Source of the DNA: Sphingomonas sp. So64.6b
GTDB lineage: Bacteria > Pseudomonadota > Alphaproteobacteria > Sphingomonadales > Sphingomonadaceae
Length of the DNA: 64,000 bases
Reading direction: 5' to 3'
NCBI RefSeq assembly: GCF_014171475.1
Contig: NZ_CP048817.1
Location: 4,556,501 to 4,620,500, forward strand
Within the stretch, counting starts at the first letter, position 1, and each line of letters opens with the position of its first letter. The notes under the pieces are model-generated. The model had not been told where the DNA came from, did not search any database, and saw only the letters and a list, made by a program, of their open reading frames with translations. Below, in pieces: positions 1 to 64,000 of the stretch. Both the position numbers and the translations under genes were made by a program.

Positions 1-776
1 GCCCCTGAGGCGAGCGGCCCGATCAGGTCGCCGGCTTCGCGACGCGCGACGTCCGTCATATCGGCGAAGACGATCGTAGCCCGGCGAAACACATCGTCAT
101 CGGCCTCCCGCATGTCGGGGGTAAAGCCGCCGACGAGATCGACATGCGTTCCCGCCGACAGCCATTTGCCGGCCAGCACGGGGCTGGATGCTGAGGTCAG
201 ACAACTGATGATATCCGCAGCGGCAGCGTCTCCGGCAATGTCCTGGGATAGGCGGACAGGAAGACCAAGGTCTCTCAGCTTGGCCACCAACGCTGTGCCC
301 CGCTCCGGCGAACGGCCGAAGATGGCGATATCGGAAATGGCTGGAAACATCGTCGCATAGGCCGCCGCGAATTCTTCCGCCAATCGGCCGGTCCCGATGA
401 TGAAGATCCGGCGCGCATCGGGGCGGGCGAGGTATTGTGCGGCGATGACCGAGGTCGCTGCCGTTCGCCGTGCAGTCAGTTCTTCCCCGTCGATCAACGC
501 GATCGCCGCGCCGGTCCGTCCGTCGAACAGGATATATGCCGCGTTGATGCGCTGCGCCATTTCCGGAAAGAAGGTGACAAGCTTGACACCAATCAGATGG
601 CCAGCCTGCCAGGCTGGCATCACCAGCAGCGTGGCGTCTGCTGCTCCCGGAACGCGGATGGTGTGACGGTGGCGCGTCGGCACCACCATCTCACCACTAA
701 AACCATCACGAACTGCAGTGACCAGCAACGGCCAGTCGAGCGCCTGACGGACGTCCACCGATGAGAATATCCGCAT
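1..776 (-). CDS. Ornithine cyclodeaminase / mu-crystallin family protein (3' part outside the window)
   Basis: The minus frame starting at ATG 776 (MRIFSSVDVRQALDW) is open to the left edge, giving at least 258 residues; the C-terminus lies outside. It shows the family signature: GVKLVT (K65), a FDGRTGAAIALIDGEELTAR stretch with TARRTAA around residues 101-107, and a Rossmann nucleotide loop FIIGTGRLAEEF at about 125-136. Members use NAD(P) and act as ornithine cyclodeaminases, ketimine reductases or N-alkyl amino-acid dehydrogenases; the substrate cannot be told from this sequence. The start lies 7 nt after the stop of the upstream M19 dipeptidase-like gene, so both probably share one transcript. 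Together they suggest handling of a peptide-like or imino-acid compound, which is inference. Confidence 0.85.
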   Translation of the reverse strand, partial: MRIFSSVDVRQALDWPLLVTAVRDGFSGEMVVPTRHRHTIRVPGAADATLLVMPAWQAGHLIGVKLVTFFPEMAQRINAAYILFDGRTGAAIALIDGEELTARRTAATSVIAAQYLARPDARRIFIIGTGRLAEEFAAAYATMFPAISDIAIFGRSPERGTALVAKLRDLGLPVRLSQDIAGDAAAADIISCLTSASSPVLAGKWLSAGTHVDLVGGFTPDMREADDDVFRRATIVFADMTDVARREAGDLIGPLASG

Positions 777-783
777 CGGGGGA

Positions 784-1785
784 TCAATCGCCCCAAACGG
801 TTTCGTAGAGGCGCATCCAGTTACCGCCGAGAATCTTGCGGATCGATTCTGCGTCGAAGTCACGCTCGACGAGCCGGCGCGTAAGGTTGATCATGGTACG
901 TGGCGTTTCGATGCCCTCGGGATAGTAATAGGGTGGCTTGGGGTAGGTGTCGGCCCGCCAGATCCCGGCGGCGATCGCCTGATCATAAATCGCCACGGCG
1001 GCTTCATCGCTCATGATCGGCCACTGCATCGATGCATAGTCGATGCCGAGGCCGACATTATCGATCCCGATCAGCCCGGCAATGTGGACTATGTGATCGA
1101 TGAAATGGTCGAGCGTCGGTCGGGACGCATCGTTCACAAAAGCGGGAAAGCCGACCACACCGACCATGCCGCCATTGCCGCCGATTGCCTTGATCACGTC
1201 GTCGGTGACATTGCGAGCGGAAGGGTGGATCGTGGCGGAATTACCGTGGGAAATCACCACTGGTGAGGTCGATGCTTCGATCGCCTCCAGCGTCGTGCGT
1301 GGCCCGGTATGCGCGCAATCGACAACGATCCTGGCCTTGTTCAGCGCGGCGACGAGATCCTGGCCGAAATAGCTCAGACCAGAATCAGTTCGTTCGCTGC
1401 CGCCATCGCCGACGCGATTGCGCCGGTTGTAGCAAAGCTGGATCACCTTGATGCCAAGATCGCCATAGAGCGGCACCAGTTCGAGATTGTCCTCGATCGG
1501 GTCCGCTCCCTGAAAATGTAGCATGATGCCGGTTTGGCCGGCTTGCTTGACCGCCCGGATATCGGCCGCGCTGCGGATCAGTCGGGTGTCCGACCGGCCG
1601 GCGATATAGGCATGCCAGGACGCGATCGCCTTGAACGCAAAATCGGCATTCTGCACCCAGGCGAGGGTCGGAGTGACGACCGTAACGCCGCCCTCGCGAT
1701 ACCAGTCCACATATTGTTTCTCATAAGTGATCGGGCAGACCGCGTCGATGATGATGCTTTCGGCGTGCAGCGCTTCGATGTCCAT
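784..1785 (-). CDS. Membrane dipeptidase (peptidase M19) family protein with altered metal ligands
   Basis: A 333-residue protein of the renal dipeptidase/amidohydrolase-barrel type and of near-normal length. Recognisable blocks are VDCAHTG (H159), VISHGNS (H180), ARNVTDD (R191) and GLGIDY (D249), which match the second metal site and substrate region of M19. The N-terminal His-x-Asp pair of the family is replaced by DAVCP (residues 14-18), and the bridging Glu is a Gln (HFQG, Q92). It may therefore bind one metal or hydrolyse something other than dipeptides. There is no signal peptide. An AAGGGG ribosome site lies 5 nt before ATG 1785. It is first of a two-gene unit with the cyclodeaminase-like gene and is divergent from an MFS gene across 149 bp. 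Confidence 0.85.
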   Translation of the reverse strand: MDIEALHAESIIIDAVCPITYEKQYVDWYREGGVTVVTPTLAWVQNADFAFKAIASWHAYIAGRSDTRLIRSAADIRAVKQAGQTGIMLHFQGADPIEDNLELVPLYGDLGIKVIQLCYNRRNRVGDGGSERTDSGLSYFGQDLVAALNKARIVVDCAHTGPRTTLEAIEASTSPVVISHGNSATIHPSARNVTDDVIKAIGGNGGMVGVVGFPAFVNDASRPTLDHFIDHIVHIAGLIGIDNVGLGIDYASMQWPIMSDEAAVAIYDQAIAAGIWRADTYPKPPYYYPEGIETPRTMINLTRRLVERDFDAESIRKILGGNWMRLYETVWGD

Positions 1786-1934
1786 GAAGACCCCTTCATT
1801 CTTTATTCAAATATCGTTTCGGAATAATTTTGCGCTTGGAATAGGGCTGGGCGGAGAAGATACCCGCCAAATATCTGCGACAACGTTGCCAATAGGTCAA
1901 GTTTCGATTACGAAATTACTGATCTAAGGGGAGC
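1786..1934. promoter_or_regulatory. Divergent promoter region between the M19-like gene and the MFS gene
   Basis: A 149-bp AT-richer gap between two divergent start codons. It contains a short inverted repeat, TTTCG (1902-1906) and CGAAA (1911-1915) around ATTA, and a related GTTTCGGAATAA near 1813. The nearby XRE-cupin regulator (3177-3785) is the obvious candidate to bind here, but that is only inferred from proximity. Confidence 0.4.
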
Positions 1935-3188
1935 ATGATGACCAAAGGACGCGGCTACGGATTCCTCCTGCTCAGTGCGCTGGTCTATGCGATCAACGTG
2001 GTCGACCGGCAGCTTCTGCCGCTGATGGCAGAGGCGGTTCGGAAGGATATTGCGCTCGCCGACTGGCAGATAGGGTTGCTGACCGGGCTCGCCTTTGCGG
2101 TCTGCTATGCCTTGTGTACGCTGCCCCTTGCATGGGTCGCGGACGGCGGCAATCGCCGCAACCTCGTGGCGATCTGTCTTGGTCTGTTCAGCGCCGCGAC
2201 GGCCGCGTGTGGCTTTGCGCAAAGCTTCGCACAACTCGTTGTGATGCGTATGGCAGTTGCGATCGGTGAGGCTGGGACGACACCGGCGTCGTTGTCGATG
2301 CTGGCAGACAGATTTCCTGATCGAAAGGGGTTCGCCTCGGGCGCGCTGTCGGCGGGCGCACATCTCGGTCTGCTGGCGGGTGTTGTGTTGGTATCATTGC
2401 TCGCAACCAGAATGGGCTGGCGCGCGACTTTCGTCATCACTGGGCTCATCGGTATCGCGATCACCATCGTGTATTTGCTGACAGTTCGCGAACCCGAGCG
2501 ACTATCCACCGTTGAACGGCAGCCTTATGGTCAGGCGCTGGCGACGCTGTCGCGCCATGCGAGTTTCCGGTTCGCGACCCTCACCATGGTCGGCCTGCTA
2601 TTCTTCAACAACGCCACTGGCGCTTGGATGCCGGCATTTCTCGCTCGCGCACACCACTTGTCGTTCGATCAAATCGGCTTGTTCATCGGTCTGACCGCGG
2701 GCCTGATGGGGCTGGTCGCAGTGCTAGCGGTCGGGCCGCTTCTCGACCGCCTTTCGCGCGGCGACGTGCGTTGGATGGCCTGGCTTCCGGCGATCGTGAT
2801 CACCTTGATGATCGCCAGTACATTTGCCGGGCTGATGCTCGACGATACGGCGCCGGCGCTGCTGCTGCTCGGTATCGCGCCCTGTATCGGCCTGGTCGCG
2901 CAAACCTGTATCTTTGCCGTTCTTCAGACGGTCATTCCTGCCGGATTGCGCGCGTCCGCGACAGCGGTGCTGTTCCTCGTCGCAAACCTTGCCGGCATGG
3001 GACTCGGCCCAACACTGGTGGGCGTCCTGAGCAGCTATTTCGGCACCGCGCATGGGCTCGAACTGCGTCCTGCGCTGTTGGTTGGAATCCTACCTGGGAC
3101 GATTGGTATTGTGGCTTGCCTGTTCCTGGCGCGCAGCCTGCGGGCCGATGTCGTGGCGGTTCCGGGTCACCTCAGTTCAGATGACTAG
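1935..3188 (+). CDS. MFS transporter (Spinster/ACS-like)
   Basis: A 417-residue polytopic protein with about 12 hydrophobic segments. It has the short N-terminus with NVVDRQLLPL in TM1, seen in a subgroup of major facilitator permeases with a D-R motif near the N-terminus, and a loop 2-3 motif WVADGGNRRN. It probably moves a small organic anion or amino-acid-like compound across the inner membrane, with the substrate unknown. The AAGGGGAGC ribosome site directly precedes the tandem ATGATG at 1935. Its 3' end overlaps the convergent XRE-cupin gene by 12 bp. The context (amidase, M19-like, cyclodeaminase) suggests uptake of the compound that those enzymes process. Confidence 0.85.
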   Translation: MMTKGRGYGFLLLSALVYAINVVDRQLLPLMAEAVRKDIALADWQIGLLTGLAFAVCYALCTLPLAWVADGGNRRNLVAICLGLFSAATAACGFAQSFAQLVVMRMAVAIGEAGTTPASLSMLADRFPDRKGFASGALSAGAHLGLLAGVVLVSLLATRMGWRATFVITGLIGIAITIVYLLTVREPERLSTVERQPYGQALATLSRHASFRFATLTMVGLLFFNNATGAWMPAFLARAHHLSFDQIGLFIGLTAGLMGLVAVLAVGPLLDRLSRGDVRWMAWLPAIVITLMIASTFAGLMLDDTAPALLLLGIAPCIGLVAQTCIFAVLQTVIPAGLRASATAVLFLVANLAGMGLGPTLVGVLSSYFGTAHGLELRPALLVGILPGTIGIVACLFLARSLRADVVAVPGHLSSDD

Positions 3189-3785
3189 ATCTTCGATCAC
3201 CGTTGGATAACTCGCCACTTCCATCTCGATCAGCAGGATCGTGTCCGCCTCACTAACCGAGACATATCTGTGGCCCATGCTCGAATCGAACACGACACTG
3301 TCACCCTCCTGGAGTCGGATCGGAGCATAGGCCTCGGTCTCCAATTGGAGCTCGCCGGAAACGACGTAGATGAATTCCTGGCCAGGGTGTCGGCGGAAAG
3401 CTGCGGGATCGGGATTGGGCTGCTGCTTGATTCGCGCGCGCAGGAAGACGTTGCGCATCCCCGCCAAGCCATCGGCCAAGACCTCATATTCAATGTCATG
3501 GCCTTGGAAACGAAGTCCCGCCCCCGCTCGCGTTACCGAACGGCGCGCACCGCTTATGGCCGGTGCGACCTCAGCGTTGGTGAAGTCAGTGACCGGCAGG
3601 TTGAGACCGCTGGCGAGCTTCACCACGCTCGAGAAATTGAGCTTTGTGCGGCCATTCTCCAGCTTGGAGAGCGTGCCCTGCGAGATTCCAGTGCGCGACG
3701 CAACCTCGGTCAGCGTCCAGCCTTCGCGCTTGCGCAATGCCCTGAGCCTGTCTCCGATCGTGTCAGCCGCAAGCGTCGAAATCAT
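3177..3785 (-). CDS. XRE-family transcriptional regulator with C-terminal cupin domain
   Basis: The N-terminal half is a lambda-repressor-type HTH (IGDRLRALRKREGWTLTEVA, then TGISQGTLSKLENGR). The C-terminal half is a cupin barrel with HPGQEFIYVVSGELQLE and an EGDSVVFDSSMGHRY block. Such proteins sense a small ligand through the cupin and repress neighbouring catabolic or transport genes (compare PuuR-type regulators). A longer frame opens at 3884 but would overlap the divergent amidase start. ATG 3785 has AGGA 6 nt upstream and gives a normal 202-residue protein, so it is preferred (ATG 3791 is also possible). It lies between the MFS and amidase genes and probably controls one or both. Confidence 0.85.
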   Translation of the reverse strand: MISTLAADTIGDRLRALRKREGWTLTEVASRTGISQGTLSKLENGRTKLNFSSVVKLASGLNLPVTDFTNAEVAPAISGARRSVTRAGAGLRFQGHDIEYEVLADGLAGMRNVFLRARIKQQPNPDPAAFRRHPGQEFIYVVSGELQLETEAYAPIRLQEGDSVVFDSSMGHRYVSVSEADTILLIEMEVASYPTVIEDLVI

Positions 3786-3875
3786 GCCCATCCTATGCCC
3801 GGGAAACCGGCGATGGCCTTCTTTACCGCCGAGCTCGCGCCGTTTCCAACTGAAAAAGCAAGGTAGCCCCTCAAC

Positions 3876-5402
3876 ATGAACCATGATGAATATAGTTGTT
3901 ATGATGCCCTTGGATTAGCGGCGCTGGTCGTATCAGGTGACGTGTCTGCCGAGGAGTTGCTCGACGCGGCGATTGCGCGCGCCGAAACGGTCAATCCCAG
4001 GCTCAATGCGCTGAACCACGTGTTCGCCGCGCGCGCGCGTCACGAAGTATTGGCCGGACTTCCTGCGGGTCCTTTCCGCGGCGTGCCGTTTATCCTCAAG
4101 GACCTTTACATGGCGTATTGCGGCGAGCCGACGGCCAACGGATCGCGCTTCTGGGCTGGTGCCGTGCCGCAGCACAATTCGGAGTTGTTCGAACGCTATC
4201 GGCTTGCCGGCTTTTCGATATTCGCAAAGAGCGCGACACCCGAACTCGGCTTCAGCGTCACGACCGAGCCGGCCGCATTCGGCCCGACTCGCAACCCCTG
4301 GGACATGACGCGGACGACGGGCGGGTCGAGCGGCGGTGCCGCAGCCGCAGTTGCCGCGGGCATCGTGCCGATGGCGCATGCGAGCGACAGTGGCGGCTCG
4401 ATCCGGATTCCCGCGTCTTGCTGCGGTCTGTTCGGGTTGAAACCAAGTCGCGGCCGGATGCCGATGGGCCCGGAGCGGGGTGAATCGAGTGCAGGTCTCG
4501 GCACGGCGCACGCGGTCAGTCGATCGGTGCGGGACAGTGCGGCGCTACTTGACGTTTCGGCTGGCCCAGACCTCGGCGCACCCTACGGCATCGCTCCCCC
4601 GACCCGGCCCTGGCTATGCGAAGTCGGTGCGCCTTCGGGGCGGCAGCGCATCGCGCTGATGCTTGGGTCCCCGGCGGGCGGGGACGTGAATCCGGACTGC
4701 CGTGCCGCTACGCTCGATGCCGCCGCGCTGTGCGAGGCGCTCGGCCATCACATCGAGGAGATCGCGCCGCCGATACGATATGAGGCACTCGCGGCGGCGT
4801 CGATGATCGTGTCGGCAACGCTGGTTCGGGCCCTGGTCGATGCGCGCTCGTTGGAAGTCGGACGAGCGCCGGAAGATGGCGAGTTGGAGCCGCATATCCA
4901 CCTCCTGATCCGGGCCGCGCAGCAATCGAGCGGTGCCGATTACCTGAGGGCGATCCAGGAATTCCAAAACGCAGGCCGCGATCTGGCACGCTTTCAGCGA
5001 CGCTATCCGCTGATCCTCAGCCCGGCGCTCGCCCAGCCTCCCCTAGAGCTCGGAACCCTCTCTGGCACCGAGGATTATGCCGCACGATCAAGAGCTTTCG
5101 CGCCCTTTTCGTCATTGGCAAACATCACCGGCGTTCCAGCGATGTCCGTGCCGTTGTTCTGGAATGCCGCCGGGCTGCCGATCGGCGTCCAGTTCACCGC
5201 CCGCTTCGGTGATGAGGCCTTGCTGTTTCGAGTTGCAAGCCAATTCGAGGAGGCGCGGCCTTGGCTAAATCGGAGACCTGCCGATAATGAGTCGGTGGGC
5301 TATCGCAAAGTCCATTTGCGCGAGTCGCGGTTGGCGGAAGCCAAGAGAAGAAGCACCTTGGCATCGACGGGGATAGTGACACCATCGACGTCTACATCGT
5401 GA
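3876..5402 (+). CDS. Amidase (amidase-signature family), with an abnormal C-terminal tail
   Basis: The Ser-cisSer-Lys triad of the amidase signature is visible: K75 in FILKDLY, cis-Ser S151 in TTGGSSGGAAAA, and nucleophile S175 in SDSGGSIRIPA. It hydrolyses a C-N amide bond in the cytoplasm, substrate unknown. The family-typical end (QFEEARPWLNRRP) is reached at about 5281. The remaining 40 or so residues (to TPSTSTS) are read from DNA that, on the other strand, encodes a cytochrome P450 fragment. So the original stop seems to have been lost in a rearrangement, and the tail is accidental. The tail is short enough that the enzyme may still fold. Confidence 0.88.
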   Translation: MNHDEYSCYDALGLAALVVSGDVSAEELLDAAIARAETVNPRLNALNHVFAARARHEVLAGLPAGPFRGVPFILKDLYMAYCGEPTANGSRFWAGAVPQHNSELFERYRLAGFSIFAKSATPELGFSVTTEPAAFGPTRNPWDMTRTTGGSSGGAAAAVAAGIVPMAHASDSGGSIRIPASCCGLFGLKPSRGRMPMGPERGESSAGLGTAHAVSRSVRDSAALLDVSAGPDLGAPYGIAPPTRPWLCEVGAPSGRQRIALMLGSPAGGDVNPDCRAATLDAAALCEALGHHIEEIAPPIRYEALAAASMIVSATLVRALVDARSLEVGRAPEDGELEPHIHLLIRAAQQSSGADYLRAIQEFQNAGRDLARFQRRYPLILSPALAQPPLELGTLSGTEDYAARSRAFAPFSSLANITGVPAMSVPLFWNAAGLPIGVQFTARFGDEALLFRVASQFEEARPWLNRRPADNESVGYRKVHLRESRLAEAKRRSTLASTGIVTPSTSTS

Positions 5403-5660
5403 GTCGTCGTCCGGACGAAGGTTTGCACGGTCGAATCCCAGCACAGGCTTTCGTCGAAGGCGCGAAATGAAAGCGTGGGCTGCTCACGCAGGACGGACCA
5501 TTGATCGGGATGATGGGCAAGGGCCAGCATCATATGGGCGATGCGTTGACCGTAATGTCGATCCCGGCCGAGAGAACGGGCGCTCCATAGACATCAAGCG
5601 ATATGAATTGGGCGAGGTACAACGGCAGCGGATTGAGGCGCTGTTGCCCGGCAAGCCAGG
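5308..5660 (-). pseudogene. Cytochrome P450 fragment (I-helix to K-helix region), frameshifted and truncated
   Basis: The minus strand shows PVLSAGIDITVN (I-helix A-G-x-D-T-like motif) at about 5545-5580 in one frame. After a frameshift it continues as GQRIAHMMLALAHHPDQW, AFDESLCWDSTVQTF and VDGVTIPVDAKVLLLLASAN up to NRDSRKW at about 5308. This is the familiar P450 order from the I helix to the region after the K helix. The K-helix ExxR motif reads E-S-L-C, so the essential Arg is lost. The heme Cys loop and the N-terminal half are absent. Homology stops abruptly after RKW where the amidase 3' end begins, marking a recombination point near 5300. The pieces upstream of 5600 are less certain. 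Confidence 0.75.
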
Positions 5661-5928
5661 CGACCGAGGGCTTTCTAAAGCGCCGAATGTGAAGGAGAAC
5701 TGTCGCAACCGGGGTGTTTTCTACCCGGCGGCTTCGCGACGGTGAGGACCCACAATCAGACCTTCAGAAGCCTTTAACTGCTTCCCGAAACCGCCGCTCG
5801 TTCATCCTTTTAGCGCGGCAGCTGTGCGCTCATTTACAGAGGTAGCGACGTGCCGGACGACGGCCCGGAGCAGATATTCCCCGAGCTGGGCACTACGGCC
5901 CGCTCGCTCACCCCGAAAGATCTTCTTG
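5661..5928. other. No recognisable gene
   Basis: About 270 bp between the P450 remnant and the GPH permease stop. I see no coding signature on either strand; the short frames here have arginine- and proline-rich shadow composition. It may hold further decayed P450 or neighbouring sequence. Confidence 0.4.
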
Positions 5929-7491
5929 CTAAGTCAGTGGGGTGCCAAGCGCCGAGTCGCTCATCATTCGCGCCATTGCCTCCGCGCGGCGGGCTTCGAG
6001 AATTGCCAAGTTACGCTGATGCCGTTCGCGGGTGATCGGATAGAGGAGCAGAATCGCACAGCCAAACACCCACAGAGTCAACGACGCCGGAATGTAGTGG
6101 ATTAGCAAGCTGTCAAGCATCGCCTCGGTTACTTCGCCTGGCTTCACTTTTTGCGGAAACGCCGCCCAGGTGAGGATTAGCCCGTTGACTACCAGCCCCA
6201 GAGCGGTCGAACATTGCTGCATGAAGCTGGAGGCGGCGAAGAACGTACCCGCCTCGTGCCGCCCGGTCTTCACCGCGCTGTCCTCCACCACATCGGCGAG
6301 CATCGATGAGGTGTTGATCAGTGAGATCGCGATCATCGCGCCATATACCGCGCCGATCAGGAACAGGGTGATCATCAGGCGCGGATCGCCAGGCTGAAAG
6401 AACAGATCGAGATAGGTCAGTATGAGCGGCGAAAGGCTGAGTATGACGCCGAGCACGGCGAATAGCATCGAACTGGCCCGCTTGCCCAGCCGGCGCGACA
6501 TGAACGGCGCGAGTGGTGCGGCGATCGTCGCCGCCACCACGCTGTCGAGCGTCAGGATCGCCAGTTGCGATGCGCTGAGCCCGAACAGGTAGGTATTGAA
6601 GTACAAGGCGGTCGCTGCATACAGACCGATCGCGGTAAACTTGAACACGCCGAAACCAAAGATCGCCAGGAAGGCGCGGTTGCGAAACGCGCCGAACATC
6701 TCGCGGAAATGCGTGCCCACGGTGGCGCGCGTCGCGCGCGTCTCGGCCTGGCGGAGATAGGGAATGCGCGCATGCGTACCGAGCCCGCAGACGAACATCG
6801 ACACCAGGATCATCGCCGAACCGAGCAGTGCGAAGCCGATATAACTATCTGGATTGAGCTGGCCGCGCGGGAATTCCGGCGTGGCGACAAAGAACACCAT
6901 CAGCGCCGCCGCGCTGAAGCCGTACTGGCCGATATAAAGGAACCAGTATCTGAGCGAGAACAGCCGCGTGCGCTCGGCATAATCGTCGCTCAGTTCGGCG
7001 GTCATCGCCTGGCTGTTGATTTCGAACGCGCTGATCGACACCCGCGTCAGCATCGCAGTAACGAACACCCACATGCCGATCTGCGCGTTGCTGAGCCCAG
7101 CCGGAGGGAACCAGACGAGTACGAAGAATATCGCCGTCGGGATTGCGGAGGCATAGATGAACGGGTGCCGCCGCCCCCAGCGCGTGCGGATCACATCCGA
7201 CCAGCGGCCAAGAAAGGGGTCGGCCAGCGCATCGATCAGCAGAGTCAGAGCCAATGCGGCGGACACGATCGCCGCGGGTACGCCAACTACCTGATTGTAG
7301 AAGAACATGAGATATGCCGAAAACGACACGTTCTTCACGCCGTTGGCGATCGCGCCTGCGCCGTAGCTCAGGCGGATCGTGCAGGTCAGTGGCGGAGCGC
7401 CCGCCCCTGCGCCGGCGCCGGGCGCCAGGCGGGGCATCGTGGTAGCCGCACTCGCCGTGCCCGGCGCGACTGGGATGCTTTGTGAGGCCAT
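5929..7491 (-). CDS. GPH-family (glycoside-pentoside-hexuronide:cation symporter) MFS transporter
   Basis: A 520-residue inner-membrane protein. The first 35 or so residues are an Ala/Gly/Pro-rich cytoplasmic extension. Then come the GPH hallmarks LSYGAGAIANGVKN, FFYNQVVGVP and the loop LADPFLGRWSDVIRTRWGRR followed by HPFIYASAIP, typical of melibiose-carrier relatives. Members co-transport sugars or other organic compounds with Na+ or H+. In sphingomonads such permeases often sit in non-sugar catabolic clusters. Here the neighbours are an acyl-CoA synthetase and a broken CoA-transferase, so the substrate may be a carboxylic acid; this is inference. It is in the same direction as the ligase, 344 bp downstream of it. 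Confidence 0.85.
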   Translation of the reverse strand: MASQSIPVAPGTASAATTMPRLAPGAGAGAGAPPLTCTIRLSYGAGAIANGVKNVSFSAYLMFFYNQVVGVPAAIVSAALALTLLIDALADPFLGRWSDVIRTRWGRRHPFIYASAIPTAIFFVLVWFPPAGLSNAQIGMWVFVTAMLTRVSISAFEINSQAMTAELSDDYAERTRLFSLRYWFLYIGQYGFSAAALMVFFVATPEFPRGQLNPDSYIGFALLGSAMILVSMFVCGLGTHARIPYLRQAETRATRATVGTHFREMFGAFRNRAFLAIFGFGVFKFTAIGLYAATALYFNTYLFGLSASQLAILTLDSVVAATIAAPLAPFMSRRLGKRASSMLFAVLGVILSLSPLILTYLDLFFQPGDPRLMITLFLIGAVYGAMIAISLINTSSMLADVVEDSAVKTGRHEAGTFFAASSFMQQCSTALGLVVNGLILTWAAFPQKVKPGEVTEAMLDSLLIHYIPASLTLWVFGCAILLLYPITRERHQRNLAILEARRAEAMARMMSDSALGTPLT

Positions 7492-7835
7492 AATCTAGAG
7501 TCCCGAAATGCGCTGAAAAATTGCGAAATCGTTTTGGCCCTGGCGGTCATGCCAAGACGCCGACGAAGTGCGCCGTGAGCGCGGTATGGCCAGCGCCGAG
7601 CACGTTCGGGCGGACTGCGCCCGAATGAAATATCGGCGCATAATTCGAAGGCGAACGGTCGACCGACGCCGCCATCGACAGCGGATCCACTGCCGATGGA
7701 CAGGCGGCGTTCGGGCTACCGTGGCGTCGCTCCCGCGATACCCTGGTGAGAATATGACCGGTTGCGGTCATGCGCGCCATCCCGTCGCGAAACAGCGCGG
7801 ACGTCGGCGCCGGGCAGGTCCCGTTTGGCATGCGC
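7492..7835. other. Intergenic region without a recognisable gene
   Basis: A 344-bp gap between the acyl-CoA synthetase stop and the GPH permease start on the same strand. A minus frame runs through it, but it is an out-of-frame continuation from inside the synthetase gene and has no family-like motif. The region may carry the permease promoter. Confidence 0.4.
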
Positions 7836-9455
7836 TCAGATGCTGCGCGCACGGCCGGCCCAATAGGATGAGCGGACCTGGCCACGCAGCACCTTGCCCG
7901 CCTCCGATTGCGGGATCGCGGCGACGAAATCGATCCGGCGCGGAACCTTGTAGTGCGCAAGGGTGCCGCGCAACAGATCAAGCAAGTCGACCTCCAGCGC
8001 CGGCGTCGCATCATACCCTGATGCAAGCATCACCACGCCGCGAACCTCTTCACCCCATTCGCGGTTCGGCACACCGACGGTGCAGCTCTGCGCCACCGCC
8101 GGATGTCCCAGCAGAGCGTTGTCGATTTCCTGCGGATAGATGTTCACCCCCCCCGAGATGATCGTCTCGGCGGAACGTCCGGTGAGGAAGAGATAACCCT
8201 CTTGGTCGATGAATCCGATGTCACCGACCGTGAAATGGGCACCGCCGAACACGTCGCGATTCTTGTCCGGCGCATTGTGGTATCGGGTGGCCGTGTCGGG
8301 AAAGCAGATCCGGCCCGAAACACCGGGCAGGCACGATCGCCCTTTATCGTCGAGGATGCAGATGCCGCTGTCGTCCGGAATTTTCCCCACGCTGCCGGGC
8401 TTGCGCAGCCATTCCTCGGAGGTAATGTTGATCTTCGTCGCAACCTCGGTCGCGGCATAATATTCCCAAAGCACCGGGCCGAGCCAGTCGATCATCGCTC
8501 GCTTCACATCGGGCGGAGTCGGTGCAGCGCCATGCACAACCATGCGCAGGCTCGACAGATCGCGCGCGGTACGTTCCTCGAACGGCAATGCGAGCAAGCG
8601 CTGGAACATCGTCGCGACCATATGGGTATGGGTAACGCGGTGGCGCTCGATCAACGCCAGCGCGTCGCGCGCGTCGAACTTTTCCATCATGACGATGCCT
8701 GCCCCCGAGGATAACGGGAATAACAGGTCGAAAGCCAGCGGACCGCCATGATAGGCCGGACCGCACAACAGGTTCACGTCGCCATCGCGGTAGTCGAATG
8801 GTGGGAACCGCATCGGCATCAGCGCGGCGGAAGCGGCCTTGACTACGCCCTTGGGCCGACCGGTCGTACCCGACGTGTATAGCATCGTGCGGCCAGGCAC
8901 TGCATCTGCGGGCGCGGTGCCAGACTGCGTCGCCAGCGCCTCGGCATAGTCCGCGAAGCCGTCGATCTGACCCTCGACCGCCAGTCGCAGGCATGTGCGT
9001 CGCGGATCGACGCCCGCTGCGCCATCGGTTGCCACCTTGTCGGCGAAATCGGCCTGAACGATCCAAGCCTCGGCCTCGCAGTCGTGCAGAATATAGGCGA
9101 TTTCTTCGGCGGCGAGGTGCCAGTTAATCGGCGTAAAGCGCAGTCCACCGCGCTGGCACGCCAGCATCACTTCCACGAACTCGGGAATATTACCGCACAA
9201 TGCGGCGACCGGAGATCCTTCACCGAGCCCAGCGCCGCGTAAGGCGGCAAGCAGACGGTTGGCATTGCCGTCGAGTTCGGCGAAGCTGCGCCCGCCCCGG
9301 ATCGAATGGATCGCCGGATGATCGCCAAAACGGTCGGCCCAATATGAAAACAGCATGCCCTGCGCGGACAGGCTTTGCCACGGCGCCAGCGTCTCGCCCT
9401 TAGGCGTGGCAGCCATTGACGCAGGCGTTACAGCTAGGGCAGGCGCGGTGCTCAT
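7836..9455 (-). CDS. AMP-dependent acyl-CoA synthetase / ligase
   Basis: A 539-residue ANL-superfamily enzyme. It has the P-loop MLYTSGTTGRPKGVVK (about 191-206), YYAATE (motif A5), GDIGFIDQEGYLFLTGR (hinge region), IISGGVNIYPQEID and the C-terminal catalytic Lys in PQSEAGKVLRG. It activates a carboxylic acid with ATP and transfers it to CoA. There is no signal peptide, so it acts in the cytoplasm. The substrate is not determinable, and a CoA-transferase pseudogene lies immediately upstream on the other strand. No strong ribosome site precedes ATG 9455; ATG 9416 is an alternative start. Confidence 0.9.
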   Translation of the reverse strand: MSTAPALAVTPASMAATPKGETLAPWQSLSAQGMLFSYWADRFGDHPAIHSIRGGRSFAELDGNANRLLAALRGAGLGEGSPVAALCGNIPEFVEVMLACQRGGLRFTPINWHLAAEEIAYILHDCEAEAWIVQADFADKVATDGAAGVDPRRTCLRLAVEGQIDGFADYAEALATQSGTAPADAVPGRTMLYTSGTTGRPKGVVKAASAALMPMRFPPFDYRDGDVNLLCGPAYHGGPLAFDLLFPLSSGAGIVMMEKFDARDALALIERHRVTHTHMVATMFQRLLALPFEERTARDLSSLRMVVHGAAPTPPDVKRAMIDWLGPVLWEYYAATEVATKINITSEEWLRKPGSVGKIPDDSGICILDDKGRSCLPGVSGRICFPDTATRYHNAPDKNRDVFGGAHFTVGDIGFIDQEGYLFLTGRSAETIISGGVNIYPQEIDNALLGHPAVAQSCTVGVPNREWGEEVRGVVMLASGYDATPALEVDLLDLLRGTLAHYKVPRRIDFVAAIPQSEAGKVLRGQVRSSYWAGRARSI

Positions 9456-9679
9456 GCGGCCCGGCAGCCGAAAACGGCGTGCGTGCCTGATCCTTGCCTG
9501 TCGCCCATCGCGCTCTCCGACTCCGCCTTATGGCTTCTGATTGACGCACCAATACCTTTGACGGTTTCGCTTGGCAATCGCTTGAATGACAATTGCGGCG
9601 TCAGGTTATTACTGCGATCCAGCGTTGCAGGTTTCATAACCGGCTCACCAATAGGGTGGAAACAAAGATCGGAGCGGCC

Positions 9680-10310
9680 ATGCTGCAGGGCATTAGAATC
9701 GTCGACCTCGCGACCCATATCGCGGCGCCGGGCGCTGGTGTCCTGCTCGCTCAATGGGACGCCGATGTGATCAAAGTCGGATCGGCCGATGGCGACCCGA
9801 TGCGGCGCTTACTCGATGCCACGCCGCCGTCAGGTGTGTCGCCGGTGTTCGAGATGGGCAATCGCGGCAAGCGCTCGATCATGCTCGACATTCGCTCGAC
9901 CGGGGGGCGGGCGCAGCTCGCTGCGCTGATCCGCGAGGCCGATTCGACGACCTGCGCTTCGTCACCCCGACCGCGCGGGCCGAAACCGTCGCGGCCTTGA
10001 TCGAAGCGCTGGATGCCAGCTTCGCCACGCAGACGATGACCGCGCTCGGCACCCGGTTACGCGCTGCTAATCTCGTCTGGGCGCCGGTACAGACGCCGGC
10101 TGATCTGGTCTCGGACCTCCAGGCGCATGCCGCCGGTTGCTTTAACGGCGGGATCGACGCGACTGGTGCGACGTTCGAAATGATCGCACCGCCAGTCGAT
10201 TTCGGCGAAGAGTGCTGCGCGTCCCGCTGCTTGGCGAACATGGCGGCCTCATCTGCGCTGCGCTGCAGCGCAACGGTGAATGGCCGGAGTGCGACCCTTC
10301 TCTCGATTGA
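9680..10310 (+). pseudogene. Class III (CaiB/BaiF) CoA-transferase, internally deleted and frameshifted
   Basis: The N-terminal part from ATG 9680 is clear: MLQGIRIVDLATHIAAPGAG, DADVIKVGSADGDPMR and NRGKRSIMLDIRSTGGRAQL. At about 9945 the frame shifts directly into C-terminal family sequence (LRFVTPTARAETVAAL, ANLVWAPVQTPADLVSD, FEMIAPPVDFG). A second shift near 10210 is needed to reach the end block RVPLLGEHGGLICAAL and the stop at 10308-10310. Roughly 180 residues of the middle, including the catalytic Asp region, are missing compared with a normal 390-400-residue enzyme. The remnant cannot be active. It lies beside the acyl-CoA synthetase, so the cluster once had both CoA-ester-forming routes. 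Confidence 0.85.
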
Positions 10311-10506
10311 GCATCTGACTCAAGCACCATAATATTCCGACCTGACAGCCTCTCATTTCTGCGAACCTCGGTCATCAGCCCTTGAATTCTTCATTTGTCC
10401 GCGAAAAATCCGGCGATCCCAGTTGACGGACGCACCAGTCCTGTGCACCATTAAGAGGTTCAACATCGCCCGAGCCGGTGCGGACAATCATGGAGGAGGA
10501 TAGCGG

Positions 10507-12993
10507 ATGGCGTTCCAGATCATTTCGCGGCGCGTGCTGGCGTCGACTACCGCATTGGCTGCGCTGATCACCGCTTCGGCAGCTTATGGCCAGGCCAGCG
10601 CAACCGACGCACAAGCTTCGCAGGAGCCCGCCCCTTCTCCGCCGGCGCCGCTTTCCGATGCTTCGGCGGGGGATATCATCGTTACCGCCAATCGCCGCGC
10701 CGAGCGCCTGAACGATGTGCCGCTCGCGATATCGGCAACCTCGGGCGAACAGCTCAACCGGCAGAATATCGTCAATCTGCAGAGCCTGCGTACGATCGAT
10801 CCCAGTCTCAATTATCGTGTCAGCACGGGCTCGGGTTCGTCTGCCTTCTCGATCCGCGGCATTGGCACCTCGAGCTTCTCGAGTGGGATCGAACAGAGCG
10901 TCTCGACCCTGCTCGATGGCGTGGTGCTGGGCGATCCTTCCGCGCTGCAGACACTGACCGATGTCGAGCGAGTCGAGATCCTGCGCGGACCACAGGGGAT
11001 GTTGTTCGGCAAGAACGCGTCCTCGGGCGTGGTTGCGATCTACACCAACAAGCCGCGTTTCGACAAAAGCGAAGGCATTTTCCGCATCTCGCTCGGCGAG
11101 AATAACGAACGCATCGCGCAGGTTGTACTCAACGCACCACTACGCGATAATCTCGCCGTGCGCGTGACCGGGGTCTACAATCATCTCGGCGGCTGGATCT
11201 ACAGCCCCGTCCTGAAAGACGATCTCAACGCGATCGACAATAGCGGCGTCACCGGTAAAGTGTTGTGGGAGCCCACGCCGGACATCTCACTGCTGTTATC
11301 GGCCGACTATAATTTCACCAACGAGTTCTGCTGCCAGCAAGTTCTGCGTAGCGTACCCTGGGCGGGAAGCCCGTCGGCGATCGTCAATGCGAAATACGGC
11401 ATTGTTCCATCCTCGCGCAATTTCGACATCGCCGCCGATGGGCGCGGCGCGGGCTTCGGTCGTGCCGGCGGCGCGTCGCTGACCTCCGACATCAAGTTCG
11501 GGGAATATAGCTGGACGACGATCCTGTCCTATCGCGAGAGCCATCGGCAGAATTTTTACGATGCGGATTTCGTCGATTACAATTACGTCAATTACAATGG
11601 TGGCGACACGCGCAACAGAAATTTCAGCGGTGAAACGCGCATCGCATCGCCGGTCGGCGGCTTCGCCGACTTCGTCGCCGGGCTGTTCTATTATCATTCG
11701 AAGAATGATGGCCTGATCGGCTCGACCGGCTACTTCCCCAATTCCCCCAACCTTGCGCCTGCCACTCTTCCGGTCGGATCGATCCTGCAGACCAGCGCCA
11801 GTCGCGCCGTGGTGAAGAACAACAATTATGCCGCGTTCGGGCAAGTCAATTTTCACCTCGCACGGGGCCTCGAACTCTCTCTTGGCGGGCGCTACACGGT
11901 CGACCGGCTCGGCCTGGTTTACACCTCGGGCTCGCTGCTCGATCCGTCCTTACCGCTGCGCTTTGGTTATCCGGCGACCGGTATTCCGTCAGTCGGCTAC
12001 GTCGGCTTTGACGGGCCTTACGTCACGCCGTGCGTGCGCGCCACGGTGCTGCCAGCGCGGCCCAATTGCTTCGATGCTATCCGCCAGTCGAACGATGCGG
12101 AGAATTTCTCCTATCGCGCTAGTCTGAAGTACGAATTCCTGCCTGACATCATGGCCTATGTCACTTATGCGCGCGGCTATAAGGGGCCGGGCTTTAGCGG
12201 GCTTTCGATCACGCCGTCGAACATCATCAATGGCACCGCCGACCAGCGCGTCGCGCCAGAAATCCCGCACTCGATCGAAATTGGCGCGAAAGGCGATCTT
12301 TTCGATCGCAAGCTCTCATTTAATATCGCGGTGTTCCGCACTCGTTACGAGAATTTCCAGGCGCAGGTCTCGACGCCTCAGAACGGTCAGTTCGTATCGC
12401 GCATCGCCAATGCCGGCCAAGTGACCGTTAAGGGCATTGAATTCGGCGTCTCGATTCATCCGGTGCGCGATGTATCGTTCGACTTCGGTGGCACCTATCT
12501 GAAGGCGCGGTTTGGCGATTTCCCCGGCGTGTCGTGTTATAGCATCTATGCCCCGACCCTGGCCAATCCGGCGGCGACGGTGCCACAGCCGGGCTGTGTC
12601 GGCGGGTTGATCAACGTGCGTGGCAACAAGGTCGATAACGCGCCGGAATTTCAATATTATATTCGCGCCGCCTGGGAGCCGAAGGAATTGTTCGGCAGCT
12701 TCACCGGCTTCGTTAATGCCGACTGGTCGCATCGCAGCAGCGTGTTCTATTCGGCGACCAACAATCCGCTGACCTTCCAGGAGGGTTATGGCCTCCTTGG
12801 CGGGCAGATCGGCATCGGCGCGGATGACAATGGCTGGCGCGTGTCGCTCTACGGGAGCAATATCCTTAACAAGATATGGGCTGCCAACCTTAGTGCATCG
12901 CCCACGCCGGCGATCAATCCCGGTGGATCGATCCAGTTCTTCAGCCCGGATTCCTTCCGTCACGTCGGCATCAAGCTGGAGGCGCGCTTCTAG
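10507..12993 (+). CDS. TonB-dependent outer-membrane receptor
   Basis: An 828-residue protein with a signal peptide (MAFQIISRRVLASTTALAAL, cleavage near AYG-QA). The plug domain starts at GDIIVTANRRAERLNDVP and includes VERVEILRGPQGMLFGKNAS. A long beta-barrel follows and ends in the outer-membrane type Phe (IKLEARF). It imports a substrate across the outer membrane using TonB/ExbBD energy. The sphingomonad-type plug suggests an organic nutrient as much as a siderophore. AGGAGG is 6-7 nt before ATG 10507. It is followed by two regulators and an amidohydrolase, which may define its substrate. Confidence 0.93.
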   Translation: MAFQIISRRVLASTTALAALITASAAYGQASATDAQASQEPAPSPPAPLSDASAGDIIVTANRRAERLNDVPLAISATSGEQLNRQNIVNLQSLRTIDPSLNYRVSTGSGSSAFSIRGIGTSSFSSGIEQSVSTLLDGVVLGDPSALQTLTDVERVEILRGPQGMLFGKNASSGVVAIYTNKPRFDKSEGIFRISLGENNERIAQVVLNAPLRDNLAVRVTGVYNHLGGWIYSPVLKDDLNAIDNSGVTGKVLWEPTPDISLLLSADYNFTNEFCCQQVLRSVPWAGSPSAIVNAKYGIVPSSRNFDIAADGRGAGFGRAGGASLTSDIKFGEYSWTTILSYRESHRQNFYDADFVDYNYVNYNGGDTRNRNFSGETRIASPVGGFADFVAGLFYYHSKNDGLIGSTGYFPNSPNLAPATLPVGSILQTSASRAVVKNNNYAAFGQVNFHLARGLELSLGGRYTVDRLGLVYTSGSLLDPSLPLRFGYPATGIPSVGYVGFDGPYVTPCVRATVLPARPNCFDAIRQSNDAENFSYRASLKYEFLPDIMAYVTYARGYKGPGFSGLSITPSNIINGTADQRVAPEIPHSIEIGAKGDLFDRKLSFNIAVFRTRYENFQAQVSTPQNGQFVSRIANAGQVTVKGIEFGVSIHPVRDVSFDFGGTYLKARFGDFPGVSCYSIYAPTLANPAATVPQPGCVGGLINVRGNKVDNAPEFQYYIRAAWEPKELFGSFTGFVNADWSHRSSVFYSATNNPLTFQEGYGLLGGQIGIGADDNGWRVSLYGSNILNKIWAANLSASPTPAINPGGSIQFFSPDSFRHVGIKLEARF

Positions 12994-13036
12994 GGCGTCG
13001 TTGCCGCTGGCCGTACTTTGTGACAATTGTCCAGGC

Positions 13037-13906
13037 ATGACCCGGACCGATCCTGTTAGTTTCGTGACACGTGCGGTGCTCTTGCGTCGAGTCTGGGACG
13101 ATCCATTGACGATGGTCGCCAGCGAAATCGGCTTGAGCGCCAACGGACTCGCCAAATTATGCGACCGTCTGGGAATTCCGCGGCCTCGACGCAGCTATTG
13201 GCTGCTGCCGGAGACCGAGCGCGCCCGGCTCCGGCCCACGCTGCCGCCGGCGCCTGCCGGAGTTAACGAAGAAATCGTCCTTGGTGAACGCCCGCAGCCG
13301 CGCCGTGATCGCACGCGCCTTTCGCTCGACGATCGCCGTCGTCAGCTGATGGACGAGGCCGCCGGAATCGCCGTCACCGAGGGTGTGCAGGAAGTGAGCA
13401 TGAAACGTCTGGCCCGCGATGTCGGGATCAGTGAGGCGCAGGCGCATAATTGCTTCGCGCGGCGGCTAGACCTGCTGATTGCGCTCGCCCGGCGCGAGAT
13501 CGCTGAGGTCGAGGCGAGCCGGCGTGGCGTGGTCTCTCGGGGCACCAACGTGCTGACCAACATCGTTCTATCGACGACCAACTATCTGCATGAGGCGCAG
13601 GCGCGTGGGCCATTGCTACAGGCGTTGCTGATGGTGCCGGAGGTGCGCGCGGAACTGCGCGACGAACGCACCAAGATGGCACACGAGGTGCGCCAGCCGA
13701 TCCTCGAATCAATGATGACCCGTTATGGCATCTCCGAGGCAAGGGCGATGGGCACCAACGCGATCATCGCCGCGATATGCCTGCGCGCGGGCAGCTTGAT
13801 CTCATCGCACAAAGTTAGCCTCGAAATGGCGGAACGGCTGTGCCTGCCAATCGTCATCGCCGGCGCGCGCAGCAATGCATCGGCGATGCGCAACAATCTG
13901 GATTAA
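13037..13906 (+). CDS. TetR-type regulator with an additional N-terminal HTH module
   Basis: The 289-residue protein has two putative DNA-binding parts. Residues 10-55 (LLRRVWDDPLTMVASEIG, LSANGLAKLCDRLGIPRP, RRSYWLL) match a module usually found alone or in front of other domains, in which a short HTH is followed by 'IP.P.RGYW'. Residues 95-145 are a TetR-type HTH (RRQLMDEAAGIAVTEGVQEV, MKRLARDVGISEAQAHNCF), followed by a helical ligand-binding region. ATG 13037 is chosen because it begins just before the first module; the longer frame upstream is a shadow of the receptor gene. It lies 44 nt after the receptor stop and overlaps the convergent TetR gene by 4 bp. Confidence 0.75.
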   Translation: MTRTDPVSFVTRAVLLRRVWDDPLTMVASEIGLSANGLAKLCDRLGIPRPRRSYWLLPETERARLRPTLPPAPAGVNEEIVLGERPQPRRDRTRLSLDDRRRQLMDEAAGIAVTEGVQEVSMKRLARDVGISEAQAHNCFARRLDLLIALARREIAEVEASRRGVVSRGTNVLTNIVLSTTNYLHEAQARGPLLQALLMVPEVRAELRDERTKMAHEVRQPILESMMTRYGISEARAMGTNAIIAAICLRAGSLISSHKVSLEMAERLCLPIVIAGARSNASAMRNNLD

Positions 13907-14637
13907 CGCGTCGGGCGCAACGCGGCGATGCTGCTCGCGAGCAGGCGGTGATTGAGTTCAATTCCCTCGTCGAGCGTCAGCGCTCCTTCCACGACCAGCC
14001 GCCCCGCATCGCCCGGGATGACCGCGAGCAATTGCACTAATGTCAGTGCTTCTTTCGCCCCCATACGCAATTCTGCCGCGATCGCGCGCGCGAGCAGTCG
14101 ATAGATTTTGGCGCGGAATGCCGATGCGGCGCCGCCCAGTTGACGCGCGACCGAGGCCTCGCGCAGCACGACTTCGATCGCCATGCCATTGGCTGCAATG
14201 TGCCGCAGGTAAATGTCGGCGCACTCGATGCAACGATCGAGGATCGCCCCGTCAGTCGCCGCGCTCTCGATTCCCGCTGCGCGCAGAGCAGCGATGTGGC
14301 GATCAAGCACGGCTTCGAGCAACCGGTACTGGTCCGGGAAATAAGCATAGACCAAAGCGCGACTGGCGCCCGCCGTCTCGCCGATCGTCTTCATCGAGAT
14401 CACTGCCGATCGTGTCGCGGTAAGGTGCGCATCGGCGATGTCGAGCATCTCCACGATCCGATCGGACGCACGCTTGCGCGTCGGTCGGCCCTCGATTGGA
14501 ACATCGATAACTCGAAGATCGGAAATGATCGGACGTCTCGCAGTGGTTATGGAGCGATCATGCCCTGACACGCGGTCCATCTCAAGTGCCTGTCGGCCGA
14601 GTATGGTTTGTTGACCTCCACTCCAGTTTGAATCCAT
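13903..14637 (-). CDS. TetR/AcrR-family transcriptional regulator
   Basis: The 244-residue frame has a TetR HTH at about residues 65-110 (RIVEMLDIADAHL, SMKTIGETAGASRALVYAYF) followed by a helical effector domain. The first 45 or so residues are an extension of unknown use; ATG at about 14580 (MDRVSGHDRS) is an alternative start. It is divergent from the amidohydrolase at 14892, whose upstream region carries an inverted repeat (14803-14825) that could be its operator. Its 3' end overlaps the preceding convergent regulator by 4 bp. Confidence 0.85.
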   Translation of the reverse strand: MDSNWSGGQQTILGRQALEMDRVSGHDRSITTARRPIISDLRVIDVPIEGRPTRKRASDRIVEMLDIADAHLTATRSAVISMKTIGETAGASRALVYAYFPDQYRLLEAVLDRHIAALRAAGIESAATDGAILDRCIECADIYLRHIAANGMAIEVVLREASVARQLGGAASAFRAKIYRLLARAIAAELRMGAKEALTLVQLLAVIPGDAGRLVVEGALTLDEGIELNHRLLASSIAALRPTR

Positions 14638-14802
14638 AATTAGGTAGGGATTCCGGTTATCGACCTTATCGAGTAGCTCTCCTCAGTTCGCGCGTCACCG
14701 GTAAGCGGGGCGTTTTTTTGTCGCTTTGCCCAAATTTGCCGAGAGCACCAATGCCGCAGCCGCTGCATCGTCATGCCGCAACGCCGGCAACGATGTTTTG
14801 TT

Positions 14803-14825
14803 TGACTCACGCACTAAAAGAGTCA
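14803..14825. promoter_or_regulatory. Inverted repeat upstream of the amidohydrolase gene, possible operator
   Basis: TGACTC (14803-14808) and GAGTCA (14820-14825) are perfect 6-bp arms separated by 11 bp. They lie 67 nt upstream of the amidohydrolase start and in the divergent region shared with a TetR gene. The size and place fit a TetR-type operator, but no consensus is available to confirm it. Confidence 0.35.
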
Positions 14826-14891
14826 CATATTCGTCCTGCCGAGCAGGTTTGGCACCGGTTCGGAAATATTCATGCTGGAGAGGATTTGCCC

Positions 14892-16076
14892 ATGACGTAC
14901 GCGAAAGGCCGCATCATTAATGACGCCGATGCCCATACGATGGAAACCAACGAGTGGCTCGCGCCCTATCTCGACGGCGAGTTGCTGGAGCAGCTCGGCG
15001 AACTGTACGGCACGCCGGATCCGGGCAAGCGTATCCTTGGCATCATCGACACCGCGCGCCAGCGCAAGGTCGATGTTGCGAAGGACGCGGAGGCACGTGA
15101 GAACATCATCGCCGGAACCAAGGGCTGGGGCGGATATGGCGCGTTCGACAAGGAAGAACGCGTGCGCGCACTCGACTGGCTCGGCTTCAATAGCCAGCTG
15201 GTCTTCCCGACTTTCGGGCTCGGCCTCGTCAAGCGCGCCAGGAACGAAGATTCGCTGTATCGCGCGGTCCATGCTCTCAATCAGGCGCAGGCGGATTTCT
15301 GCAAGGCCGATCCGCGCATGATCTTCGTCGCCTTCACCCCGCTAGACAATCCGCAAAAGGCGCTGGCGATTCTGGAACAGGCGATCGAACTCGGCGCCGG
15401 CGCGGTGATGTTTGCGGCTAACGCGCCGGGTGGCAAGGCGTCCCCTGGTCATCCCGACTTCGACCCCTTCTGGCAGAAGCTGACCGATCACGATCTGCCG
15501 TTCATGCTGCATATCGGGCCGGGCACGATGAAGCAGCCGGTGGAGTATCACAATAATGGCAAACCACGCGCGCCGGACCTGCATGGCGGCGGAGAGAATC
15601 TGCGCTTCGGGGACTATCTGACGCTCTGGTACGCACCGCAGATGTTCCTGACCGCGATGGTCTATGACGGCGTGTTCATGCGGCATCCAAAGCTGCGCGG
15701 CGCGGTGCTCGAAGCTGGCGCCGGCTGGGTGCCCGATTTCCTGCGCCAGCTCGACCATGGCCACAGATCGTTCAAAAAGACCGATCCGAACCTGCAGGCA
15801 ATGGACATTCTGCCGTCCGAATATATCCGCCGGGCGATGAAATTCTCACCCTTCCCGGACGAGAATGTCGGGCTGATGATGCGCGATGGCGGCGCGGACC
15901 TCTTCTTGTTCACCTCGGATTATCCGCATCCCGAGGGCACCCGCGATCCGATCGGCAAGTTCGAAAAGACGATGGGCGACATGGACGAGGAGGCGAAGGA
16001 CCGGTTCTATCGCCGCAACTACGAACAGCTGATGGGCTGGGACGTGGCCGAAAAGGTCGCGGTGGCCGCCGAGTAA
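14892..16076 (+). CDS. Amidohydrolase (amidohydrolase 2 / ACMSD-like barrel)
   Basis: A 394-residue metal-dependent hydrolase or decarboxylase. Near the N-terminus it has IINDADAHTMETNEW, in which D-A-H replaces the usual D-x-H-x-H start. Later it has DLPFMLHIGPGT (metal His), RGAVLEAGAGWVPDFLRQLD (the E-x-G-x-x-W block of the family) and LFTSDYPHPEG (the D-Y-P-H-x-E motif), as in the amidohydrolase-2 family. The longer open frame from 14718 has no family match, whereas ATG 14892 is preceded by GGAGAGG and starts at the usual place. It probably degrades the compound imported by the 10507 receptor and is divergent from a TetR gene. A rho-independent terminator follows. Confidence 0.88.
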   Translation: MTYAKGRIINDADAHTMETNEWLAPYLDGELLEQLGELYGTPDPGKRILGIIDTARQRKVDVAKDAEARENIIAGTKGWGGYGAFDKEERVRALDWLGFNSQLVFPTFGLGLVKRARNEDSLYRAVHALNQAQADFCKADPRMIFVAFTPLDNPQKALAILEQAIELGAGAVMFAANAPGGKASPGHPDFDPFWQKLTDHDLPFMLHIGPGTMKQPVEYHNNGKPRAPDLHGGGENLRFGDYLTLWYAPQMFLTAMVYDGVFMRHPKLRGAVLEAGAGWVPDFLRQLDHGHRSFKKTDPNLQAMDILPSEYIRRAMKFSPFPDENVGLMMRDGGADLFLFTSDYPHPEGTRDPIGKFEKTMGDMDEEAKDRFYRRNYEQLMGWDVAEKVAVAAE

Positions 16077-16087
16077 TGTGCTGGGGG

Positions 16088-16126
16088 GCGGGCGGTGATT
16101 GATCGACCGCCCGCTTGCCTCTTTTT
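16088..16126 (+). terminator. Rho-independent terminator after the amidohydrolase gene
   Basis: A 9-bp GC stem, GCGGGCGGT (16088-16096) with ACCGCCCGC (16106-16114), a 9-nt loop, then TTGCCTCTTTTT. It lies 11 nt after the stop codon, so transcription of the following VOC gene is probably separate or by read-through. Confidence 0.8.
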
Positions 16127-16151
16127 CGAGCCAGCATAGTTGCGAGGTGAG

Positions 16152-16595
16152 ATGACCGCTTCTGCCATCGTCGACTCTACCCCCGGAACGCCGCCTGGCG
16201 CCGCGATCCCCAGCTTCGTCAAGATTTTCGTCAGCGATCTCGATGCCGCTAAGACCTTTTATGCCGCCGCATTCGCATTCGATGACGCCGAACGTTATTC
16301 GACGCAGCAGTTCGATGAAATCGTTCTCCGCCCACACGGCGCGGAGAACGGACCACGCATCGTGCTGTGTTGCTGGAAGGATGGCCGGGCGCTGGAGCTC
16401 GGCAATGCTCGCGGCCCGATCGGCCTCCGCGTTCAGGACGTGGCGCGGGCCTATCAATGCGCGATTTCTCATGGCGCAAGCCCCGTGCTGAAGCCGGTGA
16501 TTTACAGCGGAATGGTGTTCGCGGTCGTTCGAGATGCCGACGGTCATTCGCTCGAATTGATTGCCGCGGTCAAAAGCTCGGTCGACCCAGGCTGA
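16152..16595 (+). CDS. VOC (glyoxalase/bleomycin-resistance) family protein
   Basis: A 147-residue protein with the vicinal-oxygen-chelate fold pattern: FVKIFVSDLDAAKTFYAAAF at the N-terminus and GMVFAVVRDADGHSLELIAA at the end, where the final E is the usual metal ligand. Members include glyoxalases, ring-cleavage dioxygenases and small-molecule binders, so the exact role is open. ATG 16152 follows GAGGTGAG; a TTG four codons upstream is less likely. It lies after a terminator downstream of the amidohydrolase. Confidence 0.8.
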   Translation: MTASAIVDSTPGTPPGAAIPSFVKIFVSDLDAAKTFYAAAFAFDDAERYSTQQFDEIVLRPHGAENGPRIVLCCWKDGRALELGNARGPIGLRVQDVARAYQCAISHGASPVLKPVIYSGMVFAVVRDADGHSLELIAAVKSSVDPG

Positions 16596-17100
16596 TCGCG
16601 ATCGCTTTGATAGCCGCATGTCCGAAAGCAGCCTGACCGCTCGCCGCGAATTGAAACGGGAACTTGCTTCAGCGTGGCGCAAATGCTGAGGACTTCCCTT
16701 CACAACTACAAAATAGCTTGGCTTCCGAGGGGGCCGCTTGTCACTGTCGCAGGGTCTTTGTTCGGGAACGGGCAGTCATGCCGGTCTGGGATCATGCGCA
16801 ATGTCCGCATGAACTGATGACTGAGTTTATTCGCGCTTCGCCTGACAACCTACGCACGTACGTACGTGCAGCCGAGTGTCCTGCGGCGCGTGGCCGGTAC
16901 CTCCTCTCCGCAATCCTCGCATTCGTCGTGGCCTTAGGTCGGCAGGCGAGCGCGAGCTCTCAGTACCGCATCGGTAATGCTGTCATTGATTTGATTCTGA
17001 ACGGCACCATCGGGCGCTCAGCCATTGAGAAATCCAAGGGATACTTTACCAAACCTCGTTCGGAGAGGGTCACCTAGGGTGATGGCGTCGGGAGAATCGG
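16596..17100. other. Sparse region with a 16-bp perfect palindrome
   Basis: No recognisable gene in 505 bp. A plus frame (16664-17077) is open but has no family-like motif and shadow-like composition in its first half. The notable element is GCACGTACGTACGTGC at 16854-16869, a perfect 16-bp palindrome, which could be a dimeric regulator site or a chance alternation. Confidence 0.35.
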
Positions 17101-17592
17101 ATGTTCGGCTTCGGCAAAAAGCAGCAGACTAAGACGGCCAAGATATACGAGCTGACCTTTTTCCCGGATGGAGCGGTCATTGAAAATCGGTGGTTCGACG
17201 CCGATCCGGGCACATTGCGCCGTCCCGGCGAGGGCAAGGTCGTGCAGGAATTCCGGGTCGGTGGATCCGCCTGTCGACTGGACGCGACCCGCCGCAATGG
17301 TGACGCCATCTTCTCAATGTGGAGCGATGACCGGATCGTCACCTCCTCCTTGTTCCTGTCGTCCAGCGATACTGCCTTGAACGACCAGCTCACCGGGCTC
17401 TATCTGGACAGTATCCGGCAAACCGACCTCGTGCGGCAGCTGACCCAGGGGATGGATGCGCCCTTCCAGGAAGTCTCCCGCGCAGCCGAACGTCCCTTGC
17501 TGGTAACGCTACTGATGCCGGCTCCCTCAGCGGAATTGACCGACACGCTGATTGAGTATCAGCGGCAATGGGTGTCAGCCTTGATCGCATAG
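17101..17592 (+). CDS. Hypothetical protein, 163 aa
   Basis: Not recognised. The sequence is protein-like and soluble. It starts MFGFGKKQQTKTAKIYELTF, has alternating hydrophobic strands in the first 90 residues (AVIENRWFDAD, VVQEFRVGGSACRLDA) and helical segments after residue 95. There is no signal peptide or membrane segment. The composition (balanced acidic and basic residues, few Arg runs) argues that it is real rather than a shadow. It stands alone, just upstream of an IS3 remnant, so it may be a leftover of an island. Confidence 0.6.
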   Translation: MFGFGKKQQTKTAKIYELTFFPDGAVIENRWFDADPGTLRRPGEGKVVQEFRVGGSACRLDATRRNGDAIFSMWSDDRIVTSSLFLSSSDTALNDQLTGLYLDSIRQTDLVRQLTQGMDAPFQEVSRAAERPLLVTLLMPAPSAELTDTLIEYQRQWVSALIA

Positions 17593-17671
17593 CCAATGCC
17601 AGGTCAGCACCGGCGCTCATCTGAGAGCCCACCTGAGGTGGCCCCTTAAATGACCTGACGGCGCCCCGCTC

Positions 17672-18043
17672 TTGGATAAGAGTGAGGCATATGTTCAGCG
17701 CCGGAGGCGGTGGACACCGGAGGAGAAGGTCCGGATCCTCGAGGAGACGCATCTGCCGGGGATGAGCGTGTCACTCGTCGCCCGCCGGCACGGCATCGGC
17801 GGCAATCAGACCTTCACCTGGCGTCGCTTGATGGCACAGGGTGCGCTGACCGCTGCGGCAGCGGGCGAGGAGGTGGTCCCGGCGTCCGAGTACCGCGCGC
17901 TCGAGGTGCAAGTGCGCGAACTGCATCGGCTGCTCGGCAAGGGGGCCATGGCGAACGAGCTGCTCCGCGAGGCTGTGTCCCGGGCCGCAGGTCCAAAAAA
18001 ACTGCTGTTGCGCTCGACCTCGTTGCCAAGGGATGGTCTGTGA
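17672..18043 (+). CDS. IS3-family transposase OrfA
   Basis: A 123-residue protein starting at TTG 17672. The HTH_Tnp_1-type domain is plain: RRRWTPEEKVRILEET, MSVSLVARRHGIGGNQTFTW, and a coiled-coil-like stretch with EVQVRELHRLLGKGAMANEL. It binds the IS ends and, in complete elements, is fused to OrfB by a -1 frameshift at the A7 run 17995-18001. It looks intact, but the partner OrfB is destroyed. Confidence 0.85.
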   Translation: MDKSEAYVQRRRRWTPEEKVRILEETHLPGMSVSLVARRHGIGGNQTFTWRRLMAQGALTAAAAGEEVVPASEYRALEVQVRELHRLLGKGAMANELLREAVSRAAGPKKLLLRSTSLPRDGL

Positions 18044-18390
18044 CTGCCGCAGCCGATGCGCTCGGCATCGCGCGCCCGCCGCTAGCGGACGCCGAGCAGG
18101 TTGCCGACATTCGCGCGCGCGTCGCCGATCTCCCCACCGATGGCTATCGCCGCGTCCATGCTTTGCCACGCCGTGAGGCAGAGAAGACCGGGCGCGCAGA
18201 CCCAATCCAAAACGCGTCTATCGTGTCATGAAAGTGCACGCCCTGCTGCTCCAGCGTGACGGTGAGCGCGCCGAGGAACGCCGTCATGACGGTCGCGTCG
18301 CACTCGCAACACCTGACGATGTTCCGACGGGCTCGAAATCGGCTGCGACAATGGCGAGAAAGTGCGCGTCCCGCGCCGAAGCCGCCAGCA
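17996..18390 (+). pseudogene. IS3-family transposase OrfB, truncated
   Basis: Beginning in the -1 frame at the A7 run: ALDLVAKGWSVTAAADALGI, ADLPTDGYRRVHALPRR, then a frameshift into KRVYRVMKVHALLLQR and ERRHDGRVAL up to about IGCDNGEKVRV. These are the N-terminal blocks of IS2-like OrfB. A short internal deletion, at least one frameshift, and loss of everything downstream, including the DDE integrase core, make it non-functional. Confidence 0.8.
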
Positions 18391-18393
18391 TGG

Positions 18394-18494
18394 GTTCGAG
18401 TCCAGAAATAATTTGGGGGCCTATTTGGGCCTATTCTGCGATCGCAGAGCAAAGTCGCGTTCATTACAATAGCTTAGTGGGTAAGTTCGAGTCC
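18394..18494 (+). repeat. Two copies of a tRNA T-arm-like decamer
   Basis: GTTCGAGTCC occurs at 18394-18403 and again at 18485-18494, 91 bp apart, right after the IS3 remnant. GTTCGAGTC is the typical T-loop core of bacterial tRNA genes; the second copy is followed by CTGTAAGCGCACCA, resembling a tRNA 3' end. The flanking stems do not pair well, so neither is a functional tRNA. They could be leftover attachment-site pieces. Confidence 0.3.
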
Positions 18495-18499
18495 TGTAA

Positions 18500-19130
18500 G
18501 CGCACCAGCCGCTCGCGGGGAAATTCACAAATGAGAGCTAAGTCGGATAGGGTACGCCGATCGGATCGCATTGATTTGCACCGAAATGGACGTTCTCCAC
18601 CAGCAGTAACTTATTGAGCCCGCTGGCCGTTGAGCTATGCTGCCACGCGATAGGCGCTCGCCGCCGCCACGGTCCGTGACGGGCCTGCTGCGCCGGCACC
18701 CGACGTCGCGGCATCCGCCGTTTCATCATCATCACCGTCTTCATCGCCCTCCCGCGGCGCCAGGCCCGTCGCGCGCTCTCGCTCTGCTCCATGGGCCACC
18801 GACGGGTAGGTCTGTTCCATACTCTGAACCGGCGGCGGGCTTCACCCATCGTCGCCCCTTGCGCCAGCACAACCCCGTTTCACGCTCGCCAATAATTTCA
18901 CGCACTGGCGATGGGCGGCGTGTCGGCACAGAGTCCGCCTACCGACTCTGGGTCACCCAGAACGGCTCCTTGATAGACAGGACTGTTTTTATCGGTTTCT
19001 AGAGGGCAGCGTAACGGCCTCTTGATCGTCAGTATTTCAGTGGGGATCGGCTCCATCTATAAGCCTCACGGCATTTCCAGTTGACACATCTGTATTTTTA
19101 CATGACCTCGTTCAGCGATATGGAGTCAAA
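18500..19130. other. Gene-poor region upstream of the second TonB receptor
   Basis: About 630 bp. Open frames on both strands here are Arg/Pro/His-rich and match no family I know. A TTGACA hexamer at about 19081-19086 could be the -35 of the receptor promoter. Otherwise I see nothing definable. Confidence 0.35.
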
Positions 19131-19145
19131 AAAAGGGGAGAGCTA

Positions 19146-21485
19146 ATGGTGCAAGAAAGTTTGGCCCGGGCCAGGATTGGCCGCAAAGGTGCTTTGTGGA
19201 TTGCAGCGAGCGCCGTTGCGATCGGAGCTGCCGGTTCAGCCAACGCCCAAGTCGCGCCACCGACGGCGACGCCCCGCCAAGCGCCGGCGACGCCGGATAT
19301 CGATCCGGAGCGATATGACTCGTCGGACATCATTGTTACCGCGCGCAAGCGCGAGGAGAGGCTGAAAGACGTACCGATCAGCATCACCGCTTTCACGGGC
19401 GATCAACTGACGGCTATCGGCGCGGAGAACTTCGAAGACTATGCCAATCGCGTGCCTGGTCTTTCGTTCAGCACGCGCGGCCCGACCAGCAGTCGAACGG
19501 AAGGGGTGACCTTGGGAATTCGCGGCGTCAGCGGAGGTCTGAGCGACCCTCCTGTGAGCTTCTATATCGACGACACACCGGTCGGAAGCGTGAATCTCAA
19601 GCTATTCGACATCGATCGGATCGAAGTGCTTAAAGGGCCGCAGGGCACCTTATACGGTGCGCGCGCGATGGGAGGACTCATCAAGGTCGTGACCCGCAAA
19701 GCCGACCCAAGCAAGTTCGAGGCGACGGGCGGCATCGAGCTGTCGAACACGAAAAATGGTGGCTTCAATTATCGCGGCGATGCCGCGATCAATCTTCCCA
19801 TCGTCGCTGATCATCTTGCGCTGCGGGTCACTGGCTATGGCGTATTCCGCGATGGTGTGATCGATCGTTTGCCCGGTGCTCAGAATCTCCCGGCTCCCTA
19901 TCCAACGAGCCTGCCGGGAAGCGGCCTGATCAAGAATGAGGATGATGAGAAAACCTATGGCGGGCGCGCGTCGCTCGCTTATACGCCCGATAGCGGTCTT
20001 CGTATCACGCTTGGCTATATTTATGAAAAGGCCCGGCTGGATGGCCGCTCCGAGTGGGATCTGCCACTGAGCAATTCGCTGGATCGACCGCTGACGAATG
20101 GCGGATTCGCTGCTGAGCCGAGCCAGGCGGAGTTCAGCAACGCTTCGCTGGCGGTCAACTATGACTTCGGCGACATCGCTACTCTAACGAGCAACACGTC
20201 TGAGACCTGGTACAAGACCGTCAACAACGAGGACTTCACCTATTTCCTCAAATCGACGCTCGCCGGCTTTGGGGCGGGCTGGGACACGCCCACGGTGAAT
20301 ATCACTAAGTCCCGTCGTAATGTCTTCACGCAAGAAGTGCGACTGGCTTCGCTTGGCCATCATATGTTCGACTGGCAGGTGGGCTTTTTCTATCAATATT
20401 CGCGCCAGACCGGGACCTTCTACTGGAATGCACCGGGCGTCGCGGATGCGATCAACAATGCGCTGGGATTCCAGTATGCGACGAGTGATCTGCTGATTGA
20501 TCAGCGCGGGGTGACGACCACCCGCGAATATGGCGCCTTCGCAGAGCTTAACTGGAATATTTCCAGTGAGTTGACGGCAAGCGCGGGCGGGCGCTATTTC
20601 AAGAATAAATTCCACAACGCCGATCTGCGCGCGGGTCTATTCGGATCGCCCCCGAGCTATTTGTCTTCCGATAGCGACGGGATCAATCCACGCTTCGCGC
20701 TATCGTACAAGCCGAGCAGAGACCTGCTTTTCTACGCGTCGGCCACGAAAGGGTTTCGCCGCGGCGGCGCAAACAATATCGTCGCAATCCCGCCATCGTG
20801 CGACGCTGAAATTCACGCGCTGGGCTATAGCAGTGCTCCGGCGACCTTTGAGTCCGACAATTTGTGGCAGTATGAGCTTGGTGCGAAGGGGGGCACGGCA
20901 AACGGCGCCCTCACATTCGAAGCGGCCGGGTTTCGCACCGATTGGCGGAATAAGCAGCAGAATATCTTCCTGCCCCAGTGCGGCTTTAGCCTAGGCGCGA
21001 ACATTGGACGCTCGACGATCGACGGTTTTGAGCTTGCTACCACCCTTCGCCCATCCGAACGATTTTCGGTCGATATCACGTTAGGATATCTGGATGCGCG
21101 CGTGGCCGAAGACACGCCGCAGGCGAATTCCTTCAAGGGAGACCGGCTGCCGTTGACACCGCGCTGGACGGCCACGACAGGCCTTGCATACGAAACCCCA
21201 TTGTCGGCGCGCGTTTCCGGGTTCGGGCGCGCGGATCTCGTTTTCCGTGATAAACTGGTCGAGCCGACCACGAATCATACACTTGAAGACTTCGCCACGA
21301 TCAATTTGCGGGGCGGAATCAAGTTCAACGATTACACGCTGACCGTCTTTGTAGATAATCTGACCAATAAGCTGGGGCAACTCGACGCGGTGGGCAGCAG
21401 CCTGCTTATCGGGCAAACCGGGGCGCTACGCGTTCACACATTGACCCCCCGCACCATCGGCGCGGAGCTTCGGGCGAATTTCTAA
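19146..21485 (+). CDS. TonB-dependent outer-membrane receptor
   Basis: A 779-residue receptor. The signal peptide (LWIAASAVAIGAAGSANAQ) is followed by a plug with SDIIVTARKREERLKDVPIS and IEVLKGPQGTLYGARAMGG. The barrel carries the sphingomonad-type block FYASATKGFRRGGANN and the terminal GAELRANF. AAAAGGGGAG lies 6 nt before ATG 19146. It opens a cluster with MFS, esterase, AraC, amidohydrolase and FAD-oxidase genes and probably imports the substrate of that pathway. A strong hairpin follows the stop. Confidence 0.93.
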   Translation: MVQESLARARIGRKGALWIAASAVAIGAAGSANAQVAPPTATPRQAPATPDIDPERYDSSDIIVTARKREERLKDVPISITAFTGDQLTAIGAENFEDYANRVPGLSFSTRGPTSSRTEGVTLGIRGVSGGLSDPPVSFYIDDTPVGSVNLKLFDIDRIEVLKGPQGTLYGARAMGGLIKVVTRKADPSKFEATGGIELSNTKNGGFNYRGDAAINLPIVADHLALRVTGYGVFRDGVIDRLPGAQNLPAPYPTSLPGSGLIKNEDDEKTYGGRASLAYTPDSGLRITLGYIYEKARLDGRSEWDLPLSNSLDRPLTNGGFAAEPSQAEFSNASLAVNYDFGDIATLTSNTSETWYKTVNNEDFTYFLKSTLAGFGAGWDTPTVNITKSRRNVFTQEVRLASLGHHMFDWQVGFFYQYSRQTGTFYWNAPGVADAINNALGFQYATSDLLIDQRGVTTTREYGAFAELNWNISSELTASAGGRYFKNKFHNADLRAGLFGSPPSYLSSDSDGINPRFALSYKPSRDLLFYASATKGFRRGGANNIVAIPPSCDAEIHALGYSSAPATFESDNLWQYELGAKGGTANGALTFEAAGFRTDWRNKQQNIFLPQCGFSLGANIGRSTIDGFELATTLRPSERFSVDITLGYLDARVAEDTPQANSFKGDRLPLTPRWTATTGLAYETPLSARVSGFGRADLVFRDKLVEPTTNHTLEDFATINLRGGIKFNDYTLTVFVDNLTNKLGQLDAVGSSLLIGQTGALRVHTLTPRTIGAELRANF

Positions 21486-21525
21486 GGTCGATCCCGGAAA
21501 TGGCCTGGGCCTGGCGGGTTAAACG

Positions 21526-21561
21526 CCGATATCTCGACGGGCTTGCCTGTCGAGATATCGG
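21526..21561. terminator. Long hairpin between convergent genes, probable bidirectional terminator
   Basis: CGATATCTCGAC (21527-21538) pairs perfectly with GTCGAGATATCG (21549-21560). The stem extends outward by C21526-G21561 and inward by a G-U and two G-C pairs, leaving a 4-nt loop. It sits between the receptor stop (21485) and the convergent TetR stop (21568). No U-tract is present, so the terminator role is inferred from position. Confidence 0.6.
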
Positions 21562-21567
21562 GCGCGA

Positions 21568-22173
21568 TCAATTCCCGGCGTCGGCCGGCAAAGGCGTCTC
21601 GCGGTACAGCCGGCCACAGAGCGCGCCAAGATAATCCTCAAGTTCCTCGCGCCGCGCTTTCTTCGTCTGCTGTTCGTGCAGCCGCATGCCATAATATCCA
21701 ATCTGGTGAAAATAGTAGATGCGCGCGCGCATCGAAGCTTCCTTGCCATCATAACCGAGCGTTTCGAGAAGCCTGGTGAGATCGGCCATGCGCTGTTTGT
21801 CGACGCGGCGAACGGCGCGAGCGGCTTTGGGTGAATTGCGCGCCCAGTCTCGGACGGCAAGGTCGAGCTCCGGATTGAAGTGTCGCTCATCTTGCAGTCG
21901 CGATGACATCGTGATGATCGCCAACTTCGCCTCCGACTGCGTCGTCGGCTGTTCATCCAGCGATATGAACAGATTCTTCTCTTCCCACCGCTTCAACAGA
22001 CAGTCGAGTAAATCCTCGCGATCCTTGAAATAGTGATAAAAGCTGCCACGCGTTACACGGATGCGCCGAGAAACACGGTCGACCTTGACTTCGGATGCGC
22101 CGGTTTCGATCAGCATGGCCTCGGCGGCTTCAATCCAGTCTTCTGCCGAAGCCTTTGTCGCCCTGCCCGTCAT
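21568..22173 (-). CDS. TetR/AcrR-family transcriptional regulator
   Basis: A 201-residue protein with N-terminal HTH (WIEAAEAMLIETGASEVKVD, RVSRRIRVTRGSFYHYFKDR) and a helical C-terminal domain (ELDLAVRDWARNSPKAARAV), typical of a sphingomonad/actinobacterial TetR subgroup. Ligand unknown. It lies between a TonB receptor and an MFS gene and could control either; no operator is evident. Confidence 0.88.
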   Translation of the reverse strand: MTGRATKASAEDWIEAAEAMLIETGASEVKVDRVSRRIRVTRGSFYHYFKDREDLLDCLLKRWEEKNLFISLDEQPTTQSEAKLAIITMSSRLQDERHFNPELDLAVRDWARNSPKAARAVRRVDKQRMADLTRLLETLGYDGKEASMRARIYYFHQIGYYGMRLHEQQTKKARREELEDYLGALCGRLYRETPLPADAGN

Positions 22174-22674
22174 GCGCCCTCCCGAAAATGCTTGACGGCT
22201 CTATCCCGTTCGAATGGTCTTTTCCAGTCGCACACGGGCTGCCGCTGTAGCGCAAAAGTTCGAGAGGTCGCATCAGATTGGCGGGATATGCCGGACCCCA
22301 TCCGCGAACGGCCCAAGCTGCAAGTCGAGGATGGGTAGCGGTAGGATCCTGTAGTTTTTTGGGCCCTTGATGGCTGGTGCGACCGACGCGCCGACGTCAC
22401 GACAAGGTGGTCCGATTCCAGCGCACCGGGAAGAGCGTACGGCAATGCCGCTGCCAGCGACAAGGGCGCAAGGTTTCAACCACGAGAAGATTTGACATGA
22501 CGGTTTCCATTCTGGCGAGACCACCGCGAAGATCGGCGGGAGCGCTGCGAGAACGGGAACACCTTCTTTTCGGTGGGCCACCCAGGGCGGAGGTGAGGGG
22601 CAGCTGCGCCGAGTGGAGCTGGCAAGTGGGCCGCTGCCGACACCAGTCATTGGCGGTGCGAAAGCTATTTCTCG
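22174..22674. other. Intergenic region, no recognisable gene
   Basis: About 500 bp between the MFS stop and the TetR start on the same strand. Several frames are open but none carries a family motif. A plus frame ends in DMPDPIRERPKLQVEDG (22290-22338), which looks protein-like, but I cannot link it to a family. Confidence 0.35.
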
Positions 22675-23991
22675 CTAGTCCTCCATGTCGACGCGTAGCG
22701 TTCGAGCCGCGTGCAGCATTAAAATGCCGCTTGGGATGAAGGTGAACATGACGGTCATTAGTGCGTACCGCAGCCCATCGGCTGGTCCGTAACTTTGCGC
22801 AAACCAATCGCTGAGCGAGCCAGCGATCAAGGGCCCGAGGCCAAGGCCGATCAGATTGGCGAAGAAGAACGCGATCGCCACCGCCATCGCCCGTCTCGAG
22901 GAGCCGCAAACGGCATGCAAAGCGGAGAACATTGGCGGAATGACTCCCGTCAGAAATATCGACGCGAGAAAGAGCGCGCCGGCCATAATTGGAATATTTG
23001 GTGCCATGAAGGCCATCTCGTATAGCGGCAAGGCCAGAATCAGACCCCATCCAGGTAGCCGCGCGGTCCACGCGATATCGCGCTTGGCGAGATAGTCCGT
23101 GATAATGCCGCCGCCGATATTACCGACGATCGCGCCGGCCGCCGACAATCCGCCGAACAGGGCTCCAGCCTCGGAAATGCTGAGGCCATGGACCCGGATC
23201 ATGAAGGAGGAGGTGAAGAGGAGGGCACCATAGGCCATCAGGAAATAGAGCACCATGGCGCCGATGACGTTGCGGTATGACGGCTTTTCGAACAATGCGC
23301 GGAAGGTTGCTGTGACCGGTTCCTGGCTTTGCACACGGATCGCGAATTGCGGTAAATGCCGCGGCTCTGCGAGCAGGAATCGCGTCGTTAGAGCCAGCAA
23401 TAGCCCGGGCAGCCCGACGATGAAGAAGGCGGCACGCCAGCCATAATGCTGGGCGATCCATCCGCCCGCGACGAGGCCGATGACGTATCCGGCCATCGAG
23501 CACATCATATAGGCACCAATCGCCTTGGAGCGGCTATCGGGAGGATAATAGTCCGCGATCAGGCTTTGCGCAGGTGGGATCGCGCCCGCTTCGCCCATCC
23601 CGACGCCCACTCGGGCCAATGCAAGCTGCCAGAAATTCTGCGCCATCCCGCATAAGACCGTCATCAGGCTCCAGACCGTCAGCGAAATCGTAATGATGAA
23701 ACGCCGGTCGCCGCGGTCCGCCCACCGTGCCACGGGAATGCCGAGAGTCGCGTAAAACAAGGCGAAAGAAATGCCGGAAAGGAGTCCGAGCATTGTATCG
23801 GAAACATCGAATTCCTGTTTGATCGGCTCGAGCAGCACACCGATGATATTGCGGTCGACATAATTGGAGGTGCCGACCAGAAACAGGACAAGAAGGAAGA
23901 CGCTGCGTTGACGGCCGGAATACAGATCCCAGCTTTTGGCGGCACTGGCCAGGGAGGGGGCAGGGCGCTCGGCCGGTGCTACATCGTTCAT
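22675..23991 (-). CDS. MFS transporter (Spinster-like)
   Basis: A 438-residue inner-membrane permease. It shows SNYVDRNIIGVLLEPIKQEF in TM1, GIPVARWADRGDRRF in loop 2-3 and VGMGEAGAIPPAQSLIADYY, the pattern of the Spinster-like MFS branch common in sphingomonad catabolic clusters. ATG 23991 has GAGGA 8 nt upstream; TTG 24006 is an alternative. Its upstream region carries two 21-bp direct repeats (24104-24145) shared with the AraC gene promoter, with TTGACC 35 nt nearer to the gene. So it is probably activated by that AraC protein. Confidence 0.85.
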   Translation of the reverse strand: MNDVAPAERPAPSLASAAKSWDLYSGRQRSVFLLVLFLVGTSNYVDRNIIGVLLEPIKQEFDVSDTMLGLLSGISFALFYATLGIPVARWADRGDRRFIITISLTVWSLMTVLCGMAQNFWQLALARVGVGMGEAGAIPPAQSLIADYYPPDSRSKAIGAYMMCSMAGYVIGLVAGGWIAQHYGWRAAFFIVGLPGLLLALTTRFLLAEPRHLPQFAIRVQSQEPVTATFRALFEKPSYRNVIGAMVLYFLMAYGALLFTSSFMIRVHGLSISEAGALFGGLSAAGAIVGNIGGGIITDYLAKRDIAWTARLPGWGLILALPLYEMAFMAPNIPIMAGALFLASIFLTGVIPPMFSALHAVCGSSRRAMAVAIAFFFANLIGLGLGPLIAGSLSDWFAQSYGPADGLRYALMTVMFTFIPSGILMLHAARTLRVDMED

Positions 23992-24103
23992 CCCGATTCC
24001 TCGCAAGTTTCATGTATTTCGGACAACGGTCCAGGACTGGTTGGTCGCGAAAATCATTGGCAGGTCAACGGAGCGATGACCGCTGCGGCCTGGATGAAGG
24101 CCG

Positions 24104-24145
24104 TTTTGGCGGCGCTCGAAAGCCTTTTGGCGATGCTCGAAAGCC
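24104..24145 (-). promoter_or_regulatory. Tandem 21-bp direct repeats, probable AraC-type activator site upstream of the MFS gene
   Basis: TTTTGGCGGCGCTCGAAAGCC (24104-24124, 21 bp) is followed directly by a second copy with two changes (24125-24145). The same tandem occurs at 26662-26703 before the AraC gene. In both, reading toward the minus-strand gene, TTGACC lies 34-35 nt beyond the repeats. Head-to-tail 21-bp spacing is what AraC/XylS activators use. The divergent esterase (24233) may share the site. Confidence 0.65.
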
Positions 24146-24232
24146 ATGTGGCCTATGCCTTGAACCAGCATCTTGTCGCCGGGATTGAAAACCTGAAGGG
24201 GTTTAACGGGCGTGCCGTTTGAAGAGGGAAAC

Positions 24233-25147
24233 ATGGAAAACGATAACGCTTCGATGGCGACGCCGGCTCGCTCACCTGTCGTGCGGCCTGGCTGTGAGCA
24301 GTGGGATATAACGTCCGGGGTCACGGGCCGCGCCTACCGCATCTATGTCTCCATGCCCGAGGAGAGTTTTCCGCCGCCTCCGGGGGGCTATCCGGTGTTC
24401 TATGTCACCGATGCCGACTATATATTCCATACGGCTGCCGACACGCAGATGATGCTCAGCATCGGCATGCAGGCAAAGCCTGCGATTATCGTCGGGATCG
24501 GCTATGGCACGGGTGCCATGGCGGCAACCGTCGCACGTTTTACCGACCTGACCCCGACGCCGCCGGGGGCCGCTATGATCCCCTACCTCGAAGGGACACC
24601 GATGTTCGAGGGCGCGACCTATGGGGGCGCGGAGGGCTTCTATCGCTTTCTGACCGAAGAGTTGAAGACCCTGATCGACACCGAGTACAAAACCGACAAG
24701 AGCGACAGCACCCTGTGGGGTCATTCGCTGGGCGGCCTGTTCGCCCTTCACGTGCTGTTCAACCATGCGGAGGCCTACAAGGCCTATGTGATTGGCAGCC
24801 CGTCGATCGTCTGGAACGACGGAGAGATTCTCGCGGGAGAGGCCAAGCTCGCCGCATCCTTGGCGGGCGGAAAAGTCGCGCCCCGCATATTGTTGACGGC
24901 CGGCGGGCTGGAGGAGACGGCGGACAATAACCCAAGGCTTCCGCCGGGCATGACGCGCGAGCAGTTGCAGGCGATGTTGGAAACCGCAGGCGTGATCAGC
25001 AGCGTCAAAGCCTTGACCGAACGCCTCAAGGCAATGAATGGTCCCGCGGGCTACGAAGTGGAGACGGTCGTCTTCGACGGCGAAACCCATATCAGCGTTA
25101 TGACCGCTTTGGTCAGCCGCGGGTTACGCTTTGCCTTGAAGCCGTAA
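24233..25147 (+). CDS. Alpha/beta-hydrolase esterase (COG2819, siderophore-esterase-like)
   Basis: A 304-residue hydrolase. The nucleophile elbow is LWGHSLGG (Ser165), and the C-terminal FDGETHISV gives the catalytic His. The N-terminal GRAYRIYVSMPEESFPPPPG and PVFYVTDADYIF blocks are typical of the family containing IroE/BesA-like esterases and acyl-ester hydrolases. No signal peptide is visible, so it acts in the cytoplasm. A GTG frame starts at 24212, but ATG 24233 has GAAGAGGGA just upstream. It is divergent from the MFS gene. A second member of this family lies at 32136, also beside a TonB receptor. Confidence 0.82.
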   Translation: MENDNASMATPARSPVVRPGCEQWDITSGVTGRAYRIYVSMPEESFPPPPGGYPVFYVTDADYIFHTAADTQMMLSIGMQAKPAIIVGIGYGTGAMAATVARFTDLTPTPPGAAMIPYLEGTPMFEGATYGGAEGFYRFLTEELKTLIDTEYKTDKSDSTLWGHSLGGLFALHVLFNHAEAYKAYVIGSPSIVWNDGEILAGEAKLAASLAGGKVAPRILLTAGGLEETADNNPRLPPGMTREQLQAMLETAGVISSVKALTERLKAMNGPAGYEVETVVFDGETHISVMTALVSRGLRFALKP

Positions 25148-25356
25148 AGCTTCAAAGCGGCACGCCCGAAGACGAGATTTCTGAGCGATTAAAAAGAGGC
25201 GTGGCGGCATTACTGCGCAACGAGGTTTTTACGGCACCCGTCCTTCCAGCTGCCGGGATGCCGTGCTGCATCGTCCGCGGGCGCAAGGAATCTCATACCG
25301 GCGCAAGCCGCTCTGCGCCTTTCGAACTGCAATCGATGCTCGCTGCATCGCATTTT
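25148..25356. other. Short convergent intergenic region
   Basis: About 210 bp between the esterase and the convergent AraC gene; no gene or clear terminator seen. Confidence 0.3.
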
Positions 25357-26577
25357 CTATTGCGCTGAACGAGCTTGTGAAGGGACGCCGGCTTTCTGCC
25401 GGTCTCTCGATCGGTGGCCACGCTTGCGGAGTTCGGAAGGTGTAGCACCGAAATGACGCTGCACCGCCACCGAAAAGCTTGACGCGCGGTTATAGCCGAC
25501 CGCGTAGGCGATCTGGGAAATGGAGCCGTTGTGCTCATTCAGCAGCGCCAGGGCCTGCTGCATACGCAGATCCAGAATATAGTCGAAGACCGATTGGCCC
25601 AGAATCTGGCGGAAGCCTGTGCATAATCCACTGCGGCTCAGCCCCACTTCGTGGGCGAGATACTCCAGCGAAGGCGGCGCCACAAAATTCTCCATCAGAA
25701 GGCGCTGAGCTTTCATTACACCCCGAGCTGTCAGCCTTGTCGTATCTGGCGACCCGAAGCTCTCGCTATGTTCAAGCAACTCGATGGCTTGGCAGAGGAT
25801 TTCCACGGCTTTCGACCGGAGGAATAAGCGTCGACGGAACCCTTCAAGCGAACTGGCGTGCACATCCTCAAGACAACGCAGCAGGGTGGTGTCCAATGGC
25901 AGCGTCAGCGCAACAGTTCGCTTTAGCGAGCCTTCGAGAAAAGATTGGAGCACAGCTGGCAATTCAAGTTCGCCACCTGAGTAGAGTGCCTTCAACGCCT
26001 TACGATGTATGAACACACAGACGAAGCGCGTGCGTCCTGCGACGGTTGCCTCGGTGTCGGGCGCGCCGGCCGGTTGAATTAAAATGGCGGTGTTCGGTGC
26101 GTCGAGGCTTATCGCGTCGTCATGCGACGATCCGTATTCGAAATCGCCATTGCTTGTCATGTAAATGCGCAATGTGTCGGGGAATGACATTTGCACCAAT
26201 TGCGGCGCGCCGAATTCCATATCACCGAAGGTGACGAGGAAGCCGTCGGCGAGGCCGCAAAACTCATAGCGTCCGCTTCGTAAAAAAGGGCTGCGCCTGC
26301 AATAATGCAGGGGGTCGCTCGGCGGCACGATACCTTCCCAGAGCTCGATCGGGCCATTCACCGGGTCGATGTCGAAATTTCCAGGCGAATGACGAGCATA
26401 CAGATTTGCGGCATCGCCAGCAGAATATGGGAAGCCCGACCTTAGGGCCGGACTTGAAATGGCTGGATCCTCGGCGGCCGCTCGCGACGCCGTGGCTCGT
26501 CGCCCGCCTCGTTTAGCCGCTGGCATGCCTGTTGTAGAAGATCGCATACTCGGGACTCCCTTGGCTGGTCGGCGCAT
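25357..26577 (-). CDS. AraC-family transcriptional regulator
   Basis: 406 residues from ATG 26577, which has GAAGGG 6 nt upstream; ATG 26547 is an alternative. The frame is open further upstream to 26979, but that part contains the 21-bp regulatory repeats and is not coding. The N-terminal 270 residues form an AraC-binding-like domain (VQMSFPDTLRIYMTSNGDF). The C-terminal 100 are two HTHs: SLEYLAHEVGLSRSGLCTGF and GSISQIAYAVGYNRASSFSV, with FGATPSELR at the end. It sits amid the esterase, amidohydrolase and oxidase genes and probably activates itself and the MFS gene. Confidence 0.85.
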   Translation of the reverse strand: MRRPAKGVPSMRSSTTGMPAAKRGGRRATASRAAAEDPAISSPALRSGFPYSAGDAANLYARHSPGNFDIDPVNGPIELWEGIVPPSDPLHYCRRSPFLRSGRYEFCGLADGFLVTFGDMEFGAPQLVQMSFPDTLRIYMTSNGDFEYGSSHDDAISLDAPNTAILIQPAGAPDTEATVAGRTRFVCVFIHRKALKALYSGGELELPAVLQSFLEGSLKRTVALTLPLDTTLLRCLEDVHASSLEGFRRRLFLRSKAVEILCQAIELLEHSESFGSPDTTRLTARGVMKAQRLLMENFVAPPSLEYLAHEVGLSRSGLCTGFRQILGQSVFDYILDLRMQQALALLNEHNGSISQIAYAVGYNRASSFSVAVQRHFGATPSELRKRGHRSRDRQKAGVPSQARSAQ

Positions 26578-26991
26578 CTCGAACCCTTCGCTCAATCCAT
26601 TCGAGGCGGAATAGCTTTCCAGGTCAACAAATCGATGGCCCGGACGCAGGTCGCGAACGCCATTTGGCGGCGCTCGAAAGCCTTTTGGCCACGCTCGAAA
26701 GGGGTGCGGCCTATATCCCAAACAATCCGGTGTCACAAAAGCATAACGTCTCTGACCCGGGCACCATAGGCGGAGGTGGGGATATGCGCGACATGGCTTT
26801 ATTGAGCGAGGAAGCCGGGCTGAGGTCCGCAACAGGACGCACAAACGTAATTTCGCTCGCATCGGTCCGGCTTTCACGCCGGCTCTTGAATGTCGGGAAA
26901 CCCCTCTGAGCCCGCCGTCACCGCCCCACAGCATGGGGAAGTGCTGTGACGCCTTCCGCGAGCGGCCAACATTATTCAAAGCGGTTAGCAG
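26578..26991. promoter_or_regulatory. Divergent regulatory region of the AraC and amidohydrolase genes
   Basis: A 414-bp non-coding region containing the tandem 21-bp repeats (26662-26703). On the minus strand TTGACC at about 26622-26627, followed after 17 nt by TCGAAT, could be the AraC gene promoter. No clear promoter is seen for the plus-strand amidohydrolase. An open minus frame across this region has shadow-like composition. Confidence 0.5.
26662..26703 (-). promoter_or_regulatory. Tandem 21-bp direct repeats upstream of the AraC gene, probable autoregulatory site
   Basis: ATTTGGCGGCGCTCGAAAGCC in essence (26662-26682, 21 bp) is followed by a second, more degenerate copy (26683-26703) with TTTTGGCCACGCTCGAAA. 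Both copies match the tandem at 24104-24145. The similarity extends weakly over about 100 bp, including GGTCAAC on one side and GCGGCCTAT on the other. Confidence 0.65.
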
Positions 26992-28227
26992 ATGATCCTA
27001 TTGGAAAACGCACGCATTTTTGACGGTGTTAATGGCGAATGCGCCGAAGGCATGTCGGTCCTGATAGACAATGGCCTTATTCGCGACGTCTCCGATCGCC
27101 CGATCAAGGCCGATGACGCGCAGCGGATCGACGTCGCCGGCAAGACGCTGATGCCAGGTTTGATCGATCTTCACATTCACGCTTACTTTTCCGACCTGAA
27201 CGCCAAGGTCGTCGACGGCCGCGATGCGCCCTACCGGACGGCGCATGCGGTCAAGAAGCTCGGCCACGCGCTCGATTGCGGCTTCACCACCGTTCGTGAC
27301 ATCGGTGGCGGCGATTATCCCTTGGCGTCAGCGCTTGCGGACGGGCTGATCCGCGGGCCACGCTTCTTCTACGCCGGCAAGGTCCTGTCGATGACCGGGG
27401 GTCATGTCGACTATCGCACGCCCACCGAAATGCACCACACCCACGGCTATTGTTCGTGCGGATCGATGAACTGGGGCGGTGTCGTGGTCGACGGCGTCGA
27501 CGAGTGCATCAAGGCCGCGCGCGAGGAATTGCGCCGCGGTGCCCATTGCATCAAAATTACCGCGTCGGGCGGGGTGATGTCGCCAAGTGACCCGATGTGG
27601 ATGAACCAGTTCCGCGAGGACGAAATCCGCGCGATCGTCAACGAAGCCGCCGAACGCCGAACCTATGTGTCGGCGCATTGCCATCCGATCAGCGCGATCC
27701 GCCGTTCCGTCGAGTTTGGTGTCCGCTGCATCGAGCATGCGACGCTGATCGATGCCGAGACTGCGCAATGGGTCGCCGAGCGAGGTGCCTATGTCGTGCC
27801 GACGATGTCGGTCATCTTCGCCAGCATGGAGGCCGGCCCAAAGCTCGGCATGACGCCCGACAGCCTGGCCAAGCTCCAGATCGCCGCAGATACGGCGATC
27901 GAAGGTCTGCAGCACATGCGCGATGCCGGGGTGAAGCTGGGCTACGGCACCGACCTGCTGGGTGTGACTTACGATCAACAATGCCGTGAATTCACGCTTC
28001 GATCGGAGGTCTTCACGCCGCTGGAAATGCTGCGCCAGGCCACGTCGATGGGCGCAGAGATTTTGATGCAGGAAGGCATGCTCGGCTGCATCAGCCCCGG
28101 GGCTTTTGCCGACCTGATCGTCGTCGACGGCGATCCGCTCAAGGATATCGGGCTGCTCGCCGCCGATGGCCGCAAGCTCGATCTGATCATGCGCGCCGGC
28201 GAGCTCGTGAAGAACAGACTGAATTGA
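26992..28227 (+). CDS. Metal-dependent amidohydrolase (imidazolonepropionase / Xaa-Pro carboxypeptidase-like)
   Basis: A 411-residue amidohydrolase-superfamily enzyme with all metal motifs. It has H-x-H in MPGLIDLHIHAYF (about 58-60), the carboxylated-Lys strand CIKITASGGVMSP, His in VSAHCHP and CIEHATLID, and Asp in GYGTDLLG. This subgroup hydrolyses amide bonds in prolyl or arginyl dipeptides, N-acyl amino acids or cyclic ureas. No signal peptide, so cytoplasmic. It is 33 bp before the FAD-oxidase gene, so the two form an operon whose products may act in sequence. Confidence 0.88.
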   Translation: MILLENARIFDGVNGECAEGMSVLIDNGLIRDVSDRPIKADDAQRIDVAGKTLMPGLIDLHIHAYFSDLNAKVVDGRDAPYRTAHAVKKLGHALDCGFTTVRDIGGGDYPLASALADGLIRGPRFFYAGKVLSMTGGHVDYRTPTEMHHTHGYCSCGSMNWGGVVVDGVDECIKAAREELRRGAHCIKITASGGVMSPSDPMWMNQFREDEIRAIVNEAAERRTYVSAHCHPISAIRRSVEFGVRCIEHATLIDAETAQWVAERGAYVVPTMSVIFASMEAGPKLGMTPDSLAKLQIAADTAIEGLQHMRDAGVKLGYGTDLLGVTYDQQCREFTLRSEVFTPLEMLRQATSMGAEILMQEGMLGCISPGAFADLIVVDGDPLKDIGLLAADGRKLDLIMRAGELVKNRLN

Positions 28228-28260
28228 GACCCGGCACTGCGCCGGCATGGAGCAACATCA

Positions 28261-29667
28261 ATGAATGCTGTCGGAGAGATTTCACCACGATCCGGATTGC
28301 CGGCCGAAGCGCGCACCGCGCTCGACAGCCGATTGGGCGAGCGCGTCAGTTACGGCGAGGAGATCCGTTCGCAGCATGGCCAGAACGAAAGCCACTTCCC
28401 GTCGAGCCTGCCAGACGCCGTGGTCTTCGCGGAAAGCACCGAAGAGGTGGTTTTCGTTGTCCGCTTGTGCGCGGAACATGACATCAAGCTTACGGCCTAT
28501 GGCGCCGGCACCTCAATGGAAGGAAGCGCTCTCCCGATTGCCGGCGGTATCTCGCTCGATATGAGCCGGATGAACCGCATCCTCAGCGTCAATGCCGACG
28601 ATTTCGACGTCACCGTCGAGCCCGGCGTGACGCGCATCGCGCTTAACAATCATCTTCGCGATCAGGGTCTGTTCTTCCCCGTCGATCCCGGGGCCGATGC
28701 GACGATCGGCGGTATGGCATCGACGCGAGCATCGGGAACCAACGCCGTGCGCTACGGCACGATGCGCGAGGCGGTGCTCGGTCTGCGCGTTGTCACCGCC
28801 GACGGCCGGGAAATCCGTACGGCGCGGCGTGCGAGGAAATCGGCGGCCGGTTACGATCTCACCCACTTGTTCGTCGGCGCGGAGGGCACGCTCGGCATCA
28901 TCACCGAGGTGACGCTGCGCCTCCATCCTATCCCCGAGGTGATCACCTCGGCGGTCTGCAATTTCGAGACGCTCGAAGGCGCCGCCACCACGGTGATCCA
29001 GGCGATCCAGCTGGGTGTCCCGATCGCTCGCGCGGAGATCCTTGACGATATGCAGATGCGCGCGGTCAATCTCTGGGGAAAGCTCGATTATCCCGAGCAG
29101 ACGACCTTGTTCTTCGAATTCCACGGATCGCAGGCATCGGTCGATGAGCAGGTGGCAACGGTGGGTGAGCTCGCTGCGGCGAATGGCGGCGGGGAGTTCG
29201 CATGGTCCTCGCTGCCAGAGGAGCGCTCACGCCTCTGGAAGGCGCGTCACGAGGCTTATTACGCCACGGTCGGCCTGCGCCCCGGTGCGGTTGGCTGGGC
29301 GACCGACGTGTGTGTGCCGATCGGGCGGCTTGCCGGGTGTATTGCCGAGACGAAACGCGATCTCGCCACCGTTTCGGTTCCAGCGACGATTTGCGGCCAT
29401 GTCGGCGACGGCAATTTCCACGTCATCTTTTCACTCGACCCGGACGCCCCGCTCGAGTGGGAAGAAGTGGAGTCCTTTAACACGCGCCTGATTGCGCGGG
29501 CGCTGTCGATGGACGGTACCTGCACCGGCGAACATGGCATCGGTCTGGGCAAGCAGGAAGCGCTGGTCGACGAAGTCGGCGAGGCCGTCGATGTCATGCG
29601 CCTGATCAAGCGCGCGCTCGATCCGCGCGGGATGTTCAATCCCGGCAAAATCTTCACGCCGGACTGA
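28261..29667 (+). CDS. FAD-binding oxidase (GlcD / D-lactate dehydrogenase type)
   Basis: A 468-residue flavoenzyme of the VAO/PCMH family. The N-terminal PCMH FAD domain shows LTAYGAGTSMEGSALPIAGG, VDPGADATIGGMASTRASGT and GAEGTLGIITEVTLRL. The C-terminal cap has GHVGDGNFHVIFSL and GTCTGEHGIGLGKQ, which carry the usual His pair and C-terminal flavin-site residues. It oxidises a D-2-hydroxy acid to the 2-oxo acid. In this context the hydroxy acid could be freed by the neighbouring amidohydrolase or esterases (inference). It is followed by a TonB receptor 142 bp downstream. Confidence 0.9.
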   Translation: MNAVGEISPRSGLPAEARTALDSRLGERVSYGEEIRSQHGQNESHFPSSLPDAVVFAESTEEVVFVVRLCAEHDIKLTAYGAGTSMEGSALPIAGGISLDMSRMNRILSVNADDFDVTVEPGVTRIALNNHLRDQGLFFPVDPGADATIGGMASTRASGTNAVRYGTMREAVLGLRVVTADGREIRTARRARKSAAGYDLTHLFVGAEGTLGIITEVTLRLHPIPEVITSAVCNFETLEGAATTVIQAIQLGVPIARAEILDDMQMRAVNLWGKLDYPEQTTLFFEFHGSQASVDEQVATVGELAAANGGGEFAWSSLPEERSRLWKARHEAYYATVGLRPGAVGWATDVCVPIGRLAGCIAETKRDLATVSVPATICGHVGDGNFHVIFSLDPDAPLEWEEVESFNTRLIARALSMDGTCTGEHGIGLGKQEALVDEVGEAVDVMRLIKRALDPRGMFNPGKIFTPD

Positions 29668-29809
29668 TGACCAGGCCGTTCCTGATCTCCGCGACGAATG
29701 TTGTCGCGCAGCACGCGGAGGGCTTTGTTCAGGCCGCAGCGGGAGCAGTCTGGCTGTGATCCCGCGCACCGGAGAAATCGAAAAAGCCCGCTAAATAGAA
29801 AATGGGAAG

Positions 29810-31972
29810 ATGAAAATGCGAATGCACATGAACGCGATACTTTTGGCAGGGTTCATTTCCCTGCTGCCGCAAGCTGCGATGGCTCAGGCTACGGCGCAAG
29901 CCGACCCGGTCGACGAGGCTCCGTCCGAGGACGATGGCGCAGCTTCCGACGGCGACATCGTGGTGACGGCGCGCAAGCGTTCCGAGCGCCTGATCGAGGT
30001 CCCGGCGACGATCAATGTTTTCTCGTCGAAGGAGTTGGTGGCCTCCGGCAATTTCACCATCAGCGATCTATCGACCAAATTGCCAAACTTCTTCATTGCG
30101 GCTCCGCGTGCCACACGGATTTCGGTTACGATGCGCGGGCTTGGCGTGCCCGGTGTCGGGCTCTACATCGACGGCGTCTATCAGCCTTCGGACGTGACTT
30201 TTGCCATTCCCCTGTTCGATCTTGAGCGCGTTGAGGTGCTCAAGGGCCCCCAGGGGACGCTCTACGGGCGCAACGCCTATTCGGGTGCGATCAGCTACGT
30301 CACCCGTGCGCCGACGAACGAGTTCGAAGGCGAGATCAACGCCGAAGCGGGCAATGCCGGAACCGTGCGCGGTTCGGCGACCGTTGCCGGTCCGATCGTC
30401 AAGGATCTGATCACGGCACGTTTTTCGGGGTCGGTTCAGCGGCGCTCGGGCTTCCGCAATTTCAGCGATGGCAGCAACGCGGATCGGGACAATTATGAGG
30501 CCCTGAGCGGTCGCGTGATGATTAAGCCGGCAAGCAACCTGACGGTCGATCTTAAATACACCTATGTGAACAAGCTCGGGCCGTCCTTTCTCTACCATCA
30601 GGTTGCGGACATCAACGACAAGCACGGCCGTCTGCTGCTGACGCCGGTCTTCGGCCCCGCGACCGGCGTCCTTGCCGGCAGCCGTCCCCAAAGCCGACTG
30701 CGCAGTAACAGCTATTCTGGTAAAATTACTTTCTCAGCAGCCGCGTTCGATCTGATCAGCACCACGGCCTATAATACGCTGCACTTTAGCGACACATACG
30801 ACGTCGACCTGAACACGCCGGACACGTTCGTCGCGCGGGGGACGGGTGCGCTGCGGGATTTCAGCGAAGAGGTGCGGCTGCAATCGACCGGGAATGGCCC
30901 ATTCAAGTGGCTTGTCGGCGGATATTACAACCGCGGTGCCAATGGGGATTGCTCTGACTGCGGCGGTCTCTTTGGAGGCACTGCGCTCGGGAGCCGATCG
31001 ATCGCTCAAGCGGTACCGCCGGTCTTCTACAACGCATTGGCCGCCTTCACCGACCTGGAATACAAGATCGGCGATCATCTCGTGATCGGGGCGGGCGCGC
31101 GCTACGATGATCTCAAGCAGGAGCTCAGGCCGGCAACCGGGCTATCATTGAAGGGCCGATTCCACGGCTTCCAGCCCAAGGTGACGGCTCGCTACCTGTT
31201 CAATCCGGACGCCCAGATCTATGCCTCGATCACAAAGGGTTTCACCCAGGGCGGTTTCAACTCCTCGCTGGTCGGCACCGGCAGCCCGCTCGCGACCTAT
31301 CCGAACCAGCGACTTTGGCAATATGAGACAGGCGTCAAGACCAATTTCGACGATCGCCGTGGCAGTGTTTCCGTTGCCTTGTTCTACATCGACGCACAGT
31401 CGTTCAACGCGGCGGCGACCGTTCCCACGCCAATCGGGCCGCGCGTCATTCAAGTGTCGGTCGGCAAACTCAAATCCTATGGCGTTGAAGTCGACGCTTC
31501 ATATCGCGTCACTCCCGAGCTGGTGGTTGACTTGAGCGGCGGTTACAATCGCGTCCATCCGACCGTCCTCTCGCCGACCATCGCGCCGGGTGTCGGCAAT
31601 GTCGGCGAGCAGTTCCAGCGCGCGCCGAAATGGAGCTATCGTTTCGCGACGACCTACACCCGGCCACTGTCGGGCGACGTGTCGTTCGAGTTCAACGGGG
31701 CGGTCAACGGCGTCGGGCCAACGCATTTCTGCGGCGAGGCGCAGGTGTTCGGCCCGTGTCCGACGCGCAATGCCTATACGCTCGTGGACGCAAGCGCCTC
31801 GATTGTCTGGTCGCGCTATCGAATCTCGCTGTTTGCGAAAAACCTGCTCGATACGACCTACGCGACAGACTTCTTGGCGAAGACGGCCTTGGCCCAGTTC
31901 GGAGCCCCGTCAGCGGGCTCGGTGTATGGCGATCCACGTTACTGGGGTGTCCGGGCCAGCGCGAAGTTCTGA
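29810..31972 (+). CDS. TonB-dependent outer-membrane receptor
   Basis: A 720-residue receptor. The signal peptide (ILLAGFISLLPQAAMAQ) precedes a plug with GDIVVTARKRSERLIEVPAT and VEVLKGPQGTLYGRNAYSG. The barrel includes IYASITKGFTQGGFNSS and ends WGVRASAKF. There are several in-frame Met codons at the start; the GGGAAG at 29804-29809 fits ATG 29816 best, ATG 29810 less well. It is in line with the amidohydrolase-oxidase pair and followed by an esterase gene, mirroring the receptor/esterase arrangement at 19146-25147. Confidence 0.92.
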   Translation: MKMRMHMNAILLAGFISLLPQAAMAQATAQADPVDEAPSEDDGAASDGDIVVTARKRSERLIEVPATINVFSSKELVASGNFTISDLSTKLPNFFIAAPRATRISVTMRGLGVPGVGLYIDGVYQPSDVTFAIPLFDLERVEVLKGPQGTLYGRNAYSGAISYVTRAPTNEFEGEINAEAGNAGTVRGSATVAGPIVKDLITARFSGSVQRRSGFRNFSDGSNADRDNYEALSGRVMIKPASNLTVDLKYTYVNKLGPSFLYHQVADINDKHGRLLLTPVFGPATGVLAGSRPQSRLRSNSYSGKITFSAAAFDLISTTAYNTLHFSDTYDVDLNTPDTFVARGTGALRDFSEEVRLQSTGNGPFKWLVGGYYNRGANGDCSDCGGLFGGTALGSRSIAQAVPPVFYNALAAFTDLEYKIGDHLVIGAGARYDDLKQELRPATGLSLKGRFHGFQPKVTARYLFNPDAQIYASITKGFTQGGFNSSLVGTGSPLATYPNQRLWQYETGVKTNFDDRRGSVSVALFYIDAQSFNAAATVPTPIGPRVIQVSVGKLKSYGVEVDASYRVTPELVVDLSGGYNRVHPTVLSPTIAPGVGNVGEQFQRAPKWSYRFATTYTRPLSGDVSFEFNGAVNGVGPTHFCGEAQVFGPCPTRNAYTLVDASASIVWSRYRISLFAKNLLDTTYATDFLAKTALAQFGAPSAGSVYGDPRYWGVRASAKF

Positions 31973-31981
31973 CGAAATTCG

Positions 31982-32005
31982 GTGGCCGATCGAAGGATCG
32001 GCCAC
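31982..32005 (+). terminator. Hairpin after the third TonB receptor, possible terminator or attenuator
   Basis: GTGGCCGATC (31982-31991) and GATCGGCCAC (31996-32005) form a perfect 10-bp stem with a GAAG tetraloop, 10 nt after the receptor stop. There is no U-tract. It may lower read-through into the esterase gene or protect the receptor mRNA. Confidence 0.5.
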
Positions 32006-32135
32006 GTTACCCTGAAATGCAGCCCATAGCAGCGGGCAGGGTTCGCGCGGAATCTCTGCAGCCTGCAGCCCGGGATCGCATTTCTAAAATCGCGCAACGC
32101 CGTCGCTTAATTATCGAAGCCAAGGGAAACGAACC

Positions 32136-33092
32136 GTGATTGATCGAAGGAAGTTCATGGAGAGCGGACTGAGCCTGACGGCTGTGCTTGGTGCAACGCA
32201 GCTCGATGCTGGTGTGGCGCACGCAAGGATGGGTGAGCAGACCAGGGAAAAAACTTCTCCCTGGGCTCTCCGGAACAGTGAGGCGTTCGAATTTCGATCG
32301 AGAGCGGTTGGCGACACGATGGCAGTTGGTGTCTGGTCCAACGTCAAGCCAGGTCCATCGGGTTCGGATGCCAAGCCGGTGCCGTTCGAATTAGTCTATG
32401 TACTCGATGGGTCATTCGCCCTTGCGGTCGCCGCAGCGACTTGCAGGCTGCTGACCGCCGATCTGGTCAATCCCGGATTCCCACCGATCTTGTTGGTCGG
32501 GCTCGACTATCCCGAGGATAGGCCGAACGCGCGCACCCGCGATTATACCATGAAGGATTCAGTCCCCGCATATATGGGCAAGTTGCTGGGAGCGGGGACC
32601 CCGCAGACGACCCCGGGCGGCGCCGATCAGTTCCTTGAGTTTCTGGAGAGCGAACTGGATCCGTTCATACGCTCCAAGTATAATATAAAAGAAGGCCCGG
32701 CAGGGATAATCGGCGACTCATTCGGTGGAACCTTCACCTTCTACGCGTTTCTGCGTCAGTCCAGGCTCTTCAATAGATACTGGCTGGGAAGCCCAGGTAT
32801 ATTCGAGACCGCGACCGACTATGTCGCGCAGTTCGAAAAGGGTCTCAAAGGCGCAATTGTCCACCCGACCAAAATGTTCCTTTCGAGCGGAACCAAGGAG
32901 ATGGCCGGAGGGGTCAGCTTCTATGAAGAGATCGGTAGAAGCTTCAACAGGATTGTAAGTTCCTTGCGGAAAAACCCCTCCAACGACCTGACTTGGTCGG
33001 CTAAGACTTACGACGGCTACACGCATACCTCCGTTCTTATCCCGGCTTTAAACGATGCTCTGCTCTATCTCTACGGCAAGAACCGCGCATAA
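32136..33092 (+). CDS. Exported alpha/beta-hydrolase esterase (COG2819), possible Tat substrate
   Basis: 318 residues from GTG 32136, with AAGGGA 8 nt upstream. The N-terminus MIDRRKFMESGLSLTAVLGA resembles a twin-arginine signal, followed by an Ala-rich stretch ending in AHA (residue 30), so the enzyme is probably periplasmic. The nucleophile elbow is IIGDSFGG (Ser195), and a C-terminal YDGYTHTSV carries the His. It is a paralogue type of the cytoplasmic esterase at 24233. Its position after a TonB receptor suggests that it hydrolyses an ester in the imported compound. The codon use seems a little more AT-rich than its neighbours. Confidence 0.82.
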   Translation: MIDRRKFMESGLSLTAVLGATQLDAGVAHARMGEQTREKTSPWALRNSEAFEFRSRAVGDTMAVGVWSNVKPGPSGSDAKPVPFELVYVLDGSFALAVAAATCRLLTADLVNPGFPPILLVGLDYPEDRPNARTRDYTMKDSVPAYMGKLLGAGTPQTTPGGADQFLEFLESELDPFIRSKYNIKEGPAGIIGDSFGGTFTFYAFLRQSRLFNRYWLGSPGIFETATDYVAQFEKGLKGAIVHPTKMFLSSGTKEMAGGVSFYEEIGRSFNRIVSSLRKNPSNDLTWSAKTYDGYTHTSVLIPALNDALLYLYGKNRA

Positions 33093-33269
33093 GCTCAGCT
33101 GTTTGTCTTTACGCCCGCCGCCATGCAGCGTGGCGCCTCGCTGCAGGGCGATTCGCACTTGGATCCGGCGGTGGGATGGTTTTGGAATTCGATGCGCGCG
33201 GTCGTAACGAGCGCCCCTATTGTCATTGTGTGCCGTCGCACGGACTCGGCGATGCAGCGCGCCTTGGCC

Positions 33270-34562
33270 TTAAGGCCTATCACCTTCACTGAACAGTCGC
33301 CGCCGCATGATCTGGAGTCCTGCCCAGACGACGAGGACGATAAGGGGTGCGGCGAGTCCAAGCACGGACGTCGACGAGATGCCGCCTAACACATGCTCCG
33401 CCGCCTTGATCGGATAGGCAATCAACCCAAGCAGATAATAGCTGATCGCTACCGCAGACAGTCCCTCCACGACATGTTGAAGGCGTAGCTGCATACGCGT
33501 GCTGCGTTCCATCGATGCGAGCAGCCGCGCATTCTGGTTTTCGATATGGGTGTCGATGCGCGTGCGCAACAGGCTGGTGAATTGCGAGGCTCGTCCGTTC
33601 AATAGCGCAAGGCGTCGCGACAGTGATGTACAGGTTCGTACCGCGGGATTGAACCGACGGCTCGTAAAATCGGTCAGAGACTGAAAACCTTTGATCGGTT
33701 GCGGCTGCAGCTCCTGCAGCCGTTCCGCGGCGATCTCGGCATAAGCGGCCGTGGCGCTCATGCGGAAGTCCGTTTCGGCCGCGATCGAGAGCAGGCGTTC
33801 GCTGTGCGCCGTCAGGGCCGCCAGCAAATCATCGTCTCGGTGTTTGCCATTCCGTAGCGCCCGTCCGGTTTCGCTCAACGCCATTTCGATTTCGTCTAAT
33901 GCGGTCCACGCGGCCCGTGCTGCCGCCAGTCCGATTAGAGCGAGATTGCGATAATTCCCCAACTCCTGGAGACGCTGGACGCAGCTAATCACCTCGGTCG
34001 TGGGCAAGGTGTTTGCCGCAATCACTATACGGCCGTAACCGTCCTCATGAATCTGGAAGTCACTCCAGATCCGCGCGCCCCCCGCGACATGACAGGAAAC
34101 CAGGTGTGATTGTCGGAAACGGGCGGCATCCACCGGGGACCGGGCGTCCTCGTCGCTCGCCACGACGATGAGCCGGGTTGCACGGATCACCGAACCGGGC
34201 ACCGTTTCCGCCCATCTGAGCGCGGCGGCAGCGTCGGAGGTGGGAGGGCGATCCCAGCCGACGCCACGCGCGGCCGTTCCGACCATCGTCACCGTCACCG
34301 TACTCGCCTCGCTGTGCCGTTCCCACGATGCGCCGACGTCTGGCGACCAGCGGCCTTCCCGATGCCGCTCGCTTGTCGTGTCACACAGGCCGGGAAGAGC
34401 GGCTACAGCCAGCTGCTCTTCTGAATTCTCACGGCGATCGACGATGCGTACGAGCTGAACGAGTTGCGCCGGCAGCACGAATTCGGGAAAACGCCGAAGG
34501 TGCATTTCGCCGACGACTTCCCGACGCTGCGGATGTTCGGTGAAGCCCGGTGCCTGTGTCAT
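33270..34562 (-). CDS. DUF3422 family membrane protein
   Basis: 430 residues. The N-terminal [20 protein letters not shown] and the pattern through [16 protein letters not shown] and [20 protein letters not shown] match the DUF3422 family. The middle is helical (possible coiled coil), and the end has two hydrophobic segments, [20 protein letters not shown] and [20 protein letters not shown], so it is anchored in the inner membrane by its C-terminus. No biochemical role is known to me. The start overlaps the folD stop by 4 bp (ATGA), so it is translationally coupled to the one-carbon operon, the last gene of it. Confidence 0.82.
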
Positions 34563-35467
34563 GTCAGACTAACGAGGCGCTTCTGTCGCCCATCTCCCGG
34601 AAGCGCCGATCGCTGCTGCTTCTTTGCGGCTATGAGCGTGTTCCGAAGGAGGCAGGCAACCGTCATCGGCCCTACGCCTCCGGGCACCGGGGTGATCGCG
34701 GCGGCATGGCCGAGTTCGACGAACGCGGTGTCGCCAACGAGACGGGAGTCGATGCCGGGCGTGCCGATCCGGTTGATACCGACATCGATCACGACGGCGC
34801 CGGGCTTCACCCAGTCGCCGCGAACGAGCCCGGGGCTGCCGGCCGCGGCGACCACGATGTCCGCCGACCGGACAATCTCGGGAAGGCCGCGCGTTGCAAT
34901 ATGGGTGACGGTCACCGTGCACTCTCGTTCGAGCAGCAGCATGGCCACGGGTTTGCCGACGATATTCGACTTGCCGATGACCACCGCTTTCAGTCCGCGG
35001 AAGTCTTCGATGACGGTTTCAAGGAGTAGCATGCACCCAAGTGGCGTGCAGGGCACAAGCCCCTCTGTACCGATCGAAAGCCGACCGACATTCACCGGGT
35101 GGAAGCCGTCAACGTCCTTCAGCGGTTCGATCGCATCGAGAATGCGGTTCGCGCGAATGTGCGGCGGCAGCGGAAGCTGGACGAGAATGCCGTTGACCAT
35201 CGGGTTGGCGTTGAGCTGCTCGATCAATTCGAGCAGATCGACCTCATTCGTTTCGGCGGGCAGCCGGTGTTCGAAAGACTGGAACCCCGCCTTGCGGGTG
35301 TGTGCGAGCTTGCGGCCCACATAGACGATACTGGCGGGGTCTTCGCCCACCAGGACCACGGCCAGCCCAGGCAGGCCGACGCCGGCCGCCGCCATTTCGC
35401 CGACGCCGGAGGCGACTTCGGCGAAGATCGCCGCAGCGATCGCCTTTCCATCGATAATCGTCGCCAT
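34559..35467 (-). CDS. folD: Bifunctional methylenetetrahydrofolate dehydrogenase / methenyltetrahydrofolate cyclohydrolase
   Basis: 302 residues. It has [14 protein letters not shown] (Y49, catalytic K53), [30 protein letters not shown], the dinucleotide loop [17 protein letters not shown] and the signature [14 protein letters not shown]. The enzyme oxidises 5,10-methylene-THF with NADP and hydrolyses the methenyl form to 10-formyl-THF. Gly-Lys replaces the usual Gly-Arg in the GRSxxVG loop, a small change. ATG 35467 follows the purU stop by 4 nt. Within this operon it converts the methylene-THF made by sarcosine oxidase. Confidence 0.95.
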
Positions 35468-35471
35468 CAAC

Positions 35472-36329
35472 TCAGTCCGTGAATACGACGGTTTTCTCGC
35501 CGTTCAGCAGCACACGGTCGGCCAGGTGGTGGCGGACGGCCCGGGCGAGCACTCGCCGCTCGATATCGCGACCCTTGCGGACGAGCGCTTCGGGGGAATC
35601 GGCGTGGCTGATCTGTTCGACATCCTGCGCGATAATCGGGCCTTCATCGAGGTCGGCTGTCACATAATGCGCGGTCGCGCCGATCATTTTAACGCCGCGG
35701 GCATGCGCTTGGTGGTAGGGCTTTGCGCCCTTGAAGCCCGGCAGAAAACTATGATGGATGTTGATGCATCGCCCCGACAGGAATGCCGCCAGATCGTCCG
35801 ACAAAATCTGCATATAGCGAGCGAGCACGATCAACTCGGCGCCGCTTTCGGTGACCACCGCCTTGATGCGAGCCTCTTGCTGGGCCTTGGTATCGCGCGT
35901 GACTGGAAAATGATGGAACGGCACCCCGCCGAGATCGAGCCCTGCGAACGTCGCGAGCGGGTGGTTCGATACGATACCCACGACGTCCATCGCCATCTCG
36001 CCGATGCGCCAGCGATAGAGAAGGTCGGCGAGGCAGTGATCGAACTTGGAAACGAGGAGCAGGACTTTGCGGCGCGCCTCCAACGGGCGGATTGACCAGT
36101 TCATCCCATCGCCTTCGGCAAGTTCGCGGAACCGCACCGAAAGCATCGGAAGCTTGTCCTCGGCGAGCGTGAACAGCACGCGCATGAAGAAATTGGCGGT
36201 CTCTTCATCCTCAAACTGGCCAGCCTCGCGGATGTTTGCACCGGCTTCGAAGAGTATGCCCGTCACCCGACTAACGATCCCCGGTTGATCGGGACAGGAC
36301 AAGGTCAGGATATGCAGGATGTCGCTCAT
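35472..36329 (-). CDS. purU: Formyltetrahydrofolate deformylase
   Basis: 285 residues. An ACT domain comes first ([20 protein letters not shown]), then the formyl-transferase fold with [30 protein letters not shown] and the catalytic end [12 protein letters not shown]. It releases formate from 10-formyl-THF and regenerates THF. The open frame starts at 36419, but [10 protein letters not shown] at ATG 36329 is the normal family start. Placed between soxG and folD, it completes a THF-recycling branch for sarcosine-derived one-carbon units. Confidence 0.95.
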
Positions 36330-36385
36330 ACAAGGCTCGCTATGTTTGGAATTTGAGAACAGCGCAGTCGGCCGACGGGTGGCCC

Positions 36386-36907
36386 TCAGCCGAACTCTAT
36401 GACGGCGTCGGCAAACCAAAATCGGAGATAGTCGCGGACGCTGAAATCGAAGATCAGGCGGTACCCGTCGAGGCCCGGCGGCCGATCGATGATCACATTG
36501 GTTTGCGCAAACAACGTCATCGCAGACCGGTCTGCTGCGGACAGCGTCCGGTGAAGGTCGAGCGACGTGCCCTTAGCGATCAGGTCGGCCGCCGCAGGAC
36601 CGGTGACCTCGAAAACGCAGCGGCCGTCGCCGACGCTGACGCACAGCGCCGCCGCGGCGTGCGTGGCGGCCTCCTCGATTGCGCTGGTCGGCGCCGTGTC
36701 GCCGACGATCAGCCATTCGTCAGGGCCCATCCAGATGACGCGCACCGCGCCGTCCCTTGCTTGGTTCGGATCCGTCGGAAGCGCGGTTCCGATCAGCGCG
36801 CCAATTCGCGCGAGGTCATCGTTCGAAGGGCGCCGCAAGCGCAAGACCGTAAGCCGGGGCGGCACGATCTCGCTGATGACAACGGGTCGATGCATCGTCT
36901 CAGCCAT
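36386..36907 (-). CDS. soxG: Sarcosine oxidase gamma subunit
   Basis: 173 residues. The protein resembles the gamma subunit, itself similar to the aminomethyltransferase fold: [50 protein letters not shown], and a C-terminal [17 protein letters not shown]. It completes the heterotetramer. ATG 36907 overlaps the soxA stop by 8 bp (ATGGCTGA), a classic coupled arrangement, and the longer upstream frame is a shadow of soxA. Confidence 0.9.
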
Positions 36908-39839
36908 TGAACCGCGTTCCTTCGGGATCGTAGAGCGTCGGTTTGACAATTGTCGCGGAGAAGCGCCGCCGATCATGGTCGAGCGCGACCGTCTCGCCGA
37001 TCCGGTTCGACCCGCCATGGACCATCGCCATGGCGACGCCGCGGTTAAAGATCGGGCTGAACGCGCTCGACGTCACGAACCCGTCGCTGATACGATCGGT
37101 ACCGCTGCCACGCACCAGATGTGCGCCGATCGGGAGGACATTGCGGCCTTCGGCCTGCAGGCCGACGAGTTGGAGCCGCCCGGGGTCTTGATGATGTTCA
37201 AGCATCAGTGATCGCTTGCCTGCGAAGTCGCCCTTGCGCCGCAAGACATGATCCCATCCGACGTTAAGCGGCGTGCTCGTCCCGTCGGTATCGGCGCCTG
37301 GGTGGAGGAAGCCCTTTTCGAGGCGGAGCAAATCCCAGGCATCGATGCCGACCGGTGTCAGATCGTGGCGCTCGCCAAGGCGCAGGAGGATGTCCCAAAG
37401 TTCGCCCGTGCCGCGAGTCGGGACGTTGATTTCATAGGAGGTCTCGCCCGAGTAGCTCACCCGCATGACCCGCGCCTCAATCCCCGCGACCGTACCAAGC
37501 TGAAAGCTCATATGAGGAAATTCCTCGGTCCCGGTCGGGAAGCTCGTGTCAGCTTCGGTGAGGAGCGCGCGGGCTCCGGGGCCTGTCAGAGTCAGCACCG
37601 ACCAGCAGGTGGTGACCGGCGCGACCACAACGTCCCAATCGGGATATTCACACTGGAGCCACTCCTCCAGCCAGGCGGCGATTCGATCCGCGCCGGCGCT
37701 TGAGGCGCCGACGAGGAAATGGTCCTCGCCAAGTCGCGCGCAGACTCCGTCGTCGATGATGACGCCGAGTTCGTTGAGCATCAGCCCGTAGCGGACCTTC
37801 CCGACCTTCAGGGTCGACATCGCACTCGCATAGATGAAGTCGAGGAGCTTGCCGGCATCGGGACCGCGCACCTCGATCTTGCCGAGCGTCGATCCGTCGA
37901 AGATGCCGACTCCGTTGCGCACGGCGAGTGCTTCGCGCTGTTGCGCCTCGAAACGGCTCTCGTTGCCGCGCGGGTAAGCCGACGGCCGGAGCCAGCCATA
38001 ATCTTCCATGATGGCACCCAAAGCCACGTGCCGATCATTGATTGGAAGGCGACGGAGCGGCCGGAGAAGCTCGCCATGGGCACGGCCTGCAAAGGAACCG
38101 AGGGCGACCGGTACAAATGGAAAACGGAAGCGCGTTGTTCCGGTCTCGGCAATGCTCTGGCCCGTCTGGTGCGCCATGAGGGCGAGCGCGTTGACGTTCG
38201 ATGTCTTCCCCTGGTCTGATGCCATGCCCAGCGTCGTGTAGCGCTTAAGGTGCTCAACCGAGCGAAAGCTTTCGCGCGCCGCAAGCTCGATGTCCGCCGC
38301 GCTGACGTCATGCTGCATATCGACGAAAGCCTTGCCCGGCGCATCGACCTGCCAGCAGGCGCGGATGCCGGATGGTCCATACGCCAAGGTAGCCTTGGGC
38401 CCGGCACAATCGTCTGCATCCGTGCCAACCCCGGCGGAATGCCCGCTGTCGAGCGCTTCGCTGAGGGTGAGGAGACCGTCCGCGGCGCCCGCTGACCGTT
38501 CGTTCTGCACCGAGCGGGCAGGACGAAAGGCGGTCAGTTCTTCGTCGAACCGCAGCTTTCCACCCGACTGCGAGAAGAGATTGACGTTGGGATTGCTTCC
38601 GCCGGACATTGCCAGCAAATCGCAGTCGAGCTTCCGGATGGAGCCGTCCGTGCTGCGGATCGCCACCCGGCGAAGGGCCTTCGTTCCTTTTGTTGCAACA
38701 ACTACACTGCTGCGTAGCAGCGGGATGCCGAGGGTCTCGATCGATGTCGCGACTGCGGCGCCTATCTCCGTTCGAGTATCGACGACCGCTGCCACGACGC
38801 CGCCGGCGGCGACGAAGGCGACCGCCGTCCGGTAAGCTTCATCATTGTTGGTGAAGATTACAGCGCGATCGCCAGGCCGCACGCTGTAGCGAACGATATA
38901 GTGGCGCACCGCACTGGCCAACATGACACCGGGCCGGTCGTTACCGGGGAAGACCAGTGGGCGCTCGATGGCCCCGGTTGCGAGGACCACCCGGCCAGCG
39001 CGGACGTGCCATTGCCGGTAGCGCGGCAAATGCGCGGGCGCTGCCGGATCGTCGGCCGACACCGTCTCGACCATCGCCAGCGCATCATGATCGAAATAGC
39101 CGCAAACGGCGGTGCCGAGGAAGATGCGGACATTGGGCATGGCTTCCAGCGCCGCCACCTTTTGCTTTGCCCAGCGATCGGCCGGCAATCCGTCTATCGC
39201 GCCGCCTTCCCAGCGCAGCGTGCCGCCGGGTACATGATCCTGTTCGGCGACGATGACGCGTCTGCCGTCCCTGGCGGCCGCGAGCGCCGCCGCGAGGCCG
39301 GCCGGGCCGGTTCCGACGACGAGGACATCGCAGTGAGCGAAGCGGCTTTCATAACGGTCGGGGTCTGCCAGCTTCGACACCTTGCCGAGGCCCGCTGCGC
39401 GTCGGATCAGGCCCTCATACAGGTGCCAGCTCGGCCACATGAAGGTCTTGTAGTAAAAACCAGCCACCAGAAAGCGCGAGAAGAAGTTGTTCACGCCGCC
39501 GACGTCGAAACGGACGTTTGGCCAACAGTTTACCGCATTGGCTTCGAGACCCTCGTGAAGGCGGATCTCGGTCGCGCGCAGGTTTGGTGCGCTGCGCGCG
39601 CCGACGCCGAGTTGGATCAGGGCATTGCACTCTTCGGGCCCGAAGCCCAAAATGCCCCGCGGGCGATGATATTTGAACGAGCGCCCCACCAGCCGGATTC
39701 CGTTCGCAAGAAGGGCGGAGGCCAGCGTGTCTCCCTCAAAGCCTGAATAGACGCGGCCTTCGAACCGGAAGGTGAGCGGCCGGTTGCGGTTGATGAGCCC
39801 GCCAGAGCCCAGGCGAAAAGGCTGGTGAGTCCGGCTCAT
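36900..39839 (-). CDS. soxA: Sarcosine oxidase alpha subunit
   Basis: 979 residues, normal for the heterotetrameric enzyme. The N-terminus has a 2Fe-2S-like fold without Cys ligands (FRFEGRVYSGFEGDTLASAL). An NAD-binding Rossmann domain follows with CDVLVVGTGPAGLAAALAAA. The C-terminal 400 residues are an aminomethyltransferase-like, THF-binding domain (YGLMLNELGVIIDDGVCARL, VMRVSYSGETSYEINVP, WDLLRLEKGFLHPGAD). Sarcosine oxidation gives glycine, H2O2 and, with THF, 5,10-methylene-THF. ATG 39839 overlaps the soxD stop by 4 bp; the frame upstream of it is a shadow. Confidence 0.95.
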   Translation of the reverse strand: MSRTHQPFRLGSGGLINRNRPLTFRFEGRVYSGFEGDTLASALLANGIRLVGRSFKYHRPRGILGFGPEECNALIQLGVGARSAPNLRATEIRLHEGLEANAVNCWPNVRFDVGGVNNFFSRFLVAGFYYKTFMWPSWHLYEGLIRRAAGLGKVSKLADPDRYESRFAHCDVLVVGTGPAGLAAALAAARDGRRVIVAEQDHVPGGTLRWEGGAIDGLPADRWAKQKVAALEAMPNVRIFLGTAVCGYFDHDALAMVETVSADDPAAPAHLPRYRQWHVRAGRVVLATGAIERPLVFPGNDRPGVMLASAVRHYIVRYSVRPGDRAVIFTNNDEAYRTAVAFVAAGGVVAAVVDTRTEIGAAVATSIETLGIPLLRSSVVVATKGTKALRRVAIRSTDGSIRKLDCDLLAMSGGSNPNVNLFSQSGGKLRFDEELTAFRPARSVQNERSAGAADGLLTLSEALDSGHSAGVGTDADDCAGPKATLAYGPSGIRACWQVDAPGKAFVDMQHDVSAADIELAARESFRSVEHLKRYTTLGMASDQGKTSNVNALALMAHQTGQSIAETGTTRFRFPFVPVALGSFAGRAHGELLRPLRRLPINDRHVALGAIMEDYGWLRPSAYPRGNESRFEAQQREALAVRNGVGIFDGSTLGKIEVRGPDAGKLLDFIYASAMSTLKVGKVRYGLMLNELGVIIDDGVCARLGEDHFLVGASSAGADRIAAWLEEWLQCEYPDWDVVVAPVTTCWSVLTLTGPGARALLTEADTSFPTGTEEFPHMSFQLGTVAGIEARVMRVSYSGETSYEINVPTRGTGELWDILLRLGERHDLTPVGIDAWDLLRLEKGFLHPGADTDGTSTPLNVGWDHVLRRKGDFAGKRSLMLEHHQDPGRLQLVGLQAEGRNVLPIGAHLVRGSGTDRISDGFVTSSAFSPIFNRGVAMAMVHGGSNRIGETVALDHDRRRFSATIVKPTLYDPEGTRFNG

Positions 39840-40132
39840 GGGGCAACTCCGTCTGCGGAAAAGGCAGGCGCGGCTTCGGTCATATGATAGGTTGCCCGGA
39901 TTCGATGCGTCACCGTGTCGCGGGCCACGTTGAACCAGCGGCGGCATCCTGCGTTGTGCTGCCATCGTTCGAGGTGCTCGCCGCGCGGGTTGATCTTCTC
40001 ACTCAGATATTTGCCCCAGGAGACGTCGTCGATTGCCTCAGGCGGATCCGGACGGATGATATGGCTCTGGCCGCCGCACCGAAACTCGAGCTCGTCGCGG
40101 GGACCGCACCAGGGACAGGAAATTTGCAGCAT
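39836..40132 (-). CDS. soxD: Sarcosine oxidase delta subunit
   Basis: 98 residues. All four zinc ligands known for this subunit are at the expected positions: C6 and C9 in SCPWCG, H59 and C63 in QHNAGCRRW. The small subunit stabilises the complex. It lies 9 nt after the soxB stop and overlaps the soxA start by 4 bp. Confidence 0.95.
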   Translation of the reverse strand: MLQISCPWCGPRDELEFRCGGQSHIIRPDPPEAIDDVSWGKYLSEKINPRGEHLERWQHNAGCRRWFNVARDTVTHRIRATYHMTEAAPAFSADGVAP

Positions 40133-40141
40133 GAACGATCC

Positions 40142-41392
40142 TCAGTGCGCGATGCCGGAGCCGGCCGCTTCGTCGATGAGAGCGCCCGTTGTGAAGCGGT
40201 CGAGGGAGAAGGGTTTGGCGAGCGGATGCGGATTAAGCGTGGCGAGCTGGTGTGCTAGCATCGTGCCGCCGACCGGGATGGCCTTGAAGCCACCCGTGCC
40301 CCATGCGCAGTCAAGAAAAAGCCCCGGCACCGGGGAGGCTCCGATGATCGGGCTGCTGTCGGGAACCACATCGACGATACCCGCCCAATGGCGGAGCAGC
40401 CGGACCCGGCCGAGCGAGGGATATTGCGCCGCGACGGCGCCCAGCACGTTGCTCATCACCGGCATGTTTCCGCGCTGCGCATAGGAAGGGTAGAGGTCGA
40501 GCCCGCCGCCGATGACGAGCCCGCCTTTGTCCGACTGGCTCATATAGACGCCCGTCGCAGGAGACAGAATAACCGTGTCGAGAACGGGCTTCAACGGCTC
40601 CGACACAAAGGCCTGAAGCGCGTAGCTTGTGATCGGCAGGCGGAAACCGGCCATCTCGGCAAGCCGGCTCGAGTGGCCCGCCACAGCCACGCCGATCTTC
40701 CGCGAGGCGATCCGCCCGCGCGATGTCTCAACCCCGGTCACGGCGCCATCGGGGCCACGTTGAAAACCCGTGACCTCGCAATTCTGGATAATGTCGACCC
40801 CCAGCGCATCGGCGGCCCGGGCATAACCCCATACCACCGCATCGTGCCGGGCCGTGCCCGCGCGTTTTTGGATTAGGCCACCGAGGACGGGAAACCGTGC
40901 AGCTGGCGAAATGTCGAGAATCGGCACGCGGCGCCCGATTTCGGCCGGAGACAGCGTTTCGGCATCGACGCCGTTTAGCCGCATCGCGTTCATCTGCCGA
41001 TTTACGAGCTCAAGATCGTGGAGGCTGTGCGCGAGCGAGATCATCCCGCGCTGGCTGAACATCACATTGTAGTTGAGCTCTTTCGACAGGCCCTCATAGA
41101 GCTTGAGCGAATGCTCGTACATCCGGGCGCTCGCGCGATAATAATAGTTCGAGCGGATCGCTGTGGTGTTGCGACCGCTGTTGCCACCGCCGATCCAGCC
41201 CTTTTCCAGGACCGCGACGCGGGTGATGCCGAATGACTTCGCGAGATAATAGGCGGTCGCGAGGCCATGGCCACCGCCACCGATCACAATAACGTCGTAG
41301 CTCTGCTGGGGGTCGGGCGAGCGCCATGCGGGTTTCCATCCGCGTTGCTCCTTCAGCCCCTCTTTGAAAACGTTCCAGGCGGAATAGCGCAT
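40142..41392 (-). CDS. soxB: Sarcosine oxidase beta subunit
   Basis: 416 residues, a DAO-type flavoprotein that binds FAD and a covalent FMN. The FAD loop is DVIVIGGGGHGLATAYYLAK; IGGGNSGRNTTAIRSNYYY follows; the FMN-attachment block is ARHDAVVWGY (H183), and the C-terminal FAD contact is FLDCAWGTGGFKAIPVGG. It demethylates sarcosine. MRYSAWNVFKEG from ATG 41392, with GAGAG 5 nt upstream, is the usual N-terminus; the longer frame to 41524 lies in the leader. It is the first gene of the sox-purU-folD-DUF3422 operon. Confidence 0.95.
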   Translation of the reverse strand: MRYSAWNVFKEGLKEQRGWKPAWRSPDPQQSYDVIVIGGGGHGLATAYYLAKSFGITRVAVLEKGWIGGGNSGRNTTAIRSNYYYRASARMYEHSLKLYEGLSKELNYNVMFSQRGMISLAHSLHDLELVNRQMNAMRLNGVDAETLSPAEIGRRVPILDISPAARFPVLGGLIQKRAGTARHDAVVWGYARAADALGVDIIQNCEVTGFQRGPDGAVTGVETSRGRIASRKIGVAVAGHSSRLAEMAGFRLPITSYALQAFVSEPLKPVLDTVILSPATGVYMSQSDKGGLVIGGGLDLYPSYAQRGNMPVMSNVLGAVAAQYPSLGRVRLLRHWAGIVDVVPDSSPIIGASPVPGLFLDCAWGTGGFKAIPVGGTMLAHQLATLNPHPLAKPFSLDRFTTGALIDEAAGSGIAH

Positions 41393-41537
41393 ATCATCTC
41401 TCGCCAATCTGGTGCGGAATTCGGATCGCGCTGACCCCCGGCGCATCTGAAGTCGGTTGCTGATTTGTGGTGCAAGTCCGCGCTGTGCTGCCATCGCCGC
41501 AGGCGCTTCCTCGCAAGTTTTCAACGAATCTGATGTT

Positions 41538-41565
41538 ACAATACAGTACTGTATAGTTTAGTCAA
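41538..41565 (-). promoter_or_regulatory. Sigma70-like promoter of the sox operon overlapped by a 14-bp palindromic operator
   Basis: On the minus strand TTGACT (41565-41560), a 16-nt spacer and TATTGT (41543-41538) form a good promoter. The perfect palindrome ATACAGTACTGTAT (41541-41554) covers the -10 and adjoining spacer, a position where a bound dimer (GntR- or TetR-type) would block RNA polymerase. The expected leader to soxB is about 140 nt. Confidence 0.6.
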
Positions 41566-42500
41566 CTCGAGGACATGTTTTAATCATCGCTATGATTTAT
41601 CGTGATTTTCTGCAGCTTCTTGCTTGCGTCGACAGCCCTAGTCCGCCTAGGAAGTCGCGATGCCTGCGCGCGTGCGAAAGATGAGGTCTCCCGTCAGCTA
41701 CCGAGGTGCAGGACCGCATTGCGCGTTATCTGTCTCGACCTAGGGCCAATGTGGCGGTTCAACGGTCAATTGTCAGATCGATGACGTTTCAAAGCGCGCT
41801 GGCGCCTCCGGGTGACAGCGTTCAGAGCGTGCGGGGTGCAAGAAGACCGGGACGCCCTTGCCACCCAGCCGGTCTGCCCAAGGCCCAAGCGTGGGACGTG
41901 AGGCCAGTCAAAATCTTCAGATAGATCGCGCCCTGCGCTTCTGAACGCGCGCGCAGGTAAATGAACGCTGACCGCACATAAGCAGAACTGAGGAAATAGT
42001 GATGCGTCCCGAATAAATGCTTCTCCCTCGAGCCCGCCTTTCTTAACGACGGCGCGGGGCGCGTCGTCCGGTGCTCGACCACTACGTCGTCGTGGAGAAC
42101 GGCCGACAAGACATGTAAATATCGCGGTCACCCAGCGCCCTTGATCTCAGAAAAGCAGTGGGCATCGTGGTGCCAACGCATTCACTCGGGCCGTGTCGAG
42201 GCGGCAAGCGGCCCCTTTGCGGATTCGCTCACTTGGGAAAGCAGCCTCATCAATGGCAGGTGGACGCGGTGTGCGACCGCGTCGCTGGACGAACCATCTG
42301 GGTGAACAGCTTCGAGTAGCGCGATCAATTTCTTCGGCTCTCCGTCCGGCGGCAAGGCCTTCCCCAAAATCGACGGCAATCCGCAAAGACCGAGCGCAAG
42401 CGTTTGATCCCGGCTGGGTGTGAGCGCTTCGCCATTATGCCGAGGCTCGTACCGATTTCTTCGCCGGGCGATCGCAGTAGAAGTGCTTTGTAGGTCGCGA
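41566..42500. other. Gene-poor region between the sox promoter and the PhyH gene
   Basis: About 930 bp without a recognised gene. Two minus frames look more protein-like than a shadow: 41822-42109, with HHYFLSSAYVRSAFIYLRAR, and 42182-42511, with LALGLCGLPSILGKALPPDG. Neither has a family motif that I know, nor a ribosome site. They may be fragments of decayed genes. Confidence 0.35.
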
Positions 42501-43250
42501 TCAACCCCCATCCGTCCGCTGACAAACCCTTACGCGCCAATCGTAATGGTCCGCTGCGAGCACCGCGCACGCTGGGTTTCGAAAATGCTGCGCGAGCGAC
42601 AGGCGCCACCGCGGCGTGCTGTTGGCAGTGGTCATATGCGGCGTCTTGCTGTGATGAAACGTCACGCTACCGGCCTCAATCGGGCAGCCAATCACCTCGG
42701 CGTCCTGCGCAATATCGCAGACCAGCAGGTCGCTTGCCATTTCTGGAGGGTTGCAATGCTCGATCAGGCGTCGATGCGCACCGCGCGCGAAGTGCATGCA
42801 GCCATTTTCCGGTCCAACGGCGTGGAAGGCAGTCCAGCAGGTGATGCCACAATCCTCCAGCGTGCGCCCCCAATAGCCTTCGTCCTGATGCCAGGGCGTC
42901 GGTGCGCCGACGCCGGGCGGCTTACCGAGAAACTGTTCATACCAGAACGCCATATCCTGGCGCATCAGCGCGCCGCCGAACCGGCCGGCCCAGGCGCGGA
43001 AACGCGATTGCGGCAGCCAGGGAAACAGCCGGTCGACACCGCTCTGGACGATCCGATAAGCACGCTGATCAAGCGGCTCACCGCGTCGCCAATCCCAGTC
43101 CTTTCCCCAGTCCGCCGGGCGCTGCGTCATGTCCGCACCCATCGCGACAAGCGCCGCGACTTCCTCCGGGTCGATTGCATCGCGCACGACCAGAAAGCCG
43201 TCAGCTTCGAAGCGCAGTACGTCCTGCGTCGTTGGTTTAGGATAAGGCAT
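42501..43250 (-). CDS. Phytanoyl-CoA dioxygenase (PhyH) family protein
   Basis: 249 residues, a double-stranded beta-helix Fe(II)/2-oxoglutarate oxygenase. It opens with RFEADGFLVVRDAIDPEEVA. The metal H-x-D is PWHQDEGYW, the distal His is in FHHSKTPHMT, and the 2-oxoglutarate Arg is in STPRWRLSLAQHF. The substrate is unknown; PhyH members hydroxylate acyl-CoAs, betaine-like compounds or natural products. Divergent from an AraC gene across 114 bp, which is probably its regulator. Confidence 0.87.
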   Translation of the reverse strand: MPYPKPTTQDVLRFEADGFLVVRDAIDPEEVAALVAMGADMTQRPADWGKDWDWRRGEPLDQRAYRIVQSGVDRLFPWLPQSRFRAWAGRFGGALMRQDMAFWYEQFLGKPPGVGAPTPWHQDEGYWGRTLEDCGITCWTAFHAVGPENGCMHFARGAHRRLIEHCNPPEMASDLLVCDIAQDAEVIGCPIEAGSVTFHHSKTPHMTTANSTPRWRLSLAQHFRNPACAVLAADHYDWRVRVCQRTDGG

Positions 43251-43364
43251 GATTCCGCGGGCCTTTACATGGTGTTGTCAGGTAGGTCTCATTTTAGAAG
43301 GCCCTTTCGCCGACGTCTTTGCCCGGGCCGTGCAATATGTATCCCAATCGATTAAGCTGAGCCG

Positions 43365-44261
43365 ATGAGCGCGCACGATACTGAGGGGGAGGGCGAGGCC
43401 AACCATGAGCTTTCGGCGATGCTCTCGCCGTATGTTCGGGGCGCGCTGGAGCATTGGCGCGGAGCGTGGCACATCGCCCGCCGCGCAGTGGCCGACTATC
43501 TCTTGGTCTATATCGTCTCCGGCACCGGTCGATTTTCGGTGGGCGACGAAACGTTCGATGTCGGTCCGACCGACTTGATCTGGATTGCCCCTGGTATTCT
43601 GCATGAGATGCGCGGCCATCCGCCGAAGATGTTCGTCGCCTATCTGCATTTCGATCTCGTCTATGATCCGCTGTGCAGTCCGCGCATCAGAAGCGGAACT
43701 GCCTATGCAGCGGGCGACCATGCCGACATGCATCCGCCGTTCTTGCGACAGCCGATCGCCGGCTGGCGCGGCAAGCTTCCGGTGGTCAATGGTCCGGCAA
43801 TCTACGCGCTGATGAAACAGGCGATCGCCGAACAGCGCGGCGCGCGCCGACCGTTGTGCGTGTCGGGTCTGATGCTCGAGATTATCGGCGAGATCGCAAC
43901 CGGCCTGTCTCCGTCGGCGACCGGCGCGCGCGCGCGGTGGCCAGCGCTACGCCGCGCGGCCGAGCGGATTCGCGTAGAGCCAGAAATCAACCTCGACCTC
44001 TCATCGATGGCGCGCGCCGCGCATCTCAGCGACTCGCACTTTCGCAAGCTCTTCCGCGAAACTCACGGTGAAAGCCCCCGTGCGATGAAGAACCGCGCGC
44101 TGATGCAGAAAGCATGTGACTTGGTGCTCCACTCGGGCGTGAGCATTTCGGAGATCGCATTTCAGCTCGGTTTCAGCACGGTGCACAATTTCTCCCGCGC
44201 CTTCAGCAGGGAAATCGGCGTTTCGCCGCGAGAGTATCAACGCAGGATGCTCGGCGGCTAA
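43365..44261 (+). CDS. AraC-family transcriptional regulator with N-terminal cupin
   Basis: 298 residues. The N-terminal AraC-binding cupin shows YLLVYIVSGTGRFSVGDETF and WIAPGILHEM. The C-terminal HTH pair is NLDLSSMARAAHLSDSHFRK and SISEIAFQLGFSTVHNFSRA, ending VSPREYQRR. It probably senses a sugar or small molecule and activates the divergent PhyH gene. It is convergent with the LysR gene downstream. Confidence 0.88.
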   Translation: MSAHDTEGEGEANHELSAMLSPYVRGALEHWRGAWHIARRAVADYLLVYIVSGTGRFSVGDETFDVGPTDLIWIAPGILHEMRGHPPKMFVAYLHFDLVYDPLCSPRIRSGTAYAAGDHADMHPPFLRQPIAGWRGKLPVVNGPAIYALMKQAIAEQRGARRPLCVSGLMLEIIGEIATGLSPSATGARARWPALRRAAERIRVEPEINLDLSSMARAAHLSDSHFRKLFRETHGESPRAMKNRALMQKACDLVLHSGVSISEIAFQLGFSTVHNFSRAFSREIGVSPREYQRRMLGG

Positions 44262-44349
44262 CCGCGTCGTCGGCGCCGGTGCCGAGGCCGGGCGCCAGCC
44301 TTTGATCGCGCGATCGCGCCGCCAGTACACCCGCCGCTCCCATGCAGCG

Positions 44350-45228
44350 TTATGCAGCGCTATCGCCATTCTGCCCATTGGTCGCATCGGCGGTCGCTGC
44401 TTCGCTTTCGGCCAGCAGTAAATTGACCAGCCGGGTGTGTACGGTGGCACGCGACCATACGATCCCGATCCGCCGTCCGACGACGGGCGTCGGCAGCGCT
44501 ATCCGGGCGAGCGAAAGTCCGGCCGGCCAAGGCGGTGCCCAATCGGGCACCAGCGCCACGCCGAGGCCGCGATCCACCATCACGGCAATGGCATTAAGGG
44601 CGTTGAGTTCGAAGCGCTCCCTTGGCGTGATCCCGACCTTGCGCAGATAATCCTCGGCGCTGCGGCCGCCCCATTGATGCCGGTCGTAGCGAATCAGGGG
44701 TTCGGTACGGAGGAGATCATGCGGATCGCGGTGCGCGAGATGCCGGGGCGCCAGCATGATCAGCGCCTCTTCGCGCAGCATGCACCATTCGCACGTCTTC
44801 GGAATCGGATAGGGTGCTTCGAGCACGAAAGCGGCATCGAGCTCGCCGGCCTCGACCGCAGCGTAAAGCTGCGCTGAGCTGGCCGACTGGATATGCACGT
44901 TGATCGCCGGGGATTTGCCGATCAGCCGGGCGAGGATATCCGGCAGCATGCCACTGAGCGGCGTCGTGCACGCGCCCAGACGCAGATTGCCGCTGATGGC
45001 ATCATCATGAGCGGTGTTGCGCAACTCGGCCGCGTTGCGAAGCAGTTCGCGCGCCTGGCCGAGAATTCGCCCGCCCTGCTCGGTCATGCGCACGGTGCGG
45101 CCGACGCGAACGATGAGCGGCGTGCCGAGCTCCCGTTCGAGCGCATGGAGCTGTTGCGCGACCGCCGAAGGGCTGACGTTGAGCGCCCGCGCCGCCGCCG
45201 CCATCGAGCCGCGATCGACCACCGTCAC
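44350..45228 (-). CDS. LysR-family transcriptional regulator with an uncertain start codon
   Basis: The usual HTH (GSMAAAARALNVSPSAVAQQ) and effector domain are present; 292 residues from GTG 45228. But the family's conserved first nine residues (here IDLHFLKTF) are encoded in frame immediately upstream, up to a stop at 45259-45261. The only codon at the expected initiation site is ATC (45253-45255), preceded by a perfect AGGAGG (45263-45268) with 7-nt spacing. Either ATC is used as a rare start or an ATG has mutated. The 5' end lies inside the 3' end of the symporter gene, so the two are coupled. It probably controls this sugar-acid locus. Confidence 0.82.
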   Translation of the reverse strand: MTVVDRGSMAAAARALNVSPSAVAQQLHALERELGTPLIVRVGRTVRMTEQGGRILGQARELLRNAAELRNTAHDDAISGNLRLGACTTPLSGMLPDILARLIGKSPAINVHIQSASSAQLYAAVEAGELDAAFVLEAPYPIPKTCEWCMLREEALIMLAPRHLAHRDPHDLLRTEPLIRYDRHQWGGRSAEDYLRKVGITPRERFELNALNAIAVMVDRGLGVALVPDWAPPWPAGLSLARIALPTPVVGRRIGIVWSRATVHTRLVNLLLAESEAATADATNGQNGDSAA

Positions 45229-45236
45229 GAAAGTTT

Positions 45237-47663
45237 TCAGGAAATGGAGGTCGATGGCTCATCCTCCTGTGTGCGCCGCCGTCCGAACCGGCCAATCGGG
45301 ACGATGAGGCCTTCCAGCGAACGCTGGGGCGCCGGAAAGAACAGGCTCGCGACATAACCCACCGCGATCGAGACGAAGATCGCGATCGCCAGGTAGAAAT
45401 AGGGATGGACGAGATGAAAGATGCTCGCCGCAAGCGTGATCGCCGATGCCGCGACGATGCCGATCCCGACACCGGCGGCGTTGGCGCGGCGGGTGAACAT
45501 GCCGAGCGTATAGGCGCCCGCACAGCTTCCACCAAGCACGCCGAACAGCTCAATCGACAGGTCGAGCAGCGAATGGATGTCGAGCTGCGACAGCAGCACT
45601 GCCAGTCCGATGCCGACCACGCCGACTAGCACTGTCATCCATTCGGCAAAGCGCACGGTCTTTTTCTGTGTCGGATTCTTGGCGAACTTCTCGTAGAAAT
45701 CGACTGACAGCAAGGTTGCGACGCTGTTGATCGTGCCCGACAGCGTGCCCATTGCCGCCGCGAACAGGCCAGCGATGATCAGCCCGGTCACGCCGTGCGG
45801 CAGTTCCATTCCAATGAACGAGGGGAACACGGCATCGATCGGCAGAAGCGGATCGAGCCGAGCCGGATGCGCCTGGTAATATGCGAACAGCACCGTACCG
45901 ATAACGTAGAAGATGAGGCCCCCGGGCAGCAGCACCGCCGCGAATAGCCAGATCGAGCGCCCGGCGTTCTTGTCCGACGAAGTCGCCAGCGCGCGCTGCA
46001 TCAGGATCTGGTCCTTGGGGAAGGTCAGCACGGTGTCGAATAGGATAAGGATGAGGAAGCCCCACAAGGTCGGCTGGGTGAAATCGAAGCTGGTGTTGAT
46101 CATATGGGTCTTGTCGGACGCCATTGCGGCCTGCTCGATCGCGGTAAAGCCGAGCGACCAGACGATATAGCCGATGGCGAAGAGCGCGCCGCCCATCAGC
46201 ACGATAACCTGGATGAAATCGGTCCATATCACCGCGCGCATCCCGCCGAGCGCCGTGTAGATGATGGTGCAGACGCCGAGGATGCAGATGCAGCCGATCA
46301 CGTTGAAGCCGGTGATCGTGCCGATCGCTAGCGCCGGCAGGAACAGCACCACGCCCATCCGCCCGCCGACATGCATCGCGATGCACAGCGCGCTCGCGAG
46401 CATGCGGATCGCGGGATGGAAGCGCTGCTCGAGATAGTTGAACACCGAGACGAGGTTGAGTCGGCGCAGCGCCGGGACCACCCAGATCGCAACGAACATC
46501 AGCCCGAACACGGTGACGATCTTCGAGGTCATATATTCCCAATTGGTCTCGAACGCCTTGGCCGGGATGGCGAGATAGCTGATCGAGCTGGTATTGCCGG
46601 CGAACATGCTGACGCCGGCCGCCCAAAAGGGAATGGAGCGGCTGCCGAGGAAGAAGTCGCTGGTCGAGTTGAGCTTGGCGCGGCGGTACATATAGCCGCC
46701 AACCCCAAGCATCGCTGCCATATAGACAATGATGATCGTCCAATCGAGGAGATCGAGCGCGCGGCGCTGCCGCTCGAGCTCGGCGACGGCGAAGGTCATC
46801 CGGCCGCCGTCGGCATGAGCGAGAACCAGCCCGTTACCCGCCGCCACGCCCGCATCGACACCGCCCGTCGCGCGATAGGGCATAGCCGCCCACGCGGCCG
46901 TGATCGTGTGGAAGGCGTACAGTTGAGTGCCCCGCTTCGTATCGGACACGAGATACAGGATATGTGCCTGGCCGATCGCGCGTGCTGCACCGGCCAGTAC
47001 CGGGCCGGGGGTAGAGCCGCGTCCCTTCCATCCGTCCTTGTCGCCAAACGCCAAGAGCTGCTCGGCCGCCCCATTGCGCAGCGTCAGGTAGAGCACGCCA
47101 TTCTGCACGGCGAGGGTCGTGGGCGTGCCGGCGCCGGGCCATGGCGCGCGCACGCGCCATGACGGGTCACCCAAAGTCAGGTCGAGCACCCGCGCGGTAC
47201 CGCCGATGCTCCGGCCGGCGATCGTTACGGTTTCGCCGCTCACCACGGCTTGGGCGACCGTCAGCGGTTGGGGCAGCGCGGGAAGCGTACGCAACGATAG
47301 CGCGCCGTTATCGAGCTGGAGCATCGCCACATTGCTCATGGCGTGCGCATCTCCCCGGAGTAGCACGGCGCGCTGGCCATTGCTGGCGACAATGCGCGGC
47401 TTCCGGTCGGCGGGCAGGCGCGAACGATCGAGCGGCTGCCAAGCTCTGCGGTCCGCGGCGAGCGCCCAGGCGCCGTTAGGGCCGATCACCACGGTGCGCC
47501 CGCCAAGTGCCACCATCGTCGCACCGTCTCCGGCGGCGAGCGGAGGCAGGTTGGAGGCCTTGACCAGCGAGACGCTATCGTCCGCGGACGCGGGCAATGC
47601 GGCACCGGCGAGGCAAAAAGCGAGCAGGACGATCAACCGCCGAACGATACGGGAAAAAGCCAT
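45237..47663 (-). CDS. Kelch-domain / sodium:solute symporter (SSS) fusion protein
   Basis: 808 residues. The signal-like segment LIVLLAFCLAGAALPASADD leads into about 275 residues of kelch-type repeats (DGATMVALGGRTVVIGPNGA, VVSGETVTIAGRSIGGTARV). Next comes a long SSS transporter (DWTIIIVYMAAMLGVGGYMY, SMFAGNTSSISYLAIPAKAF, LGGMRAVIWTDFIQVIVLMG). The kelch part would face the periplasm. Kelch proteins such as NanM are sugar mutarotases, so this domain may present one anomer to the permease (inference). It lies 1 nt overlapping the CitE-like gene stop and upstream of the LysR gene. Confidence 0.88.
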   Translation of the reverse strand: MAFSRIVRRLIVLLAFCLAGAALPASADDSVSLVKASNLPPLAAGDGATMVALGGRTVVIGPNGAWALAADRRAWQPLDRSRLPADRKPRIVASNGQRAVLLRGDAHAMSNVAMLQLDNGALSLRTLPALPQPLTVAQAVVSGETVTIAGRSIGGTARVLDLTLGDPSWRVRAPWPGAGTPTTLAVQNGVLYLTLRNGAAEQLLAFGDKDGWKGRGSTPGPVLAGAARAIGQAHILYLVSDTKRGTQLYAFHTITAAWAAMPYRATGGVDAGVAAGNGLVLAHADGGRMTFAVAELERQRRALDLLDWTIIIVYMAAMLGVGGYMYRRAKLNSTSDFFLGSRSIPFWAAGVSMFAGNTSSISYLAIPAKAFETNWEYMTSKIVTVFGLMFVAIWVVPALRRLNLVSVFNYLEQRFHPAIRMLASALCIAMHVGGRMGVVLFLPALAIGTITGFNVIGCICILGVCTIIYTALGGMRAVIWTDFIQVIVLMGGALFAIGYIVWSLGFTAIEQAAMASDKTHMINTSFDFTQPTLWGFLILILFDTVLTFPKDQILMQRALATSSDKNAGRSIWLFAAVLLPGGLIFYVIGTVLFAYYQAHPARLDPLLPIDAVFPSFIGMELPHGVTGLIIAGLFAAAMGTLSGTINSVATLLSVDFYEKFAKNPTQKKTVRFAEWMTVLVGVVGIGLAVLLSQLDIHSLLDLSIELFGVLGGSCAGAYTLGMFTRRANAAGVGIGIVAASAITLAASIFHLVHPYFYLAIAIFVSIAVGYVASLFFPAPQRSLEGLIVPIGRFGRRRTQEDEPSTSIS

Positions 47664-48529
47664 TATTCCTTGTCCGCCATCGCAAGCGTCGCGCGTGCCT
47701 GCTCGATCGCGGGCCGGTCGATCATCCGCCCGTCGAGCTGAAAGGCGCCGCGTCCGATCGCAGCGGCTTCATCCGCGGCAGCGACAATCCGGCGCGCCTG
47801 ATCCAGCGCATCCGCGCGCGCGCCGAACACAGCGTTGGCAATAGCGATCTGCCGGGGATGAATGCAGCTCTTGCCGAGATAGCCAAGTGCGCGAGCCTGC
47901 TCGGCTTCAAGGCGAAAGCCCTGGTCGTCGGCTATGGCCGCATAGGCACCGTCATAGGCGAAGGCGCCGCCCTCGCCGGTGGCGAGTCGCATGGCGAGCA
48001 TCACGGCATGGGCGCTGCCGAGTGCCCGGCGATCGATCGCGAGCGCTTCGAAAAGATCGTTGAGCCCCAGTTGCAAGCCGGCGATGCGGGGATGTGCCGT
48101 CGCGATCTCGGCTGCCCGCCGCAATGCGCGGGGTGTCTCGATGGTGATCAGCAGGCCGATCGGGCGGGTAATGGCGGCAGCTTGCTCGGCGCGTTCAAGC
48201 GCGGTCACCGCGGTGACGACATCGTCGGGATCTTCAAGCTTGGGGAGGTTGATCAGAGCGACATCGGGCAGCGCCATCGCAGCGATATCAGCGGCAAAAT
48301 GCGGCGAGTGAGGCGCGTTGACGCGCACGATCACCTGCTTGCCGTTCGCCGCCAGCGCGGTGCGCGTCGCTTCGCTGGCCAGGAACCCGGCTATTGCACT
48401 GCGCGCTGCGGTCTTGCCGCCTGTCGTCACGGAGTCTTCGAGATCGAACGAGATGGCATCCGCCTCGCTCGCCAGTGCCTTGATAAAAAAATCGGGCCGT
48501 GCGCCCGGCACGAACAATTTGCTGCGCAT
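47663..48529 (-). CDS. HpcH/HpaI aldolase / CitE-like acyl-CoA lyase
   Basis: 288 residues. The CitE pattern is clear: MRSKLFVPGARPDFFIKALA, ADAISFDLEDSV (metal Glu/Asp), VIVRVNAP, LLITIETPRALRRA and GLQLGLNDLFEALAIDRRAL, ending GYLGKSCIHPRQIAIANAVF. Family members cleave malyl-, citramalyl- or 3-hydroxy-3-methylglutaryl-like CoA thioesters or 2-oxo-hydroxy acids with Mg2+. With the class III CoA-transferase on the opposite operon, a CoA-thioester substrate is plausible. First gene of the minus-strand unit; divergent from the receptor across 241 bp. Confidence 0.87.
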   Translation of the reverse strand: MRSKLFVPGARPDFFIKALASEADAISFDLEDSVTTGGKTAARSAIAGFLASEATRTALAANGKQVIVRVNAPHSPHFAADIAAMALPDVALINLPKLEDPDDVVTAVTALERAEQAAAITRPIGLLITIETPRALRRAAEIATAHPRIAGLQLGLNDLFEALAIDRRALGSAHAVMLAMRLATGEGGAFAYDGAYAAIADDQGFRLEAEQARALGYLGKSCIHPRQIAIANAVFGARADALDQARRIVAAADEAAAIGRGAFQLDGRMIDRPAIEQARATLAMADKE

Positions 48530-48770
48530 CGTTGTCGCATCTCCCCTGTCGGACGCATGATAGCCGTAGCAGTGCGCGACGCGCCAGTGCGGGGGCGGGC
48601 ATCAATTGCGTTTGGACGACAGTATTTGTGCTGTTTTCCTTAACGGTTGGGCTACCGCTCTCGTTGAAACCGCACAAAATGTCGTGTCTGAACGCAGCCG
48701 GGGCCCGGTTTAACGTGTTGCGCCGCGCGTCTAATGATGGCGCCAATAAAAAAATAGGGAGGGGATTATC

Positions 48771-50966
48771 ATGCAAATGCTTGCACGTCTGGCGCTCGGC
48801 ACGGCTCTCGCCGGAACGATGTGCTCCGCCGCTTACGCCGGCTCGCTGCCTTCCGGCACGGCCGCCGACGCAGCCGCGCAGACACCGGACCAGACCGCCA
48901 CAGCGCCCGAAGAGGACACGACGCCAATTGTCGTCACCGGCACGAGATCGCCCAAGGCAATCGACAAGATCGCCGGCGCGATCACCATCATCTCTCCCGC
49001 TGAAGTGCAGCGCTCGCTGACCATCACCGAGGATGCGACCGCAGTGCTGGCCCGTACCGTCCCGGGCTATTCGGAATCGAACCAGACGCTCAACACGCTA
49101 GGCGAGACGATGCGTGGTCGCACCGCGCTCTATATGTTCGACGGCATCCCGCAGTCGACGCCGCTACGCGACGGCAGCCGCAACGCGACCTTCACCGACA
49201 TGGCGACGATCGAGCGCATCGAAGTGATCGGCGGCGCATCTGCGTCCGAGGGCATCGGCGCGGCCGGCGGTATCATCAACTATATTTCCAAACGTGCGAC
49301 CGAGCCCGGTACGCATTTTGGCGTGACCGGCCGGTTCGGCACCCAGTTCGACGACGACAGTGCGACCTGGAAGATTGGCGGAACGCTTAGCCACAAGTCG
49401 GGCGGGATCGATGTCTTCGCTGCTGGATCCTATCTGACGCGCGGTATCACCTACGACGCTCATGGCCGCCGTATCGGGATCAGCGCATCGAGCTCGGTTG
49501 CCGACTCGAAGCAATGGGATGGTTTCCTGAAGATCGGCACCAATTTCGGTGACGGCGATTCCCAGCGCGTCGAGGGTGTCGCGAGCTATTTCAAACTCAA
49601 GGCCAACGGTAATTATCACTATGTCGCCGGCAGCCGCACACTCGGCATTCCCGACACGGCGGAGCCCGGGCCGCCGACGGATCCGATCACGGGCCAGCTC
49701 CTGTTCGCCCCTGATTTCAACAAGTTCCAGCAATATGCGCTGAATTACAGCAACACTTCGTTGTTCGGCGGCAGTCTTGTGGCCACGGCCTATTATGCGA
49801 AGCAGGAGATGTGCTTCCCAGGCGATAACGGGATCGACAAGCAGGATCCACGCATCTCGCCGGGTGTCATCTTCGACCAATCGGAAATCCTGTCGAAGAA
49901 ATACGGACTGCGCACCTCCTACACGCGCCCCGACTTCCTGCTGCAGGGTTTTGAACTGCGTTTCGGCATCGACGCGGTGCATGATCAGACTCAGCAATAT
50001 CTCGCCCTGACCAATCGCGTTTGGGTGCCGCCGCTCAACTATACGAGCTTCGGCCCCTATGTGCAGCTGGCCTATGATCTCGGTCCAGTGACGCTGAGCG
50101 GCGGCTGGCGTCACGAAGACGGCAAGGTCAAGGTCGACGATTATACGACCACTTTTTACCGCAACAGCGTGTTGGTGAAGGGCGGCAACCTCAAATACAA
50201 GAATGACCTGCTCAACGCCGGCATCATCGGTCGCTTCGGCGGTGGATTCTCGGCCTTTGCGACCTATGGTGAAGGCTTCACTCTGCCCAATGCCGGTATC
50301 CCGCTGCGCAACGTGAACACGCCGGGCAAGACAGTCGAAGGCCTGTTCGATCTCCAGGCGGTGGTCTTCAAGAACAAGGAGGTCGGATTCAACTGGCGCG
50401 GCCGGATGGGTAGCGTCGGCGTTTCCTACTATCAGTCCAAGTCCGACCTGGGCTCAAGCCTCACGGTCGATCCGATAACTAAGGACTATGTGCTCAACCG
50501 CCGACCGATCAAGATCTATGGCTTCGACGTGACGGCGGAGTTCCGCCCGACCTCCACAGTGCGATTGAACGCCCTGTTCAGCCATGTGGTGGGCAAGACA
50601 TCGGCTGCCAATGGCGTGACCGATCCGCTCGATGTGACGCTCGGTGTGCTCAACATCGCGCCCGACAAGGCCAATGGGCAGATATCCTGGCAGTTTACGC
50701 CAGAGGGGTCGATTTCGTTCGGCGCGACCAGCTTGTTCAGTCGCAACATCAATAAGGGCAAATCGACCGAGGAGCACACCAAGGGGTACACGCTGTTCGA
50801 TGCGACGGCCGGCTACCGGGTCAATGATGTCGGCACCTTCTCCCTCGGTGTCGAAAATCTGTTCAACAAGTTCTATTTCCTGTCGTCGTCGCAGATCGAT
50901 ATCTACCAGAACTATTTTGCAGGTCGCGGGCGCACGGTGTCGCTGACCTTCCACCGCGACTTCTGA
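48771..50966 (+). CDS. TonB-dependent outer-membrane receptor
   Basis: 731 residues. The signal peptide MQMLARLALGTALAGTMCSA ends in AYAG. The plug starts at TPIVVTGTRSPKAIDKIAGA and has IERIEVIGGASASEGIGAAG. The barrel ends RTVSLTFHRDF. The plug resembles the classical siderophore type more than the other three receptors here. GGGAGGGG is 7 nt before ATG 48771. It begins an operon with a kinase, two glycosidase-like enzymes and a CoA-transferase, so the cargo is more likely a glycan or glycoside than iron (inference). Confidence 0.92.
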   Translation: MQMLARLALGTALAGTMCSAAYAGSLPSGTAADAAAQTPDQTATAPEEDTTPIVVTGTRSPKAIDKIAGAITIISPAEVQRSLTITEDATAVLARTVPGYSESNQTLNTLGETMRGRTALYMFDGIPQSTPLRDGSRNATFTDMATIERIEVIGGASASEGIGAAGGIINYISKRATEPGTHFGVTGRFGTQFDDDSATWKIGGTLSHKSGGIDVFAAGSYLTRGITYDAHGRRIGISASSSVADSKQWDGFLKIGTNFGDGDSQRVEGVASYFKLKANGNYHYVAGSRTLGIPDTAEPGPPTDPITGQLLFAPDFNKFQQYALNYSNTSLFGGSLVATAYYAKQEMCFPGDNGIDKQDPRISPGVIFDQSEILSKKYGLRTSYTRPDFLLQGFELRFGIDAVHDQTQQYLALTNRVWVPPLNYTSFGPYVQLAYDLGPVTLSGGWRHEDGKVKVDDYTTTFYRNSVLVKGGNLKYKNDLLNAGIIGRFGGGFSAFATYGEGFTLPNAGIPLRNVNTPGKTVEGLFDLQAVVFKNKEVGFNWRGRMGSVGVSYYQSKSDLGSSLTVDPITKDYVLNRRPIKIYGFDVTAEFRPTSTVRLNALFSHVVGKTSAANGVTDPLDVTLGVLNIAPDKANGQISWQFTPEGSISFGATSLFSRNINKGKSTEEHTKGYTLFDATAGYRVNDVGTFSLGVENLFNKFYFLSSSQIDIYQNYFAGRGRTVSLTFHRDF

Positions 50967-50985
50967 CCTGGGAGCAAGACCTGCC

Positions 50986-51969
50986 ATGACCACGCGCCAC
51001 GGCACCGTGCTGGTGGCGGGATCCGCGAATGCCGATTTCGTCGTCCGGGCGCCGCGCATACCGGCGCCCGGCGAGACGGTGCTCGGTGAGGACCTCGCGA
51101 TCATTCCTGGCGGCAAGGGCGCCAACCAGGCGGTCGCCTGTGCACGGGCCGGAGGTGGTGCGACGCGCATGCTCGTCGCGTTGGGCGAAGACACGCTGGC
51201 GCCGATGATTGAGACGTCGTTGCGCGCGGCTGGCGTGATGCTCGACGTCATAACGTCGGACAGGCCGACCGGGGCGGCGCTGATCACCGTGTCGCATGAC
51301 GGGGAAAATGCCATCACCGTCGCGCCGGGGGCCAATGCGCAGCTGCGGCCAGGCGACCTGCCCTCGCTCGACGGGGTCAGTCATTTGCTGATGCAGCTGG
51401 AAATCCCGCTCGACACGGTCATGGTCTTTGCCGCCGCCGCACGCGCGGCAGGCTTGACGGTAATGCTCAACGCGGCGCCTGCGCGGCCGCTGCCCGAGGA
51501 ACTGCTGGCGACGCTCGACATACTCGTCGTCAACGAGGAGGAACTCGCGCGCATCGTTGGTGACGACGGATCGGTCGCCGATCGCCTCGCTGCGACCGGC
51601 GTGCCCTGCGCGATCGTGACGCTGGGCGGGCGGGGCTGCTGCGCGCTGGCTGAGGGCGCATTCTTCGTTCAGCCCGCCTTTGCGGTTTCGCCAATCGACA
51701 CCACGGCGGCGGGCGACACGTTTTGCGGCGTGCTTGCGGCGACGCTCGCCGCCGGTCACGATCTTACACAGGCGCTGCGCGCGGCAAGTGCCGCCGGTGC
51801 CCTGGCGACCACCCGCACGGGAGCGCAGACCAGCATTCCTACCGCTGCCGAGGTCGCCACCCTGCTCGATACGCCGAATGACCCCGGCCGAGCCGCCGCG
51901 CTGGCAGACTATTGCGGCGTGAACCACTATGCCGGGATCACCGATTCCCGCCCGCAAGGCCAGTCATGA
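50986..51969 (+). CDS. PfkB-family carbohydrate kinase (ribokinase-like)
   Basis: 327 residues. The N-terminal signature is PGGKGANQAVACARAGG, and the C-terminal PfkB signature DTTAAGDTFCGVLAATLA carries the catalytic Asp and anion-hole loop. It phosphorylates a sugar with ATP, probably one released by the two downstream enzymes. It starts 19 nt after the receptor stop and its TGA overlaps the next ATG by 4 bp. Confidence 0.88.
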   Translation: MTTRHGTVLVAGSANADFVVRAPRIPAPGETVLGEDLAIIPGGKGANQAVACARAGGGATRMLVALGEDTLAPMIETSLRAAGVMLDVITSDRPTGAALITVSHDGENAITVAPGANAQLRPGDLPSLDGVSHLLMQLEIPLDTVMVFAAAARAAGLTVMLNAAPARPLPEELLATLDILVVNEEELARIVGDDGSVADRLAATGVPCAIVTLGGRGCCALAEGAFFVQPAFAVSPIDTTAAGDTFCGVLAATLAAGHDLTQALRAASAAGALATTRTGAQTSIPTAAEVATLLDTPNDPGRAAALADYCGVNHYAGITDSRPQGQS

Positions 51970-54110
51970 CGCACTCCCCGCATCGCACCAGCAGCGACAT
52001 CAAATTCTCCCACGCGCTGACGGGGCCGTTTCTGCCGCAGCCCGGCAAGGTGCCGGGCTGGCCGTTCGCCGAGATGGGGCGATGGAAAATCGATGTCGAC
52101 GGCGCGATCGACGATTGGCTGCAGGGCCTGCGCGAATGGCGCACTGAGCACCTCATCCGGATCGGCTTCGACGACGCGGCCTATCGCCGGCCTGAGCTGG
52201 CCTGGGCGCAACGCAACTTCGTCCATGTCCAGATGATGGCTGAGGACCGCTACCTCTATGATCCGGACACCGGTCGCTACACGGTCGACCGTTATCTCGA
52301 CGATCTGGAGGCGCGCTTCGGCGGGGTCGACAGCGTGCTGCTGTGGTATATCTATCCCAATATCGGGATCGACGATCGCAACCAGTTCGACCTGATCGAG
52401 GCGCTGCCCGGCGGGATCGAGGGCGTGTGCGGCATGGTCGACGATTTTCATGCGCGCGGCGTCAAGGTGCTGTTGCCGACCATGCCGTGGGACAATGGCA
52501 CCCGCCCCGCCGGCAGGCCCGACTGGGAACGGATGGCCGATCTGGTCGTCGCGACCGGCGCCGATGGCATCAACGGCGACACCTATAGCGGCGTGCCGCG
52601 CGCCTTTCTCGAAGCGTGCGACGCGCGCGGCCGCTCGGTCGTGCTGCAGCCAGAGACGACCGCCCAGGCCGGTGACCATATCCTGTCATGGAATGTGCAG
52701 AGCTGGGCCAAGCGCATTCCGACCGACACCATCCCGGCCGTGCTCAAGCTGAAATGGCTCGAGCCGCGGCATATCATCAACATCGAGAACCGCTGGGGCC
52801 GCGAGCGCAACAACGACCTGCAACAGGCCTTCTTCAACGGCATCGGCTACAATGCCTGGGAGAATGTCTTCGGTTTCATGAACCAGCTGACGCCGCGTGA
52901 CGGCGAGACGCTGCGCCGCGTCGCGACCGTGCAGCGCCGCTTCGCCCCGCTGCTGGTCAGCGCCGATTGGACGCCCTTTGCGCACACGCTTCAGGCCGGG
53001 GTGTTCGCCAGCCGCTTTCCGGGCGAGGGCATGACGCTGTGGACCATCGTCAACCGCAATGAATATGCGGTGGACGGCGAGCAGGTCGTCCTGCCGCATG
53101 CCGCGGGCGCGTCCTATTTCGATGTGTGGAACGGCACGTCCCTGACACCGCGTATCGCCGATGATCAGGCGGTGTTCGCGTTGCCGCTCGAAGGGCGGGG
53201 GTTCGGCGGCATCCTTGCTATGACCGATGCAGCGCCCGAATGGCTGCCCGGCTTCCTCGACACAATGCGTGCCCACGCCGCGACGCCGCTCGCCGAATAT
53301 TCGGCCGAGTGGCGCTCGCTGCAGCAGGAGCTCGTCGCCATCGCGCCGACGGCGCGAGCCGAGACGCTGCCCGAGAGCATGGTGGATATTCCCGCCGGCA
53401 CGTTCGACTTTGCCGTGCATGGCGTGGTGATCGAGGGCTACGCCGCCGAGGGCGTCGACGTACAATATCCATGGGAGCCGAACGCCCGGCGCCATCACCG
53501 CCAACGGCTCGACGTCGCGGCCTTCGCAATAGACCGTTTCCCGGTGACCAATGCCGCGTTCAAACTGTTCCTAGATGCGAGCGGCTATCACCCGGCCGAT
53601 GCGCATAACTTCCTGCTTCACTGGCAGGATGGTGCGCCGCCGTCGGGATGGGGCAATAAGCCGGTCACCTGGGTGTCGATCGAGGATGCTCGTGCCTATG
53701 CCGCCTGGGCGGGCAAACGCCTGCCGCGCGAGTGGGAATGGCACTACGCCGCGCAAGGGCGGGACGGTCGTCGTTACCCTTGGGGTGATGATTGGAATTC
53801 CGCTGCGGTGCCCGAACCGGCCTGTGGTCGGACAATGCCGGTTCCCGCCGATGTCGACGCGCACCCGGCCGGCGCAAGCCCGTTCGGAGTGATGGATCTG
53901 GTCGGCAATGTCTGGCAGTGGACCGACGAATATCGCGACGAGCATGTCCGCGGCGCGGTGCTGCGCGGGGGCAGCGCCTATCAGCCGCAGACCTCGCACT
54001 GGTATTTCCCTCAGGCCTATGCGCTCGATCAACATGGCAAGTTTTTGCTCATGTCGCCAGGCAAGGACCGCTCGGCGGGGATCGGATTCCGTTGTGTCGT
54101 CGATCGCTGA
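51966..54110 (+). CDS. Fusion of a glycosidase-like barrel with a SUMF1/FGE-like domain lacking the catalytic cysteines
   Basis: 714 residues from ATG 51966 (ATGA overlap with the kinase). Residues 20-455 look like a TIM-barrel glycoside hydrolase with no family I can name: FHARGVKVLLPTMPWDNGTR, TGADGINGDTYSGVPRAFLE, RSVVLQPETTAQ and YNAWENVFGFMNQLTPRD. D and E in these strands could be the acid pair. Residues 470-714 are a formylglycine-generating-enzyme-like domain (MVDIPAGTFDFAV, RFPVTNAAFKLFLDAS, FGVMDLVGNVWQWTDEYRDE, AVLRGGSAYQPQTSHWYF, GIGFRC). The Cys pair that follows RGGS in true FGEs is missing, so it is probably a carbohydrate-binding or structural module. No signal peptide; cytoplasmic. 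Confidence 0.8.
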   Translation: MTHSPHRTSSDIKFSHALTGPFLPQPGKVPGWPFAEMGRWKIDVDGAIDDWLQGLREWRTEHLIRIGFDDAAYRRPELAWAQRNFVHVQMMAEDRYLYDPDTGRYTVDRYLDDLEARFGGVDSVLLWYIYPNIGIDDRNQFDLIEALPGGIEGVCGMVDDFHARGVKVLLPTMPWDNGTRPAGRPDWERMADLVVATGADGINGDTYSGVPRAFLEACDARGRSVVLQPETTAQAGDHILSWNVQSWAKRIPTDTIPAVLKLKWLEPRHIINIENRWGRERNNDLQQAFFNGIGYNAWENVFGFMNQLTPRDGETLRRVATVQRRFAPLLVSADWTPFAHTLQAGVFASRFPGEGMTLWTIVNRNEYAVDGEQVVLPHAAGASYFDVWNGTSLTPRIADDQAVFALPLEGRGFGGILAMTDAAPEWLPGFLDTMRAHAATPLAEYSAEWRSLQQELVAIAPTARAETLPESMVDIPAGTFDFAVHGVVIEGYAAEGVDVQYPWEPNARRHHRQRLDVAAFAIDRFPVTNAAFKLFLDASGYHPADAHNFLLHWQDGAPPSGWGNKPVTWVSIEDARAYAAWAGKRLPREWEWHYAAQGRDGRRYPWGDDWNSAAVPEPACGRTMPVPADVDAHPAGASPFGVMDLVGNVWQWTDEYRDEHVRGAVLRGGSAYQPQTSHWYFPQAYALDQHGKFLLMSPGKDRSAGIGFRCVVDR

Positions 54111-55998
54111 CCTCGCCCTCACGCCGGCTGTTATCGCGAAGCTGCCCGGAGCAATGACCTTTGCTGCGCCTGACGCGGTAGCGCTGGGCGGCGTGCTCGG
54201 CGAGGCGCTCGCCGCCAATCATCGCGGCCGGCTGTCGCGTTTCATTGTCGACGAGACGAGTCCGGCCATCGCGCTGTTCGAAGCCGCCGAGACGTGCTGC
54301 AATATCGCCGGCGACTGGTATGGCGAGCATGCCGGCAAATGGCTTCAGGCCGCGACGCGCGCTGCCATCCGCACCGGCGACAAGGCTCTGCTGGAGCATG
54401 TCCGCCATGTCGCCGATCATCTGGTCGCGCTGCAGGATAGCGATGGGTATCTCGGCAACTACGCGCCCGAGCGTCGTTTCACCCAGCCGCAGCCGGCCAG
54501 GCCGGAAAGCTGGGACGGGGCGCCCGCTTTGCGCACCTGGGACATATGGACTCATAGCTATCTGATGCTCGGGCTGCTCGAGCTGGCTCGCCATACCGGC
54601 GAGCGCTGCTATCGCGACGCTGCCGCGCGGATCGGCGATCTGGTATGGCGCACGCTCAGCGAAGGGCAGGTTACGATCACCGGTCTCGGCAATCATTTCG
54701 GCCTGTCGGCGAGTGTCGTGATTGACCCCGCCATTGAACTCCATGCCGCGACCGGTGAACAACGATATCTTGACCTCGCGCGCCTCGTGCTCGGCCAGAT
54801 CGATCGCGAACCGCGCAACGCGCTTTTGTCGCGCGCTCTCGCCGGCGCGGACGCATCGGAAATCGCCACCGGCAAGGTCTATCAATTGCTATGGAATCTG
54901 GTCGGCATCGCCAAGCTGTACCGCGCCACCGGCGAAGGCGACTATCTGCGTGCGGTCGAGCACCTTTGGCGCAACGTGCGTGACCATCACTTGACGCTGG
55001 GCGGCGCGCCATATGGCGGCATCGCGCATCGTTCGCGCGAGGTGTTCAACCCTGCCGGCGTGTTCAGCCCGTACGGCTATGTCGAGACCTGCTCGACCAT
55101 GGCGTGGATCCAGCTCAACCGCGAACTGCTGGCGATCACCGGGGCGGCGCACTATGCTCAGGAAATCGAACGCACCGCCTATAACGACTTGCTCGGTGCT
55201 CAGGCCCCGAATGGTGAGGACTGGTGCTATTACAGCTTCCCCAACGGCCGCCGCGTTCACACCACCTATTGGCGCTGCTGCAAGTCGAGCGGGGCGGTCG
55301 CGCTCGAGGAACTGGCGCCGGTCGCGTACGGCGTGACGGCGGACGGTGCCGTCGCGGTGAACCTGCTCGGCCCGTCGGTGGCGAGGCTGGGGACGACTGC
55401 CGGCGCGGTAATGATCGAGCAGCGGACCCGCTACCCGTTCGACGGCGCCATCGATCTGCTCGTAACGCCGGAGCCCGCTGAGTCCTTTGCGATCGATATC
55501 CGCATTCCTGACTGGGCCGAGGGCGCGACACTGGCCGTGAACGGGGCGCCGGGGACGGATGTGGTTGCCGGCCTCTATGCCCGCATCGCCCGGACCTGGC
55601 AGGCCGGCGACATCGTGACGCTGCGTCTTCCATTGGTACCGCGCCTGCACCGCGGCATCGCGCGCAACGTGCAGGAGTCACTGGCGCCGGGCGGCGAGCC
55701 GGTGCGACAGGAAGTACTGCACTTCGACTATGCCGCGATCACGCTTGGCCCGCTGGTTTATGCCACCGGCCTGGTCGATGACTTCAAGGTCGAAGAAACG
55801 ATCCGTCTGCCCGATGCTCCCGCTAAAGACTGGCTGACCGTCATACCGGCCAGCGGGGAAGCACCGGGCGACACCGTGCGGTTGAGCCCACAGGGGCGCG
55901 CGCCCATCGACTATGCGCCCTGGTACCGCGCCGGCGGCATGGCGGATGGGACGTGGCGGCTGACCTGGCTGATGTTGGCACCGGAGGGATCGTCATGA
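54094..55998 (+). CDS. GH127 (DUF1680) glycosidase, beta-L-arabinofuranosidase-like
   Basis: 634 residues from GTG 54094, whose first codons overlap the preceding gene's end by 17 bp. The (alpha/alpha)6 barrel shows LQDSDGYLGNY, ARHTGERCYRDAAARIGDLV and NPAGVFSPYGYVETCSTMAW. The GH127 zinc/catalytic residues are visible: E331 and C333 in VETC, and C395-C396 in YWRCCKSSG. Family members release beta-L-arabinofuranose, and one clade acts on the branched acid sugar aceric acid. No signal peptide, so it works on imported oligosaccharides. The frame upstream of 54094 is a shadow. Confidence 0.87.
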   Translation: MSSIADLALTPAVIAKLPGAMTFAAPDAVALGGVLGEALAANHRGRLSRFIVDETSPAIALFEAAETCCNIAGDWYGEHAGKWLQAATRAAIRTGDKALLEHVRHVADHLVALQDSDGYLGNYAPERRFTQPQPARPESWDGAPALRTWDIWTHSYLMLGLLELARHTGERCYRDAAARIGDLVWRTLSEGQVTITGLGNHFGLSASVVIDPAIELHAATGEQRYLDLARLVLGQIDREPRNALLSRALAGADASEIATGKVYQLLWNLVGIAKLYRATGEGDYLRAVEHLWRNVRDHHLTLGGAPYGGIAHRSREVFNPAGVFSPYGYVETCSTMAWIQLNRELLAITGAAHYAQEIERTAYNDLLGAQAPNGEDWCYYSFPNGRRVHTTYWRCCKSSGAVALEELAPVAYGVTADGAVAVNLLGPSVARLGTTAGAVMIEQRTRYPFDGAIDLLVTPEPAESFAIDIRIPDWAEGATLAVNGAPGTDVVAGLYARIARTWQAGDIVTLRLPLVPRLHRGIARNVQESLAPGGEPVRQEVLHFDYAAITLGPLVYATGLVDDFKVEETIRLPDAPAKDWLTVIPASGEAPGDTVRLSPQGRAPIDYAPWYRAGGMADGTWRLTWLMLAPEGSS

Positions 55999-57167
55999 CC
56001 GCGCGATCGTTGTTCAGCAGTGCCAGGCGCACTGGTCCGGCCGGGCCCCTCAGCGGGGTCAAGGTGCTCGACCTCAGTGCTTATATCGCCGGCCCCTATG
56101 GCTGTACCCTGCTCGCCGACCAAGGTGCAGATGTGATCAAGGTCGAGCCGCCCGGCGGCGACAATCTGCGCCAATATCCGTCCACCCTGCAGGGCGAGAA
56201 CCGCGCCTTTCTCGGCGTCAATCGCAGCAAGCAGGGCGCCATGCTCGACCTCAAGAACGCAGAGGATCGCGCGGTATTACTCGCTCTCGCCGACGAAGCC
56301 GATGTGCTGGTGCATAATTTTCGCCCCGGCGTGCCCGAGCGGCTGGGGATCGATTTCGACCAGCTCAGCGCCCGCAATTCCAGGCTGATCTATTGCGCAG
56401 TGACCGGTTATGGCGAGGAGGGGCCGCTGCGCGACCGTGCCGGTTACGATCAGGTGCTGCAAGCAATGACCGGCATGTGCGTGCTTCAGGGCAAGCCGGG
56501 ATGTGAGCCCGAGCTCACCTATGGTTCTCCGGTCGACTATTATGCCGCAGCGCTGGTCGCCGCCGGCGTCGCCTCGGCGCTGTTCGAACGCGAGCGCAGC
56601 GGGCGCGGGCAGTTCGTGGGCGTGTCGCTGCTGCGCAGCGCGCTCACCATGCAGTCGGCGCGGCTTATCTGTGCCCAGGGTGAAACGCTCGACATCTGGC
56701 GCGACATGCGCTCGGGCGGCATTACGGGTCTCTACCCCACCGCTGACGGGCATATTTATCTTTCCGCCAATACGCCGCGCTTCTGGCATGCGCTGTGCCG
56801 GCTAACCTGCCTGGCCGAGCTCGGCGATGACCCCCGCTACGACAGCGTCAAGAAGCGCGCGGAGCACGCCGGAGAGATCGTTCCACGTCTAAAGGAAGTC
56901 CTGATGACGCGTAATGCGCGGGAATGGGAAGAACTCCTGGCCGATCAGGTGCCTTGCTCCGTCGCGCGTCCGGTCGAGGACATGTTCGATCATCCACAGG
57001 TTCTGGCCGAGGAATTGATCGCGCCGATCGCGCATGACGCGCTCGGCAGCTATCGCGGTGTAACGCGGCCGATCAAATATGGGCGCACACCCGGACCCGA
57101 TCCCTTTGCCGCGCCTCTGCTCGGGCAGGACACGATGCGAGTGAAACGAGGGCCGGCAGCCGACTGA
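55995..57167 (+). CDS. Class III (CaiB/BaiF) CoA-transferase
   Basis: 390 residues from ATG 55995 (ATGA overlap with the GH127 stop). Typical blocks: GVKVLDLSAYIAGPYGCTLL, DVIKVEPPGGDNLRQYP, NRSKQGAMLDLKNAEDRAVL, and SPVDYYAAALVAAGVASALF, in which the Asp is the residue that forms the glutaryl/aspartyl-CoA intermediate. It transfers CoA between organic acids. A CoA-transferase at the end of a glycosidase operon is unusual and suggests that the sugar is turned into an acid and then a CoA thioester, perhaps for the CitE-like lyase. Confidence 0.88.
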   Translation: MTARSLFSSARRTGPAGPLSGVKVLDLSAYIAGPYGCTLLADQGADVIKVEPPGGDNLRQYPSTLQGENRAFLGVNRSKQGAMLDLKNAEDRAVLLALADEADVLVHNFRPGVPERLGIDFDQLSARNSRLIYCAVTGYGEEGPLRDRAGYDQVLQAMTGMCVLQGKPGCEPELTYGSPVDYYAAALVAAGVASALFERERSGRGQFVGVSLLRSALTMQSARLICAQGETLDIWRDMRSGGITGLYPTADGHIYLSANTPRFWHALCRLTCLAELGDDPRYDSVKKRAEHAGEIVPRLKEVLMTRNAREWEELLADQVPCSVARPVEDMFDHPQVLAEELIAPIAHDALGSYRGVTRPIKYGRTPGPDPFAAPLLGQDTMRVKRGPAAD

Positions 57168-57559
57168 CTAAGGTGAACGGCGCGCATCGCGATCACCGCT
57201 GATTTCTGTTCGTCTACAATGTTCTGGAAAAAGCCGCCGTGTTGGATACAACTTCTCCGGGTGGTTGCATTGAAATCAGGGGCCGTCGGACTTGGGCCGG
57301 CGAAGGACCGGCGGTTTTCATGACAACCTGTTATCGATGTCGCGCAGCCGGTTACGGCGACCATAAAATCTGCACGCCAATCTGCGCCAAAGACGACCTT
57401 TGGTGGAAAACACTCGGCCGCAGCTGACCTCGCCTTAGGGAACCCATCAAGGTTGGTCAGCACCGCTCAATTTATCCGCCCGCAGGACCGCCAATAGCAG
57501 CTGGACCTATCGCGCGGCCGCGCCATCCGGACTGACGGCGCTTCGACCCGATGCGCCGG
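57168..57559. other. Convergent intergenic region, no recognisable gene
   Basis: About 390 bp between the CoA-transferase and the convergent GlxA-like gene. A 62-codon plus frame (57239-57427) has several Cys (TTCYRCRAAGYGDHKICTPI), but neither a ribosome site nor known family was seen. There is no clear terminator. Confidence 0.35.
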
Positions 57560-58567
57560 TCACGCCCGTAGCGCGACGCCCAACGGCGGCGGCAGCCTGT
57601 GGGCCCGGGACGAGCGGATCCGGGCGCGCAACTCCCGCGGGCCAAGCCCCGATCTTCGCTGGATCAGACCACGCAAAGTCGAGGGGTCTGAATAGCCCAC
57701 ACGGTACGCGACTTCTTCGAATGCCAGCGTCGTCGTCTCGATCAGTTCGACGGCGCGCTCGACGCGCAATTGCTGGAGGAAGCGGACCGGCGACATGCCT
57801 GTAGCTGCTGTCACTCGTCGCGAGAAGGTCCGCGGCGACTGGCCGACCGCGTCCGCCACGTCGTTGACACTAATGCCGTCGCCGAGGCGGGGGCGCGCCC
57901 AAGCCGCAGCGCGCGCGACACTTTCGCTGGAGGCAGCGAGCAGTCCGATCGCCATATAGGGGAGCTGCGAGCGCCGTTCGTCGAGCACCATGCGCCGCGC
58001 ACAGCCTTCGGCCACCTCCGCGCCTGCATAGCGTGCGATCAGTCCGACCATCAGGTCGATCTGGGCCATTGCCGCGCCCGCGGTCGTGAACGCGCCGTCT
58101 CTCAGCACCAATTCGTCAATGTCGAGTGCTACCGCTGGATAGAGCTGGTCGAACACAGGGGCGAGCCACCAGGCGCTGGTTGCGCGTTTTCCGTCCAGCA
58201 GGCCGGTGCTGGCGAGCAGCAGGCTGCCGGTGCAAGAGGCGGTGATGTGTGCGCCCGCCCTTCGTGCCGCCAGGATCAAGTCACGGGCGATGATGGTGTC
58301 GGGTTCGGTAAGCCGAGTTCGATAGCATTCCGCCTTGGACAGGCCTTGCGCGGGGATGATGAACAGCTCCGGTTCGTCATGCGACGCCTCGGGGAAGGCG
58401 AGAAATGGTCGAAACAGCCCAGCGCCCGGCCCAACGATACGGACCTCGAACGCCAGCGGGCGGCCTGCGGCGATACAGATCCGATTGGCCATCGCCAGCA
58501 CATCGATGGTGACCGTGACGCTGGATGCCAGCGCGGTTTCGAGCGTAAGTATCGTCGTGGCGATCAT
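57560..58567 (-). CDS. GlxA-type transcriptional regulator (DJ-1/PfpI domain plus AraC HTH)
   Basis: 335 residues from ATG 58567; ATG 58597 or 58609 are alternatives. The N-terminal 190 residues are a DJ-1/PfpI-like fold (LFIIPAQGLS, HITASCTGSLLLASTGLLDG, RATSAWWLAPVF) with a nucleophile-elbow Cys, used for ligand sensing. The C-terminus is an AraC HTH pair (ISVNDVADAVGQSPRTFSRR, AFEEVAYRVGYSDPSTLRGL). It may regulate the nearby beta-hydroxyacid dehydrogenase or the glycosidase operon. Confidence 0.87.
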   Translation of the reverse strand: MIATTILTLETALASSVTVTIDVLAMANRICIAAGRPLAFEVRIVGPGAGLFRPFLAFPEASHDEPELFIIPAQGLSKAECYRTRLTEPDTIIARDLILAARRAGAHITASCTGSLLLASTGLLDGKRATSAWWLAPVFDQLYPAVALDIDELVLRDGAFTTAGAAMAQIDLMVGLIARYAGAEVAEGCARRMVLDERRSQLPYMAIGLLAASSESVARAAAWARPRLGDGISVNDVADAVGQSPRTFSRRVTAATGMSPVRFLQQLRVERAVELIETTTLAFEEVAYRVGYSDPSTLRGLIQRRSGLGPRELRARIRSSRAHRLPPPLGVALRA

Positions 58568-58809
58568 CTCGCGTCGTCCCTGTTCCGCTGCCCGCATTTG
58601 GCGCCACACAACGCTTCAATAGACCGCGCCGCTCTTGTGCGTAAAGCGCCAGCCGCCCCCAATGGCTCTGCAGCTGGCGATGCCAGATTGGTCGCCAGGC
58701 GCCTGCTTCGTTCGGCCAGAACCGCGCGTGGCAAATTCGCTAGGGTATGCGGAAGCGGTTCGCGCCCGCGGGTCGGTGGCGATCCACGCTATTTCGATCG
58801 TCTTGTCCA

Positions 58810-59679
58810 TCACCTCGCGTGATTCCGGAAAACGGTGCTGACCGCCGCCATGTCGAGCGCGCCGCCTCCATCGTCGATCACCGCTTCGAAAAGTTGCCGG
58901 CTGCGATCCAACAACACGGCATCGGCACCAGCGGCGGCCGCGGCCTCGGATACCAATGCTGCGTTCTTGCAGACGTCTTTGATTGCCGCCTCCGGCGAGA
59001 AGTCGCGCCGAACCATCTTATCAAGCTTGGCCATGGCCACATCGCTGCGCAATGGCCCCGAGCGGATGATCTCCTGGAACAGCGCCAAATTCACCCCCAT
59101 CGCGACCGCGAGATTAGCAGCCTCGGCCAGCGAAGCGATCGTGGCGATCAGATAGAGGTTGACTGCAAGCTTCATAGCTGTGGCGGAGGGGACCGGGCCG
59201 ATGACCCGCATTTCGCGGCACATCGGCGCGAGCAGCGGGCGCGATCGCTCGACCGCCTCGGCGTCGCCGGCCAGCATCGCCACCAGCGTGCCGCGTTCGG
59301 CAGGGCCGCGCGAGCCCGAGACCGGCGCTTCCACAAACGCGCCGCCGCCCGCGTGAATTTCGGTTTCGAGCGCGCGTGAATATCCAGGCGCATGCGTGCC
59401 CATGTTGATGATCAACTTGCCGGCGACGCGGTCGCCGAGCGATGCATCAGCCCGGCCGAGCACGAAATCGGCGGCTGCATCGTCGCGCAACATCAGGATG
59501 ATCGCGTCGCACGCCGCAAAGAGGGCCTTGGGTGTATCCACCGCGTTGGCGCCAAGGGCAGCTAGTCTCGCGCGGGGGGGGGCGGACCGGTTATAGACGG
59601 TCAGATCTTGGCCAGCGTGCCTGAGACGGGCAGCCATTGGCTCCCCCATCAGACCCAAACCTGCAAACCCCAAACGCAT
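58810..59679 (-). CDS. NAD(P)-dependent beta-hydroxyacid dehydrogenase (3-hydroxyisobutyrate / tartronate-semialdehyde reductase family)
   Basis: 289 residues. The N-terminal Rossmann loop is MRLGFAGLGLMGEPMAARLR. The substrate loop is FVEAPVSGSRGPAERGTLVA and the catalytic Lys is in MKLAVNLYLIATIASLAEA (KLxxN motif). It interconverts a 2- or 3-hydroxy acid and a semialdehyde. Near the sugar-acid locus it could reduce tartronate semialdehyde or a similar intermediate (inference). Same strand as the GlxA gene, 240 bp upstream. Confidence 0.9.
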   Translation of the reverse strand: MRLGFAGLGLMGEPMAARLRHAGQDLTVYNRSAPPRARLAALGANAVDTPKALFAACDAIILMLRDDAAADFVLGRADASLGDRVAGKLIINMGTHAPGYSRALETEIHAGGGAFVEAPVSGSRGPAERGTLVAMLAGDAEAVERSRPLLAPMCREMRVIGPVPSATAMKLAVNLYLIATIASLAEAANLAVAMGVNLALFQEIIRSGPLRSDVAMAKLDKMVRRDFSPEAAIKDVCKNAALVSEAAAAAGADAVLLDRSRQLFEAVIDDGGGALDMAAVSTVFRNHAR

Positions 59680-59901
59680 ACCCGATTATAGCCGCGCATA
59701 ATTCGTCAGGTAGTGGCGATTTCGCCGCTCATCGAGCTTAGCTCGCCAAATTCTGGTCAAAGGAGGTGAAAAGATTGTGCGCCGCTGGACGACGGCCTCG
59801 GGCGCAAGTGCCGGCCGCAGCTCAAGCTGGCTAAGCATGTCCACGCCGCGCGAAAGCACAAGCTTTGGTTCGACGTGACTAGGTTAATGCCGATGCAGGC
59901 G
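59680..59901. other. No recognisable gene
   Basis: About 220 bp, beginning upstream of the dehydrogenase. A plus-strand stretch reads LDDGLGRKCRPQLKLAKHVH, which is protein-like but unplaced. Probably part of the decayed area that continues to 61.4 kb. Confidence 0.3.
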
Positions 59902-60685
59902 TCAGTTAAGGTCGCCACCAAGTCGTGTTCTGGTAGATGACGGCACCATCGACGTCCGGCGCGTCACTATCCATTCGTCGCGCAATCCCGGCCTGAGCGA
60001 GAAATGCATCGTGTCTACGGATCGACGCGAAGTCGTGTCAGCATGAGCATCACAATGGCCAGGTCTTTTAGCGCGCCACTCCCAAGGAGGATCAAATCGC
60101 CCCGCCCACAAACCCAGCCGTTGTCCGCGTGCGTCATTCTGCGTGTCTGAATATTGCCCCTCGACGTCCATTGCTGCGTCTCGCGTCACCATGTCCAGGT
60201 TCAACGAGTCGATACCGTTCTCGCATGACTCTGCCGTACCGCACGGTATGTCGCGGACAAAACACCGGCCAATAAAGCGTCGAGACGAAATGTCGGGTCC
60301 TTCACGACGGCACGCTACGGTGCGACCATCTATCAACTCTGCGAGTTCCGTTTGGGCGTAGTCGCCGCAGCGCCACGGGCGTCCGCCACGTTCACAGAAC
60401 TGGCTGAGTTCAGGCGCGCCGATCGTCCACAGGTCGACCTCCACACCATCGATCTGGAGCGTGTCCCATCCACACTCCGGGCTCTGCCAAAGAGCTCCGC
60501 GGGCAGCTTAGCGCTTGTTGAGCGAGCGCCGGCGGCGCCCCGGCAGGGGCGGCCGAACGCTCTGCAGCGAGGGCGGCAGCCCGCCTTGCATCCGCTTGCT
60601 TGATCGGATGTACATGGGGCCGCACGACGTCGTACAGAAATAGGCCAGCACCCAGAATGGCTGCCAGCAGCAAGAGCCAGCGCAT
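59902..60685 (-). pseudogene. Thermonuclease (SNase-like) family protein, frameshifted
   Basis: The N-terminal piece from ATG 60685 is a membrane/signal anchor (MRWLLLLAAILGAGLFLYDV) and a linker ending QQALSCPRSS. The nuclease-like part continues in another frame: DTLQIDGVEVDLWTIGAPEL, SQFCERGGRPWRCGDYAQ, GRCFV, and the family's end LGLWAGRFDPPWEWR. A shift near 60490 separates the two, and a stop (TAA) precedes the second in its own frame. The DGDT motif is damaged, and the part after RCFV is poorly conserved. Probably a dead gene for an exported nuclease-like protein. Confidence 0.7.
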
Positions 60686-60939
60686 GGCTCAGCCAAATCG
60701 CGATACATGGGTTGTCGGCATGGGCGATCTCCTTTTGGATGAGCCATTCCACACACCTAGCAGCGCAACTGGCAAGTGACGCAAGTTAACAGCGGGCGAG
60801 CGAGTGGCTTTTGGGTGCCGAGAGCGAAAATCGCCCCAATAGAGGATAAGTCGTTTCGACTCATTTACACATCTCACTAGTCGAAACGAAAGCCGCCCCC
60901 GCACCATTCATCGCGAAATGCGAAACTGATATCGTCAAT

Positions 60940-61220
60940 CTCGCCGATCAGCGAGGTACTCGGCGGGGCCCGCGCCGCGCAAGGCCGCTGCGACGCTCTG
61001 GTGTTCGATGACGTGCTGCCCGACCACAGCGCGCAGAGCTTGGCCGCCGAGTTGCGCGCGCTGCACGCCGATCTGCGGTTGCTAGTATATCGAGCGATGG
61101 TGCAGCAGCTTAGACCGACACTTCCGCACCAACCGTTCCCCGACGACGCTTGCCCGACCCTATTCCGGCGGCCAATTGCAGGCGGTGCTCTGGCGCTCGG
61201 GTTGCCACGCTGCGCAAGGC
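60940..61220 (+). pseudogene. Possible degenerate response-regulator receiver domain
   Basis: A plus frame reads EVLGGARAAQGRCDALVFDD, VLPDHSAQSLAAELRALHAD, LRLLVY and then LPHQPFPDDACPTLFRR. This resembles the D-D/LPD phosphoacceptor strand and the 'KPF...L...I' end of receiver domains, such as those at the C-terminus of hybrid kinases. The first strands and the conserved Lys are missing or changed (HQPF). Support is weak. Confidence 0.3.
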
Positions 61221-61475
61221 GAAAGGGGGCTGAATCACAGCCGCTCGGCGCGCGCCAGAATCATCCTGATGGTCTCCGCCGCCTGCAGCGGAAAACGGTC
61301 GTGCCCTGTTTGGAAAAGTTTGGAATGCTGGGCGATCCGGGCGCCGCCACTCTTGCAGCCATGCAGCACTGGCTTGCGCTACAATACAAAAAGATATGCG
61401 CGTCGTGCGAGCACTCGCTTCGTACGGTAAAAGCGTGGAATGACATCGACCCGCGCATCGTTTACGCGCGCCCAG

Positions 61476-62000
61476 ATGACGAGCGACCACCTGCACTTTC
61501 ACGCCGCCGGCAAATGCGAACTGCCGGAACTCCACTTCCTTATCGAATCGGCCTATCGCGGAAACCGTGCCCGCGCGGGTTGGACGCACGAGGCGGATCT
61601 GCTTGAAACGCCCAGAACAAGCATCGACACCCTCGCCTCGATCATCGACGATTCGGCGGAGCTATTGCTGCTGGCGATGGACGGGGCGGCGATTATCGGG
61701 TGCGTGCAAGTGACGCGACTTTCACCAACCACCGCCTATTTCGGCCTTTTGACCGTCGATCCGCAACGTCAGAACGGCGGGCTCGGTAAGCAGATCATCG
61801 CTGCGGCGGAAAGCGAAGCCATGCGGCGCTTCGGATCGACAGCAATGGAGCTGTCCGTTGTTTCGGAACGATCTGAACTGATCGCCTATTATGAGCGGCG
61901 CGGCTATGTAGCGACCGGCGAGCAACGTCCCTTTCCCATTGCGATCGATCCACCGCTGACCTTGGCTGTGTATCGAAAACCATTGTCGGCTCGTCCTTGA
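61476..62000 (+). CDS. GNAT-family N-acetyltransferase
   Basis: 174 residues from ATG 61476, where the protein begins like its family (ELPELHFLIESAYRGNRARA). ATG 61440 is an alternative. The acetyl-CoA motif A is LLTVDPQRQNGGLGKQIIAA, and motif B is AYYERRGYVATGE. It acetylates a small molecule or protein amine; substrate unknown. It stands alone after a decayed region. Confidence 0.85.
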   Translation: MTSDHLHFHAAGKCELPELHFLIESAYRGNRARAGWTHEADLLETPRTSIDTLASIIDDSAELLLLAMDGAAIIGCVQVTRLSPTTAYFGLLTVDPQRQNGGLGKQIIAAAESEAMRRFGSTAMELSVVSERSELIAYYERRGYVATGEQRPFPIAIDPPLTLAVYRKPLSARP

Positions 62001-62239
62001 GACCTATTGGCTCGCGACCGCACCGTTAGAGAAAGCCCGTGGCACTTGCTGCCACAGGCTGCCGTGGCGGTCCCGACGGCGTCGTGCGGCCAGAGCAGTG
62101 ACGCAACGGACGGACCGCGCCGCGTCCGGCCGATAAATGTCCTGTCTAAGGCTGGCGAGGATAACGTGTGCTCATGACGGGCTTGGCCGGTGCCGGCTGC
62201 GGGATATTGTGAATCACTCTCGAACCGTGAGCTTATCCG

Positions 62240-62905
62240 CTATTCAGGAAAAGGAGCCGCGAAGAGCGTATCGACCGAGGAGGGTGGCGAATAATCAGCG
62301 ACGAAGCGCAGGCCGAAATCGGCGACCCAAGTCCCATATGTTGTGGCGGGCTTGTCGGCTGCGAGCTTTGACAGGCACCCGCAGAACCGCTGCTTCATCT
62401 CGAGCCGAGGGAAGGCGGCCAGGATTGTATTCAATGTTTCGGACTCGATGCTGTCGAGACCCGAACCGCCATAGTCCAAGGCCACGCCTGCGTTGACGAG
62501 TGCGACCTCCACCTCCTTGTGTTTTGCGATCGATCCGGTTGAATGCAGTGCAATGCAGTCCCAGACGAGTTGCTGCCGGGAGGTTGCCATTTCGGGCGCT
62601 GCTCTGCCGATAAGATTCCGCGCCGCATTGGCGCCGTCGACTTCAAAACGGTTTTCGCCGGCGAACTGATCCGTAAGACCCAGATCATGCAGGATGGAGC
62701 CGACAGCCAGGACTTCGGCATCATATCGGACGCCGCGGGCGACTGCGATGTGGGTCGCAAAGAGCCATGTCCGCATAACGTGATTGAACAACCATGGTTC
62801 GGACGCGGATCTCGCCTGATCAATTGCGGTGTGCAGAATCGGTGCTTCGTCAATCGGGAGGGCAGTCAATGTCGATAGGAAGGCGGCGGTGTAATGGCTG
62901 GTCAC
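62240..62905 (-). CDS. HD-domain hydrolase (cyanamide-hydratase / phosphohydrolase-like)
   Basis: 221 residues from GTG 62905, preceded by AAAAGGAAA. ATG 62941 is possible but has no ribosome site and adds an atypical tail. The HD metal residues are NHVMRTW (His), SILHDLGLTD (His-Asp) and a C-terminal Asp region (ALDYGGSGLDSI). The pattern SEPWLFNHVMRTWLFA is typical of a family near cyanamide hydratases. Cytoplasmic; substrate unknown. Confidence 0.85.
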   Translation of the reverse strand: MTSHYTAAFLSTLTALPIDEAPILHTAIDQARSASEPWLFNHVMRTWLFATHIAVARGVRYDAEVLAVGSILHDLGLTDQFAGENRFEVDGANAARNLIGRAAPEMATSRQQLVWDCIALHSTGSIAKHKEVEVALVNAGVALDYGGSGLDSIESETLNTILAAFPRLEMKQRFCGCLSKLAADKPATTYGTWVADFGLRFVADYSPPSSVDTLFAAPFPE

Positions 62906-63085
62906 GGGGATTTCCTTTTCATTGAATTGATCAGCGTGCATAGTGGAGGTGCGCTTTCTCGCGATCGGCCGCCCCGCGCCGGCCCCGTTGCCTGGCAGGT
63001 GCGCGCATTGGACGGTGCGCTTGCCCCATTTCCGCGAGAGGGGTGCGGGCCGCAGGTCGTGTGCGATTTATGTCGAATCTAAGGG

Positions 63086-63397
63086 CTAGACGCTGCCAGC
63101 CCTTTCAATGACGAGTATTCTTGCCTCGCCAATAGGAACCGCTTTGTGCTCATCTCCCTCTTTGGCATGGAAGATATCGCCGACGGCGAGCTGCTGACAA
63201 CTCTCACCATTCGCGTCGCGGACATGCATATCGACCGCACCGTCCAATACCACGAAGACTTCCGGGCCGTCATTGACGTGCCAGATATATGCGGCGTTGG
63301 TCCAGTGCAGTCGGACCGACGCATCTTCGATCCGTTCGATGTCGATTGCTCCCCAAGCACGATCGGAGACAAATTGAGCTGGTCGATGGACGCGCAT
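63086..63397 (-). CDS. Small cupin-domain protein
   Basis: 103 residues from ATG 63397, preceded by GGAGAAC at 8 nt. A single cupin: HVNDGPEVFVVLDGAVDMHV (motif 1, with a reduced set of metal ligands) and GDIFHAKEGDEHKA (motif 2). It may be a small isomerase or ligand-binding protein. It is divergent from the Lrp/AsnC gene across 94 bp and is its likely target. Confidence 0.85.
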   Translation of the reverse strand: MRVHRPAQFVSDRAWGAIDIERIEDASVRLHWTNAAYIWHVNDGPEVFVVLDGAVDMHVRDANGESCQQLAVGDIFHAKEGDEHKAVPIGEARILVIERAGSV

Positions 63398-63491
63398 GGA
63401 TGTTGTTCTCCAAAGTGGTGCGCTTAATGGCACCCGAAATTGCCGCCTGCGATATTGCGATTCGACGTAATCGCGTGCGAAGTGGAACCGG

Positions 63492-63956
63492 ATGAACGCT
63501 GATCACATTCTCGATCCCACCGATCGCCGCCTGCTCGGCCTGCTGCAGAATAATGCGCGTTCATCGATGACAGCGCTGGGCAAGGCGCTCAACCTGTCTC
63601 GAACCGCGGTGCAGGCAAGGATCGGTCGCCTTGAGCGAGACGGCGTGATTACGAGCTATACGACAGTCCTGCGACCTTCGGGCCAGACAAGCCTTTGTGC
63701 CCTTATCTCTCTGCGTATCGGCATCCGTCCGTGTGCGAGTGTGCTGAAGCCACTGCTGTCCTGGCCGGAGATCGTCCATGGCTATTCCACCGCCGGTTCC
63801 ACGGATGCCGTCCTTGTCGTACGAGTCGACGCAGCACAGACTTTGTCCGCGTTGACCGACCGGTTGGCGGTAATACCAGGTGTCGAGGGCGTGGAAACCA
63901 CCGTCGTGCTGGACACTTTCATCGACCGTTCCGGGCAGGTCGGCACTGGCGTGTGA
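63492..63956 (+). CDS. Lrp/AsnC-family transcriptional regulator
   Basis: 154 residues. The N-terminal HTH is LDPTDRRLLGLLQNNARSSM and NLSRTAVQARIGRLERDGVI. The C-terminal RAM/effector domain has VHGYSTAGSTDAVLVVRVDA and IPGVEGVETTVVLD. It senses an amino acid or related compound. Divergent from the cupin gene, which it probably controls. Confidence 0.9.
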   Translation: MNADHILDPTDRRLLGLLQNNARSSMTALGKALNLSRTAVQARIGRLERDGVITSYTTVLRPSGQTSLCALISLRIGIRPCASVLKPLLSWPEIVHGYSTAGSTDAVLVVRVDAAQTLSALTDRLAVIPGVEGVETTVVLDTFIDRSGQVGTGV

Positions 63957-63958
63957 CG

Positions 63959-64000
63959 ATGAACAGTCTGAGGATGACCCGGCGGTCCGTCGCCGGCTCT
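63959..64000 (+). CDS. Possible start of a further gene (cut by the window edge)
   Basis: ATG 63959, 2 nt after the Lrp stop, opens MNSLRMTRRSVAGS, which could be the start of an exported (twin-arginine-like) protein. Only 14 codons are visible, so this is a suggestion. Confidence 0.25.
   Translation, partial: MNSLRMTRRSVAGS

Follow-up and report, generated by a model that had tools for sequence, protein, structure and literature searches.

Class III CoA-transferases are paired with CitE-type lyases in the malate and citramalate steps of the 3-hydroxypropionate cycle, and the ribose-scavenging (rus) loci of Bacteroides combine a ribokinase, a transporter and glycosidases. The locus of Sphingomonas sp. 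So64.6b described here recalls both: as in the cycle, a hydroxy-dicarboxylate would be activated by CoA transfer and then split by retro-Claisen cleavage, and as in the rus loci, genes for a ribokinase-like kinase, transport and glycosidases are grouped together. However, its CoA enzymes differ from the former in their association with glycosidases, a sugar kinase and transporters and in scoring below curated equivalog cut-offs, and we know of no CoA-transferase/CitE branch in the rus loci. PUL-like carbohydrate utilization loci are similar as well, such as the carrageenan regulon of Zobellia, which according to excerpts of the report (PMC5698469) also unites transport, GH127, catabolic enzymes and a local regulator in one locus. 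Compared with what these excerpts describe, the Sphingomonas locus has no recognized sulfatase, its acid branch runs via a CoA-transferase and a CoA lyase, and it contains an orphan domain fused to a domain resembling formylglycine-generating enzyme (FGE). A preliminary description of this DNA had stated that no described pathway was known to combine these parts, and indeed none turned up in the openly licensed literature (several queries were strict term combinations that returned nothing).

The locus occupies positions 44350-57167 of the window, i.e. the whole analyzed stretch of 64,000 nucleotides, and consists of eight genes in two divergent arms. On the minus strand lie the genes for a LysR-type regulator (44350-45228; Pfam HTH_1 and LysR_substrate; the true start may be slightly further upstream), a sodium:solute symporter (45237-47663; PF00474, 140.6 bits) and a CitE-like acyl-CoA lyase of the HpcH/HpaI family (47663-48529). 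The plus strand carries the genes for a TonB-dependent receptor (48771-50966; PF00593 and PF07715), a ribokinase-like kinase of the PfkB family (50986-51969; PF00294), a two-domain fusion protein (51966-54110), a GH127-family cysteine glycosidase (about 54094-55998; PF07944 and PF20736) and a class III (CaiB/BaiF) CoA-transferase (about 55995-57167). Pfam, NCBIfam and PDB sequence comparisons thus bear out the genes and classes of the preliminary description, apart from its labels "barrel", "FGE" and "kelch"; the LysR gene, which it also names, lies just outside its section (45237-57167). The overlapping starts that it claimed from the kinase onward are present as well, each start overlapping the preceding stop (ATGA at the kinase/fusion and GH127/CoA-transferase junctions). 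Receptor, inner transporter, glycosidase, sugar-processing enzymes and local regulator are combined in one conserved locus, as is characteristic of TonB-dependent carbohydrate utilization. A tartronate-semialdehyde-reductase-like gene (58810-59679) and two AraC genes flanking the locus have no match in the loci of 80 relatives and were therefore excluded from the unit. A phyH gene (42501-43250) recurs inside only two of the 80 loci (L070 and L080, 42-43%), with a 26% match in L102.

The relatives compared are the best 80 of 187 confirmed ones; their loci are related to one another rather than independent, and the gene counts include stretches truncated at contig or flank ends. All eight genes occur together in 60 of these loci. 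In 45 of the 80, which have an identical order, the genes are co-linear on one strand. The LysR gene is present in 75, the symporter in 76, the receptor in 79 and the kinase in 74. The preliminary description had proposed co-occurrence in other genomes as a check, its lack being a reason to give up the system; because the CitE-like (70/80), CoA-transferase (78/80) and GH127 (78/80) genes recur beside the fusion gene, the system passes this check. The lyase gene is absent from 10 loci, 9 of which end before its expected place. Among 298 genomes of the family, fusion, CoA-transferase and lyase (at least 55% identity) are confined to the same five, one further genome (G244) possessing a 40% lyase relative. 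With the full set in 60/80 loci and three of its genes sharing five genomes out of 298, the arrangement is far beyond chance. Furthermore, all four Opitutales loci keep the symporter (in two of them truncated by the edge of the stretch), receptor, GH127, ribokinase-like kinase, fusion, CitE and CoA-transferase, but in a different order. Their CoA-transferase comes from a different branch and, in the Opitutaceae relative L110, is 31% identical. The carriers of the gene set belong to two phyla, and many of them come from plants and soil; cultured examples are Sphingopyxis sp. FD7, Dyella jiangningensis and Luteibacter rhizovicinus. These observations support the view that the eight genes behave as a single unit in which glycan cleavage is linked to CoA-thioester chemistry.

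Between the two arms lies a conserved promoter element (48669-48697, plus strand), which is a candidate operator of the local regulator. The window has a single match to it, and a search of the whole genome that allowed up to 3 mismatches found no second one. The best position weight matrix (PWM) site lay within 500 bp upstream of the receptor gene in 61 of 66 loci outside the PWM training set, compared to 17 of 660 Markov-1 random copies. Scores of at least 8 were found for 63/64 receptor upstreams and 21/51 CitE upstreams, but many real scores overlap the random maximum (19.8), so that the evidence lies in the position of the site and not in single scores. A site also precedes the PF00756-type esterase gene in two of four scorable loci. 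The regulator gene itself differs, being LysR here and LacI in L110. An apparent antisense gene in Opitutales is, in L110, a shadow of the LacI gene.

The symporter domain (residues ~337-732) follows an N-terminal extension of ~300 amino acids. The "kelch-SSS permease" of the preliminary description is accordingly confirmed in its SSS part, whereas the kelch part has no Pfam match in the first 300 residues of the window protein; the corresponding region in L110 gives only a weak NANM match (E 2.7e-6, below the family cut-off), which possibly reflects a kelch-type (NanM-like) propeller.

The GH127 protein belongs to its family by PF07944 (146.7 bits), the Zn site (Glu and three Cys) and the acid/base Glu. 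The residues E320, E335-T-C337 and C399-C400 (numbered from 54082) are kept in at least 98% of 79 sequences; GH127 chemistry follows from this conserved Zn/Cys site. No signal peptide was seen on this protein. HypBA1, a GH127 β-L-arabinofuranosidase, shares the Zn-coordinating Glu and three Cys, and the acid/base Glu as well if a one-residue gap is assumed in the alignment; unlike HypBA1 as presented in excerpts of the reports (PMC10850190, PMC10728902), the clade of the window protein has its own invariant motifs, e.g., GDWYGEHAGKW.

The neighboring gene was described preliminarily as a barrel-FGE fusion. The fusion itself is real, but the "barrel" is unproven because the N-terminal half (51966-53340, ~458 amino acids) has no convincing sequence match in Pfam (19 members searched; four families match one member each, E 0.092-0.3) or PDB (two matches, E 0.055 and 1.9). 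Alignment with hhalign to single GH36 and GH13 sequences, a weak test (Neff 1.8), gave probabilities of 0.2% and 1.0%. This orphan domain, a possible glycosidase, has conserved acidic residues (D205, E230, E266, E274 and E299, among others). The C-terminal half (53341-54110, border approximate; PF03781, 123.7 bits) is in the same sequence family as formylglycine-generating enzyme, EgtB, ToxD and CalU17, from which it differs in its fusion to the orphan domain and in the lack of the cysteine pair. C710 is the sole Cys among columns at least 98% identical in 81 sequences, and the segment after RGGS (RGGSAYQPQTSHWYFPQ) contains none. Formylglycine generation was rejected for this protein since the two active-site cysteines of FGE, at what we take to be their positions in this half, are not conserved among the 81 sequences. 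No signal peptide was seen on the fusion protein either. The 120 homologues listed align over 88-100% of the protein at 69-88% identity; the total of 5362 matches at E ≤0.001 may count proteins matching by the FGE-like half alone.

Esterase-type genes are present in 73 of the 80 loci and fall into three unrelated folds, with the PF00144 type in 59, the PF00135 type in 9 and the PF00756 type in 5 (representatives typed by Pfam, others by similarity with a 40% identity filter). In L045, which has a COesterase, a separate 27% esterase match fell below this filter. The members examined carry export-like leaders. Seven loci have no such gene, two of them (L044 and L092) being cut short, and none adjoins the eight genes of the window; in the same genome, the nearest relative of the PF00144 type (40%) lies some 15 kb beyond the locus, at 4629092, and that of the PF00135 type has 37% identity, or 48% over part. 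The frequency of esterase genes suggests an ester linkage between an acid and a sugar that are distinct parts of the compound, although the esterases may merely strip acetate or feruloyl groups.

The lyase is a member of the HpcH/HpaI (CitE) superfamily (PF03328, 124.1 bits; cut-off 25), with malyl-CoA lyase and CitE as best PDB matches. Its residues R69, E131, D158 and D271, presumably the Arg/Glu/Asp positions of the superfamily, are kept in at least 98% of 69 sequences. It stays below the cut-offs for citrate lyase β-subunit (TIGR01588, 168.5 vs 443.4 bits) and RipC (NF038242, 119.2 vs 375 bits). Similarly, the class III CoA-transferase (PF02515, 381.3 bits; cut-off 23.3) possesses the aligned GYD aspartate, which we take to be catalytic (D166, numbered on the ORF starting at 55953; at least 98% of 77 sequences). 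Its best NCBIfam matches are succinate-glutarate, succinyl-CoA:mesaconate and oxalate enzymes, the first of them (NF052585) still with only 192.3 of the required 750 bits, and its top three PDB matches are formyl-CoA transferase (10uh), YfdE and Rv3272, with the HMG enzyme ranking behind. The kinase is ribokinase-like by its closest PDB chains (ribokinases) and conserved motifs: G42-Q48, D17, E139 and D244, presumably the ribokinase-type residues, are kept in at least 98% of 75 sequences. Nevertheless, it does not reach the ribokinase cut-off (TIGR02152, 262.6 vs 299.65 bits). As all three enzymes are below NCBIfam equivalog cut-offs, the families do not fix their substrates. The six loci lacking the kinase gene are spread over three places of the tree, and each of these genomes holds another ribokinase-like gene (36-43%).

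We propose, with a probability of roughly 45%, that the locus serves TonB-dependent uptake and catabolism of a small conjugate, often an ester, in which a furanose-type pentose is combined with a hydroxy-dicarboxylic acid. The TonB receptor would bring the compound into the periplasm, where in most lineages it would be trimmed by an exported-looking esterase, to judge from the esterase-type genes described above. The symporter, with its possible propeller domain, would import the product, a reducing sugar or glycoside, and the cytoplasmic GH127 enzyme and the orphan-domain/FGE-like protein would break glycosidic bonds. The ribokinase-like kinase would then phosphorylate the pentose. As their families suggest, the class III CoA-transferase would transfer CoA, probably from succinyl-CoA, to the freed acid, and the CitE-like lyase would cleave the resulting 3-hydroxyacyl-CoA in a retro-Claisen reaction to acetyl-CoA and a keto compound, e.g., glyoxylate, pyruvate or acetoacetate. 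The local regulator, LysR or LacI, would turn the unit on through the promoter element. The observed basis of this proposal is the conserved gene set, the promoter element and the catalytic residues; the substrate is putative.

Alternatively, the locus could scavenge ribose. The GH127 clade would then have ribofuranosidase activity and the kinase would be a true ribokinase, with the aglycone of a natural riboside handled by the CoA arm. The conserved ribokinase-type residues and the ribokinases among the PDB chains fit this reading, as does a transaldolase gene following the CoA-transferase in 9 of 80 loci, although this may be a chance housekeeping gene. However, the sub-threshold ribokinase score and the kinase-less loci argue against it, and we know of no ribosidase activity in GH127, so that we regard it as unlikely.

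Somewhat less probable still is the scheme of the preliminary description, in which GH127 frees a branched sugar acid resembling aceric acid that is itself joined to CoA and cleaved by CitE; the kinase would then handle a second sugar. The gene set is conserved, as this scheme would have it, and the best PDB match of the GH127 protein is 6ex6, a six-hairpin glycosidase which we take to be the aceric-acid hydrolase BT1003. But no CitE enzyme acting on a polyhydroxy sugar-acyl-CoA is known to us, and among the part of the extra ORFs that was scanned no further RG-II-type enzyme was recognized. In fact, the protein can be rejected as an aceric acid hydrolase (NF049879), reaching 107.8 bits where the cut-off is 950, and GH127 is broad, including 3,6-anhydro-D-galactosidases according to an excerpt of the report (PMC5698469). 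The esterases have no obvious place in the scheme and, together with the ribokinase-like kinase, point elsewhere.

Side chain D of RG-II consists of β-L-Araf on the ulosonic diacid DHA, and its degradation would require GH127 to remove arabinose, the fusion protein to remove DHA and the HpcH/HpaI protein to act as DHA aldolase. The NanM-like propeller weakly matched in L110 would suit ulosonic acids, and β-L-arabinofuranosidases occur within GH127, as stated in part of a report (PMC10850190). Nevertheless, the lyase groups with CoA lyases and not with keto-acid aldolases, the CoA-transferase would be superfluous for such an aldolase, and L-arabinose is a poor fit for a ribokinase-like kinase, which makes this reading very improbable. 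Finally, a chance neighborhood of two unrelated operons (LysR/SSS/CitE and receptor to CoA-transferase), suggested by the divergent arms in the window, is rejected on the co-occurrence data, given the co-linear arms in the 45 loci, the rearranged yet linked genes in 4/4 Opitutales, the shared five-genome distribution and the promoter element preceding both arms.

At slightly less than even odds, the locus would represent an undescribed pathway that relies on an unrecognized enzyme family, the orphan domain fused to a Cys-less FGE-like domain, and on GH127 enzymes from a clade with new specificity to take apart a natural sugar conjugate. The sugar would go to the ribokinase-like kinase and the acid to CoA transfer and CitE-type cleavage. 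The genes occur in two phyla, with at least one copy on a plasmid that was typed as mobilizable. The N-terminal domain of the fusion protein points to a conserved protein domain family without a Pfam entry, and the GH127 clade to a possible new specificity among cysteine glycosidases. The tightly bounded and widely shared gene set, the locus-specific promoter element and the existence of cultured carriers make the substrate findable by direct experiment.

All open reading frames and domains named in the preliminary description were found in the window (locus 44350-57167). The minus strand carries the genes for a LysR regulator, a CitE-like lyase and a symporter of the SSF family that is preceded by a long N-terminal region, and the plus strand those for a TonB receptor, a PfkB kinase, a two-part protein (51966-54110), a GH127 glycosidase and a class III CoA-transferase. 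As the gene ends overlap (kinase/two-part protein, 51966/51969; two-part protein/GH127, about 54094/54110; GH127/CoA-transferase, 55995/55998), the four genes from kinase to CoA-transferase are probably translated together. For the first 458 residues of the two-part protein, neither Pfam (19 members scanned, E up to 10) nor the PDB sequences gave a convincing match, and its FGE-like half lacks the FGE cysteines; in an alignment of 81 sequences, however, 233 of the 714 columns of the whole protein reach at least 98% identity.

These genes form a real and conserved set. With one genome scanned per species, the two-part protein has 187 relatives, and the best 80 of them (62-92% identical) were examined with up to 10 kb of flank per side. 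The complement singled out in the preliminary description does recur elsewhere, and all eight genes are present together in 60 of these 80 loci. Individually, they were found in 80 (two-part protein), 79 (receptor), 78 (GH127), 78 (CoA-transferase), 76 (symporter), 75 (LysR), 74 (kinase) and 70 (lyase) of the best 80 loci, with median identities to the window genes of 50-69%. Nine of the ten loci without the lyase are stretches ending short of its place; in the remaining one (L095), lyase and symporter are truly missing from the stretch. The kinase is truly missing from the stretch in six of the 80 (L060, L061, L069, L096-L098), which fall in three separate places in the tree, and each of these genomes has another ribokinase-like gene elsewhere (36-43% identity). 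Text searches of openly licensed papers turned up no description of the eight-gene set.

Within the family, represented by 298 genomes, the two-part protein in its full length, the CoA-transferase (E up to 1e-90) and the lyase (at least 55% identity) each occur in exactly the same five, i.e., the window's own genome (G000), G155, G072, G122 and G223; one further genome (G244) has a lyase relative of 40% identity. With the own genome excluded, the exact 4/4 overlap among 297 genomes corresponds to p ~3e-9, assuming independent genomes, which these are not quite. The G122 locus matches plasmid pSFD01 of Sphingopyxis sp. FD7, which is circular and typed as mobilizable; there the locus straddles the origin of the record, with lyase, symporter, LysR and a COesterase gene on the other side. 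The system is rare but wide in the phylum, since the orphan N-terminal domain was found in 4 of 398 sampled phylum genomes.

Several further genes accompany the locus. A PhyH-type dioxygenase is encoded at window 42501-43250, and in L070 and L080 homologues (42-43%) stand between the symporter and LysR genes of the locus itself. A protein combining ThuA, propeller and cytochrome c domains, possibly a periplasmic sugar dehydrogenase, is present in 9 of the best 80 loci: between the two-part protein and GH127 in L080, L081, L089, L093, L094, L102 and L106 (the last with a lipoprotein-like leader), in L103, and partially in L057. In another count of 9/80, a transaldolase gene follows the CoA-transferase on the same strand (L055, L084, L091, L097, L104, L105, L107, L109, L111), which may hint at pentose phosphate metabolism. 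The nearby sarcosine-oxidase-type cluster (33270-41524; SoxA-like, 36900-39965; DAO-type oxidoreductase, 40142-41524; FolD-like, formyltransferase and DUF3422 genes) is apparently unrelated.

The gene set is also marked by a common, conserved promoter element, located in the divergent promoter (48669-48697) and without a second match in the genome when up to three mismatches are allowed. Twelve sphingomonad sites served to build a matrix, with which 66 further loci were scanned; the best site fell in the 500 bp preceding the receptor in 61/66 loci vs 17/660 Markov-1 random copies. The exceptions were L052, L110, L111 and two loci where it precedes the esterase (L066 and L078). Since random scores reach 19.8 (mean 9.5) and many real ones (8-33) overlap with them, it is the position of the site that constitutes evidence, not its score. 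Sites scoring at least 8 within 400 bp upstream, counted in scorable loci, were found for the receptor (63/64), lyase (21/51), CoA-transferase (12/65), PF00756-type esterase (2/4) and beta-lactamase-type esterase (1/58), but not for the symporter (0/56), LysR (0/64), kinase (0/60), two-part protein (0/67) or GH127 (0/65); random stretches from the same loci had them in 51/1340 cases. The Xanthomonadales form of the element gave a single match, inside the locus, in 9 of 13 genomes searched and was absent from the Roseateles of L066 and from three sphingomonads, which carry the other version of the site. We infer that a local regulator binds the element.

L110 (Opitutaceae, Verrucomicrobiota) belongs to an order in which 4 of 273 genomes, its own included, also encode the two-part protein. 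All four loci have the symporter (partial in two, where the stretch end cuts the gene), receptor, GH127, a ribokinase-like kinase, lyase and a CoA-transferase, in an order differing from that of the window and on both strands. Their CoA-transferase belongs to another branch of class III (31% identity for L110, 78-80% among Opitutales), and the L110 locus contains a LacI regulator, no LysR relative being found there. Conservation of the roles across such changes in gene order, and even in the proteins themselves, argues strongly for a single pathway. One Opitutales genome encodes a GH13-like protein between the two-part protein and the lyase (L131, 11085-12608). The two-part protein also exists outside this pathway, as a Spirosoma plasmid encodes a more distant homologue (33%) near GH28, GH36, PhyH and ThuA genes, with lyase, CoA-transferase and GH127 absent from the annotated features within 16 kb.

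As for the acid, alignments place the lyase with CitE and malyl-CoA lyase, and the CoA-transferase, in order, with enzymes named formyl-CoA transferase, YfdE, Rv3272 and succinate-HMG CoA-transferase. The best NCBIfam models for the window CoA-transferase are succinate-glutarate, succinyl-CoA:mesaconate and oxalate CoA-transferases; it and the lyase score under every curated NCBIfam cut-off. A precedent for such paired chemistry is provided by the malate and citramalate steps of the 3-hydroxypropionate cycle. Judging from family chemistry, the acid handled by the lyase/CoA-transferase pair is most likely a 3-hydroxy-dicarboxylate of the malate, citramalate or HMG type.

An esterase-type gene is present in 73 of the best 80 loci: beta-lactamase type (PF00144) in 59, COesterase (PF00135) in 9 and PF00756 type in 5 (representatives typed by Pfam scan, the rest by similarity above 40% identity). 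None was found in L033, L036, L039, L042, L043, L044 and L092, the view being incomplete for L044 and L092, whose stretches end early. The esterases inspected have export-like leaders, some Tat-like as judged by eye. The recurrence of three unrelated esterase folds in the same loci points to an ester in the substrate. This clue is weaker for the window's organism, as its own lineage has no esterase adjoining the locus. The nearest candidate for the missing enzyme is the closest own-genome PF00144 relative (G000:C1:4629092-4630318; 40% to the L048 esterase), about 15 kb past the locus and 8.6 kb after the end of the window. On the other side, 12 kb ahead of the locus, is a PF00756 esterase gene (32136-33092); it adjoins a TonB receptor (29810-31972), FAD oxidase and amidohydrolase genes, another uptake cluster. 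The promoter element, with its single genome occurrence at up to three mismatches, is absent from both.

The window GH127 keeps the Zn/Cys site to which the mechanism of the family is tied (PMC10850190, PMC10728902). The sugar cannot be told from the family alone, since 3,6-anhydro-D-galactosidases belong here as well (PMC5698469). The preliminary description pointed to an aceric-acid hydrolase among GH127 enzymes and suggested that a branched sugar acid could be activated with CoA and then cut; the aceric-acid route received no support, the window enzyme scoring 107.8 bits with the aceric acid hydrolase model, whose cut-off is 950. A second GH127 gene, outside the window (G000:C1:4705807-4706979), matches the family model much more closely (405.9 bits). 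The general idea of glycan cleavage joined to CoA-thioester chemistry stands. We favour a two-armed pathway for a putative sugar-acid conjugate, in which the sugar and the acid would be handled separately.
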